From Oceanospirillaceae bacterium (lineage in GTDB: Bacteria; Pseudomonadota; Gammaproteobacteria; Pseudomonadales; Balneatricaceae): 64,000 nt of DNA. The notes under the pieces were generated by a model, which was not told the DNA's origin, searched no databases, and was given only the letters and a program-made list of their open reading frames with translations. Every line of letters starts with the position of its first letter. Position 1 is the first letter of the stretch. The translations under genes were made by a program, and so were the position numbers. The DNA lies in assembly GCA_013215445.1 (NCBI GenBank), contig JABSRA010000009.1, positions 1 through 64,000 of the forward strand, written 5' to 3'. Below, one piece after another: positions 1 through 64,000 of this stretch.

Positions 1-197
1 CCGAGCACTACACCAACGGCACCCCAAAAGATAAAATCTGACACTTGCTCACGATTCCAGCCAGATCCCGGTTGGTCAGCGCGATAATTACCCAACAATA
101 ATGCTGCACTAAAACCAATCAAATACATCAATCCGTACCAGTGAATTTGCAAGAAACCCAAATCCAAAGCCACCGGGTCTATATTGTGCACCCACAT
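1..197 (-). CDS. lgt: Prolipoprotein diacylglyceryl transferase, partial (N-terminus)
   Basis: Lgt transfers diacylglycerol from phosphatidylglycerol to the lipobox cysteine of prolipoproteins in the inner membrane. Only the N-terminal 65 or so codons lie in the window. Reverse-strand translation gives MWVHNIDPVALDLGFLQIHW, then YGLMYLIGF and, after a hydrophobic stretch, QPGSGWNREQV. These are hallmark Lgt N-terminal segments around the first membrane helix. An ATG at 206 is also in frame, but the AGGGG ribosome site abuts it. The same site is 8-9 bases from the ATG at 197, so 197 is preferred. The gene runs off the left edge. In related gammaproteobacteria lgt lies near ptsP and rppH, as here. 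Confidence 0.9.
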   Translation of the reverse strand, partial: MWVHNIDPVALDLGFLQIHWYGLMYLIGFSAALLLGNYRADQPGSGWNREQVSDFIFWGAVGVVL

Positions 198-471
198 AAA
201 TTCCATCCCCTGTAAAAACGCGCTTCACGCATTGATTCAATAATAATTAGCTCAAATATTACATGTGGTATGCAGATTAGCCACCACTGCAGAGCGTTTT
301 TCCAGCTAAGTATCGCTAATATTTAGCGGTCTATATAGCCCATGGATTTCTGGCACCATCTTACAGGAATAGTTTCTTTTTGTTTAAGCCTTATCCGCTT
401 TTTACTTGATATGCGTGCTGATAACATAGCGTGCTGAGAACCGCAGATTCATCTTCGCTCAAGGAAAACCT

Positions 472-1257
472 ATGTGCCTCATTATTATCAGCTACCGACA
501 AAACCCGCACTATCCTTTTATATTAATCGCCAACCGCGATGAGTTTTATCCTCGCCCGAGTTCAGCCATGCACTACTGGCATGACTACCCACAGATTCTC
601 GCCGGTAGAGATTTAGAGAGGATGGGTAGCTGGTTAGGCATCAATGGCAATGGTCAACTGTGCGCCCTCACCAATTATCGCTCTGCAAATAGCCGCCGTG
701 AACCATTCCCAATGTCACGCGGTGAACTGGTAAAAAACGCACTATTGACCGACCATGCCTACCCTGAGTTTATGGCTCAATTAGCCACCAGCGAGCAACA
801 TTATGCGGGGTTTAATTTAATCTGCGCCGACAGTAGCGGCCTTTATTACACCGACAACCACCACTCAGGCGGTACCGTTGAAACGCTTGAAGGGGGTATT
901 TACGGTCTGTGCAATGCATCACTTAATACCCCGTGGCCCAAACTTAGCAGCGCCAAACGACAATTATCACAACTGTCACAGTCTAGCGACCTAGGGATAG
1001 AACAGCTTAAAAATTTGCTATCAGATACAACCATAGCAGAGGATATCGAGCTACCTGATACGGGTATTTCGATTCAGTGGGAACGCGCATTATCGGCGCA
1101 GTTTATTCAGATGGAGCAATACGGCACTAGAGCAAAAACCCTTGTCTTGCAGCACCGCAGTGGCAAGACACAAGTCTGCGAAATTCGCTACGATCAAAGC
1201 GGCTTTATCGAAGAAAATAATTTCACCTTACAGTTGCCCCTATTTGGTGGCCCTTAG
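472..1257 (+). CDS. NRDE family protein (TANGO2-like)
   Basis: A 261-residue protein beginning MCLIIISYRQ and carrying the family-defining ANRDE motif near residue 20, then LAGRDLERMGSWLGIN and LTNYR. This is the NRDE/TANGO2 family, which has an Ntn-hydrolase-like look with an invariant Cys at position 2. Its biochemical role in bacteria is not established. Length is normal for the family (about 250-270). The start is supported by AAGGA six bases upstream and by the conserved Cys2. The gene converges on ptsP and the two reading frames overlap by 18 bp at their 3' ends, so no terminator lies between them. Confidence 0.88.
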   Translation: MCLIIISYRQNPHYPFILIANRDEFYPRPSSAMHYWHDYPQILAGRDLERMGSWLGINGNGQLCALTNYRSANSRREPFPMSRGELVKNALLTDHAYPEFMAQLATSEQHYAGFNLICADSSGLYYTDNHHSGGTVETLEGGIYGLCNASLNTPWPKLSSAKRQLSQLSQSSDLGIEQLKNLLSDTTIAEDIELPDTGISIQWERALSAQFIQMEQYGTRAKTLVLQHRSGKTQVCEIRYDQSGFIEENNFTLQLPLFGGP

Positions 1258-3519
1258 TTTTTTATCCTTGACGAAATCCGACAATCCCATCGCCACAAAA
1301 GAGCGACTAATCTCCAGCTTGATCTGCTCACTATCATTTAAGCGCAGCACTCTTTTAAGCATATCTTTGACCTGCTCGAAATTACTCGCCCTGATGACCG
1401 CTTTTATTTTTGGCAAATTGTTGGCGTTCATCGATAAAAAATTATAACCCATGCCCATTAACAACAGTGCGCCCGCTGGATCCGCGGCTATTTCACCACA
1501 GATGGACACCGGCACTTGCTCTTTTTGCGCCTCTTTAACGATAAATTTTAGGGCCTGCAATACCGCCGGGTGAAAGTTACTGTAAAGCGATGCCACCCTA
1601 GGATTATTTCGATCGACAGCCAACAAATACTGGGTTAAATCATTTGAACCCACGGAAATAAAATCGACCTGGTGGGCAAATACTCGGGTCAAATACAAGG
1701 CAGCGGGGACTTCGATCATCACTCCAATGGGCGGGCGGATAGCCTTCAAACCCTCTTCTTTCAGTTCCACCACCGCCTGGTCAATCAGCTCGATAGATTC
1801 TGTTACTTCGTTAATGCTGGTGACCATCGGCAACATGATGCGCAAGTTTCCACAGGACTCGTTGGCACGTAACATGGCTCTGATCTGCACAATGAATATC
1901 TCTGGGTGGTCCAAAGTAACCCTAACCCCACGCCATCCCAAAAAGGGATTTTCCTCTTCGATAGGAAAATAACTCAAGGATTTGTCGCCACCGATATCTA
2001 AAGTACGCATCGTGACTGGCATCGGAGAAAATGCCTGTAATTGCCTCAGGTAAATTTCAGTCTGCTCTTGCTCAGAGGGGAAACCATTGCGAATCATGAA
2101 GGGAATTTCGGTGCGGTACAATCCAATCCCTTCAGCGCCTTTATCCAGCCCTCGCTGAACGTCGGCGATAAGACCGGTATTTACCCATAACGGCATAATA
2201 ACGCCGTCGCTGGTTTGTGCTAGTAGGTTTTTTAGACCATCTAATTCGGCTTCTTGCTCACGTTCTTCTTTTAATTGTGCCCGGTAAATATCCAGCAACT
2301 CTGGTGAGGGATTAAGATACAACCTACCCGAATGCCCATCGAGAACAACAGTGCGCCCACTAAGCTTTTTATAGGGTAAATCGAGCACCCCCATAATCGT
2401 CGGTATCCCCATTGAACGCGCCAAAATTGCAGCGTGGGAATTACCTGAACCTTTCACCGACACTAAACCCGATAGTTTGTCGGTGGCAATTTCACCGAGC
2501 ATCGCCGGAGATAACTCTTCAGCAATCAGCACACAGCCCTCTTCGAAAGCAATAGCCTGGGGGCCATCCTCCTGAAGGTAGGTTAAAATTCTGCGTCCCA
2601 AATCACGGATATCAGAGGCCCGCTCTTTAAGATAAGGGTCATCCATCATATCGAATTGACGGGTGTGCTCCAAAATAACGCTACTGAGCGCCCACTGTGC
2701 ACAGCTACCTTCGCCAATACGCTTAATTATTTCTCCGGCGATTGAATTATCTTCAAGCATGCGTAAATAAACATCAAACAGCGCACGTTCTTCTTCGCCG
2801 AGCTTTTGTGCCAGACGGGCACTTGCGGCCCTGATATCACTGCGAACATGTTCTAGCGCCGCTTCAAAGAGCGATGTCTCACCACGAGTATCTTCAATTT
2901 CTCGTTCGGGAACGGCATCTAATTCGGCACCTTGCGAGACCACCACCACGTTGCCAATAGCAATACCCGGTGCGCCAGGGACACCAACGAAACAGCGATC
3001 GACTTGAGATTTGTTTTGTTTAGGTGCGATAGAGACCGCATCGGTCGCCTCTGCCTGAATAATAATGCCGGCTAACTGCGCCGAGACAGTCACCAAAAAA
3101 GACTCTTCTGTCTCTTTATAACGCCGTCCATCAAACTGCTGTATCACCAGCACGCCAAGTACATCACGCTGATAAATAATGGGCACACCTAAAAAGGAAT
3201 GATAGCGCTCTTCCCCCGTTCCCGGAATAAAGCAGTAGGAGGGGTGATGTTCAATATCATCGGTATTAACTGGCTCTGCCCGGTTGGCAACCAAGCCAAC
3301 AACGCCTTCATATTGAGATAAACTACTGCCGATGGATTTTTGATGCAATCCTTCTGATGCGCGTAAAATCAACCGTTGATTGGTGGAGTCTTTTAGATAT
3401 ATAGAGCAAACCTGGGTTTTCATGCCCTCTTGAATTCTACACACGATGAGTTTAAGGACACTTTCCAAATCGGGCTCCGCCCGCACCTCAGTGACTATCT
3501 TGCGCAGTAATTTAAGCAT
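1240..3519 (-). CDS. ptsP: Phosphoenolpyruvate-protein phosphotransferase PtsP (EI-Ntr)
   Basis: Enzyme I of the nitrogen phosphotransferase system takes phosphate from PEP and passes it to NPr and EIIA-Ntr, a regulatory cytoplasmic relay. The 759-residue product has an N-terminal GAF domain (about residues 20-160), the PEP-utiliser swivel domain with phospho-accepting His362 in GNSHAAILARS, and a C-terminal PEP-binding barrel with GVMIEVPAAL and the VSICGEIA catalytic Cys674. E. coli PtsP is 748 residues. The frame stays open for 18 more codons upstream, but AAGGAG six bases before the ATG at 3519 and the conserved MLKLLRKIV start fix this site. rppH follows the usual order upstream on the same strand (gap 220 bp), with room for a separate promoter. 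Confidence 0.95.
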   Translation of the reverse strand: MLKLLRKIVTEVRAEPDLESVLKLIVCRIQEGMKTQVCSIYLKDSTNQRLILRASEGLHQKSIGSSLSQYEGVVGLVANRAEPVNTDDIEHHPSYCFIPGTGEERYHSFLGVPIIYQRDVLGVLVIQQFDGRRYKETEESFLVTVSAQLAGIIIQAEATDAVSIAPKQNKSQVDRCFVGVPGAPGIAIGNVVVVSQGAELDAVPEREIEDTRGETSLFEAALEHVRSDIRAASARLAQKLGEEERALFDVYLRMLEDNSIAGEIIKRIGEGSCAQWALSSVILEHTRQFDMMDDPYLKERASDIRDLGRRILTYLQEDGPQAIAFEEGCVLIAEELSPAMLGEIATDKLSGLVSVKGSGNSHAAILARSMGIPTIMGVLDLPYKKLSGRTVVLDGHSGRLYLNPSPELLDIYRAQLKEEREQEAELDGLKNLLAQTSDGVIMPLWVNTGLIADVQRGLDKGAEGIGLYRTEIPFMIRNGFPSEQEQTEIYLRQLQAFSPMPVTMRTLDIGGDKSLSYFPIEEENPFLGWRGVRVTLDHPEIFIVQIRAMLRANESCGNLRIMLPMVTSINEVTESIELIDQAVVELKEEGLKAIRPPIGVMIEVPAALYLTRVFAHQVDFISVGSNDLTQYLLAVDRNNPRVASLYSNFHPAVLQALKFIVKEAQKEQVPVSICGEIAADPAGALLLMGMGYNFLSMNANNLPKIKAVIRASNFEQVKDMLKRVLRLNDSEQIKLEISRSFVAMGLSDFVKDKKLRATK

Positions 3520-3739
3520 TTTTTCTCCTTTTATCGCGTTGTTCACCCTAACTAAGCTATCTTCGACCGCCAAACCTATCGAAGATAGCTCTACAATATA
3601 GAATGCAAACGACTGACAACTATGCTGGCCAATATCCGTTTTAAATTTTGCGTTAAAGTGTCGTTGTCACCGCAGATAAACCCCTCACGAAACTTGTTAT
3701 TTTACACCGTACATTTAACCTCAAACGCAATCATAACAT

Positions 3740-4228
3740 TTAATCTACGCTTACCAATCTCGCCAGTTTAGGTGATAACTCCTTCATCGCCTTGCGGTAG
3801 ACTTCCCGTTTAAATGAGATGACCTGCCCCAGTGGATACCAGTAACTCACCCACCGCCAACCATCAAATTCTGGCGTATTGGTCGCATTAATATTAATCG
3901 CATCATCAGCGGACTTTATTTTTAGTAAATACCACTTTTGTTTTTGGCCAATGCAGACCGGCATAGAATTTTGTCGGATCATTCGCCTGGGGAGACGATA
4001 CCTCAACCATCCTCTTGTCACTGCAACAATTTCAACATCTGCTGCAGTCAAGCCTATCTCTTCTTCAACCTCTCTGAACATAGCTTGCTCTGGAGTTTCG
4101 CCCTCATTGATCCCACCTTGTGGAAATTGCCATGAAGTTTGGCCAATGCGGCGCGCCCAGAGCACCTGTCCTTGCGAGTTTGCCAAAATGATACCGACAT
4201 TTGGTCTGAACCCGTCTGAATCTATCAC
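3740..4228 (-). CDS. rppH: RNA pyrophosphohydrolase RppH
   Basis: RppH removes pyrophosphate from the 5' end of transcripts and so triggers RNase E-dependent mRNA decay. The 162-residue protein starts [15 protein letters not shown], as RppH proteins do, and has a complete Nudix box at residues 38-60 (GX5EX7 then REVEEEIGL). The motif RGWLRYRLP and the C-terminal [13 protein letters not shown] are typical of the subfamily. The start is a GTG at 4228; no ATG fits, and AAGG lies about 11 bases upstream. It precedes ptsP on the same strand, as in other gammaproteobacteria, and diverges from the HAD gene at 4557. Confidence 0.95.
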
Positions 4229-4556
4229 TTCTATAATACCTTAAAAATCTTTCGGCTATTGTTCCACACATCTGCCCCTGTGCAAATAGCTAAGCGAACA
4301 TCAGTTTGAAATCATTATTGATTTTAGTGCCAATGCGCAGCAAATCCACATTAAAGCGCCTAATACCACAAATAACAGCTTTTATATTAATAGCAATTAT
4401 AACCCTACCCATTTTACACACAGCTCTGCAGATAGCTCTTTAACTACCGAGGATAATTACTTTTGCGGTTATTAAGCTAAGTAAGTTATTAATATCACTT
4501 TCGAGTGAGGTAAGATACTGACTTTCTTAATCTACGACACCCTTGGGGACAGAGAC
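4229..4556. promoter_or_regulatory. Divergent intergenic region between rppH and the HAD gene
   Basis: This 328-bp A+T-rich gap separates two divergent genes and must hold both promoters. I found no convincing paired -35/-10 hexamers, no long inverted repeat and no open frame with coding character. The HAD gene is preceded by GGGGACAGAGAC, a usable ribosome site. Confidence 0.4.
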
Positions 4557-5210
4557 ATGGCACTGGCTATTTTTGATTTAGACAATACCTTAATTAACGG
4601 TGATAGCGATCATGCTTGGGGTGACTTCCTCTGTGACAAGGGCATCGTAGATCCTGAGGTGTACCGCAATGCCAACGATTACTTCTACCAACAGTATATT
4701 GATGGCAGCATGAATGCCGATGAATTTCTCAAGTTTTCTTTAAAACCGCTCAGAGATAACTCCATGGCACAGCTACAGCAGTGGCACAGTGAGTTTATGC
4801 AACAGAAAATTCTGCCGATGATGCTGCCCAAAGCCCAGCAAAAACTGGCAATGCACCGTGAACAAGGGGATTATATCTTGATCATTACCGCCACTAACTT
4901 GTTTGTGACGGAGCCTATCGCCAAGTATTTAGCGGTCGATGACATCATCGCCACCGCACCGGAAATCATAAAGGGTGAATACACCGGAAACTATGTCGGC
5001 ACAGCCTGTTTTCAAAAGGGCAAAACTACCCTGCTTAAACAGTGGCTAGAAGATAGCCCACACGACCTTATCGGCAGCTATTTTTACAGTGACTCGAGAA
5101 ACGATTTACCCCTGTTAGAGATAGTGGATCATCCGATTGCTGTCGATGCCGATGCTTATTTGACAGAAGTGGCAACTGCAAAAGGCTGGCCAATGATTAG
5201 CTTTAGATAA
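4557..5210 (+). CDS. HAD-IB family hydrolase (SerB-like phosphatase)
   Basis: A 217-residue haloacid-dehalogenase-superfamily phosphatase. Motif I is FDLDNTL (nucleophile Asp near residue 8, acid/base Asp two further on). Motif II is IITATN, and motif III/IV is YSDSRNDLPLLE, which coordinates Mg2+. The helical cap between motifs I and II is the C1 type seen in phosphoserine-phosphatase-like HAD-IB proteins. The substrate cannot be read from sequence. Genes of this kind sit beside rppH/ptsP in Pseudomonas-like genomes. Downstream at about 5239-5263 is a 10-bp imperfect hairpin without a T-tract, which may be a weak terminator. Confidence 0.85.
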   Translation: MALAIFDLDNTLINGDSDHAWGDFLCDKGIVDPEVYRNANDYFYQQYIDGSMNADEFLKFSLKPLRDNSMAQLQQWHSEFMQQKILPMMLPKAQQKLAMHREQGDYILIITATNLFVTEPIAKYLAVDDIIATAPEIIKGEYTGNYVGTACFQKGKTTLLKQWLEDSPHDLIGSYFYSDSRNDLPLLEIVDHPIAVDADAYLTEVATAKGWPMISFR

Positions 5211-5430
5211 TAGTGTGAAAACCTACTACAATGACTACTACCATCACCTTCAGGTAGGTGGTGCTTAAACACCTCTGCATACCCTGTGGACAACTAGCTC
5301 CCATTTTTGGAGAGGGGAACAGAGGTTGTGATTTCCCCCCTACGGGGCATGTGCGACTTGTCCAGAGCTTCCCTAAAGATGCTCTAAACGTGCAATACCA
5401 TGACCGAATATAAAAATAAGTAGTTGTATC

Positions 5431-7026
5431 ATGACATTTAAGAAAATTTTACCTTTGACCTTACAAACCCGGCTGTTATTGGCACTTTGTGTGACTGCCC
5501 TATTCCAAGCACTGCTATTAGGCGGTTACGCACTGCACCATCTAGCCGAATCACTAGAGGAGCAAATCGGCCAGCGAGCCCTGCAAATGGCCAAGACCGT
5601 CGCCTCTCAGCCTGAAGTCCGTATCGGCGTACAACAACGCAATAGTCGGAATTTACAAACAATTGCCGAGCGCATTCGCCTCAATAGTGACGCCCGCTTT
5701 ATCGTGATAGGTACCTTAGATGGCACCAGACTATCTCATCCGGTCCCCGAGCGTATTGGCAAGAAGATGAAAGGTGGTGACAATGCCCGCGCCCTGAATT
5801 TAGGTGAATCTTATGTCTCTAAGGCGGTGGGGACTTTAGGACCATCGATCCGCGGTAAAACACCCATTTTTGACCAACGCGGTCAGATTATTGGCATTGT
5901 TTCAGTCGGTTACATGCTAGATAACGTCAATGTTATCATTCAACGCTACCAAGCCAGTATTGTGGTGGCAATGCTGGTCGGCATTATCTTATCAATTTTA
6001 GCGGCACTGCGGATCAGCCGGTATTTTAAACGTGCGATATTTGGCTTAGAGCCCGAGCAAATAGCGCAATTATTTCAAGAGTACGATGCGACCTTGGAGA
6101 GCCTCCGCGAGGGCATCATCGCCGTCAATCCCGAGGGGATTATCACTACTTTTAATCCAGCAGCGGTCAAATTATTCGGTTTCACCGCCAAGGAAAGCCT
6201 CAAGGGAAGGCATCTGCATGATATTCTTCCCAACAGTACCATGCTAAGTTTACTAGAGACTAAAGAATCTCAATTTGATCGAGAGATATACCGCAATAAC
6301 AATATCCTAGTAACGAATCGCATCCCAATTTTCGATGGTGATAAACCCGTCGGAGTGGTTTCAAGTTTTCGCTTGAGAGATGAACTTGATCTGGTCAGTC
6401 AAAAATTGACCCAGTCGGAGCAATATTCACAAACGTTACGCAGCCAAACCCACGAGTATGCCAACAAACTTAATACTATCGCCGGCCTCATTGAACTAGG
6501 GGCCAACAAACAGGCACTTGAATTGATCAGCAGTGAGACTCAAGCGCAACAAGCCCTGATACACTTATTGGTCAATGGTGTCGAAGACCCTATATTGTCT
6601 GGCTGTATTATTGGAAAATTCAATCGCGCCAGAGAAATGGGACTCAATTTAATCCTGGATGAAGAAAGCTCGATAGGGACATTACCCCAGCACATTAAAC
6701 CCGAGCAAATCATTACGGTACTGGGAAATTTACTGGATAATGCCTTTGATGCATCGCTGCAAACCAACTCTAGCTCGATTTTTCTTTCCATGACCGATAT
6801 CGGTAAAGATATTATTATCGAAGTAGAAGATCGAGGCCCGGGAATTTCCGCGGCACTAGAACAGCAAATTTTCAGTAAGGGTTTCTCCAGTAAAGAGGAG
6901 AGTGATCATGGCTGGGGGCTATTTTTAGTCCGCCAAATTGTGGTACTTTTGGCGGGTAATATTCAAATTTCAAAACCGCATGACGGCGGCACTAGAATTA
7001 CCGTCTATTTACCCAAAGAGCGTTGA
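5431..7026 (+). CDS. CitA/DcuS-type sensor histidine kinase
   Basis: A 531-residue membrane sensor. TM1 (about residues 15-37) and TM2 (about 172-192) flank a periplasmic sCache/PAS domain. That domain has the citrate/C4-dicarboxylate-binding signature RFIVIGTLDGTRLSHP, then ERIGKKMKGGD and a segment containing SIRGKTPIFD, closely like CitA and DcuS. A cytoplasmic PAS (about 220-320) leads to the phospho-accepting His341 in THEYANKLNTI and a HATPase domain with NLLDNAFDA, DRGPGIS and GWGLFLVRQIV. The partner response regulator starts 61 bp downstream. No citrate or C4-dicarboxylate transporter adjoins the pair, so the ligand and target are open. The ribosome site is weak. Confidence 0.9.
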   Translation: MTFKKILPLTLQTRLLLALCVTALFQALLLGGYALHHLAESLEEQIGQRALQMAKTVASQPEVRIGVQQRNSRNLQTIAERIRLNSDARFIVIGTLDGTRLSHPVPERIGKKMKGGDNARALNLGESYVSKAVGTLGPSIRGKTPIFDQRGQIIGIVSVGYMLDNVNVIIQRYQASIVVAMLVGIILSILAALRISRYFKRAIFGLEPEQIAQLFQEYDATLESLREGIIAVNPEGIITTFNPAAVKLFGFTAKESLKGRHLHDILPNSTMLSLLETKESQFDREIYRNNNILVTNRIPIFDGDKPVGVVSSFRLRDELDLVSQKLTQSEQYSQTLRSQTHEYANKLNTIAGLIELGANKQALELISSETQAQQALIHLLVNGVEDPILSGCIIGKFNRAREMGLNLILDEESSIGTLPQHIKPEQIITVLGNLLDNAFDASLQTNSSSIFLSMTDIGKDIIIEVEDRGPGISAALEQQIFSKGFSSKEESDHGWGLFLVRQIVVLLAGNIQISKPHDGGTRITVYLPKER

Positions 7027-7087
7027 CCATGATCAGCTTCGCCCAAACCTAATAATAAGTAGAGTACCCGACTATTCTGGAGCATGA

Positions 7088-7798
7088 ATGAGTAATATCA
7101 GTATTGTTATTGCAGAAGATGATAAAAAAATTGCCGAAATCCAACGCCGCTTTATCGAGCGAATTGAAGGTTTCGAGGTACTGGGCATTGCCCATTCGAC
7201 AGTTGATGCCAAAGACATGGTTGAAGTACTAGAACCCAATTTACTGCTATTAGACATTCATTTTCCCGAGGGTAATGGCCTAGAGTTACTGCGAGAAATT
7301 CGCAGCAGTAAAAGTGCCACCGACGTCATTTTGATCACCGCCGCCAAAGATGTTTCCAGCCTTACCGAGGCACTGCATAGTGGAGTATTTGACTATATCC
7401 TCAAACCACTGGTCTTCGATAGACTGCAAAGCGCCCTGCACAATTATTTGGATCACTGCAAAAAACTGCAGGCCCTAGAAGCTCAATCGCAGACCGGCTT
7501 AGATCAATCGGCAGTCGATCAACTACTGCCTAGAGGCAACAATGTTAAGAGCAGCACCTATGGCAATAACAATTTGCCTAAGGGTATAGACCCGCTGACG
7601 TTAGAAAAGATTCGCGATATATTCTCTCGACACAATACCGGTCACACCGCCGAGCAAATGGGAGAACTGGTGGGCAGCAGCAGGACTACTGCACGACGTT
7701 ACTTAGAATATTTAGTCAGTAACTCCGAACTTAGTGCCGATGTCAGCTATGGATCAGTCGGCAGACCTGAACGCTTGTATTTAAAAATCAGACTATAA
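7088..7798 (+). CDS. CitB/DcuR-type response regulator
   Basis: A 236-residue response regulator whose receiver domain (1-120) has the acidic pair EDD at 10-12 and phospho-acceptor Asp56 in LLLDIHFPEGNGLELL, the F-P-x-G form typical of the CitB/DcuR/DpiA group. Conserved Lys is in YILKPL. The C-terminal domain has the helix-turn-helix QMGELVGSSRTTARRYLEYL, followed by the GRPERLYLK tail of this family. It is surely the partner of the preceding CitA/DcuS-type kinase and is probably cotranscribed with it. An ATG one frame away (7084) overlaps the chosen ATG but opens no useful frame. Confidence 0.9.
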   Translation: MSNISIVIAEDDKKIAEIQRRFIERIEGFEVLGIAHSTVDAKDMVEVLEPNLLLLDIHFPEGNGLELLREIRSSKSATDVILITAAKDVSSLTEALHSGVFDYILKPLVFDRLQSALHNYLDHCKKLQALEAQSQTGLDQSAVDQLLPRGNNVKSSTYGNNNLPKGIDPLTLEKIRDIFSRHNTGHTAEQMGELVGSSRTTARRYLEYLVSNSELSADVSYGSVGRPERLYLKIRL

Positions 7799-7992
7799 AT
7801 CGGTACAGGTCTCAGCAGACTCACCAGAAAAGATCAGGCCAACGGCTAATAGCGGCGTCAGTGTGACTCGCTTGCTGGGGATCGAGCCAATATTTAAGCC
7901 GCTACCGAGCATCGTCAGCATGCCCTACGGACAAGTGACGCTGAGGTCCCACGCTACTAAATTTAATAATGTTACCTTTTCAAAGGGGCTCA

Positions 7993-9225
7993 ATGAATAA
8001 TCAAGCACAAAATGTAACTAAGCCACATATTGCTATTCTTATCCTATTGTCTGCACTGGGACCTGTGGCACTGAATATATTTTTGCCCTCCATGCCCAAT
8101 CTGACCGAGTCGCTGAATACCCACTACGATATCGCACAGCTAACCTTGACCTTATATTTAGTCGCGACGGCTTTCTCACAGTTAATTTTAGGCCCCCTTT
8201 CAGACAAATACGGCAGAAGGCCTATTATCTTATCGGGTGTAGCACTCTACGTTGTCGCCAGCTTAGCCTGTGCATTCGCGATAAACATCGAGCAATTGAT
8301 CATCGGCCGTATTTTTCAAGCAGCGGGTGCCTGTGCGGGTATAGTTGTCACCAGAGCCATTGTCAGAGATTTATACGACCGGCGCAAAGCCACCAGTATC
8401 TTGGGTTACATGACTATGGTAATGGCGGTTGCACCGATGATGTCACCCATAATCGGCGGCTATTTGGATCAGTGGAGCAGTTGGCGGGCCAGCTTCTACC
8501 TGGTCAGCGTTTTTGGCTGCATCCTCTTTATTATTAGCTCTTTGAAGCTACACGAGACCAATCATCAATTGGTCAGTGACATGAAACTAAATAATATTTT
8601 CGGAAAATATCGATTACTGTTAAAAAAACGTCAGTATGTAGGTTATGTGCTGGGAGTTTCTTTTGGCTCGGCCGTGTTTTTTTCCTTTATCGCCGGTGCC
8701 CCCTTTTATGCAACCAAAGTACTGGGATTATTACCCAGTGAATACGGCTTTTATTTTGTGATGGTTTCTATTGGTTATATGATCGGTAACTTTATCTCAG
8801 GCAGGTTCGCCATTCACTTATCGGCAACCAAGATGCTGAATATCGCTTGTATACTACTGACCATAGGCATAGGTTTTTTGCTTTATTTTAATTTTACCGG
8901 CTTTACTCACCCTTCTTCACTGTTTATCCCGATGACATTGGTCGCTTGCTCGAACGGTATAGCCATTCCAAACGGGATGTCTGGCGCACTCAGTGTAGAC
9001 CCGAAACTAGCGGGTACAGCGTCTGGATTAGCGGGATTTATTCAGATATCAATGGGGGCAGCGGCAACATTTTCAGTCGGTTATTTCCACGATGGAACAT
9101 CTTACCCAATGGTGGTAAGCATGGTGGTTTGCGCCTTTCTATCCGTGCTTTGTATAAAATTCTGGGTACAAGAACCGGCAGATTTAGCTCTGGAAGAAGC
9201 TCCAGTATCAAGCAGTAGTAATTAA
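7993..9225 (+). CDS. Bcr/CflA-type MFS efflux transporter
   Basis: A 410-residue, 12-helix major-facilitator antiporter of the drug:H+ DHA1 group. Family marks are the early LPSMPNL in the first loop, motif A GPLSDKYGRRP between helices 2 and 3, and the VTRAIVRDLYDRRKA stretch at helix 4, all typical of Bcr/CflA. The frame is open eight codons further upstream, but AAAGGGG lies just before the ATG at 7993, so that start is used. The gene lies 194 bp after the response regulator, with no evidence that it is a target. Substrate unknown; small-molecule or drug efflux is likely. Confidence 0.88.
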   Translation: MNNQAQNVTKPHIAILILLSALGPVALNIFLPSMPNLTESLNTHYDIAQLTLTLYLVATAFSQLILGPLSDKYGRRPIILSGVALYVVASLACAFAINIEQLIIGRIFQAAGACAGIVVTRAIVRDLYDRRKATSILGYMTMVMAVAPMMSPIIGGYLDQWSSWRASFYLVSVFGCILFIISSLKLHETNHQLVSDMKLNNIFGKYRLLLKKRQYVGYVLGVSFGSAVFFSFIAGAPFYATKVLGLLPSEYGFYFVMVSIGYMIGNFISGRFAIHLSATKMLNIACILLTIGIGFLLYFNFTGFTHPSSLFIPMTLVACSNGIAIPNGMSGALSVDPKLAGTASGLAGFIQISMGAAATFSVGYFHDGTSYPMVVSMVVCAFLSVLCIKFWVQEPADLALEEAPVSSSSN

Positions 9226-9238
9226 GCGGCGCTGCATT

Positions 9239-9290
9239 TAGGGAAGCAGCGAACATCTGGGGACTTATCCGTTACTTCCCTAGTACTTTT
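9239..9290 (+). terminator. Possible Rho-independent terminator after the MFS gene
   Basis: Perfect 8-bp arms TAGGGAAG (9239-9246) and CTTCCCTA (9275-9282) are followed three bases later by TTTTT. The 28-base loop is long for a classic terminator, so this is only a candidate. Confidence 0.4.
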
Positions 9291-9426
9291 TATGGCGTCT
9301 ATATAATCTTGATTCAAACATTACAAACACTTGCTCGCACTAACAGAAAAACATCTCATCGATAATAATAAATGACTAAGTGATGGAAAATAGTGAAAAA
9401 TAATTTTTTTAAACTATCATTAATAT

Positions 9427-11238
9427 ATGTTAAAAGACCTGCAAATTACCAAAAAATTCCCACTCGTTATGATCTCCTTCGCCTTACTAACCTCTTTGGC
9501 CACAGGGATCATCGCCTATAGTAAAACCACTAGTAGCATGGAAGTTACCGTCAGAGAAAATCTGAAAGCGCTGTTATCGTCAAGGAAATCAACGCTGGAA
9601 CAATATTTCGACACGATTATCCACCAAGTGAGATTTCATGCCAAAAGCCCTTTAATTATCAACTCATTAATTGGCTTCAGCGACGCTTGGAAAACTTTAG
9701 GCAGCCACCCAACTAAATACCTACAACAATTGTATATCCACCAAAACCCCTACCCAAAAGGCCGCAAGAATGCCTTCTTAGCCGCTCCAGATAACAGCCA
9801 ATACAGTCGTCTCCATCAAGAAATCCATCCATTATTTAGCAATATGATTGATACGGACTCCTACTACGATCTTTTTTTGATCAACAGCAGTGGTGATTTG
9901 GTGTACTCAGTACAAAAGGAGGATGATTTTGCCACTAACTTATTAACCGGAAAATGGCAGGGGACTACTTTGGCTGCGTTATTTCAGCGTATCAATGCCT
10001 CCCCGTCATCAGGAAAAATACGTATGGCGGATTTTTCTCCCTATAAACCCAGCGGAAACGAGCCCGCTAGTTTTATCGGTGTCGCTGTTTATGATCGGGA
10101 AAATCAGTATATAGGCGCGGTTATTTTACAACTGCCGATTGAACCTATCGACAAAATCATGCAAGTGACCGCCGGCATGGGCGAGACCGGAGAGACCTAT
10201 TTAGTAGGGCCCGATCTTCTAATGCGTTCTAATTCCCGATTCTTTCAAGACCGCAGTATCTTAACCACTAAGGTCGACACTTTATCTGTACGGCGGGCAT
10301 TCAAGGGTGAAACAGGCTTTGGGGTGATTAATGACTACCGTCAAATTGCAGTCTACTCCAGCTTTACCCCTTTCAGCGTACTTTCCATACAGTGGGCGAT
10401 GCTGGCAGAAATAGACGAGATAGAGGTACTGCAGCCAGTTTACGAGATGAGTCATTTTCTACTGATCAGCGGTCTACTGATTACGCTGGTTATTTTTGTT
10501 TTCGGCTACCTGCTATCCTCCGATATTGCTAAACCTATTGTTGCAATGACCAGAATGATGGAAAAACTCTCCGACAATGATTTATATATCAACATTTCAG
10601 TGGATGAGCGCAGCGACGAGATTGGGAGGATGGCAGAGGCGATGGTGGTCTTTAAACAAAATGCCATCGAGCGCGAGCAGTTGCGAAAAAAATTGAGTGA
10701 AATAGTTAACTTAGATGCCCTCACGGGGTTATATACCCGAAAATATGCCATGGACTATCTGCAGCAATTGATAGATGAATCCCATGTTGAGCGGACTAAA
10801 CTGGTTTTAATGTACATAGATTTAGATAATTTCAAGCAGATTAATGATTCCTACGGACACCATACTGGTGACAAGACACTGTGTAATATCGCCACCCATT
10901 TACGCAGCTGTGTACGCCAACAAGATATTGTCGCCCGTATTGGCGGCGATGAATTCATCATTATCTTCCCCAGCATTACCGTTATCGAAGACATCTCGCC
11001 AATTGCCAACGCACTATTGCAGAATTTGCCGCCACAAAAATTGCCTATTACCTTAAGTATTGGCATGTCGGTATTTCCAGATGATGCACAAACTGCGCTC
11101 ACCTTGTTAAAAAACGCAGACATCGCTATGTACCAAGTAAAAAAATCTGGTAAGAATTATTTTTGTTTCTGGGAACAAACAAATGACGCGATTAAACTCA
11201 CTGCTAGTTCACAATCAGCTGCCAACAATGACCACTGA
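9427..11238 (+). CDS. Membrane diguanylate cyclase (Cache-HAMP-GGDEF)
   Basis: A 603-residue cyclic-di-GMP synthase. TM1 (about 13-33) and TM2 (about 340-362) enclose a large periplasmic dCache-like sensor region. The start of this region, which includes RENLKALLSSRKSTLEQYF, resembles chemoreceptor sensor domains. A HAMP segment (SSDIAKPIVAMTRMMEKLSD) and a short coiled coil lead to the GGDEF domain. The catalytic motif GGDEF is intact at 506-510, preceded by DLDNFKQINDSYGH. RQQD at 497-500, five residues before GGDEF, matches the RxxD inhibitory site, so product feedback is expected. No EAL domain is present. No clear Shine-Dalgarno sequence precedes the ATG. The gene converges on the HAD gene with 8 bp between stops. 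Confidence 0.92.
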   Translation: MLKDLQITKKFPLVMISFALLTSLATGIIAYSKTTSSMEVTVRENLKALLSSRKSTLEQYFDTIIHQVRFHAKSPLIINSLIGFSDAWKTLGSHPTKYLQQLYIHQNPYPKGRKNAFLAAPDNSQYSRLHQEIHPLFSNMIDTDSYYDLFLINSSGDLVYSVQKEDDFATNLLTGKWQGTTLAALFQRINASPSSGKIRMADFSPYKPSGNEPASFIGVAVYDRENQYIGAVILQLPIEPIDKIMQVTAGMGETGETYLVGPDLLMRSNSRFFQDRSILTTKVDTLSVRRAFKGETGFGVINDYRQIAVYSSFTPFSVLSIQWAMLAEIDEIEVLQPVYEMSHFLLISGLLITLVIFVFGYLLSSDIAKPIVAMTRMMEKLSDNDLYINISVDERSDEIGRMAEAMVVFKQNAIEREQLRKKLSEIVNLDALTGLYTRKYAMDYLQQLIDESHVERTKLVLMYIDLDNFKQINDSYGHHTGDKTLCNIATHLRSCVRQQDIVARIGGDEFIIIFPSITVIEDISPIANALLQNLPPQKLPITLSIGMSVFPDDAQTALTLLKNADIAMYQVKKSGKNYFCFWEQTNDAIKLTASSQSAANNDH

Positions 11239-11246
11239 ACAGCTCG

Positions 11247-12005
11247 TCATTGTAGCGACTGATTGTGCGCGATCAATTGTTGCCACGCTTCAATGACACC
11301 CGCTGTGGATGTACCGCGCGTTACGTAATCCGCAATTTTTTTGTTTTGAGGATCAGCATTTTGCGGGGCAAAACTAATACCGGCAACCTTTAATGCGGGG
11401 ATATCCCCTGAGGTATCTCCGATAAAAGCGACATTCGCAGGCTGTACCTTCATCACCTTACAAAACCACGCTAAGCCTGCTCCCTTGTTTGCACAGGGCC
11501 ATATTGCACTAATGGAGATATCGGTAGCATGCAGCTCAAACATGGGGAAATGCTGAGTGATATGCCGGCTGAAAATTACCGCCAATTGTTGCATCCGCGC
11601 ATAATCTGCACAGACAAAACCCGCGTCTATTTGTTTACTAGATTCTGGCTGAAGCTCAGGGAACTCCCGCTTAAGAAGTTGAATATAATTTTTTACTTCC
11701 GCACTGATTGCTAGTGCATCTTCTGCCAACTGCGGATTCCATGATACCTGCTGATTTTTTAAATCCAACATACCCGCACCCGATTCAAACAAAACCGGTA
11801 CTTGTATATTGAGCCACTGACCTACCGCTTCAGTGTAAGGCGCAGGACGGCCAGTACAAATACTAAGTTTAGGAACATCCGGTTCAATATGAGAGCGGTC
11901 AGAGAGCGCACGTAGTTGTGAAATCAAATTCCAATCTGGGCTGGTAAATGGATCGGTAACACAACCGTCTAAATCCACTAAGAAATACTCAATCTTTTTT
12001 GACAT
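11247..12005 (-). CDS. HAD-IIB family hydrolase
   Basis: A 252-residue HAD-superfamily phosphatase with motif I FLVDLDGCV (nucleophile Asp11, Asp13), motif II SICTGRP and motif IV FIGDTSGDIPALK. The long insert between motifs II and III fits the C2B cap of the Cof/sucrose-phosphatase/mannosyl-phosphoglycerate-phosphatase group, so a sugar phosphate is a reasonable substrate. GAAGGA before the ATG supports the start. The neighbours give no pathway context. Confidence 0.8.
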   Translation of the reverse strand: MSKKIEYFLVDLDGCVTDPFTSPDWNLISQLRALSDRSHIEPDVPKLSICTGRPAPYTEAVGQWLNIQVPVLFESGAGMLDLKNQQVSWNPQLAEDALAISAEVKNYIQLLKREFPELQPESSKQIDAGFVCADYARMQQLAVIFSRHITQHFPMFELHATDISISAIWPCANKGAGLAWFCKVMKVQPANVAFIGDTSGDIPALKVAGISFAPQNADPQNKKIADYVTRGTSTAGVIEAWQQLIAHNQSLQ

Positions 12006-12421
12006 TTATCCTTCCCTGTAAAAATAACCAATAGCTAGATATAACCAATACTCACCAACAACTCTCACAACATATCGTTATTTGGCAACAATTTCACGAA
12101 ATTTGTTTCAATCGACCACCGCTAACATGTGGCAGAGGGCAACCTACAGGACGACACAACCTACAGGACAGGCAAGTATTAGAACTATTACGTCTAAGAC
12201 ATCCTCCATTAGGGTGCTATATGCTGTTGTCCGCTTAATACTCCACAAGATACTTTTAATTTGTTAAATCAATGGCTTACATGTAATTAAAGTGATACTT
12301 AGCAGCATAATTCGAGATTGTCTGTTTATCTATTAATGATCAGATAGGAAAGAGCTTACTGCTCGCTGGCTGCAGAAAAAACTCTCAAAGATCACGAAAA
12401 ATATAGTGATATAGAATTAAG
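12006..12421. other. Intergenic stretch without recognisable gene
   Basis: About 416 bp between the HAD-IIB gene and the terminator after mmsA. The only open frame (12082-12267, +) has no family resemblance and no ribosome site. The sequence AACCTACAGGACGAC/AACCTACAGGACAGG is a short tandem direct repeat near 12140-12170. Otherwise nothing is seen except the presumed promoter of the HAD gene. Confidence 0.4.
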
Positions 12422-12449
12422 AAACTAGCCTCATAAATGAGGCTAGTTT
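12422..12449. terminator. Bidirectional terminator hairpin
   Basis: Perfect 13-base arms AAACTAGCCTCAT (12422-12434) and ATGAGGCTAGTTT (12437-12449), with TTTTT on the plus-strand side and TTTCTT on the minus-strand side. It lies 49 bp beyond the stop of mmsA on the minus strand, so it most likely ends the bauA-mmsA transcript. A second, smaller hairpin (CTTGAGA/TCTCAAG, about 12459-12479) lies between it and the stop codon. Confidence 0.8.
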
Positions 12450-12498
12450 TTAGCAAGCTTGAGAATAAACAATCTCAAGTGAATGATTGGAACTTATA

Positions 12499-13989
12499 TT
12501 AAGAGGGGAAGGCGAACTGTGCTCCCTCGCGTACACCCGCTGAAGGCCAGCGCTGGGTAATAGTCTTACGCTTAGTGTAAAAACGCACGCCATCAGGGCC
12601 GTATGCGTTTAGATCGCCAAACAGTGAGCGCTTCCAACCGCCAAAGCTGTGGTATGCAACAGGCACCGGTAGCGGTACATTAATACCCACCATGCCTACT
12701 TTGATGTTGTCACTGAAATAGCGCGCCGCCTCACCGTCACGGGTAAAGATACAAGTACCGTTACCGTATTCGTGATCGTCGATAAGCTGCATCGCCTCTT
12801 GCATAGTATCTACCCGTACCACTTGCAGTACCGGGCCAAAGATTTCTTCTTTGTAGCTGTTCATCTCAGCGGTCACATTATCGATCAAAGTGCCGCCAAT
12901 GTAGTAGCCATTCTCGTATCCTGCAACGTCTGGGTTACGGCCATCGACCACAATCGTAGCGCCGTCATTTTCTGCACTGATAATATAGCCGTTAACTTTT
13001 TCAAGGTGTGCTTTAGTGATCAATGGACCAAAGTCATTACTACTGTCTGAGTATGCTCCAACTTTTAAGCTCTTCATCCCCTCGGTCAGTTTCTCGATTA
13101 GTTGGTCAGCGGCTGAATCGCCTACCGCCACCACACAAGAAAGTGCCATGCAGCGCTCGCCCGATGAGCCAAATGCTGCGCCGATCAGTGCCGATGCGGC
13201 GTTATCCATATCGGCATCTGGCATGATAATCGCGTGGTTTTTAGCCCCACCTAATGCCTGGCAACGCTTGCCATTGGCACTCGCTGTTGTGTAAATGTAC
13301 TCGGCAATAGGTGTCGAACCGACAAAACTCACCGCCATCACTCGCTCATCGTGCAGTAGCGTATCAACCGCGACTTTGTCGCCATTAACCACGTTCATCA
13401 CGCCTTTCGGCAGACCCGCTTCTTCAAGTAATTGGGCAATAAAAAGCGTTGAGCTAGGATCACGCTCTGAAGGCTTGAGGATAAAGCAGTTACCACAGAC
13501 AATTGCCAGGGGATACATCCAGAGGGGTACCATCGCCGGGAAGTTAAACGGAGTGATGCCCGCGACCACACCGAGCGGCTGAAACTCACTCCAAGAATCA
13601 ATGTTAGGACCGGCATTTTTGCTGTGCTCACCCTTTAATAACTCGGGTGCGCCACAGGCGTATTCGACGTTTTCAATGCCGCGCTGTAACTCGCCCATTG
13701 CATCGTGAGAGATTTTGCCGTGCTCTTCACCAATCAACTGGCAAATTTTCTCAGCGTTTTCTTCCAACAGTTGCTTAAACTTAAACATCACGCGGGCGCG
13801 CTTAACTGGCGGTGTGTTGCGCCACGCAGGGTAGGCAGCTTGAGCCGCTGCAATAGCACTCTCCACCGTCTCTTGGCTGGCGAGGGAAACTTGCTTGCTC
13901 ACCTCACCCGTTGAAGGGTTGAATACATCCTGAAAACGCTCGCCGCCGCTGACGCTCTCGCCATTGATCATGTGTCCGATAATGTTCAT
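12499..13989 (-). CDS. mmsA: CoA-acylating methylmalonate/malonate-semialdehyde dehydrogenase
   Basis: Oxidises malonate semialdehyde to acetyl-CoA (or methylmalonate semialdehyde to propionyl-CoA) with NAD+ and CoA. The 496-residue aldehyde dehydrogenase has the MmsA-specific GVVAGITPFNFPAMVPLWMY, the nucleotide-site VGSTPIAEYIY, QALGGAKNHAIIMPDAD and catalytic Cys280 in GSSGERCMALS. The C-terminal PVAYHSFGGWKRSLFGD is also characteristic. It lies 135 bp downstream of the beta-alanine transaminase on the same strand, so here it should act as the bauC step that consumes the malonate semialdehyde made by BauA. AGAGGT precedes the ATG. A strong hairpin terminator follows. Confidence 0.93.
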   Translation of the reverse strand: MNIIGHMINGESVSGGERFQDVFNPSTGEVSKQVSLASQETVESAIAAAQAAYPAWRNTPPVKRARVMFKFKQLLEENAEKICQLIGEEHGKISHDAMGELQRGIENVEYACGAPELLKGEHSKNAGPNIDSWSEFQPLGVVAGITPFNFPAMVPLWMYPLAIVCGNCFILKPSERDPSSTLFIAQLLEEAGLPKGVMNVVNGDKVAVDTLLHDERVMAVSFVGSTPIAEYIYTTASANGKRCQALGGAKNHAIIMPDADMDNAASALIGAAFGSSGERCMALSCVVAVGDSAADQLIEKLTEGMKSLKVGAYSDSSNDFGPLITKAHLEKVNGYIISAENDGATIVVDGRNPDVAGYENGYYIGGTLIDNVTAEMNSYKEEIFGPVLQVVRVDTMQEAMQLIDDHEYGNGTCIFTRDGEAARYFSDNIKVGMVGINVPLPVPVAYHSFGGWKRSLFGDLNAYGPDGVRFYTKRKTITQRWPSAGVREGAQFAFPS

Positions 13990-14124
13990 TGAAAACCTCT
14001 TAATACTGTTTAAACACGCTAGCGCGTTTTATAGGGAAAAGTCATTCTCGCCATCACCGGCGAGTGTTTATAATTATAAAATAACACAAATATTCTAAAA
14101 TTAATATGGATAGAATTTTTGTAT

Positions 14125-15471
14125 TTATTTGTCTAGTTCACGTATAGATTCACCAATCGCATTGATCACATCATCTATTTGCTGAGATTCAACGATGAAA
14201 GGCAAGCCCAATTGAATAGTATCTCCACCGTAACGTACATAAAAACCTTTTTCCCAGCACTTCATCGCTATTTCATAAGGCCTGCGGGCAGGCTCCCCAG
14301 GATAGGAGGCTATTTGCAACGCACCGGCTAAACCATAGTTGCGAATGTCTATTATATGCTCAGTACCTTTTAAACTGTGCAGCGCCGCTTCAAATACTGG
14401 GCTGATATCTTTCACCCGCTTTACTAGCTGCTCGTTTTCTAATATATCCAGTGATGCCAGCGCCGCCGCACATGCCACGGGATGTCCTGAATAAGTATAG
14501 CCGTGGGGTAACTCGACCGCATAGTCTGGCCCACCATTATCCATAAAGGTCTGGTATATTTCACGGGTGGCAATCACCGCGCCCATCGGCACCGCACCGT
14601 TGGTCAGCTGTTTGGCGACGTTTAATAAATCGGGCGTGACGCCAAATTCTTCTGCACCGGTATTAGAACCCATGCGACCAAAGGCGGTGATCACCTCATC
14701 AAAGATTAGCAAGATATTATGTGCATCACAAATCTCTCTTAGACGCTGCAAATAACCCACCGGTGGTGGTATCACACCCGCCGACCCCGCTAGTGGCTCA
14801 ATGATCACGGCGGCAATATTAGAGGCATCGTGCAGGGCAATTAGCTCTAGCAGTTCATCCGCTTTTTCCGCCCCGGTCTGTGGCATACCTTTGCTAAAGA
14901 CATTTTCTTTTAATAGGGTATGGGGTAAGTGAGCACAATCGACCCCCTCTCCAAAAACAGTACGGTTAGCGCCAATCCCCCCCAGGCTAAACCCACCGAA
15001 ATTAACGCCGTGATAACCCTTGGCTCGGCCGATTAATTTAGTTTTACTCGCCATACCTTTTTTACGCCAGTAGGCCCGCGCAATTTTTAACGAAGTATCG
15101 GCAGCCTCTGAGCCGGAATCCGTAAAGAACACATAATCTAATCCCGCCGGCATAAAGTCAATAATACGATTTGCCAATTCAAACGCCTTCGGGTGTCCAT
15201 ATTGAAAAGCCGGTGCGTAATCGAGCTCGCGCAATTGTTTGGAGACGGCATCGGCAATTTCCACACGGCTATGCCCCGCACCACAAGTCCATAAACCCGA
15301 TAGACCGTCAAATACTTTGCGCCCAGTGGCATCAGTTAAGTAACATCCCTGCCCTGCCACTATCATGCGTGGATCAGCCTTGAACTGACGGTTGGCGGTG
15401 TACGGCATCCAGTAAGCTTCTAGCTCACTGCGTGATAAGCCTGCGGAATTCTCTAAATTAAATTCAGACAT
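14125..15471 (-). CDS. bauA: Beta-alanine (omega-amino acid)--pyruvate aminotransferase
   Basis: A class III PLP aminotransferase that moves the amino group of beta-alanine to pyruvate, giving malonate semialdehyde and alanine. The 448-residue product (same length as I recall for P. aeruginosa BauA) has WMPYTANRQF, SGLWTCGAGHSR, YHGVNFGG, IIEPLAGSAG, IFDEVITAFGRMG and PLP-lysine Lys287 in NVAKQLTNGAVPMGAV. The frame extends 19 codons upstream of the ATG at 15471, but GTGAG 8 bases before it and the family start favour 15471. mmsA lies downstream on the same strand and a LysR gene lies divergently upstream, mirroring the bauR-bauA-bauC arrangement. Confidence 0.93.
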   Translation of the reverse strand: MSEFNLENSAGLSRSELEAYWMPYTANRQFKADPRMIVAGQGCYLTDATGRKVFDGLSGLWTCGAGHSRVEIADAVSKQLRELDYAPAFQYGHPKAFELANRIIDFMPAGLDYVFFTDSGSEAADTSLKIARAYWRKKGMASKTKLIGRAKGYHGVNFGGFSLGGIGANRTVFGEGVDCAHLPHTLLKENVFSKGMPQTGAEKADELLELIALHDASNIAAVIIEPLAGSAGVIPPPVGYLQRLREICDAHNILLIFDEVITAFGRMGSNTGAEEFGVTPDLLNVAKQLTNGAVPMGAVIATREIYQTFMDNGGPDYAVELPHGYTYSGHPVACAAALASLDILENEQLVKRVKDISPVFEAALHSLKGTEHIIDIRNYGLAGALQIASYPGEPARRPYEIAMKCWEKGFYVRYGGDTIQLGLPFIVESQQIDDVINAIGESIRELDK

Positions 15472-15538
15472 ACTGATACTCACTATTGTTTGTTGATGAC
15501 AGGAGTATGCACAGATTATCACTTTCAAAAAATCTAAA

Positions 15539-15562
15539 TTTACTTATACTTAGATAAGTAAA
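15539..15562. promoter_or_regulatory. Candidate LysR (BauR) operator
   Basis: A perfect inverted repeat, TTTACTTAT (15539-15547) and ATAAGTAAA (15554-15562) with a 6-base spacer, sits in the 118-bp gap between bauA and the divergent LysR gene. It has the T-N11-A character expected for LysR-type sites. It is 28 bp upstream of the LysR start and 68 bp upstream of the bauA start. Confidence 0.6.
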
Positions 15563-15589
15563 TAGTTACCTAATGAGTATGAGAATCTT

Positions 15590-16516
15590 ATGAAAAAAAC
15601 CACCACCCGTACCAAAGGTTTATCGGGGCTGATTGCGGATACCGATATTCGACTGTTAAAAGTATTCAAAGCGGTGGTTGAATGCGGCGGTTTTACCAAC
15701 GCCCAGGTCGAGCTGAATATATCTCGCGCGGCAATCAGCATTGCGATGAACGATTTAGAACAGCGGCTATCGCTGCGACTCTGCCAGCGCGGTCGCAGTG
15801 GTTTTGCCATGACGGATCAGGGTAATGACGTCTACCAATCGACACTACAACTGTTCTCGGCACTGGAAGATTTTCGCACTCAGGTAAACAGCCTCCACCA
15901 ACAGCTCAGAGGCGAGCTAAACATTGGTATTACCGATACCTTAGTGACTATGCCCAAGATGGAAATCACCCGGGCATTGAGCCGCTTAAAACAACGGGGC
16001 CCCGAAGTAATTATCAATATTCGCATGATTCCACCCGCCGACATCGAAATGGCAGTACTCGATGGCAAGTTACACACTGGGGTTATCCCCGTCTCCAAGA
16101 AGCTACCGGGGCTTGAGTATATTTCGCTCTATGAAGAACAGTCGCTACTCTATTGCTGTGATACTCATCCGCTGTTTGCCCTGCCACCCTCGCAAATTTC
16201 CATGGAGATGATTGCACAGCAAGATGCGGTACTACCCGCCTACGCACAGGCGGCAGAGATCAAGGTTTTTTATCAGTCACTCAAGGGGGGGGCCAGCGCC
16301 ACTGACCGGGAGGGCATTGCCTTTTTAATTTTAACCGGACATTATATTGGCTATCTTCCCACCCACTTTGCCCAGCGCTGGGTGTTAGAAGGTAAACTGC
16401 GCGCACTGCACCCTAAACAGCTTAATTTTGAAACACCAATCGCCGCTATCAGTCGCAAAGGCGCACTTAACAATCTGGTTCTCAATTGTTATTTGCAGCA
16501 ATTGGAAGATGAATAA
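15590..16516 (+). CDS. LysR-family regulator of beta-alanine catabolism (BauR-like)
   Basis: A 308-residue LysR-type regulator. The N-terminal winged helix-turn-helix spans roughly residues 18-78 (DIRLLKVFKAVVECGGFTNA, then SRAAISIAMNDLEQRLSLRL). The rest is a periplasmic-binding-protein-like effector domain. It is transcribed divergently from bauA, and P. aeruginosa has a LysR gene (bauR, PA0133) in the same position beside bauABCD. By analogy it should activate bauA-mmsA in response to beta-alanine or a pathway intermediate. The ribosome site is weak. It converges on the orphan kinase gene at 16570. Confidence 0.82.
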   Translation: MKKTTTRTKGLSGLIADTDIRLLKVFKAVVECGGFTNAQVELNISRAAISIAMNDLEQRLSLRLCQRGRSGFAMTDQGNDVYQSTLQLFSALEDFRTQVNSLHQQLRGELNIGITDTLVTMPKMEITRALSRLKQRGPEVIINIRMIPPADIEMAVLDGKLHTGVIPVSKKLPGLEYISLYEEQSLLYCCDTHPLFALPPSQISMEMIAQQDAVLPAYAQAAEIKVFYQSLKGGASATDREGIAFLILTGHYIGYLPTHFAQRWVLEGKLRALHPKQLNFETPIAAISRKGALNNLVLNCYLQQLEDE

Positions 16517-16569
16517 CGGGGGGAGGGGGTGAAAGATGGTCGGTACTATGACAGTACTGGCGAACTTCG

Positions 16570-18642
16570 TCAGTTGCTCTGCACTAAATTGCAGGGGAAT
16601 TGAATGTTAAATATTACCCCCTCACCCTTTTTACTCTGGCATTGGATGCTGCCGCCGAGAGTTTGCGACACCAAATTATAGACGATATTCATGCCCAATC
16701 CGGTACTGCCTTGACTGCGCTTGGATGTGTAGAAGGGCTCATATATTTTTTTAAGCTGCTCAGCGTCCATACCGCCACCATTGTCTGAGTACTCTAACCT
16801 GATACTCTCATTGCAGATTGATATTTTAATTATAATTTCACCCGTAGTGACCGCTTCGAAACCGTGGACTAGACTATTCATCAATAAATTGGTCAGTATT
16901 TGACTGTAAACTCCAGGCACGTTGTTAATAACAATATCTTTAGGACAATGCAAAATAATTTGATGGGCGGTATTTTTAAATTTTGGCTTTACACTCAATA
17001 AAATGTCTTCACTGTACTGGTGTATATTGAATTGACGTATCTCCTCAGTAGATTGATCTACCGACATCTCTTTAAAACTGTTAATAAGGCCCGCCGCGCG
17101 GGTTAAATTCAACAGGTTTATCTTGGTACTATATCCCACTTGCTCGATAAATTTATCTAAATCATTTTTCGAAAGCTGTCCTGAATCGAACTTATCGGCA
17201 AAGTCTTGGGTTAAATCTTGCAGCTGGGAGCTGGCCGTTATACCTATGCCGACCGGGGTATTAATTTCATGGGCAACCCCTGCTACCAACCCTCCTAAGG
17301 CTGCCATTTTTTCAGATTCAACCAGTCGATTTTGCGTATTACGCAATACATTTAACGAGGCCTGTAACTCTTTAGTGCGATCCGCCACTAAAATTTCTAG
17401 CTGATCTTGATTATCCTTTAAGCTCTGCTCTCTCAAGAGTCGCTCGCTAATATCAACAATTGAAATAGTCACTAATTTATGCGCCGCATTATGCTGTTTA
17501 GCAAGCACTGCTGAAATGTAGAAAATATCACCATTTTTTTTGTGAGCCGCTATCGGGTTTTTATCCAGAGACAGTACTTGAGATTTATCATTAGCGATAA
17601 AGTCGGTGAGAGTCTGGCGGGTCATCTGCTCATTATTTTCGATTAAGGACAAGAAATCTTCGCTCTCAATCTCGGTAAAATCAAAGCCAAACAATTGCTG
17701 TGCCGCTTTATTAAACAGTGAAATCGATAATTTTTCATCTACCACGATTATCGCTGAGGCAGCGATGTCCAACAAATTAAAATAGCGCTCCTTACTCACT
17801 TCCAATGCTTTGACTACTTTTTCCAAATCCTGCTGCTGGTGTTTATTTTTTAATAACGTCTCTTTAAACGTGGCAACCGCTGCATAGGTTTTACTCAAAT
17901 ACTGATCTTCATTTTTTGGCAATATCAGCCCTATATCCCCCTTGGCTAAACGTACCATGATTGAACCCATCATTTCGATTGAAGCGGACATGCGCCCTGC
18001 AAAAAACAGCGATATGACGATCATGATGATCAGCATACTGATCGTCATGACTGTCACAATATTACCGCTATCAATAGAGTCGTCGATACGCTCAGCCTGT
18101 ATTGATATCGTTTCAATATAATAATCAGACAGAACCACCAGCAAGGTATAACTTTCACCTAACAGTATGTTGGTTCTTAATAGCTCGGCTCTGGACAAAC
18201 TTGGGTCAACAGAGACTAACTCGATGGCGCTAATCACTATTTTTTTATAGTGGATAAAAGCGAGTTTGTTCTGCGCGATCAAGTCCAATTTATCCAGGAG
18301 AATCATCTCGCTTTTAGCCAAATTTTCGAATAAGTGCTCTTCTATGACATAGAGCTGATTAATTATTTCCCGCCCCCCTAGATACATCAGCTCTTCATCG
18401 GGTTCGTGCATTGTCTCGAGTAATAAATGAGTGAGTTTTGCATGTACATTGAGCATCGCAATACTTGCCTTAGAGTACTCACTCACTAGCGGTAAATTAT
18501 TTTTACTAATCTGGGACAGCAACTCCACTTTCGATTCAATGGTTGCAGTGGCGGTAAAATACAAGATGAGAGTTATAAATATCCCGATCAAGGGGGATAA
18601 CAGAAAACGATCGCGGATAGAGAGCCTATTTAAAAAACGCAT
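16570..18642 (-). CDS. Orphan PAS-containing sensor histidine kinase
   Basis: A 690-residue membrane kinase. TM1 is near residues 13-32 and TM2 near 185-205, enclosing a helical periplasmic sensor domain (four-helix-bundle type by appearance). A HAMP-like linker, a PAS domain (about 285-400, ILLD/FNKAAQQLFGFDF) and a coiled coil follow. The phospho-acceptor is His458 in GVAHEINTPVGIG, and the HATPase domain has NLLMNSLVHGFEA, DNGGGMD and GSTGLGMNIVYNLV. No response regulator adjoins it, so its partner is elsewhere. Ligand unknown. The Shine-Dalgarno sequence is weak. Confidence 0.9.
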   Translation of the reverse strand: MRFLNRLSIRDRFLLSPLIGIFITLILYFTATATIESKVELLSQISKNNLPLVSEYSKASIAMLNVHAKLTHLLLETMHEPDEELMYLGGREIINQLYVIEEHLFENLAKSEMILLDKLDLIAQNKLAFIHYKKIVISAIELVSVDPSLSRAELLRTNILLGESYTLLVVLSDYYIETISIQAERIDDSIDSGNIVTVMTISMLIIMIVISLFFAGRMSASIEMMGSIMVRLAKGDIGLILPKNEDQYLSKTYAAVATFKETLLKNKHQQQDLEKVVKALEVSKERYFNLLDIAASAIIVVDEKLSISLFNKAAQQLFGFDFTEIESEDFLSLIENNEQMTRQTLTDFIANDKSQVLSLDKNPIAAHKKNGDIFYISAVLAKQHNAAHKLVTISIVDISERLLREQSLKDNQDQLEILVADRTKELQASLNVLRNTQNRLVESEKMAALGGLVAGVAHEINTPVGIGITASSQLQDLTQDFADKFDSGQLSKNDLDKFIEQVGYSTKINLLNLTRAAGLINSFKEMSVDQSTEEIRQFNIHQYSEDILLSVKPKFKNTAHQIILHCPKDIVINNVPGVYSQILTNLLMNSLVHGFEAVTTGEIIIKISICNESIRLEYSDNGGGMDAEQLKKIYEPFYTSKRSQGSTGLGMNIVYNLVSQTLGGSIQCQSKKGEGVIFNIQFPCNLVQSN

Positions 18643-18700
18643 TAGGATATCTCAACACAGAGATTTGAAGCCACTGTCTCGGCCATAATCGCAATAATCA

Positions 18701-19345
18701 TCAGGGAAACGCCTGCCAGTCATCAGGCGTAATCATTCCTTTAAATATCACTTTTTGCTCAATAATTTTAAACACAGCCATGACCCCTTCAGGCTTGGGC
18801 CAAACTCCCAAGCCCTCACGTAAATTGGTGCTGTGCCCCACAAAAACTGCATTGCCCTGCTCTACCGTAGCCGCTAGGAATTCAGCCTTTAAATATTCGC
18901 CTAGTCGTTTAGATTCTGCAGGGTCCCTACTGAGTGAATAAGCCAAATCATAGTCGATAGTGACCTCATCGAAGATAATATTAGCGGTATCTCGTGCACG
19001 ACAGTAAGGACTACTAAGGACCTTAGCTATCGGTATTTCCAGTCTTTTTAAATGCTCTTTGAGCGCTTGCGCCACATTTTTCCCTCTTTCAGAAAGATTG
19101 CGTTGCGTACTACAGTCTGCAAAATCTACACTGAAATTATTGCCCTTGTGTTGCTCATGATTATCCGCCGTTTTGCGCTCTGTCGGAGCGTGACGAATAT
19201 AGAGGATATGCCCACCCGCTTTTATTTGAGCCAATAGTAGTGGGAGGGACGGAATATCTTCCCCCGCAGCACCCAAGGTACTACTACTGAACAAAAAAGC
19301 AGACAAGAGCAAACTACATAAAAAGAACCGCGATTTTATCTTCAA
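18701..19345 (-). CDS. Exported histidine phosphatase family protein
   Basis: A 214-residue protein with a signal peptide (MKIKSRFFLCSLLLSAFLFS, cleavage probably near the SSTLGAAG) and the histidine-phosphatase (phosphoglycerate-mutase-like) fold. The nucleophile motif is YIRHAPTER. SPYCRARDTA holds the second Arg, and FVGHSTNL holds the second His. It should act in the periplasm on a phospho-ester or phospho-anhydride; substrate unknown. The start is a TTG at 19345, chosen because GGGAGAG lies five bases upstream and it begins the signal peptide. It lies 58 bp upstream of the kinase gene on the same strand, so the two may be cotranscribed. Confidence 0.85.
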   Translation of the reverse strand: MKIKSRFFLCSLLLSAFLFSSSTLGAAGEDIPSLPLLLAQIKAGGHILYIRHAPTERKTADNHEQHKGNNFSVDFADCSTQRNLSERGKNVAQALKEHLKRLEIPIAKVLSSPYCRARDTANIIFDEVTIDYDLAYSLSRDPAESKRLGEYLKAEFLAATVEQGNAVFVGHSTNLREGLGVWPKPEGVMAVFKIIEQKVIFKGMITPDDWQAFP

Positions 19346-19940
19346 GGTACTCTCCCTATGACTTAGATCCCCAGTTCGAGATCAATAAATTCACTGGCAA
19401 GCAGACTAAACAAACTGTTCAAAAAAAAGCCAATTATACCTTAAAATAATTTTAAATTAACTTTATACCCCAAATTTAGATGTTTTTCTCAGTCCAACAG
19501 CCATCATAAACGTGCCGTTTAAAGTGGACATTCAAGCTATCTAGCAGCAAAAAACAATCAGCAGCATCACTCTTCACTAAGAAACTGCATGCATAATAAC
19601 TAATTATGAGTATAAGCTCCCCAGAGCGAACCCTAGTGATATGTCAATCCTTTCACTTTAAGCCATACTCTATGTGATCACTAAAGACCGAGTTTCTTCA
19701 CCAGTACGGTACTGGAAAGTACCGATATTTTGGCGTTTTCGGTTTTTTTGTGAGTGGAGTCAATCAGGGGCATTGCCTGCTACATGAGGATTCATCAAGG
19801 GCAGTGTAAGAGAAATTTAATTGCTTGAGCGCACCAGCTTCAGCCTAATACTGAGCATTCATGCAGCGATTAACCGACCGTTAGCTATTACCTAAACTGC
19901 TTCCACAAATACCTGTCGCAGACCTTGTTCACTGGAACTA
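19346..19940. other. Intergenic region, no supported gene
   Basis: About 600 bp with no open frame I can support. It contains a perfect palindrome, CCAGTACGGTACTGG at 19701-19715, and an A+T-rich start that probably carries the promoter of the histidine-phosphatase gene. The following 380 bp contain two gene remnants. Confidence 0.4.
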
Positions 19941-20120
19941 TTATGGAAAACCTCCCTGGTAAGGGTAGAGTTTGCCACTGCGATCAACAAATTTTCCGGC
20001 ATCGGCCAAAGTCACTGTTTTTAACAACTCGCGCATCAATCCCACACTCTCTGCTGCGGTATAAATACCTGTAGCGCAGGTCATATCGGTTATGGTGGCC
20101 CGAGCCGCAGTAATAAATAG
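19941..20120 (-). pseudogene. Unrecognised protein-coding remnant
   Basis: A 60-codon open stretch on the minus strand has protein-like composition, including GLMRELLKTVTLADAGKFVD and GKLYPYQGG, and ends in TAA at 19941. It lacks a start codon and ribosome site and breaks off where the plus-strand aldolase-like remnant begins. I do not recognise the family. It reads like the C-terminal end of a lost gene, but chance cannot be excluded. Confidence 0.35.
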
Positions 20121-20159
20121 ACAATGTTGTGACCGGCCATAGCATGCCCCAGGGAGATA

Positions 20160-20318
20160 GTGGCAGCGGGTACTTTAGCCAGCGCTAGGTATGCTATTGA
20201 AGAACTAGAAGAGAGTGCCAAACTGACCATTATTCTCAAAAACCAACACTGTAGAGAGATTCCGTCACCAAAGGTTAACGAGCTCTTAGTAAAATATGGG
20301 CATCAATCAACGGGGTAA
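20160..20318 (+). pseudogene. C-terminal remnant resembling a class II aldolase
   Basis: A 52-codon open stretch ending in TAA at 20316-20318 reads VAAGTLASARYAIEELEESA, then KLTIILKN and a tail with IPSPKVNELLVKYG. This resembles the C-terminus of class II aldolase/adducin proteins, where a glycine-rich V-V-x-G-x-T-L-x-x-A segment leads into Y-x-x-E-E-L-E-E-x-A-K and a final L-L-x-K-F-G. The expected NHG-type zinc region upstream is scrambled, so this is a decayed 3' end and not a gene. The family call is from memory only. Confidence 0.45.
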
Positions 20319-20448
20319 ATGTCTTTGTTGAACCTAACAAATCCGCTATTGTATTAACCTGGACATTGTATGCAATGCCGTGATGAGCGATTGGGTGCAC
20401 TATCCGGGTTAGGATCAAACCTTCAATCGCGACAGGAGAGACTACCCT

Positions 20449-20919
20449 ATGCAAGCTCAAGTTGAACGTCAGATGCGCAGCTCAAAAACCATTGCACTAG
20501 TCGCCCATGATAATATGAAAGAGACCTTAATCAACTGGTGTACAGCGCGTCAGCAACAATTATCCAATCACAAGTTAGTCGCCACTGGCACCACAGGCGC
20601 GCTGTTAGAAAAGGCACTGGGGATTAGCATCAAGCGCTACCTCAGTGGCCCGATGGGCGGTGATCAACAAATCGGCGCCGATATTTCCAGTGCCAATATC
20701 GATATCTTGGTGTTTTTTTGGGACCCACTGTCACCCCAGCCCCACGATCCGGATATTAAAGCGCTGTTACGTTTAGCGGCGGTGTGGAATATCCCCGTCG
20801 CCTGTACGCCCTCCTCTGCGGACTTTATGTTCAATAGCAACCTCATTGACAGTGAGTACCAGTATTTAGTCCCCGACTACCAGAGCTACTTATCCAGTAG
20901 AGGGGCTGCGAGTGAATAG
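20449..20919 (+). CDS. mgsA: Methylglyoxal synthase
   Basis: Converts dihydroxyacetone phosphate to methylglyoxal and phosphate, a bypass of lower glycolysis that relieves sugar-phosphate stress. The 156-residue protein has all family marks: IALVAHDNMKETL, ATGTTG (phosphate binding), SGPMGGDQQIGA and the catalytic-Asp segment FFWDPL, then HDPDIKALLRLA and CTPSSADF. Length matches E. coli MgsA (152). An ATG eight codons further in is an alternative start; AGGAG lies 11 bases before the one given. It follows about 1.1 kb of decayed sequence and converges on the amidohydrolase gene. Confidence 0.95.
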   Translation: MQAQVERQMRSSKTIALVAHDNMKETLINWCTARQQQLSNHKLVATGTTGALLEKALGISIKRYLSGPMGGDQQIGADISSANIDILVFFWDPLSPQPHDPDIKALLRLAAVWNIPVACTPSSADFMFNSNLIDSEYQYLVPDYQSYLSSRGAASE

Positions 20920-20958
20920 AGCGGCCTTTGGCGGAGGCTCTTTAATCACTGAGCGAGA

Positions 20959-22239
20959 TTAAAATAGCCCTTTAGAGAAGGATACCGGTGAATCCTCGCC
21001 AGTTAAATGCAGCTGAGTGACTCTAGGTTCAGTACTGGCAATTACTTTACCTCTTCTGATCACATACAGGCGTTCAGGGCGCAATTGCAATGCTTCAATG
21101 GCGCTGCTGGCCTCGCAAATTACTATATCGGCATGACAGCCCACTTTTAGCCCATAGTCTTCTAAATGCATCACCTTTGCGGCATTTTCAGTCACGGCGG
21201 AAAAAGCCGCCTGCATCTGTTCTACCCCCGTCATCTGTGCGACATGTAACCCCATATGCGCCACATCGAGCATATCGTGAGTGCCAAAACTGTACCAGGG
21301 ATCCATCACACAATCATGGCCGAAGGCGACATTAATCCCCGCGGCTAACATTTCGGGAACGCGGGTCATGCCCCGTCTCTTAGGGTAACTATCACTGCGC
21401 CCCTGTAGGGTTATATTAATCAGTGGGTTAGCCACCACATGTACGCGAGCCTCACGGATTAAAGGGATCAGCTTAGAGACATAATAGTTATCCATCGAGT
21501 GCATGGAGGTTAAGTGTGAGCCTGTCACTCGACCCTGTAAGCCCTGTCGAATAGTCTCACTGGCGAGTACTTCGATGTGCCGCGACATGGGATCGTCGCT
21601 TTCATCACAGTGCATATCCACCAGTAAATCACGCTCTACTGCAATTTCACACAATCTGCGAATGGAGGCCGAGCCATCTGCCATAGTACGTTCAAAATGC
21701 GGGATACCACCGACCACATCGACCCCTTTGTCCAGCGCCCGCAGCAAATTTTGCTCGGCTTTGGGGTAGCGTAAGAAACCGTCTTGAGGGAAAGCGACCA
21801 ACTGGATATCAATAAAATCGCGCATTTGCTCCCGCACTTCTAGCAGCGCCTCTACCGCGAGCAACCTATCATCACTGATATCGACATGGGAGCGAATCGC
21901 CAATGTGCCCCGTGCAATCGACCATCGGCAGAGCTCCAGCGCCCGGGCCTTGATAGCATCGACAGTCAAACTGGGTTTTAACTCTCCCCAGATTTTAATG
22001 CCCTCCAGCAGCGTGCCACTCTGATTGAGCCTAGGTTGTCCGAGTGATAGCGCAGAATCCATGTGAAAGTGGCTGTCTACAAACGGAGCACTGGCTAGAT
22101 GACCATTGCCTTGCAGGGTCTTGCGCGCCGGCGTGATGATGTTTGTTGCGATCTCGGTAATCTTGCCATCGATAATCCCAATGTCTTGGGCTTTTTTCCC
22201 GTTGGCTAAATTAACATTTTTAATCAATAAATCGAGCAT
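20959..22239 (-). CDS. Cytosine-deaminase-like amidohydrolase
   Basis: A 426-residue metal-dependent deaminase of the CodA group (E. coli CodA is 427). Metal ligands are in DSHFHMD (His57, His59), the HCDE motif holds the catalytic Glu, SHLTSMHS holds the next His, and the last ligand is Asp309 in FGHDCVMDPWYSFGTHDML. AFPQDG keeps the substrate-binding Gln. E. coli CodA has Asp314 and Phe316 after its metal Asp313, where this protein has Cys310 and Met312. The pocket therefore differs and the substrate may not be cytosine. The frame extends 14 codons upstream, but AAGGTG precedes the ATG at 22239. It lies 87 bp downstream of the ROK regulator gene on the same strand. Confidence 0.82.
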   Translation of the reverse strand: MLDLLIKNVNLANGKKAQDIGIIDGKITEIATNIITPARKTLQGNGHLASAPFVDSHFHMDSALSLGQPRLNQSGTLLEGIKIWGELKPSLTVDAIKARALELCRWSIARGTLAIRSHVDISDDRLLAVEALLEVREQMRDFIDIQLVAFPQDGFLRYPKAEQNLLRALDKGVDVVGGIPHFERTMADGSASIRRLCEIAVERDLLVDMHCDESDDPMSRHIEVLASETIRQGLQGRVTGSHLTSMHSMDNYYVSKLIPLIREARVHVVANPLINITLQGRSDSYPKRRGMTRVPEMLAAGINVAFGHDCVMDPWYSFGTHDMLDVAHMGLHVAQMTGVEQMQAAFSAVTENAAKVMHLEDYGLKVGCHADIVICEASSAIEALQLRPERLYVIRRGKVIASTEPRVTQLHLTGEDSPVSFSKGLF

Positions 22240-22326
22240 AATAAGCACCTTGATAAAGAGTGGGCATGTCACCTGCTCCACGGCAGGACTTTTGCATTTT
22301 TAGACGATCATTTCCCGACAGTAGAC

Positions 22327-23538
22327 CTAACCCTTAAACAGTAGATTTTGGTCGAGCAGGTAATGTTCAAATAATGGCAGACAGGCACTGCCAACCACCC
22401 TTGGGTCGTAGTTGATAGTGGCTTCTTCCACACTGGGTGCCCCGATGCCCTGCAAATCGATTTTCTGGATTTCACGCTGGATCGCAGCCACAATATTTTT
22501 CCTTATATTCGAGGGAAAAGCACCATCAATGATGACGTGTTCAAAATCGATAACACTGCAACTAGACACGATCGCAATCGCAATGTACTTTGCAATGTAA
22601 TCGATCCAATGCTGGATGTGCTCTTGGTGTTGAGCCCAATCTTTAAGACCTTGCCACAAAAACTCGGGTGATATCTGCGCTTTAAGTAACTGTTTTTCTA
22701 AGAGCGCGACCGAGGCGTGCTCAATTAACTGGGATAATTGACCATCTGGGCCAATCACTGGCATCGGACCAAATGCACCGGCATTTCCCTGAGGACCTGA
22801 AAAAACCGAGTGATTCAGTACCAGACCACCGCCAATAAAAAAACCAATGAAAATATAGCAAAAATCAGTCAATTGTGAGCCGCGACCAAAGACTAATTCA
22901 GCCCCGCAGGCCGCGGTGGCGTCATTTTGAATAATAATCGGATAGGGGCAAAATGCACTTAACTCAGCGGCGATATCAATTTGATGCCACGCGTCAATAG
23001 CCTCCTGTGGAGCACCTATCTCCCGGGACCAATTCCACAATTCATAGGGCATCGCAACCCCCAGACCTATGACTTTTTCTTGTTGGCTAGGGCTTAAAAA
23101 AGCCGTTAAGTAGCCGAGCGAATCCTCGGCAAAAGCAATGATCTTGGCAGCGATAGGATAGTGATATGTGATATGTTTTGAGCAGCGAATTTCCCCGACA
23201 AAATCCATCAATACAATTTCAGCGCGGCGCCTGCCTATTTTTAGACCCAAGGTGAAAACCCCATTGGGGTTTAGCTCCATCGGCACAGAGGGCTGACCCA
23301 CTTTGCCCTTGAGGGATTCGCCACGCAATAGCAACCCCTCTTGTTCTAAGCCACGCATAATAACTGACATCGACTGTGCCGATAGCCCAGTCAGTTTAGC
23401 CAATTCAGCTTTTGCCAGCGGACCGTTGCGGCGAATAAGCGAGAGGATAGCCCGTTCATTATACTCGCGAAGCGTCGATTGATTCGCTCCACCGCCATGT
23501 TTTTGATTTTTAGTTCTTATTTTCACGTCAATGCCCAT
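22327..23538 (-). CDS. ROK-family transcriptional regulator
   Basis: A 403-residue ROK (repressor, ORF, kinase) protein. The N-terminal helix-turn-helix is LAKAELAKLTGLSAQSMSVI and is followed by a sugar-kinase-like body with GLKIGRRRAEIVL. The usual CxCGxxGCxE zinc motif is absent, as in some transport-linked ROK regulators. It is divergent from frcB, and a 29-bp palindrome lies in the shared gap, so it probably represses frcBCAK and responds to a sugar or sugar phosphate. It may be cotranscribed with the downstream amidohydrolase, which is an unusual partner. Confidence 0.85.
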   Translation of the reverse strand: MGIDVKIRTKNQKHGGGANQSTLREYNERAILSLIRRNGPLAKAELAKLTGLSAQSMSVIMRGLEQEGLLLRGESLKGKVGQPSVPMELNPNGVFTLGLKIGRRRAEIVLMDFVGEIRCSKHITYHYPIAAKIIAFAEDSLGYLTAFLSPSQQEKVIGLGVAMPYELWNWSREIGAPQEAIDAWHQIDIAAELSAFCPYPIIIQNDATAACGAELVFGRGSQLTDFCYIFIGFFIGGGLVLNHSVFSGPQGNAGAFGPMPVIGPDGQLSQLIEHASVALLEKQLLKAQISPEFLWQGLKDWAQHQEHIQHWIDYIAKYIAIAIVSSCSVIDFEHVIIDGAFPSNIRKNIVAAIQREIQKIDLQGIGAPSVEEATINYDPRVVGSACLPLFEHYLLDQNLLFKG

Positions 23539-23628
23539 ATTATTATGCCGCTAGCATAGCACCCACAGGATATTACCTAGAAGCATATCTCTCTTAAACA
23601 CTTTATATCTAATAAACTTATCACAAAT

Positions 23629-23657
23629 AATTAATAAATCAATGTGATTTATTAATT
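23629..23657. promoter_or_regulatory. 29-bp perfect palindrome with overlapping promoter, candidate ROK operator
   Basis: Arms AATTAATAAATCA (23629-23641) and TGATTTATTAATT (23645-23657) are exact reverse complements around a 3-base centre. A consensus -35 hexamer TTGACA (23656-23661) overlaps the right arm and a weak -10, TAATTT, lies 17 bp on (23679-23684), oriented towards frcB. Binding there by the divergent ROK protein would block the frc promoter. Confidence 0.65.
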
Positions 23658-23805
23658 GACATAACTCCTGCCAAGAGGTAATTTTAGTGCAGAGCATCAA
23701 GACGTTCGCCAATTAAGCCACCCTCTTTTTAATAAAGTCGGCACGTTACAATGTCGAACCCAAATATGCTTGCCATTCATTCACTAAACCAATGTAGGGA
23801 ACAAG

Positions 23806-24828
23806 ATGAAAAAAACAATTATTGCATCTATGGTCGGTGCTATCACATTAGCAAGTGCTTTAAGCCTCAATGTTCAAGCGGGTGTTGGCGCCTGTCTTAT
23901 CACTAAGACAGACACCAACCCTTTCTTTGTAAAAATGAAAGAGGGTGCCAAGAAAAAAGCTGCTGAGTTGGGTATTGATCTTAAGACATACGCAGGCAAG
24001 ATTGACGGGGACTCTGAATCACAAGTCGCCGCCATTGAAACTTGTATTGCCGATGGCGCCAAGGGTATTTTAATCACCGCCTCTGATACTAGTGGTATCG
24101 TCCCCGCTGTTAAGCAGGCACGCGCTGCTGGTATTCTAGTGATTGCACTAGACACTCCACTAGAGCCCATTGATTCAGCCGATGCAACCTTCGCCACTGA
24201 TAACTTCCTGGCGGGAAAATTAATTGGCCAGTGGGCCGCAGCTGCCCTCGGCGACAAAGCCAAAACCGCTAAAATAGCCATGTTAGATTTAGCCATTAGC
24301 CAGCCATCGGTTGGTGTTTTGCGCGATCAAGGTTTTCTAGAGGGCTTTGGTATTGATCTGGGTGATCCAAACAAGTGGGGCGATGAAACTGATCCACGTA
24401 TTATCGGCCACGAAGTAACCGCCGGCAACGAAGAGGGCGGTCGCAAGGCAATGGAAAATCTGTTGGCCTTGGATTCGGGTATCAATGTTGTCTACACCAT
24501 TAATGAGCCTGCAGCGGCGGGTGCCTACCAAACGCTAAAGGCGTTCGGTTTAGAAAAAGACGTATTAATCGTCTCTGTGGATGGCGGCTGCCCAGGTGTG
24601 CAGAACATCGTTGACGGTGTCATTGGCGCCACCTCTCAGCAATACCCACTACTAATGGCTGCAAAGGGCATTGAGGCGATTGCCAATTGGGCGAAGGACG
24701 GTACTAAGCCGGCTAACACTCCCGGTAAAGCCTTCTATGATACTGGGGTTAACTTAGTCACCGACCAAGCGGTCAATGGTGTAATGTCTATCAACACTAA
24801 AGAGGGAACCGATCGCTGCTGGGGATAA
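23806..24828 (+). CDS. frcB: Fructose-type ABC transporter substrate-binding protein
   Basis: A 340-residue periplasmic binding protein of the ribose/CUT2 class with a signal peptide (residues 1-25, ending VQAG). [43 protein letters not shown] and [13 protein letters not shown] match, from memory, FrcB of Sinorhizobium meliloti closely along the whole length, so fructose is the likeliest ligand. AGGGAA precedes the ATG. Two stem-loops in the following 180-bp gap may protect this transcript so that the binding protein outnumbers the membrane parts. Confidence 0.88.
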
Positions 24829-24836
24829 CCAGCACC

Positions 24837-24899
24837 GCCAGAGACAAACGGTCAAACGTTGTCTCTGGCATGCAGCAGAAGTGGCAACGACCACTTCTG
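24837..24899 (+). other. Two tandem stem-loops between frcB and frcC
   Basis: Stem 1: GCCAGAGACAA (24837-24847) with TTGTCTCTGGC (24859-24869). Stem 2: CAGAAGTGG (24876-24884) with CCACTTCTG (24891-24899). Neither is followed by a T-tract, so RNA stabilisation or partial termination inside the operon is more likely than full termination. Confidence 0.65.
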
Positions 24900-25009
24900 T
24901 CGCTCGAGTAGTGCCTACAAGATTCGGGCTAAATGCTGAAACCTCTCTGAGTTAAACAGCCTGTTTAGTGACATCACTAAACAATCAATAGAATATATCG
25001 AGATATTTC

Positions 25010-26074
25010 ATGACAGATTCCAACGCGATCTCACCCGATCAGAAACTCGGCGCCAATGAAAAAGTTGCCAGTTTTGATAATGATAACCGCAGTTTCATGA
25101 GTAGCATCCAACACCGATTGCACCGTACCCCCTCACTGGTACCACTGGTAGTGCTGATCATTTCTCTGATCGTATTTGGGGTGTTATTGGGTGGAAAATT
25201 TTTCTCACCTTTTGCCTTAACCTTAATTCTACAACAAGTCGCCATCGTCGGTATCGTCGGTGCGGCGCAAAGCTTGGTGATTCTCACCGCCGGTATCGAT
25301 TTATCGGTCGGGGCCATCATGGTGCTCTCTTCGGTTATTATGGGCCAAATGACATTCCGCTACGGTCTACCCCCCGAAGCGGCCATCGCGATTGGTCTGA
25401 CTTGCGGTACCTTGATGGGATACGTCAATGGCTGGTTGGTCGCTGTCATGCGTCTACCCCCCTTTATCGTCACCCTAGGTGTGTGGCAAATAGTATTAGC
25501 CACAAATTTCTTATACTCCGCCAATGAGACCATTCGCAGCCAGGACATCGAAAAACATGCCCCGCTGTTTCATTTTTTTGGCGAGAGAATAAACATAGGC
25601 GGCGCCATTTTTACCTACGGGGTGATTGCCTTTGTTCTTATCGTCGCCTTTTTGACCTATATTCTTAATAATACCGCCTGGGGTAGACACGTTTACGCCG
25701 TGGGGGACGATCCCCAAGCGGCAGAGCTCGCCGGTGTACAAACCAAGAAAATTTTGATTTCTGTCTACATGTTAGCGGGTCTGATCTGCGCTTTTGCCGG
25801 TTGGGCACTGATCGGCCGCATTGGTTCTATCTCTCCCACCTCTGGCCAGTTCGTCAACATTGAATCTATCACTGCTGTGGTCATTGGCGGCATCTCGCTA
25901 TTTGGCGGACGCGGTTCAATCATGGGCATGCTGTTTGGTGCGCTCATTGTCGGGGTCTTTTCGCTCGGCTTGCGGCTACTCGGTACCGACCCCCAGTGGA
26001 CCTATTTGCTGATTGGCGTATTGATCATCAGTGCAGTCGCTATCGATCAATGGATTAGGAGATTAGCAGCATGA
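25010..26074 (+). CDS. frcC: Fructose-type ABC transporter permease
   Basis: A 354-residue inner-membrane permease of the RbsC/CUT2 type with 8-10 hydrophobic helices after a hydrophilic N-terminal 40 residues. The conserved cytoplasmic segments LTAGIDLSVGAIM and GGISLFGGRGSIMGMLFGA are present, as is the EAA-like NTAWGRHVYAVGDDPQAAEL. The last four bases overlap the start of frcA (ATGA), which indicates translational coupling. Third in line after frcB and its hairpins, it forms the channel for the sugar. Confidence 0.88.
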   Translation: MTDSNAISPDQKLGANEKVASFDNDNRSFMSSIQHRLHRTPSLVPLVVLIISLIVFGVLLGGKFFSPFALTLILQQVAIVGIVGAAQSLVILTAGIDLSVGAIMVLSSVIMGQMTFRYGLPPEAAIAIGLTCGTLMGYVNGWLVAVMRLPPFIVTLGVWQIVLATNFLYSANETIRSQDIEKHAPLFHFFGERINIGGAIFTYGVIAFVLIVAFLTYILNNTAWGRHVYAVGDDPQAAELAGVQTKKILISVYMLAGLICAFAGWALIGRIGSISPTSGQFVNIESITAVVIGGISLFGGRGSIMGMLFGALIVGVFSLGLRLLGTDPQWTYLLIGVLIISAVAIDQWIRRLAA

Positions 26075-26847
26075 TTCAGCCCATTTTAAGTGTGCGTAAT
26101 TTAGTCAAGCACTATGGCAGAGTGACGGCCTTGGACAATTGTGATTTTGACTTATACCCCGGTGAAGTTCTGGCCGTAATCGGCGATAACGGCGCGGGGA
26201 AATCAACCTTGATCAAGGCATTAGCCGGAGCTGTACAGCCTGATTCTGGGGATATATTTCTGGACGGTAAAAAAGTTAAATTCACGACGCCTCTTGCTGC
26301 TCAAGCGGCGGGCATAGAGACGGTTTTTCAAACCTTGGCACTGTCTCCGGCACTTTCGATTGTGGATAATATGTTTTTAGGCAGAGAAATACGTAAGCCC
26401 GGTATTATGGGATCCGTATTTCGACAGTTAGACCGGGCAAAAATGCAGCAAATAGCCCGCGATAAACTCACCGAACTGGGATTGATGACTATTCAAAATA
26501 TCAACCAAACTGTTGAGACTTTATCGGGTGGACAGCGTCAGGGAATTTCTGTGGCCCGCGCGGCCGCTTTTGGCTCTAAAGTGATCATCATGGATGAACC
26601 CACCGCCGCACTCGGTGTGAAAGAATCTCAGCGGGTGCTTGAGTTAATTCTCGATGTAAAATCCAAGGGTATTCCAATCGTGCTTATCTCGCACAATATG
26701 CCCCATGTCTTTGAAGTAGCCGATCGCATTCATGTGCACCGTTTAGGCCGTCGTCTCTGTACGCTAAAGCCAGGGGAACACAGCATGGCCGATGCCGTCG
26801 CCTACATGACGGGCGCAAAAGTGCCCGATCAAAGCCTAGTGAATTAA
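26071..26847 (+). CDS. frcA: Fructose-type ABC transporter ATP-binding protein
   Basis: A 258-residue ATPase with Walker A GDNGAGKST, signature LSGGQRQGISVARA and Walker B VIIMDEPTAALG. Most CUT2 transporters use a double-length ATPase of about 500 residues. A single nucleotide-binding domain is the arrangement I recall for FrcA of S. meliloti, so this is a full-length gene and not a truncation. It overlaps frcC by 4 bp and precedes the kinase gene frcK by 90 bp. Confidence 0.88.
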   Translation: MIQPILSVRNLVKHYGRVTALDNCDFDLYPGEVLAVIGDNGAGKSTLIKALAGAVQPDSGDIFLDGKKVKFTTPLAAQAAGIETVFQTLALSPALSIVDNMFLGREIRKPGIMGSVFRQLDRAKMQQIARDKLTELGLMTIQNINQTVETLSGGQRQGISVARAAAFGSKVIIMDEPTAALGVKESQRVLELILDVKSKGIPIVLISHNMPHVFEVADRIHVHRLGRRLCTLKPGEHSMADAVAYMTGAKVPDQSLVN

Positions 26848-26937
26848 GCACCCACTAAAAGTCACTTTGAAACCAGTCCATGAAGGCCCGACAAAGTGAC
26901 ATTCTCCAATCAACCACCTGCTGTACAGGTTTAATCC

Positions 26938-27576
26938 ATGCCAGGCTTTACACTGAATAATCTCGATATCTTGACTGAAAAAATTATCACTGCTAAACAG
27001 CATAAAGCCCGTTTTATGGTTGCTATCATCGGCGCACCAGGCTCTGGAAAATCCACTTTAGCCCAGGCACTGCGTGCGCGCCTCACCAATGAATATCAAT
27101 GTAATTGTGCAATAGTGGCGATGGATGGCTTTCACTTGGATAATACGACCTTAGCCAAGCGCGGGTTACTCGCCGTCAAAGGCTCGCCACAGACCTTTGA
27201 TGTGATGGCGCTGCAAGCGCTATTAAAATCACTTAGGGCTCATCAAACCAGGGTAATGGTGCCCAGCTTTGATCGCGATTTAGATGCGGTTATCGCCGAG
27301 TCTAGCTGTATTGAGATGAAGACCAATATTATCTTGGTTGAAGGCAATTATTTACTGCTCAAAGAGCGGGGTTGGGATAATCTCAGCCAGTACTTTGACA
27401 TGAGCGCCCAGCTTAAAGTACCGAGGGATGAATTACAAAAACGTCTTAGAGAGCGCTGGATAACGCAGGGCTTTGATTGGGAGGGCGCAACGGCGAAAGT
27501 CGATTCGAATGACCTGCCCAATGCTGATTTGGTGGAAAATCACTCAAAACCTGCCGATCTTGAATTAACCAGCTAG
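26938..27576 (+). CDS. frcK: FrcK-like P-loop kinase
   Basis: A 212-residue kinase of the uridine-kinase/pantothenate-kinase-like P-loop group. It has Walker A IGAPGSGKSTLA, a DGFHLDN substrate segment (VAMDGFHLDN) and VEGNYLLL. The position after frcBCA matches the S. meliloti frcBCAK operon, whose last gene encodes such a kinase; its exact substrate there is not something I can confirm. Phosphorylation of imported sugar is the natural guess, although the fold is more common in nucleoside and CoA-precursor kinases. It ends the operon and is followed by an 11-bp inverted repeat. Confidence 0.8.
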   Translation: MPGFTLNNLDILTEKIITAKQHKARFMVAIIGAPGSGKSTLAQALRARLTNEYQCNCAIVAMDGFHLDNTTLAKRGLLAVKGSPQTFDVMALQALLKSLRAHQTRVMVPSFDRDLDAVIAESSCIEMKTNIILVEGNYLLLKERGWDNLSQYFDMSAQLKVPRDELQKRLRERWITQGFDWEGATAKVDSNDLPNADLVENHSKPADLELTS

Positions 27577-27621
27577 CCCAAGCTATGCTCATGATATTGC
27601 AGGCACTATCTGGGCTAGCTG
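27570..27621. other. Inverted repeat at the 3' end of the frc operon
   Basis: Perfect 11-bp arms CAGCTAGCCCA (27570-27580) and TGGGCTAGCTG (27611-27621) with a 30-base loop. The left arm includes the frcK stop codon. No T-tract follows on either strand, so this is a possible but atypical terminator between two convergent genes. Confidence 0.5.
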
Positions 27622-27644
27622 CTGGCTAAGCTGGGTAGAAAATA

Positions 27645-28115
27645 CTACTGGGAGTAACTATCAGGTATCGATGATTTCTGACGCTTGAGTACCGAAGTAC
27701 GACCCAACAGAGCAATCCCTATATAACCACGTAATTTCAATGTATCGATATCTTTTAGTGACATGTACGAAGAATAGGTTTTACCTTTAGCCGGATCGTA
27801 GACAGTTCCGCCCTTCCACTGATCCTTTTTAAAGCTAAACCCCTCGAGGTTTTTTAAGCCCAACAGTGAGCGGCTCTGCAATTCCTTTTTAGGGTTTTTA
27901 ATATCGAATTTGTCTTTTACCACCGCTTCGTGAATATCTTTCACCCAGACAACTTTCCCTTCAAATTTATCGCCGGTACGATAAATTTCAATCACCCCTT
28001 TACCACTTTCGGACAGCCAAAAACCCAGAATATCATTTTCGTTGACGCTGGCAGCAGAAACCACACTGGTGATACTCAGCAAGATCAAAGACGAAAAGAG
28101 TTTCATTAATTTCAT
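27645..28115 (-). CDS. DUF2147 domain-containing exported protein
   Basis: A 156-residue protein with a signal peptide (residues 1-21, LFSSLILLSITSVVSAA) and a DUF2147 domain. The domain shows ILGFWLSESGKGVIEIYR near the start, KFEGKVVW, GGTVYDPAKGKTYSS and the closing LRGYIGIALLGRTSVLKR. The family is periplasmic and often described as stress- or envelope-linked, with no defined activity. AGAGGA precedes the ATG. It is a single gene facing frcK. Confidence 0.85.
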   Translation of the reverse strand: MKLMKLFSSLILLSITSVVSAASVNENDILGFWLSESGKGVIEIYRTGDKFEGKVVWVKDIHEAVVKDKFDIKNPKKELQSRSLLGLKNLEGFSFKKDQWKGGTVYDPAKGKTYSSYMSLKDIDTLKLRGYIGIALLGRTSVLKRQKSSIPDSYSQ

Positions 28116-28286
28116 AGTATTTCCTCTAACAAATTGTTATTTTTATGCACTTTTAGTTACCCAGAAAATATAACTTTACGCTACATATTCCCTATAGGTA
28201 TCTAAAGTAACCTTAACATCATTTATTTGTTTATGGAATTGCTCTTTTGACTCATCCTGACTTTCTAAGCATGCATCTAGCCACTA

Positions 28287-30065
28287 TTATAGTGGCCAAA
28301 ACAACAAGATTAAAGGAACCGCCAACAGTACGATAATAATGTCTAATGGCAAACCCATTCGCCAATAATCACCAAATTGATAGCCTCCAGGCCCCATTAC
28401 TAGAGTATTTGATTGATGTCCAATGGGGGTCATAAAAGCACAGGAAGCACCCACTGCAACCGTCATAAAGAAGGGATCTGCGCTCACCCCAAGTCCCTGG
28501 GCAATACTGTAGGCAAGTGGCGCCATCACCACGGCGGTGGCCGCATTATTAATAACATCCGATAGCAACATCGTCATCACCAACAATAGGCCAATGATGA
28601 TGTAGATAGGCATACCTTGGGTAAATACCAATAATTGATTGGCAGCTAAGGTAGTTAACCCCGTGCTCTCTAGCGCTTTACCGACGGGAATCAGACAGGC
28701 CAAGAGGATAATCACCGGCCAATCAATGGCATCGTAGAGGTTGCGTACCGGGATAAGCTCAAGCAGCACATAGACCAACACTGCCAGCACAAAGACTATC
28801 GCCAATGGCAGTATTTTTAACGCGCCCAGCGCAATCGCTAGCGCAAAAATACTCAGGGCTATCGAAACTTTCCTAGAACTCCCCAAGGTCAAATTGCGCT
28901 CAGCCAAAGGGACTAAACCCAATTCTGACAACTGCTCTTCCACCCTGTCCGCCGCCCCCTGTAACAACAAGATATCACCCGCTCTAAAGGTTTGTTTTCT
29001 AATTCTGCGCTGCACGCGTTTGCCCTCACGCGCCAAACCTACCAGCGCCAAAGAGCTATTACTGCGTCGACGCAGGTAGGGAACACCTCGCCCCTCTAGG
29101 CAAGAGCCACGCATGATAACCCCCTCCACTAACGTCAAATTCCCCTGCGTTAACTCGGAAAACTTTTTATCGGCACTGGTAATTAATTCCAAATCATTAT
29201 TATCCAGAAGTGCCTGCACTTCTGAAGGATCGGCTTGTAAGATTAAAATATCGCCCGCATGCAATCGCTGAAAGCGCTTCATGGAAATGGTTTCACCGTG
29301 TCGATGGGCAATGCCAGCCACCGTTATGTTACCCTTTTCTAGGCCGATGATTGCGTCCGCTGGTTGACCGACCAAGTCAGAGTTTTCACCGATGATTACC
29401 TCCGTCAGGTAATCATCGATAGCGAATAGCTGTTCAGGTGCACTGCGCGCCAATCTCTCCCGGGGAATAAATCGCCAGCCAATTAAGCCAATAAATAACA
29501 CCCCGGCACTGGCAATACCGACCCCAACCGCTGAAAAATCAAACAGTCTGAATGGCTCACCTGAGACCTCGGCGCGCATCATGGCAATAATAATATTTGG
29601 CGGCGTGCCTATCGCAGTCGTCATACCACCCAAAATACTGCCAAAGGCTAATGGCATTAATAAAATGGCGGGCGAACGCCCGTGATGTGCACAAGTGCTG
29701 ATTGCCACCGGCAACATCAATGCGAGCGCACCCACGTTATTCATAAAGGCCGACGCCAAGGTCACTACTAAGGTCAGTAACAATATATGTAGCAGCAGAT
29801 TTTTGGTGTAGGGTAACAGCGCTGTGGCGATCATATCAACCACCCCACAACGGCGCATCACATCTGAAATCACTAAGACCGCGGCCACTGTGATCACCGC
29901 GGGATGGCCAAAACCGATAAAGGCGAGGTCCGCTGAGACTAATCCGGTTAATACACAACAGCTAAGGGATAGTGCCGCTACGATATCGTGCCGGTATTTA
30001 CCCCAGATAAAAAGGGCAATAGTAAACAGTAGGATAAGCGCAATCAACATTTGCTGGTAGGTCAT
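28287..30065 (-). CDS. SLC13-family permease with TrkA-C domains
   Basis: A 592-residue membrane transporter of the DASS/SLC13 group (anion:Na+ symporter superfamily). Two blocks of membrane helices (about 1-195 and 395-592) flank a cytoplasmic middle with two RCK/TrkA-C domains (about 210-380). Family motifs are MNNVGALALMLPVAI, IGTPPNIII, DVINNAATAVVMAPLA and the closing GPGGYQFGDYWRMG. Such proteins carry sulfate, dicarboxylates or related anions; the substrate here is not determinable. It lies downstream of the PotC-like gene with a 215-bp gap and probably has its own promoter. Confidence 0.85.
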   Translation of the reverse strand: MTYQQMLIALILLFTIALFIWGKYRHDIVAALSLSCCVLTGLVSADLAFIGFGHPAVITVAAVLVISDVMRRCGVVDMIATALLPYTKNLLLHILLLTLVVTLASAFMNNVGALALMLPVAISTCAHHGRSPAILLMPLAFGSILGGMTTAIGTPPNIIIAMMRAEVSGEPFRLFDFSAVGVGIASAGVLFIGLIGWRFIPRERLARSAPEQLFAIDDYLTEVIIGENSDLVGQPADAIIGLEKGNITVAGIAHRHGETISMKRFQRLHAGDILILQADPSEVQALLDNNDLELITSADKKFSELTQGNLTLVEGVIMRGSCLEGRGVPYLRRRSNSSLALVGLAREGKRVQRRIRKQTFRAGDILLLQGAADRVEEQLSELGLVPLAERNLTLGSSRKVSIALSIFALAIALGALKILPLAIVFVLAVLVYVLLELIPVRNLYDAIDWPVIILLACLIPVGKALESTGLTTLAANQLLVFTQGMPIYIIIGLLLVMTMLLSDVINNAATAVVMAPLAYSIAQGLGVSADPFFMTVAVGASCAFMTPIGHQSNTLVMGPGGYQFGDYWRMGLPLDIIIVLLAVPLILLFWPL

Positions 30066-30280
30066 AAGCAGACAGTCCCTGTTACTTATTTCTAGCCCGA
30101 ATTCGCGCGTTAGCTAGCGTAAATAAATCTTATATTTCAGTTTATCGTGTTTCAGAGGAAAATTGAACAGGAAAAAATAGCAGATACAAACTAGCGAGGT
30201 AAGTATCCACAGCAGACCAAGACTAGAATGCTGTGGATAAATAGTAGTGAAAAGAGAACAAATTATTCTAGGTCAAGTGG

Positions 30281-31132
30281 TTAGCCGGGGGCTAAGCCCC
30301 TTTGCCGCTCACTTCTTCTGCGAATAAGCTCGAGGAAAGTCAGTAACATTATAGAAATTATCACTAACAAAGTAGCCACTGCCAATATTGTCGGGCTAAT
30401 TTGCTCGCGAATTCCACCCCACATTTGCAGCGGAATGGTGCGCTGTTCAGGACCGGCAACAAAGATCGCCACTACCACTTCGTCAAAGGAGGTAATAAAG
30501 GCAAACAGTGCCCCTGAAATAACACCCGGGGTCACTAGTGGCAACATTATCTTAAAGAATACAGTTCTTGGGTTAGCACCCAGTGCCGCAGCTGCACGGG
30601 TCAGCGAATAATCAAAGCCAGATAAGGTGGCGGTGACGGTTATCACGACAAAGGGAATACCCAAGGCCGTATGGGCCAGTATCAGCCCGAGGAAAGTCCC
30701 GGCTAAGTTGATACTCGAGTAAAAGAAGAACATACCCGCCGCCGAGATAATCAACGGCACTATCATCGGCGAAATTAAGATACTCATGAGCAGCGCTCGA
30801 TAGGGCATTTCAGGTCTGGATAGGCCCAACGCTGCTAAGGTTCCCAGTGAAGTGGCAATAATAGTCGAGCAAATCGCCACAAAAAAGCTATTTTTTATCG
30901 AGCGCATCCACTCTTCACTGGCGAAAAACTCTTCGTACCAGCGCAGCGAATAACCCGCCGGATCCAGAGATAGCATCTCGGGCGTAAAGGTAAAATACGG
31001 CTGTACATTAAAGGACAGCGGAATAATGATCAGAATTGGGCCGATCAAGAATAAAAAAATCAGTGCGCAGATCACCCGATACGAGTAGTACCAAGAGCGC
31101 TCTAATTTTCCTGCATAAGTTGGTATAGCCAT
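30281..31132 (-). CDS. PotC-type ABC transporter permease
   Basis: A 283-residue permease with six helices and the coupling (EAA-loop) segment ALGANPRTVFFKIMLPLVTPG, as in PotC/YdcV. It is the last gene of a four-gene ABC operon (ATPase, binding protein, two permeases, all minus strand) and starts 12 bp after the PotB-type gene. GGGAGA precedes the ATG. The transporter class handles polyamines, spermidine-like cations, opines and related small cations. The upstream creatinase suggests a guanidino or methylated amino compound, but that is inference. Confidence 0.85.
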   Translation of the reverse strand: MAIPTYAGKLERSWYYSYRVICALIFLFLIGPILIIIPLSFNVQPYFTFTPEMLSLDPAGYSLRWYEEFFASEEWMRSIKNSFFVAICSTIIATSLGTLAALGLSRPEMPYRALLMSILISPMIVPLIISAAGMFFFYSSINLAGTFLGLILAHTALGIPFVVITVTATLSGFDYSLTRAAAALGANPRTVFFKIMLPLVTPGVISGALFAFITSFDEVVVAIFVAGPEQRTIPLQMWGGIREQISPTILAVATLLVIISIMLLTFLELIRRRSERQRGLAPG

Positions 31133-31144
31133 CTTTTTTTCTCC

Positions 31145-32407
31145 CTAACCCATTTTCATCTTGTCGATGCCAATCACCTTGTTAAAGATGCTATAAAAGA
31201 CCATCACTATCACCAGCAGAATAAAGCCAAGTGCGCCCGCTAATCCCCAGTTTAAAGAATTTTGCATATGATAGGCAATCATATTACTAATCAGCAAACC
31301 ACTTTGCCCGCCCACTAATGCAGGGGTAATGTAGTAACCAATGGATAAAATAAACACTAATAACGAACCGGCACCTATGCCTGACACGGTCATCGGAATA
31401 TAGACACGCACAAAGGCAACCACCGGATTAGCACCGAGTGATAGCGCCGCCCGCATGTAGGTGGGGGGTATGGTTTTCATCACTGAATACAACGGTAAGA
31501 TCATAAACGGCAATAAAATATGGGTCATGGCCACAATTGTACCGGTTTTGTTAAATATCATCTGCAGGCGCCCCGCCTCATCGATAATATTCATCCATAC
31601 CAGAACATCATTGAGTACCCCCTGAGTTTGCAGTAGCACAATCCAAGTGGTGGTGCGGACTAATAACGAGGTCCAAAAAGGTAATAATACTAAGATCATC
31701 AACAAGTTACTCTTTGCCAGCGGTAATGTCGCGAGTAGATAGGCAATAGGGTAGGCGAGTAAAATACAGATAGCGGTGATGGTAAAACTCATGATCAAGG
31801 TCCGGCCAAACAGCGCTTTGTAAATTTGCTTATTTTCCGGTTTAGCCTCTATATTGCCCTGATCGTTAGTTCTGTAATCAACGGCGGAAATCAAATAGGA
31901 AAAGGTGAATTGACCAGACTCCCGTTTAATCAGTGACCAGACGGCGACATCGCCCCAGGACTTATCAATCTTGATCATTTGCTTTTTATAAGGACCTTCA
32001 GTCAGCTTGACCGCCTTGCGAGCCGAACCGCTGATAACCCGGCGCATACCACTGCGCTCGTAGTTCAAACGAGAGGCAACTTTACCGATGTTTTTATTCT
32101 TACGCCCCTCTTGCAGATCCAAAACCAGTGCCGCGTAAGTCGCTTCATCGGGAAGATCTACCCCCTCCCATCTCGCGAGAGCTTTGGTGACATTGGGCAT
32201 AATTGTATGTACTTGTGGGTTTTCGACCCCACGCAAACTCATATTGACCACGGGTATAATGAAACTGACAATGATAAATAGCAGCAGGGGAGCAACCAGT
32301 AAAAACGCCCAAATTTTCAGCTTGCGCTGAGATCTTTGCAAACTGACTTTTAATGGCACGCCATCATTGGTTGTCATTTCGCCTACTTTTGAATATGAAG
32401 TTGCCAT
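31145..32407 (-). CDS. PotB-type ABC transporter permease with a long periplasmic insert
   Basis: A 420-residue permease, much longer than E. coli PotB (about 275-285). After TM1 (about 33-55) a 140-residue soluble segment with no membrane helix follows before the usual five-helix core. The core has the EAA loop LGANPVVAFVRVYIPMTVSG and ends near IGIDKMKMG. I recall similar extended permeases among alphaproteobacterial polyamine-type ABC systems. The insert should lie in the periplasm and could contact the binding protein. A start at the internal ATG of MTTNDG is an alternative to the one given. Confidence 0.85.
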   Translation of the reverse strand: MATSYSKVGEMTTNDGVPLKVSLQRSQRKLKIWAFLLVAPLLLFIIVSFIIPVVNMSLRGVENPQVHTIMPNVTKALARWEGVDLPDEATYAALVLDLQEGRKNKNIGKVASRLNYERSGMRRVISGSARKAVKLTEGPYKKQMIKIDKSWGDVAVWSLIKRESGQFTFSYLISAVDYRTNDQGNIEAKPENKQIYKALFGRTLIMSFTITAICILLAYPIAYLLATLPLAKSNLLMILVLLPFWTSLLVRTTTWIVLLQTQGVLNDVLVWMNIIDEAGRLQMIFNKTGTIVAMTHILLPFMILPLYSVMKTIPPTYMRAALSLGANPVVAFVRVYIPMTVSGIGAGSLLVFILSIGYYITPALVGGQSGLLISNMIAYHMQNSLNWGLAGALGFILLVIVMVFYSIFNKVIGIDKMKMG

Positions 32408-32539
32408 AAGTTCTCGACCTAGTTACAGATTAATTAGCTGTTATTGTTATCGTCACTAGAGGTTGTTATCTAGATATATCAGATGAAATACTGTATCAGT
32501 TGGAAAGTGGCAGAACCAATCCTAGACTGGTCCTGCTCG

Positions 32540-32565
32540 ATCGCTCAAGGTTGAGACTGAGCGAT
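32540..32565 (-). other. Stem-loop between binding-protein and permease genes
   Basis: Perfect 8-bp arms ATCGCTCA (32540-32547) and TGAGCGAT (32558-32565), extendable by an outer TAGAC/GTCTA pairing. It follows the binding-protein stop codon directly. As in the frc operon, it may keep binding-protein mRNA more abundant than downstream permease mRNA. Confidence 0.55.
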
Positions 32566-32578
32566 GTATTGGTCTAAA

Positions 32579-33676
32579 TTACTTGGATAACCAAGCGTTG
32601 AAACGCTCACTCATGTCATCTTTGTTGTTTGCCCACCATTCAGCATTTTTAATGATTGGATTGGTGAAGTTTGCAGGGCTAGTCGGCATATGCGGCTTCA
32701 TATCGATGCCCGTATCTGCATGCTTGTCAACAAAAGCAGCTGAAGACTTACGCGCAGGTCCGTATGAAATATACTTTGACTGATCAGCAAGGCGCTGAGT
32801 GTCTGTGGCAAATTTGATATATGCCTTCATCTCATCGGTTAGCTTGCCTTTTGGCACTACCCAACCGTCAATTTCAGCAACTTGTCCATCCCAAATAATA
32901 GTGAACGGCTGCTTCTCATTGACTTGTGCGCCGAAGAAACGACCGTTGTAGCCACTGGCAATACTGACTTCTTTATCGGAAAGTAGCTGTGGTGGCTGTG
33001 CGCCTGCCTCCCACCAGATGACAGAATCTTTAATGGTATCTAACTTTTTAAAGGCCAGCGCAATACCTTCTTCTGTGTCTAATAAATCGTATACTTTATC
33101 AGGTGCTACACCCCAAGCCATCAGTGCCCACTCTAAGTTACCGGCAGGAATTTTCTCTAGAGCACGCTTACCAGGGAATTTTTCTAGATCGAAAACATCG
33201 GCAATAGTCGAAGGTTTCTCACCCGGAAACATTTCATCGTTGAACGCGAACAGTGTTGCGTAATAAATCTGTGGGATAAAGCAGCCATTTAAACCGCCCA
33301 AGAAATCTGCACTCGCCGGCGTTCCATCGGGTGCTGCAGCGAGGATTTCATCGTAGTTAATTTCTTCTACTAAACCTTCGTCACAGGCAATCATTGCATC
33401 GCCTTCCAAGATATCAACCAGATCCCAAGTAACGTTATTTGCTTCTACTTGCGAGCGTATGCCGGCCAGAGCAGTACCTGACTTATCTTCGTGTAAGAAC
33501 TTGGTGCCGGTCTTCGCTGTGTAGGGCTCACTGTAAGCGCGCTGTTGACTCTTAGTATAAGCGCCACCCCAAGATACGACGGTGAAGGTTTCTTCAGCTT
33601 GGGCAATACTACCCAAAGAGACCGCGGCAATCGCTGTTGCGATAATTGAAAGTTTCAGTAATTTCTTCATTTTCAT
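32579..33676 (-). CDS. PotD-type periplasmic substrate-binding protein
   Basis: A 365-residue binding protein with a signal peptide (residues 1-27, ending IAQAEE) and the spermidine/putrescine-binding-like fold: FTVVSWGGAYTKSQQRAY, VNDLVDILEGDAMIACDEG-like text (VTWDLVDILEGDAMIA) and WWEAGAQPPQLLSDKEV. The acidic pocket residues of true polyamine binders cannot be verified by eye. It is the second gene of the Pot-type operon. Either of two ATGs (MKMKK or MKK) could start it, with AGGAAAAG upstream. Confidence 0.85.
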   Translation of the reverse strand: MKMKKLLKLSIIATAIAAVSLGSIAQAEETFTVVSWGGAYTKSQQRAYSEPYTAKTGTKFLHEDKSGTALAGIRSQVEANNVTWDLVDILEGDAMIACDEGLVEEINYDEILAAAPDGTPASADFLGGLNGCFIPQIYYATLFAFNDEMFPGEKPSTIADVFDLEKFPGKRALEKIPAGNLEWALMAWGVAPDKVYDLLDTEEGIALAFKKLDTIKDSVIWWEAGAQPPQLLSDKEVSIASGYNGRFFGAQVNEKQPFTIIWDGQVAEIDGWVVPKGKLTDEMKAYIKFATDTQRLADQSKYISYGPARKSSAAFVDKHADTGIDMKPHMPTSPANFTNPIIKNAEWWANNKDDMSERFNAWLSK

Positions 33677-33760
33677 CTTTTCCTATTTTTATTAATCTTT
33701 AAGGTTAATATTCGATAGTTTTTTGATTTATGTCTTCATTTTCAATTTTTAAAGAAGTAG

Positions 33761-34855
33761 TTACGCATCGAGAGCCCGACAATCATCGGTGTCCCAACCG
33801 ATAGTGATTTTCTCGCCGCGCTGCATATGTTGCTGATTATGCGTATTGGGGACTTTGATAATAAAGTCGGTATGGCCTGAAATCGATACTCTAGTGCGCG
33901 TGTGATCGCCGTGATAAATAAGCTCTTCTACAGTGGCCTCACAGTTGTTCGGACACACACCTGCAGCGGGATTTACCAGCACTCGTTCTGGACGTAACGA
34001 AAGGGTAGTGGTATCGCCAACTTTATCTACATTAATTTTTTTCGCCTGTACGATACCGCCACCACCGGACAATTCAACACGGCAAGTATCGCCTTCAATG
34101 GCAATCACTTTACCCATTAGTCGGTTATTTTCACCGATAAAGTTAGCCACAAAGGCGTTACAGGGTTGGTCGTATAATGCATGGGGGGTGGCTAGTTGCT
34201 GCACGATGCCATCGTCAAAAACCGCGATGCGATCTGACATCGTCAGTGCTTCTACCTGATCGTGGGTAACGTACAACATGGTGACCCCAAGATCTTCGTG
34301 GATATGTTTGATCTCGTATTGCATCTCTTCGCGTAGATTTTTATCTAGGGCGCCTAGCGGTTCATCCATCAATACTAATTTAGGTTCAAATACCAACGCT
34401 CTAGCTACTGCCACGCGTTGCTGTTGGCCACCTGAGAGTTGCGCCGGACGCCGATTGGCAAAATTATCCAAGCGCACCATTTTTAAGGCGTGATTCACTT
34501 TATCGGTGATTTCAGATTTACCCATTTTGCGGACTTGCAGGGGAAAGGCTAAATTTTCGGCAACGCTCATATGCGGGAATAGTGCGTAGTTTTGGAACAC
34601 CATGCCAATATCACGTTTGTGCGGGGCGACATTATTGATGGATTGACCATCGAGGATAATCTCACCACTGGTGGCGGTTTCAAAGCCCGCCAGCATCATA
34701 AGGCAGGTCGTTTTACCGGATCCTGAAGGACCTAACATGGTTAAGAATTCCCCTCGCACCATGTCGACATTAAAATCTTTTACGACTAGATGGACTCCAT
34801 CATAACTCTTTTGCACATTCTTAAACTGCACCAAAAAATCCGAATTTGAATCCAT
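33761..34855 (-). CDS. PotA-type ABC transporter ATP-binding protein
   Basis: A 364-residue ATPase with Walker A GPSGSGKTT, signature LSGGQQQRVAVARAL, Walker B LVLMDEPLGALD and a C-terminal TOBE domain (about 285-355). First gene of the ATPase/binding-protein/permease/permease operon. The frame extends five codons upstream, but GGAG six bases before the ATG at 34855 (MDSNSDFLVQF) fits better. It lies 761 bp downstream of the creatinase stop, on the same strand. Substrate is undetermined. Confidence 0.88.
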   Translation of the reverse strand: MDSNSDFLVQFKNVQKSYDGVHLVVKDFNVDMVRGEFLTMLGPSGSGKTTCLMMLAGFETATSGEIILDGQSINNVAPHKRDIGMVFQNYALFPHMSVAENLAFPLQVRKMGKSEITDKVNHALKMVRLDNFANRRPAQLSGGQQQRVAVARALVFEPKLVLMDEPLGALDKNLREEMQYEIKHIHEDLGVTMLYVTHDQVEALTMSDRIAVFDDGIVQQLATPHALYDQPCNAFVANFIGENNRLMGKVIAIEGDTCRVELSGGGGIVQAKKINVDKVGDTTTLSLRPERVLVNPAAGVCPNNCEATVEELIYHGDHTRTRVSISGHTDFIIKVPNTHNQQHMQRGEKITIGWDTDDCRALDA

Positions 34856-35240
34856 ACATATCTCCATCATATTTTTATTTTTCTAGTTAAAATAATATTA
34901 GCATATGCTTATAATTTTTATAACCAGTTGTCGTTTTTGGTTTAAACATTGAGCAATTGTTATAGCCTAAATATTAAATCAGTATTTAATATTCGAATAT
35001 TCAAAATTTTTATTCAACCATAACAAGTATTTATCAGACAAGCTTACATTGCAATGCTGTTATTCACCAAATATATTCCACTTAAAGAGATATTAACTAA
35101 TAATGACCCGTATCGCTAAACGACTGTCGTGGTAAATAGATTCCATGTCAGAGCAGACGACTCTGCTTTAAAACCGACGCTACTCTGGCTAAATATTATT
35201 GTAAATATCAAGACAAACCACTGCTACTGATGCCTCTAAA

Positions 35241-35294
35241 CCCATTTTCTAGATAGTTTTAAATAGTTGTTATGGCCTGAAAGCGACTCATTAT
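35241..35294. repeat. Non-coding repeat, copy 1
   Basis: This stretch aligns with 45091-45144. Shared blocks are CCATT, GATAGTTTT, AAATAGTT, TGAAA and CGACT in the same order, with a 3-base gap. Both copies lie in non-coding DNA beside catabolic genes. Function unknown. Confidence 0.5.
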
Positions 35295-35503
35295 ATGTCT
35301 AAAAAGTTAGCGGTAGTAAATTCAAAACAATACAAATCAGCCGTTATCGTTTGATCAAGGCAACCTATTTGCAGCTCCCTGCCACTTTGTAAAATGCTAT
35401 AAATCCACCAATCCTCATTAGTTTTTACAACTAATCTAAAAAAAATTAGCCAATTCACCTGATATTATTTCATTTACAGAGAATTGTTCTGCTCTTAATC
35501 TAG

Positions 35504-35544
35504 ATGCGAACACCTCCAGTTTTTTCTCCTGGACGGGTTCGCAT
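35504..35544. other. Imperfect 16-bp stem-loop after creatinase
   Basis: Arms ATGCGAACACCTCCAG (35504-35519) and CTGGACGGGTTCGCAT (35529-35544) pair at 14 of 16 positions around a T-rich 9-base loop. It lies 73 bp beyond the creatinase stop. No T-tract follows the stem in the minus direction, so it is not a standard terminator. Confidence 0.6.
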
Positions 35545-35616
35545 ACTCCTTAAAGGTCAACTTTTGACCATCTACAATATAGATGATAAATACCAATTTT
35601 GTGCAAAATACTGGAT

Positions 35617-36825
35617 TTAGCCAATAATTAAATGCTCAGGTCCATAGGGGAACTCAGTAATATTTTCATTGCCCTGTGCAGTGATCACTAAAATATCATG
35701 TTCTCTATAACCACCCGCCCCCGGTAAATGGTTCGGGATGGTAATCATAGGCTCCATAGAAACCACCATTCCCGGCACCAATACTGTGTCACAGTCCTCA
35801 CGTAATTCAAGACCAGCCTCTCGTCCGTAATAATGACCTAACACGCCAAAAGAATGACCGTAGCCAAAGGAGCGATACTGCAGCAAATCATATTCCGCGT
35901 AGAGTTGATTAAGCTCTTTTGCTATCTCCGAGCATTTATTCCCCGCCACCAACAGCGCCTGACCGCGCTCGTGTACTAAGACGTTTATTTCCCATAGGCG
36001 CAACTGCTCATCCGTGACGTGTCCGGCAAACAAGGTGCGCTCTAACGCCACATAATAACCGGCGACCATCGGGAAACAGTTGAGCGAGAGAATATCGCCC
36101 GCTGCAATTATTTTAGAAGTGACGGGATTATGCGCGCCATCTGTATTCAGCCCCGACTGAAACCACGTCCAAGTGTCCAATAACTCGGTATTTGGCCATG
36201 TTTTTGCTATTGCTCGCACCATAGTTGCCGTTGAATGTAAGGCGACTTCTACTTCACTGACCCCCACTTTTGCTGCCTCGACACACGCGGCACCCCCTAT
36301 ATCAGCGATGCGGGTCATTTTTTTAATATGGGCGATTTCCTCTGCAGATTTGATCATCCGCAAGCCCATCGCGGCACTGGCTATATCAACAAACTCAATA
36401 GCGGGAAACGCCTGTTTAAGCTTGCTTAATTGATCGAGAGTGCAGTGATCAAATTCAATCCCTAAACGCTTTACGTTTTTCGTCAGCTGTTTGATTGCGC
36501 AAAAATAATTATCTTTATGCCAATCTGTATAGGTTATATTGTCGCCTCGGGTGCGCCGCCAAGGCTGCCCTCCATCAATGCCTGCACTGACACTGGTGAC
36601 ATTGTCATGGTCTATCACCAAGGCGTAATTTCGTCCAAAATAGCAGTATAAAAAATCGGCGTAATAACAGATATTGTGGTAGGAACTAAACAGCACCGCG
36701 TCTATTTGCTGGGTGCTCATATAGGCTCTAATGGCAGCGTGTCTGCTGTTGAATTCGCGCTTGGAAAATGTCCCGGCTGCCTTATCCCCGTTATCGGCGA
36801 AACTTTGTAACGTTGGCATTTGCAT
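35617..36825 (-). CDS. Creatinase (creatine amidinohydrolase)
   Basis: Hydrolyses creatine to sarcosine and urea. The 402-residue protein resembles the well-studied Pseudomonas putida creatinase (403 residues) along its whole length: SSYHNICYYADFLYCYFGR, GIDGGQPWRRT, YTDWHKDNYF, WTWFQSGLNTDGAHNP, SLNCFPMVAGYYVALERTLF and GAGGYREHDILV. His232, in DGAHNP, falls at the same residue number as the catalytic His232 of that enzyme. It has the pita-bread fold of M24 peptidases but is not a peptidase. GGAG seven bases before the ATG at 36825 fixes the start (MQMPTL). A LysR gene is divergent and a Pot-type ABC operon lies downstream. No sarcosine oxidase or urease gene is in the window. Confidence 0.93.
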   Translation of the reverse strand: MQMPTLQSFADNGDKAAGTFSKREFNSRHAAIRAYMSTQQIDAVLFSSYHNICYYADFLYCYFGRNYALVIDHDNVTSVSAGIDGGQPWRRTRGDNITYTDWHKDNYFCAIKQLTKNVKRLGIEFDHCTLDQLSKLKQAFPAIEFVDIASAAMGLRMIKSAEEIAHIKKMTRIADIGGAACVEAAKVGVSEVEVALHSTATMVRAIAKTWPNTELLDTWTWFQSGLNTDGAHNPVTSKIIAAGDILSLNCFPMVAGYYVALERTLFAGHVTDEQLRLWEINVLVHERGQALLVAGNKCSEIAKELNQLYAEYDLLQYRSFGYGHSFGVLGHYYGREAGLELREDCDTVLVPGMVVSMEPMITIPNHLPGAGGYREHDILVITAQGNENITEFPYGPEHLIIG

Positions 36826-36895
36826 AATGATCTCCAATGACTGATAAATTTAGTCTATTTAAACCTGCCATTGGCCCGAGAGCAAACGAGTGATT

Positions 36896-36912
36896 TTCAA
36901 CCATTCGTTGAA
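36896..36912. promoter_or_regulatory. Candidate LysR operator between creatinase and its divergent regulator
   Basis: A 6-bp inverted repeat, TTCAAC (36896-36901) and GTTGAA (36907-36912), with a 5-base spacer, lies 54 bp upstream of the LysR gene and 71 bp upstream of creatinase. Size and spacing fit a LysR-type dyad, but the arms are short. Confidence 0.4.
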
Positions 36913-36965
36913 TTTTTCTCATCGAAAGATTAAACTAAAACTCGGTCATAATTTGTTGAGGGACT

Positions 36966-37841
36966 ATGCATAACTTACCGTTTAAAGCGCTGTACACCTT
37001 CAGTATTGTCGCTCGCTACAATAACTTTCAAGATGCCGCCAGTAGGTTGTTTATCACCCCCTCTGCCGTTAGTCATCAAATTAAGAATTTAGAGCGGCAT
37101 CTAGGGTGTGCGCTGTTTCTTAGAAAAGGTAATCAATTGCAAATACTGCCACAGGCGGAGCAGTTAGTCAGAGTGCTAAACCTGTCATTCTCAGAGATTA
37201 ATACAGCCTGTAGCGCGCTACAAACTCCAGCCATCCCGCAAAAATTGGTGATTGCGGCTATTCCCTCAGTTGCGACCTGCTGGTTGATACCTAACCTGAA
37301 ATATTTTCAACGATCTTTCCCGGCAATCGACTTGCATATCACCTATGCCATGCACGGCACCTCGCTCGACTTCAATGATATCGACATCGCTTTTGTCTAT
37401 GCAAAAACACCACTAAACCTGCCCGGTATTACCACCCAATTATTTCGCAGCGCTAAGAGTTATCCAGTGTGCAGTAGCGAATTTTATAACAGCCAATTAG
37501 CCAACCCGCTAGATTTTTCCAAGGGACCGCTGTTACAAGATTCAAATATGAGTGACGGCTGGCCACAATGGTTTAAAAAAGCGGATATCCACGCGCCAAA
37601 CTGTCATTTGGGATTAGCCTTTGATGATTTTAATTTGCTGCGTGCTGCAGCGCTCTCAGGGCAGGGAGTCGCCCTGTGTGCCAGGGCATTAATTGAAGAT
37701 GATCTTAAAGCTAAACGCTTGGTGCAGCTCAGTGATATCGCGCTGGATAATGAGGGAGGTTATTATTTATTACATAAACAGCAGAGCTCTGCTGAACGCA
37801 TACAGCAGAGTCAAGCGTTCATAGACTGGGCCCTCACTTGA
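36966..37841 (+). CDS. LysR-family (GcvA-like) regulator beside creatinase
   Basis: A 291-residue LysR-type regulator of the GcvA subgroup, starting LPFKALYTFSIVARYNNFQD with helix-turn-helix AASRLFITPSAVSHQIKNLE and the effector domain opening KLVIAAIPSVATCWLIPNL, typical for GcvA relatives. Being divergent from creatinase with a small dyad between, it most likely controls creatine use. GAGGG precedes the ATG. A 33-bp mobile-element remnant is inserted at its stop codon: the TTGAA target duplication spans the TGA. Confidence 0.85.
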   Translation: MHNLPFKALYTFSIVARYNNFQDAASRLFITPSAVSHQIKNLERHLGCALFLRKGNQLQILPQAEQLVRVLNLSFSEINTACSALQTPAIPQKLVIAAIPSVATCWLIPNLKYFQRSFPAIDLHITYAMHGTSLDFNDIDIAFVYAKTPLNLPGITTQLFRSAKSYPVCSSEFYNSQLANPLDFSKGPLLQDSNMSDGWPQWFKKADIHAPNCHLGLAFDDFNLLRAAALSGQGVALCARALIEDDLKAKRLVQLSDIALDNEGGYYLLHKQQSSAERIQQSQAFIDWALT

Positions 37842-37842
37842 A

Positions 37843-37875
37843 CCTAAATTCGGCAGTTGAATCACCGAATCTAGG
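37843..37875. mobile_element. 33-bp vestigial IS1380-like element (end-to-end inverted repeats)
   Basis: CCTAAATTCGG (37843-37853) and CCGAATCTAGG (37865-37875) form inverted ends with one mismatch around an 11-base centre. The element is flanked on both sides by TTGAA (37838-37842 and 37876-37880). Its ends match those of the larger element at 42653-42815. It looks like the minimum remainder of such an element after loss of the interior. Confidence 0.65.
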
Positions 37876-37898
37876 TTGAACAGGTCTGGTAAAGCCCG

Positions 37899-38255
37899 CT
37901 ACACCGGCCAGCCTGAAGCGATTAACTTGATACCATAATTAACAACATGCTCAAAATAATCTTCATGAACAATGTTTGATTAATTTTCTTCTGGATCACT
38001 AGTCCCAGTTTAACCCCCAGCCAAGCGACCGGTGCTAACATCGCGCCAATCATCAGATTATCGGTATTGATCTGTCCTAGCACCATATAGGGTATAGTTG
38101 TAGCAACTTTACCGCGACTAAATAACACGCGACAGTTGCCATAACATATTCCTTGTTGAGCTTCAGTGGCAGCAGGTAAAAGTTGAGCGGCTTGCCACCC
38201 GCATGGGCGACGCTACCCTCTGTTCGAAAAACGCTAGCACAGAGCCTTCAGTTCA
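37899..38255 (-). pseudogene. Decayed C-terminal copy of a TauE/SafE permease gene
   Basis: This region is homologous to 45265-45625, the 3' part of the intact TauE/SafE gene. The first 200 bp are nearly identical and encode PYMVLGQINTDNLMIGAMLA. A one-base deletion near the 3' end (GATACCATAATT against GATACCGATAATT) shifts the frame, and the upstream part is diverged and interrupted. The N-terminal half is missing. The open stretch at 37922-38128 is this fragment and not a separate gene. It lies in the same orientation as the intact copy 7.4 kb away. Confidence 0.85.
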
Positions 38256-38270
38256 CCACCCATAGACAAT

Positions 38271-39239
38271 TTAAGTCGGTACTGTGACCGCTGAAAAATA
38301 GCTTTTTCGCACTGCCTGTGCCGCATTTTTGAGCAGCATAGTGACGAATAGTTTCTCGACTTCGCTGAGCGGTACATTTTGCGGAGTGACTAAATAAACA
38401 TCATTTACCGGTAACTGCTGATAGGGGGGCAGCTGAAATAAGACCCCCTGCTCCACATAGGGCCTTGCCCCCTCATAAGTGAGAGCGCCAAAACCGACCC
38501 CAGCGATGATCAAACGACGCACCTCCTCTTCATTTGAGGAAACAGCCACCAATTTACCCCAGTACTGTTGATCTTCCCGCAGTTTCGCCAGTTCATTAAG
38601 CCCCTCGCCGGGCTGATCGCTCTCGAATGAGATATAAGACAGACCACTGAGATCCCCTAAATCCAAATTCGCCTCACCGTAAAGTGAGTGTCCGCGGGCA
38701 CAGTAAAATCCCATCTGTTCATAGCCTAATAAATCGAACCGCAACCCAGTTTGCGCCGTTTTTTTATTACTTAACCCTATATGTACTTTATCCGCGGCCA
38801 CCGCACTGACTATGTCGGCACTAGGATGCGTATTTATGCTGATGAGTACCTTTGGGTAGCACTGATGAAACTCGCCCAAGGTGCGATCAAAGGCAAGATT
38901 GTGGATGTGGCTGGCAATTTGCATATTGACTTCCCCCTGCACAGAACCCTCAGCCGCTGCGAATTGTTCTGCTAAGTGCGAGATTATCATACTGGCAGAT
39001 GAGGCGTATTCGTACACTCGTAATCCCTGGTAGGTAAGAGAGAACATCCCTTTTCTGCGCAGGATCAACTGGGTACCCAACTGCTCTTCAAGCCTCTTAA
39101 GGGCATTGCTGACACTGGGCTGAGCCAGTGACAGTTTTCTCGCTGCCCCGGTGATGCTGCTCTCGTTGACAATTATGATGAAGGTATGCAGCAGATTCCA
39201 ATCAAGATTTCGCAACAATCGTTCTCGGGAAGTTAACAT
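38271..39239 (-). CDS. LysR-family regulator next to the amino-acid ABC/dgcNA cluster
   Basis: A 322-residue LysR-type regulator with N-terminal domain NLDWNLLHTFIIIVNESSIT and recognition helix region SLAQPSVSNALKRLEEQLGT, followed by a normal effector-binding domain. It is divergent from the polar amino-acid ABC operon that leads to dgcN-dgcA. A LysR-like dyad lies in the gap, so it probably controls this cassette. AAGGA seven bases before the ATG supports the start. Its 3' end abuts the tauE pseudogene. Confidence 0.85.
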   Translation of the reverse strand: MLTSRERLLRNLDWNLLHTFIIIVNESSITGAARKLSLAQPSVSNALKRLEEQLGTQLILRRKGMFSLTYQGLRVYEYASSASMIISHLAEQFAAAEGSVQGEVNMQIASHIHNLAFDRTLGEFHQCYPKVLISINTHPSADIVSAVAADKVHIGLSNKKTAQTGLRFDLLGYEQMGFYCARGHSLYGEANLDLGDLSGLSYISFESDQPGEGLNELAKLREDQQYWGKLVAVSSNEEEVRRLIIAGVGFGALTYEGARPYVEQGVLFQLPPYQQLPVNDVYLVTPQNVPLSEVEKLFVTMLLKNAAQAVRKSYFSAVTVPT

Positions 39240-39279
39240 CTTATTTTCCTTGTGAAATTTTCACTTCTATCTAGCAACA

Positions 39280-39296
39280 CATAGCCAATGGCTATG
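39280..39296. promoter_or_regulatory. Candidate LysR operator upstream of the amino-acid ABC operon
   Basis: Inverted repeat CATAGCC (39280-39286) and GGCTATG (39290-39296) with a 3-base centre, which contains the LysR-type form ATAG-N7-CTAT. It lies 41 bp upstream of the LysR start and about 260 bp upstream of the binding-protein gene. The rest of the 315-bp gap shows no other clear site. Confidence 0.55.
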
Positions 39297-39554
39297 AATA
39301 TCATAATAATTATAAATTTGCCAGATGTGAATATTTTCGGCACAGTCTTGTCATGCAACTGCATAAGCGTCTGCCAGATTTAACGCTAATCGATTGCAAA
39401 CATTCAGATTTTGGCCGTATTTTCCGCTATTTCTCATTAATAACGGGCTATCCGAAGCCTGCTTTAACTCGCTCCGATCGGTCAAATCCGCCAGACTTCT
39501 AGCCATAAATGGCTACACGGCCCATCAAGTCAGACCTATAAGGAAAATAATAAA

Positions 39555-40340
39555 ATGAACAAACATATCTCTGCACTGGCCCTATCCCTGCTTCTCAGTG
39601 TTATTCCCTTCAGCGGCGTCAATGCCGCAGAGAAGACGATCCGCATTGGCACTGAGGGTGCCTACCCGCCGTTTAATTTTTTTAATGCCGACGGCAAACT
39701 CGCCGGCTTCGACGTTGAGCTGGCACAAGCACTGTGCGACAAAATGCAGACCAAATGCACATTCGTCGCTCAAGATTGGGACGGGATTATCCCCGCTCTA
39801 TTAGCTGGCAAATACGATGTAATTGTCGCTTCGATGTTTATCACCGAAAAACGCAAACTAAAAGTCGACTTTAGTGACCCCTACCAAAAATCAGCGATGA
39901 CCTTTGTCATAGGTAAAGACTCTACATTAACGGATTTTTCCCCTGAGGGCATGGACGGAAAAATTATCGGCGCTCAAGGGTCCACCACTCAAGGAGATTT
40001 TCTGAATGCGCTCTACCCCAATTCAGATATCAGGCTCTATCCAACCCAAGATGCAGTCAATTTAGATTTGATCTCGGGGCGTATCGATGCCCAGGTAGGT
40101 GACATGATTCCGATGTTGGATTGGACCAAAAAATCTACGGACGGCAACTGTTGTACTCTGGCGGGAGAACCTATCACCGATCCTAAATATGTAGGTGATG
40201 GAGTCGGTATGGCACTGCGCCAGGAGGACGATGAACTGCGCTTAAAGCTCAACGAAGCACTGGCAGCAGTGATCGCCGACGGCACTTATAAAAAGATCAA
40301 CGATAAGTTCTTTTCCGTTAACATCCTGACGTTACAATAA
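39555..40340 (+). CDS. Polar amino-acid ABC transporter substrate-binding protein
   Basis: A 261-residue periplasmic binding protein (ArgT/HisJ family) with a signal peptide (1-25, FSGVNAAE). Family marks are IRIGTEGAYPPFNFFNADGK, GFDVELAQALC, WDGIIPALLAGKYDVI, and KRKLKVDFSDPYQ. Such proteins favour basic or opine-type amino acids. Here the downstream dgcN-dgcA genes suggest a D-amino acid or its derivative, which is inference. First gene of a four-gene transporter operon, with AAGGA upstream. Confidence 0.88.
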   Translation: MNKHISALALSLLLSVIPFSGVNAAEKTIRIGTEGAYPPFNFFNADGKLAGFDVELAQALCDKMQTKCTFVAQDWDGIIPALLAGKYDVIVASMFITEKRKLKVDFSDPYQKSAMTFVIGKDSTLTDFSPEGMDGKIIGAQGSTTQGDFLNALYPNSDIRLYPTQDAVNLDLISGRIDAQVGDMIPMLDWTKKSTDGNCCTLAGEPITDPKYVGDGVGMALRQEDDELRLKLNEALAAVIADGTYKKINDKFFSVNILTLQ

Positions 40341-40401
40341 GTCACAGGGCTGAGGCTGGGCTATCCCAGCCTCGATAGTCTTTGCGATCTGAGGTTGCCC
40401 T

Positions 40402-41115
40402 ATGCAGTGGTATGAATATCTTAGCTATGGTAGTACCGGCTGGGGAGATGAATTACTCAGTGGTCTAGTTATTACATTATCTCTGGCGGCTGTCACTCTA
40501 CCGCTTGGACTGGCCTTGGGGCTAGCAGTGGCGGCAGCGTCAGTTTCAAGTAGTAAAGCTGCCCGTTGGGGAGCACTAGGATTTACCACCGTGATTCGCG
40601 GGCTGCCTGAACTGCTATCGCTATTTTTAATTTACCACGGGGTGGGAATGTTAATAAATAACACCCTAAAATGGCTCAACCCCGAGGCCGACTTCTTCGA
40701 GTTAAGCCCTTTTGTAGCCGGTGTTATCGCACTCGGATTAGTCTTTGCAGGTTATGCAGCCGAGGTATTACGCGGTGCTTGGCAAGCCTTAGATCGCGGA
40801 CAGAGCGAAGCTGGCTTGTCCATAGGAATGAGCAAGCTGCAGGTCTTTTTCCATATCGAACGGCCGCAAATACTCCGCTTAGCACTGCCTGGACTAGGTA
40901 ATTTGTGGATCAATTTAATCAAAGATACCGCGCTGGTCTCAGTGATTGCGCTCAGTGATTTAATGCGCATGGCCAATATTGCGGTTGGCTCAACTAAAAA
41001 ACCGTTTTTGTTCTTTCTGACGGTCTGCCTAATGTACTGGGTAATCTGTATAGGCTGTGAATTCTGTATTGCCAAAATGGAACGGCGCGCTAATCGTGGC
41101 ATCCGTACTTTATAA
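40402..41115 (+). CDS. Polar amino-acid ABC transporter permease (HisQ type)
   Basis: A 237-residue permease with five membrane helices and the conserved loop GLSIGMSKLQVFFHIERPQI followed by LRLALPGLGNLW, as in HisQ/ArtQ. TVIRGLPELLSLFLIY is the usual entry motif. It starts 61 bp after the binding-protein gene and 16 bp before the second permease. It pairs with the HisM-type protein to form the membrane channel. Confidence 0.88.
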   Translation: MQWYEYLSYGSTGWGDELLSGLVITLSLAAVTLPLGLALGLAVAAASVSSSKAARWGALGFTTVIRGLPELLSLFLIYHGVGMLINNTLKWLNPEADFFELSPFVAGVIALGLVFAGYAAEVLRGAWQALDRGQSEAGLSIGMSKLQVFFHIERPQILRLALPGLGNLWINLIKDTALVSVIALSDLMRMANIAVGSTKKPFLFFLTVCLMYWVICIGCEFCIAKMERRANRGIRTL

Positions 41116-41131
41116 GTGAGAGTGATTTTTT

Positions 41132-41875
41132 ATGCTTGAGTTGCTAATTACCTACGCACCCAAATTTTTCGACGGCGCTCTGATGACCTTAAAGCTTACT
41201 TTTATCTCAGTGAGCATTGCCGCCTTATTGTCCCTACCTTTGGCGATTTTAAGACGCAGTAAAAATAGCGCATTACAACTGCCGATCCGCTTATTTGTCT
41301 CTTTCTTTCGTGGCACGCCGCTGTTGGCACAATTGTTCCTGGTTTATTACGGCTCCGGTCAATTTCGACTCGAGTTAACAGACTTGGGGCTGTGGTGGTT
41401 TTTTCGGGATCCACTCTATTGCGCCCTTTTCACCTTCACCTTGAATTCAACCGCCTACCAGATCGAAATACTGCGCGGCGCCTTACAAGCCGTGTCTAGC
41501 GGAGAAATTGAAGCCGCTGTAGCCATCGGCATGACGCGCCGTCTAATTTACCAAAAGATAATTTTGCCCCATGCTTATCGAATCGCCTTTCCGGCATTGG
41601 GCAATGAGGTCATTCTGATGCTCAAAGGGGGTGCCATCGCCAGTGTCATTACGCTGATGGATCTGATGGGTCGCACCCGTCAGGCGTTCTCTCAGACTTT
41701 TGACATCTCGGTGTACTTTTGGGCTGCGTTGTTTTATCTGCTCATTACCAGTGCCTTTGTCGTTGCCTGGCGTTTACTGGAGCGCAGGCTCACTCGCCAT
41801 ATTGACTATCATGGCGTTAACAATCTCCCCAGCACATCTTCTGCAACTATGACGGGATTAAATAATGCCAGCTGA
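41132..41875 (+). CDS. Polar amino-acid ABC transporter permease (HisM type)
   Basis: A 247-residue permease with five helices, the segment SFFRGTPLLAQLFLVYYG and the coupling loop AAVAIGMTRRLIYQKIILPH followed by AYRIAFPALGNEV. These are HisM/ArtM hallmarks. The 3' end overlaps the ATPase gene by 11 bp, which indicates coupled translation. Confidence 0.88.
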   Translation: MLELLITYAPKFFDGALMTLKLTFISVSIAALLSLPLAILRRSKNSALQLPIRLFVSFFRGTPLLAQLFLVYYGSGQFRLELTDLGLWWFFRDPLYCALFTFTLNSTAYQIEILRGALQAVSSGEIEAAVAIGMTRRLIYQKIILPHAYRIAFPALGNEVILMLKGGAIASVITLMDLMGRTRQAFSQTFDISVYFWAALFYLLITSAFVVAWRLLERRLTRHIDYHGVNNLPSTSSATMTGLNNAS

Positions 41876-42641
41876 TAGCATCGCCTTACAAGTAACCGAT
41901 TTACACAAATCCTATGCTGGTATAGAGGTCCTTAAAGGAGTTTCTCTGAACGCAAATCAACACGATGTGATTAGCATCATCGGCGCCAGCGGCTCTGGTA
42001 AAAGCACCCTGTTACGCTGCCTCAACTTATTGGAAGTACCGGACTCCGGGCATATTCAAATCCAAGGTGAAACCTTAAATCTATATGCGCCCCACGGTGC
42101 AACACCCAGTCACAAGTCACAGCGAAAAATTGAAAGTATTCGCAGTCGCCTGGGAATGGTGTTCCAGCAGTTTAATCTGTGGTCCCATATGACAGTGCTG
42201 GAAAATGTAATGCTCGGCCCCTGCTCTGTACTCAAGCGCAACCGCGATGAGGTAGCTGTTTATGCAAAATCACTCTTGGAAAGGGTGGGCATGTTAGACA
42301 AGTGCCACAGTTATCCCGACAATTTGTCCGGGGGACAAAAACAGCGTGTGGCCATCGCCAGAGCCCTGTGCATGAACCCGCAAGTGCTGTTGTTTGATGA
42401 GCCGACCTCAGCCCTGGACCCAGAATTGGTCAACGAAGTACTGCAGGTAATCCGCGAGCTGGCAGACGAGGGACGCACCATGATTTTAGTGACTCACGAG
42501 ATGCGCTTTGCCCGCGAGGTTTCCTCCCAAGTACTGTTTTTACATCAGGGAGAAATAGTCGAGCAAGGGCCACCCCAGCAACTTTTTAACGATCCGCAAT
42601 CAAAACATTTGCAGCGATTTTTAGCCAGTGTGAATCTCTGA
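41865..42641 (+). CDS. Polar amino-acid ABC transporter ATP-binding protein (HisP type)
   Basis: A 258-residue ATPase close to HisP/ArtP/GlnQ: Walker A GASGSGKST, the family insert with MVFQQFNLWSHMTVLENVML, signature LSGGQKQRVAIARAL and Walker B VLLFDEPTSALDPEL. Last gene of the transporter operon. A 163-bp mobile element was inserted 11 bp after its stop codon, between it and dgcN. Confidence 0.9.
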   Translation: MPADSIALQVTDLHKSYAGIEVLKGVSLNANQHDVISIIGASGSGKSTLLRCLNLLEVPDSGHIQIQGETLNLYAPHGATPSHKSQRKIESIRSRLGMVFQQFNLWSHMTVLENVMLGPCSVLKRNRDEVAVYAKSLLERVGMLDKCHSYPDNLSGGQKQRVAIARALCMNPQVLLFDEPTSALDPELVNEVLQVIRELADEGRTMILVTHEMRFAREVSSQVLFLHQGEIVEQGPPQQLFNDPQSKHLQRFLASVNL

Positions 42642-42652
42642 CTACCCTTTAG

Positions 42653-42815
42653 CCTAGATTCGGCGATTGAGCGCGAAAAAGGAGTGCAAGATATTGGTGT
42701 GCATAGCAAATTAGAAAATTTTGTGGTCACCTTATTGGTGATGAAAATATTTTATGGTTTTCTAGGTGCATCAAGAGCTTGTGCTTACTTTCGTGATTCA
42801 ACTGCCGAATTTAGG
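42653..42815. mobile_element. 163-bp MITE-like element with IS1380-type ends
   Basis: The ends CCTAGATTCGGCGATTGA and (inverted) CCTAAATTCGGCAGTTGA agree at 15 of 18 positions. The element is flanked by exact 5-bp direct repeats TTTAG (42648-42652 and 42816-42820). No transposase is encoded; the open frame across it is not gene-like. The C-C-T-A-R-A-T-T-C ends recall the ISEcp1/IS1380 family. An internal stretch, including GTGGTCACCTT, is shared with the element at 54811. It separates the ABC operon from dgcN-dgcA. Confidence 0.75.
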
Positions 42816-42922
42816 TTTAGCCATCTACCACACAATATCAGCACCCTTTCAACCAACGTTTTCTCCCAGAGAGTATCGATTCGATTCAAAGGGAAAACTT
42901 TGCAGATAATTAGGAAACACTC

Positions 42923-43933
42923 ATGAAACAGACTGAATTAAAGACCCCTTATCTGATTTTTTTAGGGGATGCAGAAGACTTTTTAATGGCCAAAGTAGCC
43001 AAAGGTATCGCCCACTGGCGCCCCCAGAAATGTCTGGGGCAAATGCGCCTTAGCGGGGCCAAAGCTGACTTGGGCATCACCGAGATGTCCATTGCCGAGG
43101 CGGCAGCAAAAGGCGCCAAAACCTTTATTTTAGGCCTAGCGCCGATCGGGGGCACCCTGCCTCATGCGTGGCTGTCAATTTTGATCGAGGCGATGGAATC
43201 CGGCATGGATATCGCCAGTGGGCTCCATATCCAGCTCAATCAAAATTCAGACTTGGTGGCCGTCGCCAAACGCACTGGGCAGCAGATGATAGATGTCAGA
43301 CACCCGCAATTAACCCTGGAGTGCGCCACTGGGGCCAAGCGCAGTGGTAAACGCCTGCTCACTGTCGGCAGCGATTGCTGCGTGGGTAAAATGTTTACCA
43401 CCCTGGCGATTCACCAGGAGCTACAGCGTCGCAGTATCAATGCGACTTTCAGGGCTACCGGGCAGACTGGGATCTTAATTGAGGGTGATGGCGTGCCAAT
43501 AGATGCCATCGTCTCCGACTTTATCGCCGGTGCAGTCGAGCAGCTCTCACCGGACAACCACCCACAACACTGGGATATTATCGAGGGGCAGGGCTCACTG
43601 TTTCACCCGGCCTATGCCGGTGTCAGCTTAGGTCTACTGCACGGCGCTCAAGCCGATGTCATTATTTTGTGTCACGAGGCCGGTCGCACCCAGATGGATT
43701 TAATGGACGGCTTCCCGGTGCCTGATTTTGCCACCTTGATAGAGACCAATTTGCAACTTGGCCGTTTGACCAACCCCAATATTCGCCTCGGCGGCATCGC
43801 CTTAAATACCTCGGCCATGGAAGAGGGCGAGGCACTGGCTGAAATTGCCCGTTATCAGGCGCTATACGGTGTTCCCGTGGTAGACCCGGTGCGTACCGGG
43901 GTGACATTAATTGTCGACGCGATGGAGTTATGA
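42923..43933 (+). CDS. dgcN: D-glutamate N-acetyltransferase DgcN (DUF1611)
   Basis: A 336-residue DUF1611 protein. As I recall, in marine Proteobacteria DgcN acetylates D-glutamate as the first step of a pathway in which DgcA then racemises N-acetyl-D-glutamate. It has the N-terminal Rossmann-like segment (LIFLGDAEDFLMAKVAKGI), the P-loop-like GSDCCVGKMFTT near residue 150, ATGQTGILIEGDG and the C-terminal EGQGSLFHPAYAGVSLGLLH. It overlaps dgcA by 4 bp (ATGA). AGGAAAC precedes the start. The adjacent amino-acid ABC operon and LysR gene complete a likely uptake-and-use cassette. Confidence 0.87.
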   Translation: MKQTELKTPYLIFLGDAEDFLMAKVAKGIAHWRPQKCLGQMRLSGAKADLGITEMSIAEAAAKGAKTFILGLAPIGGTLPHAWLSILIEAMESGMDIASGLHIQLNQNSDLVAVAKRTGQQMIDVRHPQLTLECATGAKRSGKRLLTVGSDCCVGKMFTTLAIHQELQRRSINATFRATGQTGILIEGDGVPIDAIVSDFIAGAVEQLSPDNHPQHWDIIEGQGSLFHPAYAGVSLGLLHGAQADVIILCHEAGRTQMDLMDGFPVPDFATLIETNLQLGRLTNPNIRLGGIALNTSAMEEGEALAEIARYQALYGVPVVDPVRTGVTLIVDAMEL

Positions 43934-44922
43934 GTATGCGTAAAATGAACATTTCAGTGGAGCAGTGGCCGCTTAAACAACCTTTTGTGATCTCACGTAT
44001 GGCCCCGATGTTACACGGAGAAGTGGTAGTAGTAGAAATTTCAGAGCGGGGAATGGTCGGTCGCGGCGAGTGCGAGCGGGTCGATATTTTTGAGCCAGAA
44101 TATCCCTCGGTGACGGATGCGATTGAACGCGCTCGAAAATTCGTTGAACAAGGCGCTAGTCGCCTGCAATTGTTAGACTTAATGCCTGCTGGGCATGCAC
44201 GTAATGCCATAGACTGTGCACTGTTTGATCTGGAAGCCAAACAGAGCGGTAAAAGAGCTTGGCAACTGGCGGGCCAGCTGCAGGCACCTGAAAACGTTAC
44301 TACGGTATTTACCCTATCAATAGATAGCCCGCAAAACATGGCTCAGATGGCCGCCGCTAACAAAGACCGTCCGTTACTGAAGCTTAAATTGGGCCGTGAA
44401 GGCGATATGGAACGAGTCGCAGCGGTGCGTGCAGCGGCGCCTAACTGCCGCTTAATCATCGATGCCAACACCAGTTGGAGCTTATTACAGCTGCAACAAT
44501 ACCTCCCCAAGCTCGCCGCACTGGGAGTGGAGATGGTAGAGCAGCCACTGCCACCGGGTGAAGATCACCTACTGGAGCAAGTTGAAGCCATTATTCCGCT
44601 TGCAGCGGACGAATCCTGCTTAGATCGCAGCTCGCTGCCCCAGTTAGTGGGCCGCTATCAGGTGATTAATATTAAGCTCGACAAAACCGGCGGTATGACC
44701 GAGGCACTGGCACTGGCAAAGGCCGCCACTGAGCAGGGTTTCGAGATTATGGTCGGTTGTATGATAGGCACTTCACTGGCGATGGCTCCGGCATTATTAT
44801 TAGCGCAGCAAGCGCGCTGGGTCGATATTGACGCTCCGCTATTACTCGCCAGAGACCGTGAGCACGCCATGCTCTATGAAGGTAGCACAGTACATCCAGC
44901 GAGCGCGGCACTATGGGGGTAA
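43930..44922 (+). CDS. dgcA: N-acetyl-D-glutamate racemase DgcA (enolase superfamily)
   Basis: A 330-residue enolase-superfamily protein of the dipeptide-epimerase/muconate-lactonising group, annotated DgcA when paired with DgcN. The acid-base pair is Lys151/Lys153 in LLKLKLG opposite the Lys of INIKLDKTGG. Metal ligands are Asp in LIIDANTSW, Glu in EQPLPPGE and Asp in AADESCL. It would convert N-acetyl-D-glutamate to the L form, which can then be deacetylated elsewhere. Without DgcN beside it, dipeptide epimerase would be the default call. Translation is coupled to dgcN by a 4-bp overlap. Confidence 0.87.
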   Translation: MSMRKMNISVEQWPLKQPFVISRMAPMLHGEVVVVEISERGMVGRGECERVDIFEPEYPSVTDAIERARKFVEQGASRLQLLDLMPAGHARNAIDCALFDLEAKQSGKRAWQLAGQLQAPENVTTVFTLSIDSPQNMAQMAAANKDRPLLKLKLGREGDMERVAAVRAAAPNCRLIIDANTSWSLLQLQQYLPKLAALGVEMVEQPLPPGEDHLLEQVEAIIPLAADESCLDRSSLPQLVGRYQVINIKLDKTGGMTEALALAKAATEQGFEIMVGCMIGTSLAMAPALLLAQQARWVDIDAPLLLARDREHAMLYEGSTVHPASAALWG

Positions 44923-45090
44923 ACTTTGCGGGGCCGAGTCTGTCAGTAGATCTGAGGGCATTTTCGCACAACCAGTAAATTGGCCCTCACAGTCAAGGTG
45001 CTGGAGAGTGACTGTCGCGGCAATCACTCTTAGCACTCCTTATATTTCCTTAAAAACATCAGGATTAATTCAGTCAATACTCCGCTGTTT

Positions 45091-45144
45091 TATCCATTCT
45101 CGATAGTTTTGTAAAATAGTTATCCCTATCTGAAAACGACTTAT
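45091..45144. repeat. Non-coding repeat, copy 2, in a 342-bp intergenic gap
   Basis: This segment aligns with 35241-35294 (shared GATAGTTTT, AAATAGTT, TGAAA and CGACT blocks). It lies in the 44923-45264 gap between dgcA and the intact TauE/SafE gene, which otherwise holds no gene, dyad or terminator that I can support. Confidence 0.5.
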
Positions 45145-45264
45145 GCAATGCCAACAAAGCGATAGAACTTTCTTAAAAATCGCCATCTTTGATTAAATTA
45201 GACTTTAACGCTAAGCGCCTAGTAAAAATTAGTGAGATTGGACTTTGCCCGGTTAGAAACCCTG

Positions 45265-46008
45265 CTACACCGGCCAGCCAGAAGCGATTAACTTGATACC
45301 GATAATTAACAACATGCTCAAAATAATCCTCATGAACAATGCTTGATTAATTTTCTTCTGGATCACTAGTCCCAGTTTAACCCCCAGCCAAGCGACCGGT
45401 GCTAACATCGCGCCAATCAGCAGATTATCGGTATTGATCTGTCCCAGCACCATATAGGGCAGTAATTTTACCAAGTTTATCGCGGTAAAAAAGTACACCG
45501 CCGTTGCCAGAAAATCTTCTTTACTCAATTTAAGCGGCAACAGATAAAAATTCAGTGGTGGACCACCCGCATGGGCGATAAAACTGGTTAAACCCGCCAC
45601 TAGTGCACAGATTCTCCCTATCCAAGGGTGGCCAGCTGTATCGAGCTTAATGCCCTGTAACAATCCCCAGAGTGAAAAAACCACTGACATAATGCCCAGT
45701 GATAACATCAGTATTTGCTCGTCAAAGAAATCGTAGAGCAGATAGCCCAGTACAATACCCGTGATAGCAGGGGGCAGTAACAACCGCAGCAAATCATTGC
45801 GCTGCTTACCCCACCATGCTTTGACGCTTAATATGTCCATAAAAATCAATAGCGGTAACATAATCGCCGCTGCCCGTAATGGCCCTATTTGCAGCGCCAT
45901 CAATGGCACCGCAATCACGCCAATGCCACCGGCAAAACCTGATTTAGAGATACCGGTGATTAATACCGCGATGATGGCCAACAGCCAAAATACAGTTGTC
46001 TCTTGCAT
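45265..46008 (-). CDS. TauE/SafE family permease
   Basis: A 247-residue membrane protein with about eight helices. It shows GISKSGFAGGIGVIAVPLMA near the N-terminus and the repeat-like HAGGPPLNFYLLPLKLSKED in the middle, typical of the TauE/SafE (DUF81) sulfite/organosulfonate/anion exporter family. Substrate unknown. It ends 342 bp from dgcA (convergent) and lies 61 bp after the FAH-type hydrolase on the same strand, so it may be the last gene of the sugar operon and export an acidic product. A decayed copy of its 3' half lies at 37899-38255. Confidence 0.85.
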   Translation of the reverse strand: MQETTVFWLLAIIAVLITGISKSGFAGGIGVIAVPLMALQIGPLRAAAIMLPLLIFMDILSVKAWWGKQRNDLLRLLLPPAITGIVLGYLLYDFFDEQILMLSLGIMSVVFSLWGLLQGIKLDTAGHPWIGRICALVAGLTSFIAHAGGPPLNFYLLPLKLSKEDFLATAVYFFTAINLVKLLPYMVLGQINTDNLLIGAMLAPVAWLGVKLGLVIQKKINQALFMRIILSMLLIIGIKLIASGWPV

Positions 46009-46068
46009 GACTACTCACAAACCTATGCAGAATTACCGGCCTGCACAGTTGCACAGGCCTCGTTTAGT

Positions 46069-46914
46069 TTACTCGCTATCGACCACATTCTGACGCTGTA
46101 CGCCGAGGCCGGTGATACCCAACTCAATTTTATCCCCAGGCTTTAAATATAGCGATGGCTGCTGCCCCATACCGACACCTGGAGGGGTGCCTGTCGAGAT
46201 AACATCACCCGGCTGCAAACTCATGAATTGTGATAAATAAGCGACGATATGGGCCACACCGTATACCATGGTGTTAGTACTACCATCCTGATAACGCTGC
46301 TCATTAACCTCTAAATACATGCTCAGCGCTTGCGGCTGCGGTATTTCATCACGCGTCACTAACCAGGGACCGATGGGGCCAAAAGTATCACAAGATTTAC
46401 CCTTCACCCACTGTCCCGCTCGCTCCAACTGGAAATCACGCTCCGACAGGTCATTCACTACACAGTAGCCTGCCACGTAATCCAGTGCATTGGCCTCGTC
46501 GATATATTTGGCCTCTTTACCTATCACCACCCCCAGCTCCACTTCCCAATCAGTCGCCTTCGAAGTGCGCGGAATTTCAACATTGTCATGGGCACCCATG
46601 ATTGCCGAAGTTGCCTTAAAGAATATCACTGGCTCGGGAGGTACTTCCATACCCGCTTCAGCAGCGTGATCTGAATAGTTGAGACCAATACAAATAAACT
46701 TGCCTACTTTACCGACACAGGCACCGATACGTACACCTGCATCAACAGCGGGCAATAGCGCTAAATCTAAGGCTCTGATCTTCGCCATACTAGCATCGCT
46801 TAAATTATCCGCATCCACATCAGAGATATGCGCTGATAAATCACGGATAACGCCATCATTATCTAAAATACCAGGCTGTTCAGACCCTTTTTCACCAAAA
46901 CGTAATAATTTCAT
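46069..46914 (-). CDS. FAH-family hydrolase, likely 2,4-diketo-3-deoxy-L-fuconate hydrolase
   Basis: A 281-residue fumarylacetoacetate-hydrolase-family enzyme. Metal ligands are in DWEVELGVVIG and VVNDLSERDFQ. CIGLNYSDHAAEAGMEVP, GKSCDTFGPIGPWL and STGTPPGVGMG are also conserved. In the oxidative L-fucose route such a protein splits 2,4-diketo-3-deoxy-L-fuconate into pyruvate and L-lactate, and the SDR, AKR and dehydratase neighbours fit this. The frame extends four codons to a TTG, but GAGG before the ATG at 46914 (MKLLRF) is better. Activity on a related diketo acid is possible. Confidence 0.82.
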   Translation of the reverse strand: MKLLRFGEKGSEQPGILDNDGVIRDLSAHISDVDADNLSDASMAKIRALDLALLPAVDAGVRIGACVGKVGKFICIGLNYSDHAAEAGMEVPPEPVIFFKATSAIMGAHDNVEIPRTSKATDWEVELGVVIGKEAKYIDEANALDYVAGYCVVNDLSERDFQLERAGQWVKGKSCDTFGPIGPWLVTRDEIPQPQALSMYLEVNEQRYQDGSTNTMVYGVAHIVAYLSQFMSLQPGDVISTGTPPGVGMGQQPSLYLKPGDKIELGITGLGVQRQNVVDSE

Positions 46915-47049
46915 ACCTAACCTCAAAATGGGCCTCAGCGGCCCAGTGATAACACGTTTGAAACTCTCTTATCCAACCGCTAAAACTGCTCGATTATCCC
47001 GATAAAAAACGGCGAGTTGTTTCCTTTATTTCATTTCTTCTTTACTTTT

Positions 47050-47793
<744 letters not shown>

Positions 47794-47925
47794 TTAATCG
47801 CAGCATTTAAGCGCTGATCATTATTAACAAATGGTAGTATTTAGTGGGTGATGGGCATCGATAATACTGCAACTCTGCTCGGCATTACCCACACTTATAG
47901 CGGTTGCCCATACCTTTATGCTGGT

Positions 47926-48954
47926 TTATCCCCTGGCTGCTATCGGCGCATTGGGGTGTAACAGGTTTTTATCTTTTAGCTCTTGCCACAGCTCTGTCTT
48001 AATCTGCGACTTTAGCGTCGCACAATTGAGCATCACTTCTGTGGCAGATTGCCCCCCGGGAATCACACTGACCACACTGGCATGTAACATCGGGAACTGG
48101 ATCGCCGCCTGTGCTATAGACACCTGATAACTAAGACAAACCTTCTCTATAGCCGCCACTCTCTGCTTGATGTTAGCAGGTGCCAACTCGTAATTATACA
48201 TCGCATTTTTGATTGCCCCGGTCGCCAAAATACCAGAATTAAACGGCCCACCCAAGACGATACCTGCACCCTGCTTTTCACACAGCGGTAAAAAAGACTC
48301 CAGTGCTGCCTGCTCTAATAACGTATAGCGACCGGCCAGTAAAAACAGATCAAAATCGCCCAGCAGCGCCATCTTTTCACAGACTTGCCACTCGTTTACC
48401 CCAACCCCGATGGCGGCAATATCACCGTTTTTACGCAGTTCACAGAGGGCCTGATAACCGCCTTCCATCACCTCATCAACCCGTTGATCCGAGGCCTGTT
48501 GTGAGCCGTGGGTAAAGATATCAACATCGTGAATATACATAATATCTAAACGGTCTAATTTGAGCCGCTGTAAGCTCTGCTCAAACGAGCGCATCACTCC
48601 AGCGTAAGAGTAATCGTAGACAATTTTATTATGGGGGGTATTAACGAAGGCACCTGAATTTACTTCACTGGCGGCGCAAGGGACTAATAATTTTCCCACT
48701 TTAGTGGATATCTGATAGCTCTCTCGCGGCAAGTTTGCCAAGAAATCAGCGAGACGCATCTCGGATAAGCCATGACCGTAGTGAGGCGCGGTATCAAAAT
48801 AGCGAATACCACTACTCCACGCCGCCTCCAAGGTCTGCCTCGCCTGGACATCAGAGAGGGTCCGATATAAATTCCCCAGCGGTGCGCAACCAAAACCCAA
48901 CTCAGACAATTTTATTTCTTTCCCTCTCGAGGTGATAAATGTGTTCTGCTTCAT
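47926..48954 (-). CDS. Aldo/keto reductase, likely L-fucose (D-threo-aldose) 1-dehydrogenase
   Basis: A 342-residue aldo-keto reductase with the catalytic tetrad in FDTAPHYGHG (Asp, Tyr), STKVGKL (Lys) and MYIHDVD (His). It resembles L-fucose/L-galactose dehydrogenases and pyridoxal 4-dehydrogenase rather than classic reductases. In this cluster it should oxidise the aldose at C1 to the lactone, the first pathway step. Its ATG overlaps the stop of the ABC ATPase gene (ATGA), so it is part of the transporter operon. Confidence 0.8.
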   Translation of the reverse strand: MKQNTFITSRGKEIKLSELGFGCAPLGNLYRTLSDVQARQTLEAAWSSGIRYFDTAPHYGHGLSEMRLADFLANLPRESYQISTKVGKLLVPCAASEVNSGAFVNTPHNKIVYDYSYAGVMRSFEQSLQRLKLDRLDIMYIHDVDIFTHGSQQASDQRVDEVMEGGYQALCELRKNGDIAAIGVGVNEWQVCEKMALLGDFDLFLLAGRYTLLEQAALESFLPLCEKQGAGIVLGGPFNSGILATGAIKNAMYNYELAPANIKQRVAAIEKVCLSYQVSIAQAAIQFPMLHASVVSVIPGGQSATEVMLNCATLKSQIKTELWQELKDKNLLHPNAPIAARG

Positions 48955-50024
48955 ACTGCTTCACCTACTCTGAGGCGTAACTCTGAGTGTTTATCAAATA
49001 AATACACCCTGCTCGAGGTGATTTTAATACTCACTTTAGCACCCATTTGTGACTCGAAATCGGCATTCATTCTCACCACTATTTGCGCGGTTGCTCTCTC
49101 ATCCTCGATAGAGCAAGTCACAATGGTCTCATCCCCCGTCAGCTCGATAGAATATATCTCTGCACTGATCTGCCCACCTGCGTCGACAATGGTAATATCC
49201 TCGGGTCTAACGCCCAAGATTACCCCTGCTTGATCGGACATTTCAGCACAGTCATATTCACAGGCTTCACTGCGAAATACCCCCCCTTTAATCGCGCCGC
49301 GAATAAAATTCATCTGCGGAGAGCCGACAAAACTTGCCACAAACAAATTCGCCGGATTGTTGTAGATTTCACGCGGCGGTGCCAACTGCTGCACCACCCC
49401 CTGATTAATCACCGCCACTTTGTCGGCTAAGGTCATCGCTTCTATTTGATCGTGGGTAACATAGACAGTGGTCACGGCCAATTTCTTTTGTAAATGCTTT
49501 AGCTCTGCGCGCATCTGCGAGCGCAACTGCGCGTCTAAGTTAGATAACGGCTCATCCATCAAGAATAATTTAGGACGGCGCACCATGGCTCTGGCTAGCG
49601 CCACGCGCTGGCGCTGGCCCCCTGATAGTTGCTTTGGATAGCGCTGTAAGTAGTCTTCTAAGTGCACCGCTTTGGCTGCCTCTAATACCGCCTTCTCCCG
49701 CTCAGGCGTTGGCATTTTACGCATCAACAGAGGGTAGCCGATGTTTTCTGCCACACTCATGTGCGGGTAGAGCGCGTAGCTCTGAAAGACCATCGCGATA
49801 TCACGGTACTTAGGTAATACATTGGTGACTTCTTGCCCCTGGATATAGACCTCTCCAGCACTGGCAGTTTCTAACCCTGCGATCACCCGCAACAAGGTAG
49901 TTTTGCCACAACCTGAGGGGCCTAATAAGACTAAAAACTGCCCCTCTTCAATAGTTAGATCGACCCCTTTAACCACTTCGGTACTGCCGTAGCTCTTGCG
50001 AATCCCCGTTAGTTTTACGCTCAT
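48951..50024 (-). CDS. CUT1 sugar ABC transporter ATP-binding protein (UgpC/MsmK type)
   Basis: A 357-residue ATPase with Walker A GPSGCGKTT, signature LSGGQRQRVALARAM and Walker B LFLMDEPLSNLDAQL, followed by TOBE/OB regulatory domains (about 240-350). This is the MalK/UgpC/MsmK type. It is fourth in the operon after the binding protein and two permeases and overlaps the aldo-keto reductase gene by 4 bp, tying transport to catabolism. Substrate is inferred from neighbours as L-fucose or a similar aldose. Confidence 0.9.
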   Translation of the reverse strand: MSVKLTGIRKSYGSTEVVKGVDLTIEEGQFLVLLGPSGCGKTTLLRVIAGLETASAGEVYIQGQEVTNVLPKYRDIAMVFQSYALYPHMSVAENIGYPLLMRKMPTPEREKAVLEAAKAVHLEDYLQRYPKQLSGGQRQRVALARAMVRRPKLFLMDEPLSNLDAQLRSQMRAELKHLQKKLAVTTVYVTHDQIEAMTLADKVAVINQGVVQQLAPPREIYNNPANLFVASFVGSPQMNFIRGAIKGGVFRSEACEYDCAEMSDQAGVILGVRPEDITIVDAGGQISAEIYSIELTGDETIVTCSIEDERATAQIVVRMNADFESQMGAKVSIKITSSRVYLFDKHSELRLRVGEAV

Positions 50025-50108
50025 TTTCTAATTCCTTTCCATCATTATTCTTATAATGTGTAGTTATTCTTGTCGCTATCGCTCTTTAACTTTTTAACTG
50101 CGAAGCTA

Positions 50109-51161
50109 CTACCCTTTAACCGCCCCAGCCAACTGGCCTTTATTGATTAACTTACCAATAAAGCCCGCGGCGATTAAAACGGGGATGATCATCACCACAA
50201 TCAGCACTGACATATACCACCACTGCGGCCCGCGGGTGGCATTTTGTGCCGCCACCATTAACGGCATGGTCTGGGCATCGACCGTGGAGAGAAACAATGC
50301 CAGCAAATACTCGTTCCAGGAGAGAATTAAAATCAGCATGGTAGTCGCCGCTAAACCAGGTTTAGCCAGCGGCAGATAAATGGTCAAAAATACCCGCATC
50401 CGCGAGGCGCCATCCAGCATCGCACTCTCTTCTAACTCCACCGGAATTTTGGCAAAAAAGTCGCGCATTAACCACACGGCTATCGGCAAGTTGACCGCCA
50501 TATAAGTGACGATCAAGGCAAAGTGCGTGTCCAGCAAACCCAGTTGCTGAAACATAATGTAAATGGGTAATACTGAGACTACTGGCGGCATAATCCGCTG
50601 GGAGATAATCCAAAACAAAATATCATTGTTGCCGAGGGTACGGCTAAAATGGCGACTAAACGACAGTACAAAAATAACGAATAAGGCCGCGCCTATGCTC
50701 AGCGACAACTGCCACTGCATACCGATTGCCACCGTCAAATACACCACCAGCCCCACCGCACCAATAAAGCCTATAATGCTGCCAAGTTTGGGTTTGTACT
50801 CTATTCTAGTCAGTGCATAGGCCGACATAGAACCGATAAATACCGCCAGCACCGTACTGATCGAGGCAATAATGATCGAATTCAAATAGGGCCTGAGCGT
50901 ATCTTGCCCCAAATCGATAAAGATATACTTCCAGGCGTGCAACGAGGGTTCAAAATCGATAAAGGGAATGTAATAGGGCCCATCGGAAACGTGAATCGGC
51001 AGCTTAAACGAGGTGACGAACAGCCAGTACAGCGGAAACAACACCACAAAACTCCAGACAAACAGGATGCTGTAGGTAAATACTTTATTCAGCGGTGACA
51101 TCGACTGCAAATTTTTCGGTTCGCTAATTCTCTGCCACAGGCTTCTTGTTGCTAAACTCAT
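50109..51161 (-). CDS. CUT1 sugar ABC transporter permease (MalG type)
   Basis: A 350-residue permease, longer than MalG (about 296). The usual six-helix core includes SAYALTRI near its start, and the coupling loop is MLDGASRMRVFLTIYLPLAK. The extra length comes from two hydrophobic stretches (about 135-175) between TM2 and the core, which may add a helical hairpin. It starts 23 bp after the MalF-type gene. Confidence 0.87.
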   Translation of the reverse strand: MSLATRSLWQRISEPKNLQSMSPLNKVFTYSILFVWSFVVLFPLYWLFVTSFKLPIHVSDGPYYIPFIDFEPSLHAWKYIFIDLGQDTLRPYLNSIIIASISTVLAVFIGSMSAYALTRIEYKPKLGSIIGFIGAVGLVVYLTVAIGMQWQLSLSIGAALFVIFVLSFSRHFSRTLGNNDILFWIISQRIMPPVVSVLPIYIMFQQLGLLDTHFALIVTYMAVNLPIAVWLMRDFFAKIPVELEESAMLDGASRMRVFLTIYLPLAKPGLAATTMLILILSWNEYLLALFLSTVDAQTMPLMVAAQNATRGPQWWYMSVLIVVMIIPVLIAAGFIGKLINKGQLAGAVKG

Positions 51162-51184
51162 CTCTCTCTCCTAGGGTGCGCCTG

Positions 51185-52306
51185 TTATGCGCCTTTGGCC
51201 GCTGTGCGCTGACCGACAAAGTTAAAAAAGGAAACACATATCACCACTGCGACAAATAACAGCGAGTAGCCGACCGCTGCCGATCCGCCTAAGTCTTGGG
51301 TGCGCCAGGCGATAAAGGAATGTAATGTCATAGATTCTGTGGCGATGCCCGGTCCACCGTTGGTTAAAATATTCGGTAGATCAATAATTTTGAAGGCCTC
51401 AATTAAACGAATCAGTACCGCGGTCGCTGCCACAGCCGCTATCGATGGAAAGGTAATATCTTTAAAGATACGCCAGCTCCCGGCACCATCTAACTGCGCC
51501 GCCTCTACTTGCTCTTTGGGTTGATTTTCAATCGCCGCCAACAACACCATGAACAAAAACGGAATCCACTGCCAAGAGTCACCGATCAATACCACCCAGC
51601 GGGCCAGCCAGGCATCGGCCGCCCAGGAGAACTCCGCCAGCCCAAACATTGACCAAATAGGTGCAAAGGGCCCCTGCGACATATCCATCAACATTCTAAA
51701 CGCGTAGGCGATGCCCACTGGGGTGACCATAATAGGAATAAAAAAGGCCATGCGGAAAAAGTGTTTACCGCGAATTTTTTGCGCACATAACAGCGCCAGA
51801 CCCAGCGCGATCACAAACTGAATAGAGACTCCGACAAACACGTAAAACAGTGTCACCATTAAAGAGCCCGGATAACCACTGCCATTGAGCACACTAAAAG
51901 CCAGCATGGTTAACATCATAATGACTATAACAGTGATTGAACGTCCTATGGTGCCTATCACTGAGACAGTACCAGAGCGAAAGTAGCACCACAGCCAATA
52001 ACAAAAACTCAGGGCGAAAAAGCCGATAATCAGCCATTCCCAGAACAAGAACTCACCGAAAGTTCCCAGAAAATGATACTGCTGAGAACCTGAAAATAAT
52101 TTTTTGAAATTGCGTAGTCCGACATATTTCAGCTCGAAACCACCCGAGACTAATTTAAAGCGGGACAGCGCTAAATAAGCGGACAGCAACAGTGGATAAA
52201 CCGCTAAAAAAAGAATGATTAAAACAGTGGGTAGAATTAGTAATTGCGGCGTAAGCTGATCGATACGCTGCGCAAAACCCACCTTAGGTTGCTTGACCTC
52301 AGACAT
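51185..52306 (-). CDS. CUT1 sugar ABC transporter permease (MalF type)
   Basis: A 373-residue permease with the coupling loop QLDGAGSWRIFKDITFPSIA and the closing SLLFVAVVICVSFFNFVGQR. Two additional hydrophobic stretches (about 90-110 and 120-145) lie between TM1 and the core, mirroring the extra segment in the MalG-type partner. This pair may therefore form an unusual CUT1 channel. It is separated from the binding-protein gene by a hairpin and T-tract. Confidence 0.87.
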   Translation of the reverse strand: MSEVKQPKVGFAQRIDQLTPQLLILPTVLIILFLAVYPLLLSAYLALSRFKLVSGGFELKYVGLRNFKKLFSGSQQYHFLGTFGEFLFWEWLIIGFFALSFCYWLWCYFRSGTVSVIGTIGRSITVIVIMMLTMLAFSVLNGSGYPGSLMVTLFYVFVGVSIQFVIALGLALLCAQKIRGKHFFRMAFFIPIMVTPVGIAYAFRMLMDMSQGPFAPIWSMFGLAEFSWAADAWLARWVVLIGDSWQWIPFLFMVLLAAIENQPKEQVEAAQLDGAGSWRIFKDITFPSIAAVAATAVLIRLIEAFKIIDLPNILTNGGPGIATESMTLHSFIAWRTQDLGGSAAVGYSLLFVAVVICVSFFNFVGQRTAAKGA

Positions 52307-52334
52307 GGTTATCCTTTAAAAGTAGGGTGTAGTC

Positions 52335-52383
52335 AAAAAAAATAAAAAGCGTGCAGCCAACCTTAGAGACAGGCCAGCCACAC
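52335..52383 (-). terminator. Intra-operon terminator/attenuator after the sugar-binding protein gene
   Basis: On the minus strand GTGTGGCTGGCCT (52383-52371) pairs with AGGTTGGCTGCAC (52363-52351) over 13 bp, counting G-U pairs. A run of T (52348-52335, broken only by one A) follows. It begins 15 bp after the binding-protein stop. Partial termination here would give more binding protein than permease. Confidence 0.65.
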
Positions 52384-52397
52384 ACTGGGCAAGAGGG

Positions 52398-53903
52398 TTA
52401 CAGACCCAGAGTTGCCTTGTAGAGTTTCAACTGCTCTTCTTTACCAAGATCTTCATTGAGCTCATTCCAACCTTCTTCAATCGAAGACATGGTTTGATTA
52501 ACATCGATCTCACCGGCCAAGAAACGCGCGATAGCGGTATCTAACACCACTTGCTGGTAGTTTTGGTTCTTCGGAATACGCAGATCTAACATCATGTTAG
52601 GGCTATTGAGACTGTCTTTAATCGCCCCTAGGTAGTTTTCAGCGGCTTCTTTACTCATGCCCGACGCTAACCAACCTTGCATGTTGCTAAATTGTGACAG
52701 ACGGTAAGGATTAAAACCGGTGGCGCCGATGGTCACATCGACATTAGACTGAGCAGGTTGCGAGACATACGAGAAGTACTCGTAAGCGGCCTGCTTAACT
52801 TTATCATCCGCCGAGGCGTTAATTCCGCCAGACCAACCGCCAAAGGCAGCGTAAGGTGCGCGGTTAACGCCGTCCACAGCGTAGGGGCAAGTCTTAGTCG
52901 TACAAGTTTCTAGTTTGCCAGTCGCACGATTCAGTATTTTGGTAGAACCTGGCAACATTGCCGCGCCAACTTTATCGATGACTTTCGATGAAGCGGGATC
53001 TGCCGCTAACGGACCTACGTCACCCCAGTCAATGGTCAGTGCACAGCGCCCAGCGGTAAACAGACCTCGAGTATCGCCCACATCTAAGTTAATTTCGTCA
53101 GGCGGTGCATATTTGCTAGTTTCTTTGTAGATATGCAACGCGGCACCAAAAGCTTCATTATTCACCAGCGGCTGCATGTCTTTGGTATCAAAGAATGCCC
53201 CCTGCTTAGTCCCTTCACCTTGTAGGTAACCACCGGCAATCGACATCACTGCCCAATAGGCTTGAGCATTACGTTTTTTCGAGATACAAGAACCATAGTC
53301 GGGTTTGCCATCCCCATTCATGTCTTTACCATGCACCGCTTTGGCAATTGCCAGGTACTCGTCCCAAGTATTAGGTGGGGTTAGTCCCGCGGCTTTAAGC
53401 ACATCAGTACGGTAGTAAATCATGTGGAAATCGCCATCTAGCGTCAGTAGATAGTTCTTACCTTTATATTGGGTGGAGAAAGAGCGAAAGAAAGGACTGA
53501 TATCACTCTCTTCTAACGCTTCGTCTTGAGCGACATTGGCGGTAATGTCCTGCAGATAACCTGGCTCTGCATAATCGACCATCCACTGCGGGGCAAATAC
53601 AGCGGCATCAACACTGTTGGTACCCGTGGCAAAGTCGGTGAGTAATTTAGTGTATAGATCCGAAAATGGCACGGTAATGATATTGATAGTGGCGCCGGTT
53701 AACGCCTTAAATTCGGGGGCGTGACGCTGTAGCGGCTCGGCAATTTGCGGGCCGGTAAAAGTCATAACATTCACCGTGACACCGTCGAATTTCTTCGCCA
53801 CTGCGGTATTAGCACCGAGTGCCAGCACCATTGCGGAGGCCGCAGTGATACCACTTGCCAATTTAGTTAGCGTTAAACCTGAGGGTTTGCTGAATAATCT
53901 CAT
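52398..53903 (-). CDS. CUT1 sugar ABC transporter substrate-binding protein
   Basis: A 501-residue family-1 solute-binding protein, at the long end for this class (400-450 is common). The signal peptide spans about 1-36 (MVLALGANTAVAKK). The mature part shows VNVMTFTGPQIAEPLQRHAP, GDFHMIYYRTDVLKAAG, and a calcium-like loop GKDMNGDGKPDYG. A Cys pair in LETCTTKTCPYAVDG may form a disulfide. First gene of the operon, downstream of the GntR gene by 90 bp. The sugar cannot be read directly; L-fucose is inferred. Confidence 0.87.
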   Translation of the reverse strand: MRLFSKPSGLTLTKLASGITAASAMVLALGANTAVAKKFDGVTVNVMTFTGPQIAEPLQRHAPEFKALTGATINIITVPFSDLYTKLLTDFATGTNSVDAAVFAPQWMVDYAEPGYLQDITANVAQDEALEESDISPFFRSFSTQYKGKNYLLTLDGDFHMIYYRTDVLKAAGLTPPNTWDEYLAIAKAVHGKDMNGDGKPDYGSCISKKRNAQAYWAVMSIAGGYLQGEGTKQGAFFDTKDMQPLVNNEAFGAALHIYKETSKYAPPDEINLDVGDTRGLFTAGRCALTIDWGDVGPLAADPASSKVIDKVGAAMLPGSTKILNRATGKLETCTTKTCPYAVDGVNRAPYAAFGGWSGGINASADDKVKQAAYEYFSYVSQPAQSNVDVTIGATGFNPYRLSQFSNMQGWLASGMSKEAAENYLGAIKDSLNSPNMMLDLRIPKNQNYQQVVLDTAIARFLAGEIDVNQTMSSIEEGWNELNEDLGKEEQLKLYKATLGL

Positions 53904-53993
53904 CGTTTGTCGTCTCCATTGTTATATTTATTATGGGATTTACTTACCTTTACCGCCGATACCCATTAACCTAACGCACCAGTTTCATCGGGG

Positions 53994-54692
53994 TTATTTG
54001 TCCGCAAACAACTCGGGCTGTTCACTGAACATAATATCGATAAGAGCAACCACTTTGCTCACGTGTTGGGTCATGGCTAACGCTGCACCCTCCCCATCTG
54101 AATTTTTAATCGCATCTAAAATTGCCTTGTGCTCAAGATAGGTATCCTCTGGCCTACCTGGTGCTGACAACTGCATTTTACGCACCCTTGCCAACTGCGC
54201 ATACGCACCCTCAATCACCCGTTTGAGCCGGCTAAAACCGGTAAATTCACAGAGTAACTGGTGAAACTCTTCATCCAACTGATAAAAACTAGGGTAATCT
54301 TTATCCTCCACCGACGCTTTTTGATAGCGCACGTTACGCGTCAGTAGCAGCAACATCTCAGCACTGTGGTGCTCGGCCACTTGCCGAGCAATCGCCACTT
54401 CCAGCGCCTGGCGAATGAAGGCACTCTCTTTAACGTCACTGATGTGAAGTTTAGTGACGTAAGTACCGCGTTGCGGAAATACTTCTACCAACCGATCTTC
54501 GGTCAATTTGGCGATTGCCTCACTCACCGGAGTGCGTGATACCCCCAGTGCCTTGGCCACCTCTTCTTTGATGATGGCCATTCCCGGGGTTAAATTTTGA
54601 TCGACAATTGCGTCCAATAAAATTTCATACACTTGTCCAGAAAGTGCTTTGCTGCGGTCTATTTTGGCGTTCTGCAAAAACCTAAAAGGCAT
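53994..54692 (-). CDS. GntR-family regulator with FCD domain
   Basis: A 232-residue regulator. The N-terminal winged helix (about 12-78) holds EEVAKALGVSRTPVSEAIAK and FPQRGTYVTKL. The C-terminal FCD domain has the metal-binding set, including LDEEFHQLLCEF and a later YLEHKAILDAI. FCD regulators usually sense sugar acids or hydroxy acids. It lies upstream of the CUT1 operon on the same strand and diverges from the UxaA-type gene. A palindrome 25 bp above its start suggests autoregulation and control of both arms. GGGAAG precedes the ATG. Confidence 0.88.
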   Translation of the reverse strand: MPFRFLQNAKIDRSKALSGQVYEILLDAIVDQNLTPGMAIIKEEVAKALGVSRTPVSEAIAKLTEDRLVEVFPQRGTYVTKLHISDVKESAFIRQALEVAIARQVAEHHSAEMLLLLTRNVRYQKASVEDKDYPSFYQLDEEFHQLLCEFTGFSRLKRVIEGAYAQLARVRKMQLSAPGRPEDTYLEHKAILDAIKNSDGEGAALAMTQHVSKVVALIDIMFSEQPELFADK

Positions 54693-54716
54693 ATTATATA
54701 TCTTCCCGTGAACTAG

Positions 54717-54728
54717 CTAACATGTTAG
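54717..54728. promoter_or_regulatory. Candidate GntR operator
   Basis: CTAACATGTTAG is a perfect 12-bp palindrome placed 25 bp upstream of the GntR start and followed by GTGTGCTAGCAT, which repeats part of the GCTA motif. Size fits FCD-type GntR sites. Confidence 0.5.
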
Positions 54729-54810
54729 TGTGCTAGCATACATTAAGTCAAGGCTATTTTTTAAGCAGTTTTATGGGCTTATTTCCAGGCAGTATTATTA
54801 CATTTATAAT

Positions 54811-55008
54811 CCTAGATTCGACAGTTTGGTGCGAAACAGCTGGGTAATAAATGAGTGCACTTAGCAACAGAGAAAATGTAGTGGTCACCTTGCTGGTTTT
54901 ATGCAGGGATGCATTTATTTAGCGAATGCATGGATGCATAAGAGCCTGATGAGCATATTTTCTAGCTTTCTAGCTGCTTGATTATCGAATTGACTGTCGA
55001 ATCTTGCC
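54811..55008. mobile_element. About 198-bp degenerate MITE-like element related to 42653-42815
   Basis: The left end CCTAGATTCGACAGTTTG matches the other elements. The right end, read inward, keeps AAGATTCGACAGTCA but its last bases are altered (TTGCC in place of TAGG). The interior shares GTGCA, TAGCAA, AGAAAAT and GTGGTCACCTT in the same order with the element at 42653. The flanks ATAAT and CTAAT agree at four of five bases. It occupies most of the gap between the GntR and UxaA-type genes. Confidence 0.6.
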
Positions 55009-55098
55009 TAATGAGTACTCGCCGGCAATACTTCTCTACATGGACGCAGAGCTAGAGATCTACCGCTAGCGCCAGAAAAACAATGATAAGAGGCAATA

Positions 55099-56619
55099 AT
55101 GATGGCAGGCAATACCCTACAGCTGCATGACCAGGATAATGTAGTTGTGGCACTCAGTGCTTTAGGGCTGGGAGCGAGCATCGATAAAGCGCGTAACATA
55201 TCGACCCAGAGCAGCATCCCCAAAGGCCACAAGGTAGCCCTCTCGGCCATTGAGAAAGGCATGCCAATCCGCAAATACAATCAGGTCATAGGTTTTGCCA
55301 CCACCGCCATCAGTGCAGGGGCTCACGTCCACGTACACAACTGTGAAATGGGAGAACTAGAGCTAGACTACTCCATTGGTAGCAACGCCACTCCCGTATC
55401 CATGGTGCCAGCCGCCGAGCGACGCACCTTCATGGGTTTTTTGCGCGATAACGGCAAAGTCGGCACGCGCAACTATATAGGCTTAATCGCCTCGGTTAAC
55501 TGCTCGGCAACCGTGGTGCGCTTTATCGCCAATCACTTCAACCACTCAAACTTATTAGACGCCTACCCCAACATCGATGGTGTGGTGGCGATACATCATG
55601 GCAGCGGTTGCGGTATGGCCAACAAGGGGGATGGCTTTGATAACTTACAACGCGCGCTAGTTGGATACAGTCAACACCCTAATTTTGCCGCGGTGCTACT
55701 GGTAGGTTTAGGCTGTGAAGTGATGCAACTTGGCGAACTCAAGGCCACAGACCCGCAGGCGGTGATCCAAAAAATGACCATTCAAGCCCAGGGTGGCACC
55801 TCAAAAACGATTGCCGCGGGTATTGACAGAATTGGCAAAATGCTCGCTCAGGCGAATGCGATTCAACGCCAACCCGTGCCGGTAGCTGAGTTAACTCTCG
55901 CCCTGCAGTGTGGCGGTTCTGACAGTTATTCAGGCATCACCGCAAACCCGGCCCTGGGCAGAGCAGCCGACTTATTGATCGCTCAGGGAGGGACTGCAAT
56001 ATTATCCGAGACCCCGGAAATATTCGGCGCTGAGCACTTACTTACCGCCCGTGCCGCCAACCCTGCCACCGCCAAAAAAATCATAAAACGCATTCAATGG
56101 TGGCGCGATTACACCGCCAGAAATGGCGGCAACATGAATAACAACCCCTCTCCCGGTAATATAGCCGGCGGCCTCACCACTATATTAGAGAAATCCCTCG
56201 GCGCCGTCGCCAAGGGTGGCAGCACCCCTCTGCAAGATTTTTATCTGTACGCGGAGCCCATCACCAAAAAGGGTTTTGTGTTCATGGATAGCCCGGGATT
56301 TGATCCCTGCTCTGTCACCGGACAAGTAGCCTCTGGTGCCAATATTGTCTGCTTTACTACCGGGCGGGGCTCTGCCTTTGGCTTTAAACCCGTGCCCTCG
56401 ATAAAGCTGGCCACCAACAGTGAAATGTATTACTTCCAAGAGGAAGATATGGACATTAACTGTGGCGATATCATCGATGAACAAGTGACTATTGACCAAA
56501 AAGCGCAACAAATTTTCGAGTACATCATCAAGACGGCCTCCGGAGAGCAATCTAAAAGTGAGGCGCTAGGTTATGGGGACAGTGAATTTGTCCCCTGGCA
56601 AATCGGCGCAGTGATGTAA
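55099..56619 (+). CDS. UxaA/GarD-family sugar-acid dehydratase, possibly L-fuconate dehydratase
   Basis: A 506-residue full-length altronate/galactarate dehydratase-family enzyme. It has an N-terminal SAF domain (about 1-95), followed by GFLRDNGKVGTRNYI, HHGSGCGMANKGDG, LQCGGSDSYSGITANPALG and DSPGFDPCSVTGQVASGANI. The conserved cysteines are those expected for the iron site. In the L-fucose locus of Campylobacter jejuni, genes of this family occupy the dehydratase slot. With the FAH, SDR and AKR genes here, L-fuconate (or a related aldonate) is a reasonable substrate. D-altronate remains possible, but no uronate genes are near. AGAGG precedes the double ATG. Confidence 0.82.
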   Translation: MMAGNTLQLHDQDNVVVALSALGLGASIDKARNISTQSSIPKGHKVALSAIEKGMPIRKYNQVIGFATTAISAGAHVHVHNCEMGELELDYSIGSNATPVSMVPAAERRTFMGFLRDNGKVGTRNYIGLIASVNCSATVVRFIANHFNHSNLLDAYPNIDGVVAIHHGSGCGMANKGDGFDNLQRALVGYSQHPNFAAVLLVGLGCEVMQLGELKATDPQAVIQKMTIQAQGGTSKTIAAGIDRIGKMLAQANAIQRQPVPVAELTLALQCGGSDSYSGITANPALGRAADLLIAQGGTAILSETPEIFGAEHLLTARAANPATAKKIIKRIQWWRDYTARNGGNMNNNPSPGNIAGGLTTILEKSLGAVAKGGSTPLQDFYLYAEPITKKGFVFMDSPGFDPCSVTGQVASGANIVCFTTGRGSAFGFKPVPSIKLATNSEMYYFQEEDMDINCGDIIDEQVTIDQKAQQIFEYIIKTASGEQSKSEALGYGDSEFVPWQIGAVM

Positions 56620-56820
56620 TCTGCGAGTTCAGGCAACTTAGGGAAGTAGGCTCAATAGCTTCGACCCTACCGCGCTAAACCATCGTTGAATAGCCGCAAA
56701 GCACAGACAAATTCGCTCCACTTGGAGTTGATATTTTGCTGGCCCCACCTTTTTTCACCGCGTTATGCTAAAGTTCAGAGCATAATTATTTTATTTTTTA
56801 CAAATACTTAGGGGGATATA

Positions 56821-57828
56821 ATGGGAAAAATCTTAAACTGGGGCATTCTCAGTAGTGCCAAAATTGCCCGTAAACAGGTTGTTCCAGCAATGCAGCAGAG
56901 TCCGCTGCTAAAGGTGTTGGCAATCGCCTCGCGCAGTCAGCAAAAAGCGCAAGTAGTCGCCGATGAATTACAAATCCCCAGGGCCTACGCCAGTTACGAG
57001 CAACTGATTGAGGACCCAGACATCGATGTTATTTACAATCCGCTTCCCAACCACTTGCACGTACCGCTCACCATTGCCGCACTGCAAGCCGGTAAACATG
57101 TGCTCTGTGAAAAACCCTTGGCCCTCACCGCCGCCGAAGCTCAGCAATTAGTTGAGGTGTGTGCGCAGACCGGCAAGTTAGTAGAAGAGGCCTTTATGGT
57201 GCGCTCCAATCCCCAGTGGCAGTGGGTTCGCGAGCAAGTTAAACAACAGAGCATCGGTAAATTGTGCGCTATTCAAGGGGCGTTTAGCTACTTTAATGAT
57301 GATGCTAATAATATTCGCAACCAAGCCGACATTGGCGGCGGCGGTATCTATGATATCGGCTGTTACCTAATCAACACCTCGCGCTTTGTCACCGGTGAAG
57401 AACCCTGCAAAGTCACCGCCGTGATCGATCACGATCCCAACACCCACACCGACCGGTTGGCCTCTGCTATTATGCTTTTCCCCAGCGGCGTGCAGATGAC
57501 CTGGCTGTGCTCTACTCAGTTGGTGCCCTACCAGAGAGTCAATTTTTTGGGCACCACCGGACGCATTGAAGTTAAGATTCCCTTCAACGCCCCCAATGAC
57601 AGTGAAAATATCGTCTACATTGATGATGGCACCGATTTAACCGGCGCAAATTATCAGCGCCAAACATTTCCGGTGATCGATCAATACCAATTGCAGGCGG
57701 AAAATTTTTGCGCCGCGATTAATCAGCAGCGCGCGCAAAGTAATCCACTGGAGGGAGCTATCGCCAATATGCGGGTGATAGATGCCATCTTTAAAGCGGC
57801 CAAAACCGGCCAGTGGATTGATATTTAA
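56821..57828 (+). CDS. Gfo/Idh/MocA-family oxidoreductase
   Basis: A 335-residue NAD(P)-dependent oxidoreductase. The Rossmann start is WGILSSAKIARKQVVPAM, and the family motif is LCEKPLALTA with the catalytic Lys. IGGGGIYDIGCYLINTSRFV is typical of the dihydrodiol/D-xylose 1-dehydrogenase subgroup. It follows the UxaA-type gene on the same strand by 201 bp, so it could oxidise an aldose or inositol-like sugar within the same regulon. Substrate not determinable. AGGGGGA precedes the ATG. Confidence 0.85.
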   Translation: MGKILNWGILSSAKIARKQVVPAMQQSPLLKVLAIASRSQQKAQVVADELQIPRAYASYEQLIEDPDIDVIYNPLPNHLHVPLTIAALQAGKHVLCEKPLALTAAEAQQLVEVCAQTGKLVEEAFMVRSNPQWQWVREQVKQQSIGKLCAIQGAFSYFNDDANNIRNQADIGGGGIYDIGCYLINTSRFVTGEEPCKVTAVIDHDPNTHTDRLASAIMLFPSGVQMTWLCSTQLVPYQRVNFLGTTGRIEVKIPFNAPNDSENIVYIDDGTDLTGANYQRQTFPVIDQYQLQAENFCAAINQQRAQSNPLEGAIANMRVIDAIFKAAKTGQWIDI

Positions 57829-57937
57829 GCTTGCATCAGTAAGGCGCTTTTAACTAAAAACGTCCTGCATTAAGCAATGCCTACCAGCTAGCCTAGGTCC
57901 AACGCTAAGATACCGCGTTATTCTCAGGCTAGAGAGA

Positions 57938-58369
57938 TTAGCCCGCAGGATAATTTGATAATTCCAGACAAGAAATGGTTTTTTCAATCCCCTCTATCTC
58001 TCGTATATCGTCGACCAATTGATCTAATTCACAACTTGCCTCAACTGTGATTTCAATCATTAAATCATAGATGCCGCTGACAGATTTAATCGAACTGATC
58101 TGCGTAATTTTCTGTAATTCTCTAATCACCCGCCGCGATACACCAGCGCGAAGATTGATCAACATTTGCGCTTTTAAGAGGCGTCTTTGGTACTGCTGAT
58201 CAAACTCAATGGTAAACTTTTTAATCACCTTGCGTCGCACCAGCGCGTCAATCCTATTTTGCACCGTGGTTCTAGAGACATTGAGTTTTTTACCGAGCGA
58301 GACAATAGATTCGCGGGCATTATTTTGTAAGAGGGCAATTAATTGCCTATCTCTCGCATCCAATTCCAT
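57938..58369 (-). CDS. Lrp/AsnC-family regulator
   Basis: A 143-residue Lrp-type regulator with helix-turn-helix LDARDRQLIALLQNNARES and SLGKKLNVSRTTVQNRIDAL, and a C-terminal RAM domain with SVSGIYDLMIEI for amino-acid binding. It is divergent from lysA with a 247-bp gap, so lysine or another amino acid is a plausible effector. GAGGAAGG precedes the ATG. The gap shows no lysine riboswitch and no clear dyad. Confidence 0.88.
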   Translation of the reverse strand: MELDARDRQLIALLQNNARESIVSLGKKLNVSRTTVQNRIDALVRRKVIKKFTIEFDQQYQRRLLKAQMLINLRAGVSRRVIRELQKITQISSIKSVSGIYDLMIEITVEASCELDQLVDDIREIEGIEKTISCLELSNYPAG

Positions 58370-58616
58370 AAGCTACCTTCCTCTTATTCCAACCAGCCAT
58401 TACCCAACCTGGGCTTTTTCACTGAATTGAATCAGGCTGTTACCCAGCGACAAAACTTCTGACATGGGGAATTATTAGTCATGCATTACAAAACTAATAG
58501 CGAAACTTGCATTATGTAGTGAATGAGTCGACAAATTAACAATTTGGCGCGTTGTTTGTGAATTTCAACCACCGTAAACTTTTGCCATCAGCCTACCACC
58601 ACACTTTGGAAATTTT

Positions 58617-59885
58617 ATGCCACAGATTATTTACCACAACGGGACCATGCAGATCGACCATGTTTCGATAGAGGCGCTTGCGAGCCGTTACCCCACCCCT
58701 TTTTACTGTTATAGCGCCAGCGCAATTCGCCAGCAGTATTTAGCCTTTGCCGATGCCTTTGCCGATTTACCCGCGCTGATTTGCTACGCGATCAAAGCCA
58801 ACTCTAATCAGGCGATACTGACCCTCTTGGCCAAACTGGGAGCGGGGGCAGATGTCGTTTCTGAGGGCGAGCTGCGCCGCGCATTGGCAGCGGGCATTCC
58901 CGCCGATAAAATTGTCTTCTCTGGTGTGGCTAAAACCGCCACTGAAATTCGCTTTGCACTGTCGAAAAACATCCTCTGTTTTAATGTCGAGTCCATCACC
59001 GAACTCAGGCAGATATCTGCATTAGCTAGCGCCAACCAACAGACGGCTAAGGTTTCAATGAGAATTAACCCGGATGTGGATGCGGGCACTCACGCGAAGA
59101 TATCCACCGGCAAGCGCGAAAACAAATTTGGAATTCCCTTCGATTATGCACTGCAAGCCTATCAATTGGCCGCAACACTGCCCGGTATTACCATTGTCGG
59201 TATCGATATGCACATCGGCAGCCAAATTAGTAAAGTCAGCGCTTTTGATGAGGCGATGCAACGCATCATGGAGTTGATCAAACAGCTTCAGGAATTGGGG
59301 ATTAACCTTGAACATGTCGATGTCGGCGGTGGCCTAGGCGTTACCTATACTGACGATGATCCGTCGGAGTTAACCCTATTGGCAGAATATTCGAGAGTCA
59401 TCCACAAATACGCCACCGCGTTAAATTGCCGAATAATCTTTGAACCCGGGCGTTTTATCATCGCCAATGCCGGCATCTTAGTGACAGAGGTGATCCAAGT
59501 TAAACCCGTCCAGGATAAGACTTTTGTGATGATAGATGCGGCGATGAACGATTTAATTCGCCCAACCCTCTACGAGGCTTGGCACAAAATTAGTCCCGCT
59601 AAACAAGCCGCGCCAGATGCCTTGAGCCAGCCTGTCGACATCGTCGGGCCGGTCTGCGAATCGGGTGATTATATGGCGCAAAACCGCCCGTTAACGACCG
59701 TTGTGGTTGGCGATTTACTGGTGATACACTCGGTGGGCGCCTACTCAGCGGTCGCTTCAAACACCTATAATAGCCGACGCTTGATTGCCGAAGTACTGGT
59801 TGATGGCGAGCGCGATCAACTGATTCGCCCCAGCCCCAGCTACCGACAGCTCATTGAGCTAGACTCTGTGCCCGATTGGCTATAA
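58617..59885 (+). CDS. lysA: Diaminopimelate decarboxylase
   Basis: Decarboxylates meso-diaminopimelate to L-lysine with PLP. The 422-residue alanine-racemase-fold protein has PLP-lysine Lys60 in CYAIKANSN, IDMHIGSQIS, VDVGGGLGVTY, IFEPGRFIIANAG and GPVCESGDYMA with the catalytic Cys. The C-terminus (AEVLVDGERDQLIRPSPSYR, ending LDSVPDWL) is of the kind I associate with alphaproteobacterial LysA, which hints at transfer. A second, diverged version of the last 34 codons lies immediately downstream. Confidence 0.93.
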   Translation: MPQIIYHNGTMQIDHVSIEALASRYPTPFYCYSASAIRQQYLAFADAFADLPALICYAIKANSNQAILTLLAKLGAGADVVSEGELRRALAAGIPADKIVFSGVAKTATEIRFALSKNILCFNVESITELRQISALASANQQTAKVSMRINPDVDAGTHAKISTGKRENKFGIPFDYALQAYQLAATLPGITIVGIDMHIGSQISKVSAFDEAMQRIMELIKQLQELGINLEHVDVGGGLGVTYTDDDPSELTLLAEYSRVIHKYATALNCRIIFEPGRFIIANAGILVTEVIQVKPVQDKTFVMIDAAMNDLIRPTLYEAWHKISPAKQAAPDALSQPVDIVGPVCESGDYMAQNRPLTTVVVGDLLVIHSVGAYSAVASNTYNSRRLIAEVLVDGERDQLIRPSPSYRQLIELDSVPDWL

Positions 59886-59899
59886 AGCACAAACATGTA

Positions 59900-60001
59900 A
59901 TTGCCGAAGTACTGGTCGATGGCGAGCGCGATCAACTGATTCACCCCAGCCCCAGTTATCAGCAACTGATGGAATTGGATCGAGTACCCGACTGGTTATA
60001 A
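59900..60001 (+). pseudogene. Orphan second lysA 3' end (34 codons)
   Basis: This 102-bp stretch repeats the last 102 bp of lysA (59784-59885) with about 19 differences by my count (roughly 81% identity) and no gap. It ends with its own in-frame stop, encoding IAEVLVDGERDQLIHPSPSY and a tail of QQLMELDRVPDWL. Differences are concentrated in the last 46 bases, many at third codon positions, so it evolved as coding sequence before being orphaned. It has no start. Confidence 0.85.
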
Positions 60002-60017
60002 ACCGCTGAACTTGGGT

Positions 60018-60043
60018 TGCGGCCACTTAGAGCAGTGGCCGCA
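60018..60043. terminator. Hairpin between convergent genes
   Basis: Perfect 10-bp G+C-rich arms TGCGGCCACT (60018-60027) and AGTGGCCGCA (60034-60043) with a 6-base loop, between the lysA tail and the convergent MFS gene. There is no T-tract, so termination strength is uncertain. Confidence 0.5.
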
Positions 60044-60081
60044 GAGTTGTCCACAAGCTGCTTCGAAATAATGCCTGTGGG

Positions 60082-61269
60082 CTAAATTCTCACACTGCTG
60101 GGTGTTGTCTGGCGGGTATATCGATTGGCGATCAACAGTAATATACCGGGCACCAGCAATAACATCGCCAGCCAGTTGCTGTTCTCCCAACCGATAGCAA
60201 AAAACAACGCACCGGCGGAAAACGCACCGATGGTATTCAGTACCGCCACTGCCGATTCATTAATACCCTGCAGTTTATGTCTATCTCCCTTGAGCGAGGT
60301 AACCATAGCGCTACCGCCCACATAGAGCATATTCCAACCCAAGCCTATGCCGATTAAGGCCGTCAATATACCATAGTAACCACTGCTGTAAATAGCCACC
60401 AGCATCGCCGCCAACATCATCATATAACCGGCAAATATCACCGCCTGCGCACCAACTCTAGCGATCACTTTACCCATAAATAATGAAGGCACAAACATCG
60501 CCACCACATGACACTGAATCACAAACATAATATCGGCGAATTCAACCCCCTGCGCATTCAATACCATCGACGACTGCATCATCAGCAGCCCCATCAACAT
60601 AAAACCGAACCCTGAGGCGTAGATAGAGACAAACAGCGGCAAACTCAGTATTTTGTGATGATCGCCGCTCGACTCAGTTTCTACCACAGCACTTTCAAGC
60701 GTCTCCGCTGGCTGCTCTTTGGGCACCAACATCAATATCACCATCAATACCATTGCGATCACTACGAAGGCTAAATAGCTGCCGCTAAAGGCATAATCTT
60801 CAAAGAAAAGGCGGCCATTTTTGGCGATCAGCGGCCCGATGAACGCCGCCACTATGCCACCGAGTGTAACAATTGACAGTACCTTGGCCTTTTCACTGTC
60901 TCGCACCCCATCAATAGCGGCAAACCTAAAAAAGGCGAAGGCACTCAGGCTCACCCCAAAGGAGATATGGGCGATCACATTGATGCTAAAAGAATGCCAA
61001 TAAATAGACAGCGCCCCCAAACCACCACCGAGCGCCAAGGTTAGTGCGCCCAGATAAAAGATAGGCTTGCGGCCAAAGCGTTTCATCGACATTGAGAGCA
61101 GGTAAGAGCAGAAGATAATCGCGGCAAATTGCGCCCCATAAGACAAAGTCGACAAACTGGCCACTGGAGCCAACTCTTTACCGACCATCGCCGAGATAGA
61201 GACGGTGATTACCGCACTGGTAAGTGCCAGTGCTTGGGCAGCACTGTAAAGCCATGTTTGAATACGCAT
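60082..61269 (-). CDS. MFS transporter
   Basis: A 395-residue, 12-helix major-facilitator protein. Motif A is degenerate (SMKRFGRKPIFYLGA between helices 2 and 3), and a short hydrophilic loop with acidic residues (about 185-215) separates the halves. It starts 13 bp after the racemase gene on the same strand, so the two form an operon. A MocR-type regulator is divergent. Export or uptake of an amino acid handled by the racemase is the simplest idea, but sequence alone does not give a substrate. Confidence 0.83.
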   Translation of the reverse strand: MRIQTWLYSAAQALALTSAVITVSISAMVGKELAPVASLSTLSYGAQFAAIIFCSYLLSMSMKRFGRKPIFYLGALTLALGGGLGALSIYWHSFSINVIAHISFGVSLSAFAFFRFAAIDGVRDSEKAKVLSIVTLGGIVAAFIGPLIAKNGRLFFEDYAFSGSYLAFVVIAMVLMVILMLVPKEQPAETLESAVVETESSGDHHKILSLPLFVSIYASGFGFMLMGLLMMQSSMVLNAQGVEFADIMFVIQCHVVAMFVPSLFMGKVIARVGAQAVIFAGYMMMLAAMLVAIYSSGYYGILTALIGIGLGWNMLYVGGSAMVTSLKGDRHKLQGINESAVAVLNTIGAFSAGALFFAIGWENSNWLAMLLLVPGILLLIANRYTRQTTPSSVRI

Positions 61270-61282
61270 TCTCTTCCCTCTT

Positions 61283-61978
61283 TTAATCTGTCAGTGCCGC
61301 ACTGATGGCAGCACTGGCGTGAATCTTAGTGGTATCGTACAAAGGCACTGCAGTGTGCGATTGATTAATTAATAAGGCAATTTCAGTGCAACCCAAAATC
61401 ACCGCTTGGGCACCTTGTTGAAAAAGGTCCTCGACAATATCGAGATATATCTGACGCGATGTCTGGTTAATCTCGCCCAGGCAAAGTTGTGAATAAATAA
61501 TATCGTGCACCGACTGTCGTTGCTGGGCATTGGGCACTAACACCTCGATAGCAAACTGTTCACTGAGCCGGCCTTTATAAAAATCTTGCTCCATGGTGAA
61601 TGCCGTACCCAACAGTCCGACTTTAGTGATGTTATCAGCTTGTAACTGTCTAGCCGTGGCATCGGCAATGTGTAGCAGCGGGATATCTATTTGCGCTTGG
61701 ATTTGCTCGGCAACTTTGTGCATGGTATTGGTACAAATCAATAAAAAGTCAGCGCCAGCGGCCTGCACATTTTTAGCCCCTATCGTGAGAATATCAGCGG
61801 TCTTAGGCCAATCACCTAGGTGTTGCAGCGCTTCAATCTCGGCAAAGTCGACACTGACCATCGCGATTTTAGCGGAATGCAAACCACCGAGTTCCGCTTT
61901 AATACCAAGATTGATCTCCCGGTAGTAACTGAGTGTTGACTCCCAACTCATGCCGCCAAGTAAGCCTATGGTTTTCAT
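61283..61978 (-). CDS. Aspartate/glutamate racemase family protein (YgeA/RacX-like)
   Basis: A 231-residue racemase-superfamily protein starting MKTIGLLGGMSWESTLSYYR. In ordinary Asp/Glu racemases two Cys act as acid and base. Here the first is Thr83 in CTNTMH and the second is Cys197 in LGCTEIALL. This is the Thr83/Cys197 pair that I recall for the E. coli enzyme EcL-DER (YgeA), at the same numbering, so it is likely a broad-specificity amino-acid racemase rather than a cell-wall glutamate racemase. It leads a two-gene operon with an MFS transporter and is divergent from a MocR-type gene. Confidence 0.85.
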   Translation of the reverse strand: MKTIGLLGGMSWESTLSYYREINLGIKAELGGLHSAKIAMVSVDFAEIEALQHLGDWPKTADILTIGAKNVQAAGADFLLICTNTMHKVAEQIQAQIDIPLLHIADATARQLQADNITKVGLLGTAFTMEQDFYKGRLSEQFAIEVLVPNAQQRQSVHDIIYSQLCLGEINQTSRQIYLDIVEDLFQQGAQAVILGCTEIALLINQSHTAVPLYDTTKIHASAAISAALTD

Positions 61979-62024
61979 CGATAACCGCCTTATCTAGTTC
62001 ATTGCCATCGAGTGTCACACAAGC

Positions 62025-62056
62025 TATTGTATGACACAATAATTTTATTGTATGAC
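62025..62056. promoter_or_regulatory. Direct repeat, candidate MocR operator
   Basis: TATTGTATGAC occurs exactly twice, at 62025-62035 and 62046-62056, start to start 21 bp apart, which is two helical turns. It lies in the 112-bp gap between the racemase-MFS operon and the divergent MocR gene. MocR-type regulators such as GabR and PdxR are known to bind direct repeats. Confidence 0.65.
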
Positions 62057-62090
62057 CTACAATTTAACCATTTTCCGCAGAGGTTGATCG

Positions 62091-63413
62091 ATGTGGCTAC
62101 CCCAAATAAACGCCGTTAAAATAGGCGCACAAGCTCTGGCGCAAGCCATCGAAAAGGCTATCGCAGACCAGATATTAGTGGTCGGTGAAAGACTGCCGCC
62201 ACAGCGCATTTTGGCCTATAAATTGGGGGTAAACCCCACCACTGTCTCACGCGCCTACCGCCGCGCCGCCGAAAAAGGTTTAGTGGGTGGTCAAATTGGC
62301 CGCGGCACCTACGTACTGGCACAGAGTAATGTGGCACTATTCACGCGCTGCCTGGCACAGCAACAGCAGGGCGTGATCGACCTATCGATCAACAAGCTAG
62401 AGTGCGACCCACAACTATTAGCCATCAATAAAGCCATCACCCGCGCCAACCTCTTTCTGGATGATGGCAGCTACTACGAGTACATAGGCAAGAGCTTAAT
62501 CGAGCGCTACCAACGCGCCATCAGCCAATGGCTAGCCAGTGCTCGTGATATTCAGTTTGAGCCATCACAAATACTGGCGTTGCCCAGTTGCCAATACGCC
62601 ATCCATTTTATCTTCAACCATCAAATGACTCGCGGTGATGTGCTGATTGTCGAGCAGTATACCGCCCCTGGGATTATCGTCGCCGCCAAACAGCATGGCC
62701 TGCGTCTGTTTAGCTGTCAGTGTGACGAGCAGGGACTGATACCAGCGGCACTGGATGCTATTATCAAACAAACTGGCAGCCGCACCTTAATTACCGTGCC
62801 CTCAAATCAATCACCGATGGGCACGACTCAATCTGAGCAGCGCCGCCAAGCATTGGCCAACATCATCATCAAGCATGATCTATTAGTAATAGAAGAAGAT
62901 ATTTACGGCATGTTCGCCGCACCCGCCCCGCTGGCAAAATACGCCCCACAGCACTGTTTAATGCTGTCGGGCTTTAGCAAGTGCCTAAGTGGTGGGCACA
63001 AGGCCTCATTTATCGCCTCCAAGCACCCGCTACTGAAAAAATTATCCAAACACGTTATCGAGACTATCTGGCTGGTATCTTCAAGCGCCGCCAGTCATAT
63101 CATTACCGCCATCGAAAACGGCTACTTGGATGATGCCATCAAATTAGTCGCCGATTGCAACGCTGAGAAAAGTCATATTTTTGGTAAAATAATGGATTTA
63201 TCGCTCAATGCGCAAAGTCCTCACCACTGGATAGCCAGTTCTAATGATTTTATTCAACAGGCGGAAAATGCCGGGGTGATACTGGCGCACTCCGACCACT
63301 TTAAGGTCGATAACAAAAGTGACCAAGTACACTACCGGATCGGGGTGAATGGCTTGAGCGCAGACCAAGTACGCCAGGCGGCAATCATCTTGGCGGGGAT
63401 AAAGAGGGGATAG
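62091..63413 (+). CDS. MocR-type regulator (GntR helix-turn-helix fused to aminotransferase-like domain)
   Basis: A 440-residue fusion. The N-terminal GntR winged helix (about 10-78) holds ERLPPQRILAYKLGVNPTTV and IGRGTYV. The C-terminal fold-type-I aminotransferase domain has SNQSPMGTTQS, EEDIYGMF and the PLP-lysine Lys297 in SGFSKCLSGGHK. The usual S-x-x-x-P-G-x-R phosphate-binding end is altered to SGGHKAS, with Lys where Arg is normal. AGAGG precedes the ATG. It is divergent from the racemase-MFS operon, with a paired direct repeat between, so it probably controls that operon in response to an amino acid-PLP adduct. Confidence 0.88.
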   Translation: MWLPQINAVKIGAQALAQAIEKAIADQILVVGERLPPQRILAYKLGVNPTTVSRAYRRAAEKGLVGGQIGRGTYVLAQSNVALFTRCLAQQQQGVIDLSINKLECDPQLLAINKAITRANLFLDDGSYYEYIGKSLIERYQRAISQWLASARDIQFEPSQILALPSCQYAIHFIFNHQMTRGDVLIVEQYTAPGIIVAAKQHGLRLFSCQCDEQGLIPAALDAIIKQTGSRTLITVPSNQSPMGTTQSEQRRQALANIIIKHDLLVIEEDIYGMFAAPAPLAKYAPQHCLMLSGFSKCLSGGHKASFIASKHPLLKKLSKHVIETIWLVSSSAASHIITAIENGYLDDAIKLVADCNAEKSHIFGKIMDLSLNAQSPHHWIASSNDFIQQAENAGVILAHSDHFKVDNKSDQVHYRIGVNGLSADQVRQAAIILAGIKRG

Positions 63414-63457
63414 GCGTTGGCTAGAAGACTCATGACAAAAGACCAACGACCAATCAC

Positions 63458-64000
63458 TCAGTGTTGCTTTAACCAATCGGTGATGGTCTGAGCGGTTCCC
63501 TCAGGATCTTCTAGCGGGAACAAGTGCCCACCCGCCAATACTCTATAATCCATGCCAGCGGTTTTGGATAATCTAGCCGCAAAAGGCTGGCTGGAGAATT
63601 CGCTCTCTTGTGCGGTTAAATACAAGCCTGGCATTGCCAGTGGTTGACGGTAGCGCCACAGGTCATCGGGGGCGGTACGAAATAACGACAGCTCAGTCTC
63701 TAAATCGATAGCCAGTGTCACTTGTCCATCATCAGTATCCACCAACCCATGCTGGATATACGCCTGAAAAGATTGTTCAGTAAAATCTTTGAACAGACGC
63801 TTACCTCGTAATTGTGCATAAGCTTGCTCGCGACTAGCAAAATGGGTACGGCGGTTTTTGCTGGCACCGGCGGGGGTGAAACGATCGCTAAAGCCCAATT
63901 TTTTAGACAGCCACCACACCGAATTTTGCCAGCCGTTAATGACCGGGGGGTCCAGTAAAATCAGGTGACTATAGAGATCAGGGCGCTTTTGCGCCAGCAG
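63458..64000 (-). CDS. Alpha/beta hydrolase, partial (C-terminal part)
   Basis: The frame is open to the right edge of the window, so the N-terminus is missing. The visible 180 codons begin LLAQKRPDLYSHLILLDPPV, which is the strand after the nucleophile elbow in the alpha/beta-hydrolase fold, and end with the presumed catalytic-His segment AGGHLFPLEDPEGT. The nucleophile Ser lies outside the window. A GTG at 63919 could be mistaken for a start but is internal. Substrate unknown. It converges on the MocR gene. Confidence 0.8.
   Translation of the reverse strand: MLAQKRPDLYSHLILLDPPVINGWQNSVWWLSKKLGFSDRFTPAGASKNRRTHFASREQAYAQLRGKRLFKDFTEQSFQAYIQHGLVDTDDGQVTLAIDLETELSLFRTAPDDLWRYRQPLAMPGLYLTAQESEFSSQPFAARLSKTAGMDYRVLAGGHLFPLEDPEGTAQTITDWLKQH

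Follow-up and report, generated by a model that had tools for sequence, protein, structure and literature searches.

A predicted MocR regulon that joins an amino-acid racemase and an MFS transporter through one conserved operator

A MocR-type regulator, an amino-acid racemase and an MFS transporter, encoded together in a 64-kb window (the whole stretch of DNA that was analysed), make up a well-supported predicted regulon, in which the racemase and transporter would be tied to the regulator by one conserved operator. The gene content, the operator, the co-occurrence of these elements among relatives, and the operator at a racemase gene unlinked to the regulator can all be read directly from the DNA. 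We favour, with moderate confidence, the interpretation that the regulon would provide relief from an amino acid, which would be sensed, exported, inverted and proofread. It is the composition of this regulon that is new, not its kind.

The regulator (440 aa; 62091..63413, plus strand) contains the two domains that define the MocR subfamily, Pfam GntR at residues 14-75 and Aminotran_1_2 at residues 95-343. Divergent from it, on the minus strand, lie the genes for the racemase (231 aa; 61283..61978; Pfam Asp_Glu_race, PF01177, and TIGR00035) and the transporter (395 aa; 60082..61269; Pfam MFS_1). These domains agree with the gene calls of the original prediction, which had placed the unit at 61979-63413; that interval holds the regulator and the intergenic gap, but the racemase and transporter fall outside it, and the full unit spans 60082-63413. 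The gap between the regulator and racemase genes is exactly 112 bp (61979-62090). Since the racemase and MFS genes run in the same direction with 13 bases between them, they are probably co-transcribed, with the transporter, a putative exporter, as the second gene of a probable operon. A promoter scan of 59850-63500 returned six sigma-70-like sites, compared with 4.9 expected from shuffles; the minus strand of the gap had none.

The gap carries the 11-bp direct repeat that had drawn attention to the locus; TATTGTATGAC occurs on the plus strand at 62025..62035 and again at 62046..62056, 21 bp start to start. A chance origin of this repeat was rejected, as 20,000 dinucleotide shuffles of the gap produced an exact 11-bp direct repeat within 40 bp in 17 cases and the site is conserved in all ten MocR upstream regions. 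Comparable 11-bp direct repeats were found at two other places in the window (12140 and 58743), and the double repeat itself occurs once in the window's genome (4.6 Mb, 180 contigs). As a regulatory site the repeat was correctly proposed insofar as it belongs to the likely operator, but it is only a portion of a longer conserved element, a predicted operator of 37 bp (62026..62062, plus strand) with two direct boxes and an inverted TACAA box. The consensus from the upstream regions of the ten MocR orthologues (10/10) is ATTGYATGACWCAATN6ATTGYATGACMTACAA; in one of them, G161, the spacer is 1 bp shorter, which accounts for the 13 mismatches scored for that site. Two direct boxes with one inverted box are reported to be the commonest structure of MocR operators (PMC5320631), and direct and/or inverted repeats in a divergent promoter are what the subfamily would lead one to expect. 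No further place in the 64-kb window matched the operator with nine or fewer mismatches.

What we rate as the strongest sequence evidence for a regulon is the operator at an unlinked racemase, because it is independent of gene adjacency. The four genomes of the sister genus that encode the MocR have their racemase gene elsewhere than beside it, and in 4/4 the operator was present at that unlinked gene, with 2-4 mismatches, 45-47 bp before the start; at the window racemase the distance is 47 bp, and the orientation of the operator relative to the gene is the same. The gene on the opposite side of the sister-genus operator encodes a LysE-type translocator (ORFs in 4/4; Pfam LysE in the two tested). 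Six racemase genes of relatives without the own-type MocR (five from the sister genus, one from the window's own genus) gave background matches only, with 13-15 mismatches. The background windows were drawn from loci holding real sites, and 26 of 1,500 matched with at most four mismatches while all others had at least ten; a full scan of the ten loci used in this racemase test revealed no place with nine or fewer mismatches beyond the sites already named. Accidental adjacency of the three genes was rejected on account of the operator at the unlinked sister-genus racemase. Together with the clustering of the trio in five of seven own-genus genomes, this 4/4 result upholds the original view that regulator, racemase and transporter are one regulatory unit.

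Among 116 genomes of the family, the MocR orthologue (threshold E 1e-60), the MFS orthologue (threshold at least 55% identity) and the operator were found in an identical set of ten. At that identity MFS orthologues were present only in these ten MocR genomes, the next best match being 34%, and the operator pattern with up to three mismatches was recovered from 10/116 genomes, compared with 0/116 for a reversed control pattern; in G161 the site that satisfied this limit is the one at the racemase. Within the own genus, six of seven genomes encode the MocR (G250 lacks it), and the trio forms one cluster in five (G000, G253, G252, G254 and G255, the last with MFS before racemase). The trio is thus conserved outside the genome in which it was noticed. 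A sixth may also be whole, since the MocR contig of G251 ends just after the racemase and its MFS gene is close to the end of a different contig. In the sister genus the MFS gene is divergent from MocR and is followed by a gene for a PLP enzyme of Cys/Met metabolism (domain scans on G149 and G160), whose ORFs are intact in G149, G150 and G160 and whose frames are broken in G161; the closest solved structures to its product are cystathionine gamma-lyases. A class-wide MocR search at E 1e-60 gave 1/369 genomes, that of the window alone, so the unit is not widespread, and among the genomes searched the own-type unit is confined to two genera of one family. No match of at least 60% identity was found in 188 plasmid records, the 20 matches listed having 28-31%. 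A search for related loci yielded five, of which L028 (Mycolicibacterium, 27% identity) was left out of further comparison. Separately, G253 carries a second gene of the Asp/Glu-racemase family about 4 kb downstream of MocR (L038:13302-13997; 41% identity).

Two further genes accompany the unit in the window, a second lysA-type decarboxylase gene (58617..59885, plus strand; TIGR01048 above cut-off), whose membership of the regulon is putative at most, and, divergent from it, a gene for an Lrp/AsnC-family regulator (57938..58369, minus strand; assigned by Pfam). Both are conserved neighbours. The lysA paralogue is present in 6/6 own-genus genomes with MocR and absent from G250, which is without MocR; another lysA lies on contig 79 of the window genome. 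An Lrp/AsnC gene occupies the equivalent place in G253, G252 and G254. The paralogue and Lrp adjoin the unit in 4/6 genomes; the paralogue is on a different contig from MocR in G251 and G255, and in G251 adjoins the MFS gene. This arrangement, and the reported catabolic nature of the MocR regulons for GABA, taurine and ectoine (PMC5320631), speak for catabolic uptake, in which the transporter would import a D- or L-amino acid, the racemase would convert it and the product would feed metabolism, with the LysA-type decarboxylase and Lrp taking part. We nevertheless consider catabolic uptake quite unlikely: the six own-genus genomes with MocR have the operator pattern at one site each, with none at lysA or lrp, and the partners found elsewhere are LysE-type translocators and a tRNA-editing protein, neither of which is catabolic. 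The LysE-type translocators found here we take to belong to an exporter family. Two minor features lie nearby. Immediately after the lysA paralogue (59885-59998), a stretch of 38 codons repeats the 3' end of lysA, with 76% identity to residues 385-422, and is probably what remains of a tandem duplication; before lrp, at 45265-57828, lies a carbohydrate-type cluster comprising an ABC transporter, dehydrogenases, an FCD-type GntR and an altronate-dehydratase-like gene, names that were taken from reading the ORFs.

By its sequence the racemase is of the YgeA/EcL-DER type. It combines the Asp/Glu racemase fold (PF01177; alignment with 5ell and 5hqt) with the Thr83/Cys197 pair, which had been predicted and proved invariant in 7/7 aligned racemases; its best PDB matches were 3ojc, 5hqt and 5ell, and it scored above the cut-off for the amino acid racemase model TIGR00035, and below it for NF007569 (PRK10200; 309.5 bits, cut-off 417). 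Racemases of this type are reported to be PLP-independent, YgeA being described as a homoserine racemase and EcL-DER as active on L- but not D-Asp/Glu (PMC12838360). The transporter gave only weak matches to solved structures (closest VMAT, E 0.003), and its AF2 model was poor (pLDDT 51.7). The last property of EcL-DER would suit the production and release of D-amino acids, whereby MocR would sense an excess of the L-form, the racemase would make the D-form and the transporter would secrete it to act as a signal or to modulate the cell wall, no detoxification being involved; so would the constant pairing of the racemase with a transporter, MFS in the window genus and LysE-type in the sister genus. 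Against this, the window-type racemase is widespread without operator control, being present in 71 of 116 family genomes where the operator is present in 10; flanks were inspected for 30 racemase loci from the 71 genomes, plus ten further regions, and six of the 30 lie at an own-type MocR locus and one (L149) beside a different MocR-like ORF. Release of D-amino acids would also leave unexplained the AlaX gene in the operon of some relatives, and the MocR-AlaX-LysE loci where no racemase was seen, and we regard it as unlikely. The management of D-amino acids, as originally proposed, stands as one option, but the AlaX, LysE-type and Cys/Met-lyase-like partners favour a role in relieving the cell of an L-amino acid that is toxic or in excess.

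An AlaX-type gene opens the operon in 4/6 own-genus genomes with MocR (G252, G254, G251 and G255). Three of the proteins scored 201.9-210.9 bits with the AlaXM model, below its cut-off of 300, and the HxxxH and CxxxH residues, which presumably form the zinc site, are kept, H102/H106 and C200/H204 being invariant in four aligned rows. The window genome and G253 gave no AlaX match at E 1e-30, so proofreading would not be part of the unit in the window genome. AlaX was found in 16/116 family genomes, and in nine of these a MocR is divergently adjacent to it: four are of the own type and five (G197, G215, G219, G212 and G213) are of another type, with 25-29% identity to the window MocR. Six of the rest have other neighbours, and the upstream side of the remaining one (G239) is hidden by a contig end. 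A sample of the order contained AlaX in 10 of 145 genomes, six of them with a divergently adjacent MocR (G001, G130, G007, G111, G048 and G071) and four with no divergent MocR at AlaX (G046, G128, G005 and G061). A LysE gene lies downstream in five of these six MocR-AlaX loci, the contig ending in the sixth, and a PhzF-type gene is found between AlaX and LysE in G007, G048 and G111 (the last by tblastn, 75% identity). Window-type racemases occur at other-clade loci in G213 (60%, behind AlaX) and G103 (48%, behind LysE and a cupin gene), and at L007, L009, L011, L012, L016 and L023 the gene divergent from the other-clade MocR is LysE, with no AlaX between. In a sample of the class, AlaX was present in 24/350 genomes; inspection of all 24 loci, with flanks of about 1.5 kb or less at contig ends, revealed MocR beside it in one, co-directional. 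AlaX also adjoins an apparent threonine-aldolase gene (L099, G420) and, in genus g5 (L094-L096), apparent CysD and kynureninase genes; these names come from ORF starts.

In a midpoint-rooted MocR tree of 36 rows the window clade (100/100, branch 1.92) was separate from the AlaX-linked clade; L012 (G074) has no row in this tree, and G161, whose MocR contains a stop codon, was left out of both alignment and tree. Because the window clade sits on a long branch, the partners of the two clades need not be one inherited module. A bolder extension, which we put forward only tentatively, is a three-layer resistance to one mischarged amino acid, which would be pumped out, flipped to a chirality unusable by synthetases and stripped from tRNA(Ala); it would have been assembled at least twice, in two distant MocR lineages, and its layers (AlaX, PhzF, lyase, MFS or LysE) would have been lost or swapped between species. 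The gaps of the other clade contain ATTGTATGGGTACAAT-like sites, which were read by eye and for which no chance baseline was computed; as these fit the EnuR operator ATTGTnnnnnnACAAT, EnuR-like half-sites appear to be common to both MocR clades.

EnuR/EhuR, the regulator of ectoine catabolism, is also among the described systems nearest to that of the window MocR, for which EhuR was the best NCBIfam model (242.7 bits, below the cut-off of 480), and the reported EnuR operator (PMC8739950) has ATTGT/ACAAT half-sites in common with the window operator. The two systems differ in that the divergent genes of the window encode a racemase and an MFS transporter rather than ectoine import and catabolism, in that the window operator combines two direct boxes, set 21 bp apart, with an inverted one, and in the replacement of the PLP-pocket Asp and Asn in the window MocR. 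When the pocket was compared with 27 other MocR rows, Lys297 and Arg416 were kept in the window clade, with Glu in place of Asp and Ser in place of Asn; the roles of these residues, and of the phosphate Arg, we take to be those of fold-type-I enzymes. A substituted phosphate-binding motif had been part of the original prediction, and SGGHKAS is indeed present, but the substitution was overstated: SGGH is invariant in 9/9 aligned orthologues, and since the next residue is K in six own-genus rows and R in three sister-genus rows, we read the change as a conservative Arg/Lys swap. Nor is a change at the presumed phosphate-contact Arg unique, as the MocRs of G111 and G048 have His at this position. 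Departures from the Glu-Asp-Asp motif are reported for the MocR group YczR (PMC4944035). The AF2 model of the window MocR was weak (pLDDT 65.7).

PLP metabolism is reported as the commonest assigned function of MocR proteins, and PdxQ regulons include LysE/YggA transporters (PMC5320631), as might be expected if the window MocR answered to PLP alone, in the manner of PdxR or PdxQ, with the racemase and transporter as incidental members of a regulon for vitamin B6 control. Such control is highly improbable here: the PdxR model scored 137.7 against a cut-off of 320, no B6 gene was recognised among the ORF starts read in ten neighbourhoods, and the racemase is of a type reported to need no PLP (PMC12838360).

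Relief from an amino acid, the reading that we prefer, would bring together DNA binding, the sensing of PLP and a ligand, a direction of export, a substrate and a sign of regulation, all of which we infer. MocR would bind the 37-bp operator in the divergent promoter and, with PLP, would recognise the amino acid through an external aldimine, thereby switching the operon and altering transcription of the racemase, the transporter and itself. The MFS protein most likely exports the amino acid, and in relatives LysE-type translocators would replace it or act beside it; the racemase most likely inverts the tRNA-chargeable L-form to the D-form, or balances both. Operons of sister species add AlaX or the PLP lyase-like enzyme, and AlaX, where present in those species, would clear tRNA(Ala) of the mischarged amino acid. 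Several findings weigh against this reading: the unit is narrowly distributed, its PLP pocket is altered, the window genome has no AlaX match, AlaX is seldom linked to MocR in the class sample, and the racemase is often found outside this control. Our best guess at the ligand class, made by analogy, is small amino acids open to mischarging by AlaRS or to racemisation by YgeA-type enzymes (serine, homoserine or some non-protein analogue). The homoserine racemase activity reported for YgeA, and the clearing of mischarged tRNA(Ala) expected of AlaX, would suit a hydroxy- or non-protein amino acid of small size. MocR regulators are common and few have known ligands; in this case the sharply defined operator, which recurs wherever else in the genome the racemase has moved, allows the ligand to be sought by simple induction and binding tests. 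The regulon would also set YgeA and other broad racemases in a regulated context, with a single amino-acid sensor linking export and the inversion of chirality to the proofreading of tRNA.

The locus had been thought to match no described system. Within the open-access literature searched, no title or abstract start described a MocR regulon that includes AlaX or a racemase; the word "racemase" appears twice in the main text of PMC5320631, never as a regulon member, and "tRNA" nowhere in it. MocR control of amino-acid or drug exporters has, however, already been described, with NorG reported to control efflux pumps including NorB (PMC6677901), GvgR associated with LysE exporters of toxic vinylglycine (PMC8067088), and PdxQ with LysE/YggA (PMC5320631). 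The window system departs from these three by including a broad racemase of a PLP-independent type, joined in relatives by AlaX, and by having an MFS transporter instead of LysE at its own locus. CtdA, a canavanine editing factor reportedly encoded beside a canavanine degradation operon (PMC10018355), likewise sets a stand-alone tRNA editing protein beside enzymes that rid the cell of a toxic amino acid, to which the Cys/Met-lyase-like gene after MFS in the sister genus may be compared; CtdA is of the B3/4 editing family rather than AlaX, the present system has MocR, racemase and transporter, and the window genome has no AlaX. DdlR of Brevibacillus, described as a MocR regulator of D-Ala-D-Ala ligase, shares a target related to D-amino acids; that target is a ligase, not a racemase, and the account of DdlR in PMC6677901 names no transporter.

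One further observation concerns the position of the operator. In G255 and the sister genus (L042, L043, L044 and L045) it ends one base before the aligned MocR start codon, an arrangement that suggests direct autoregulation and, for MocR, either a start codon upstream of the aligned one or a message without a leader.
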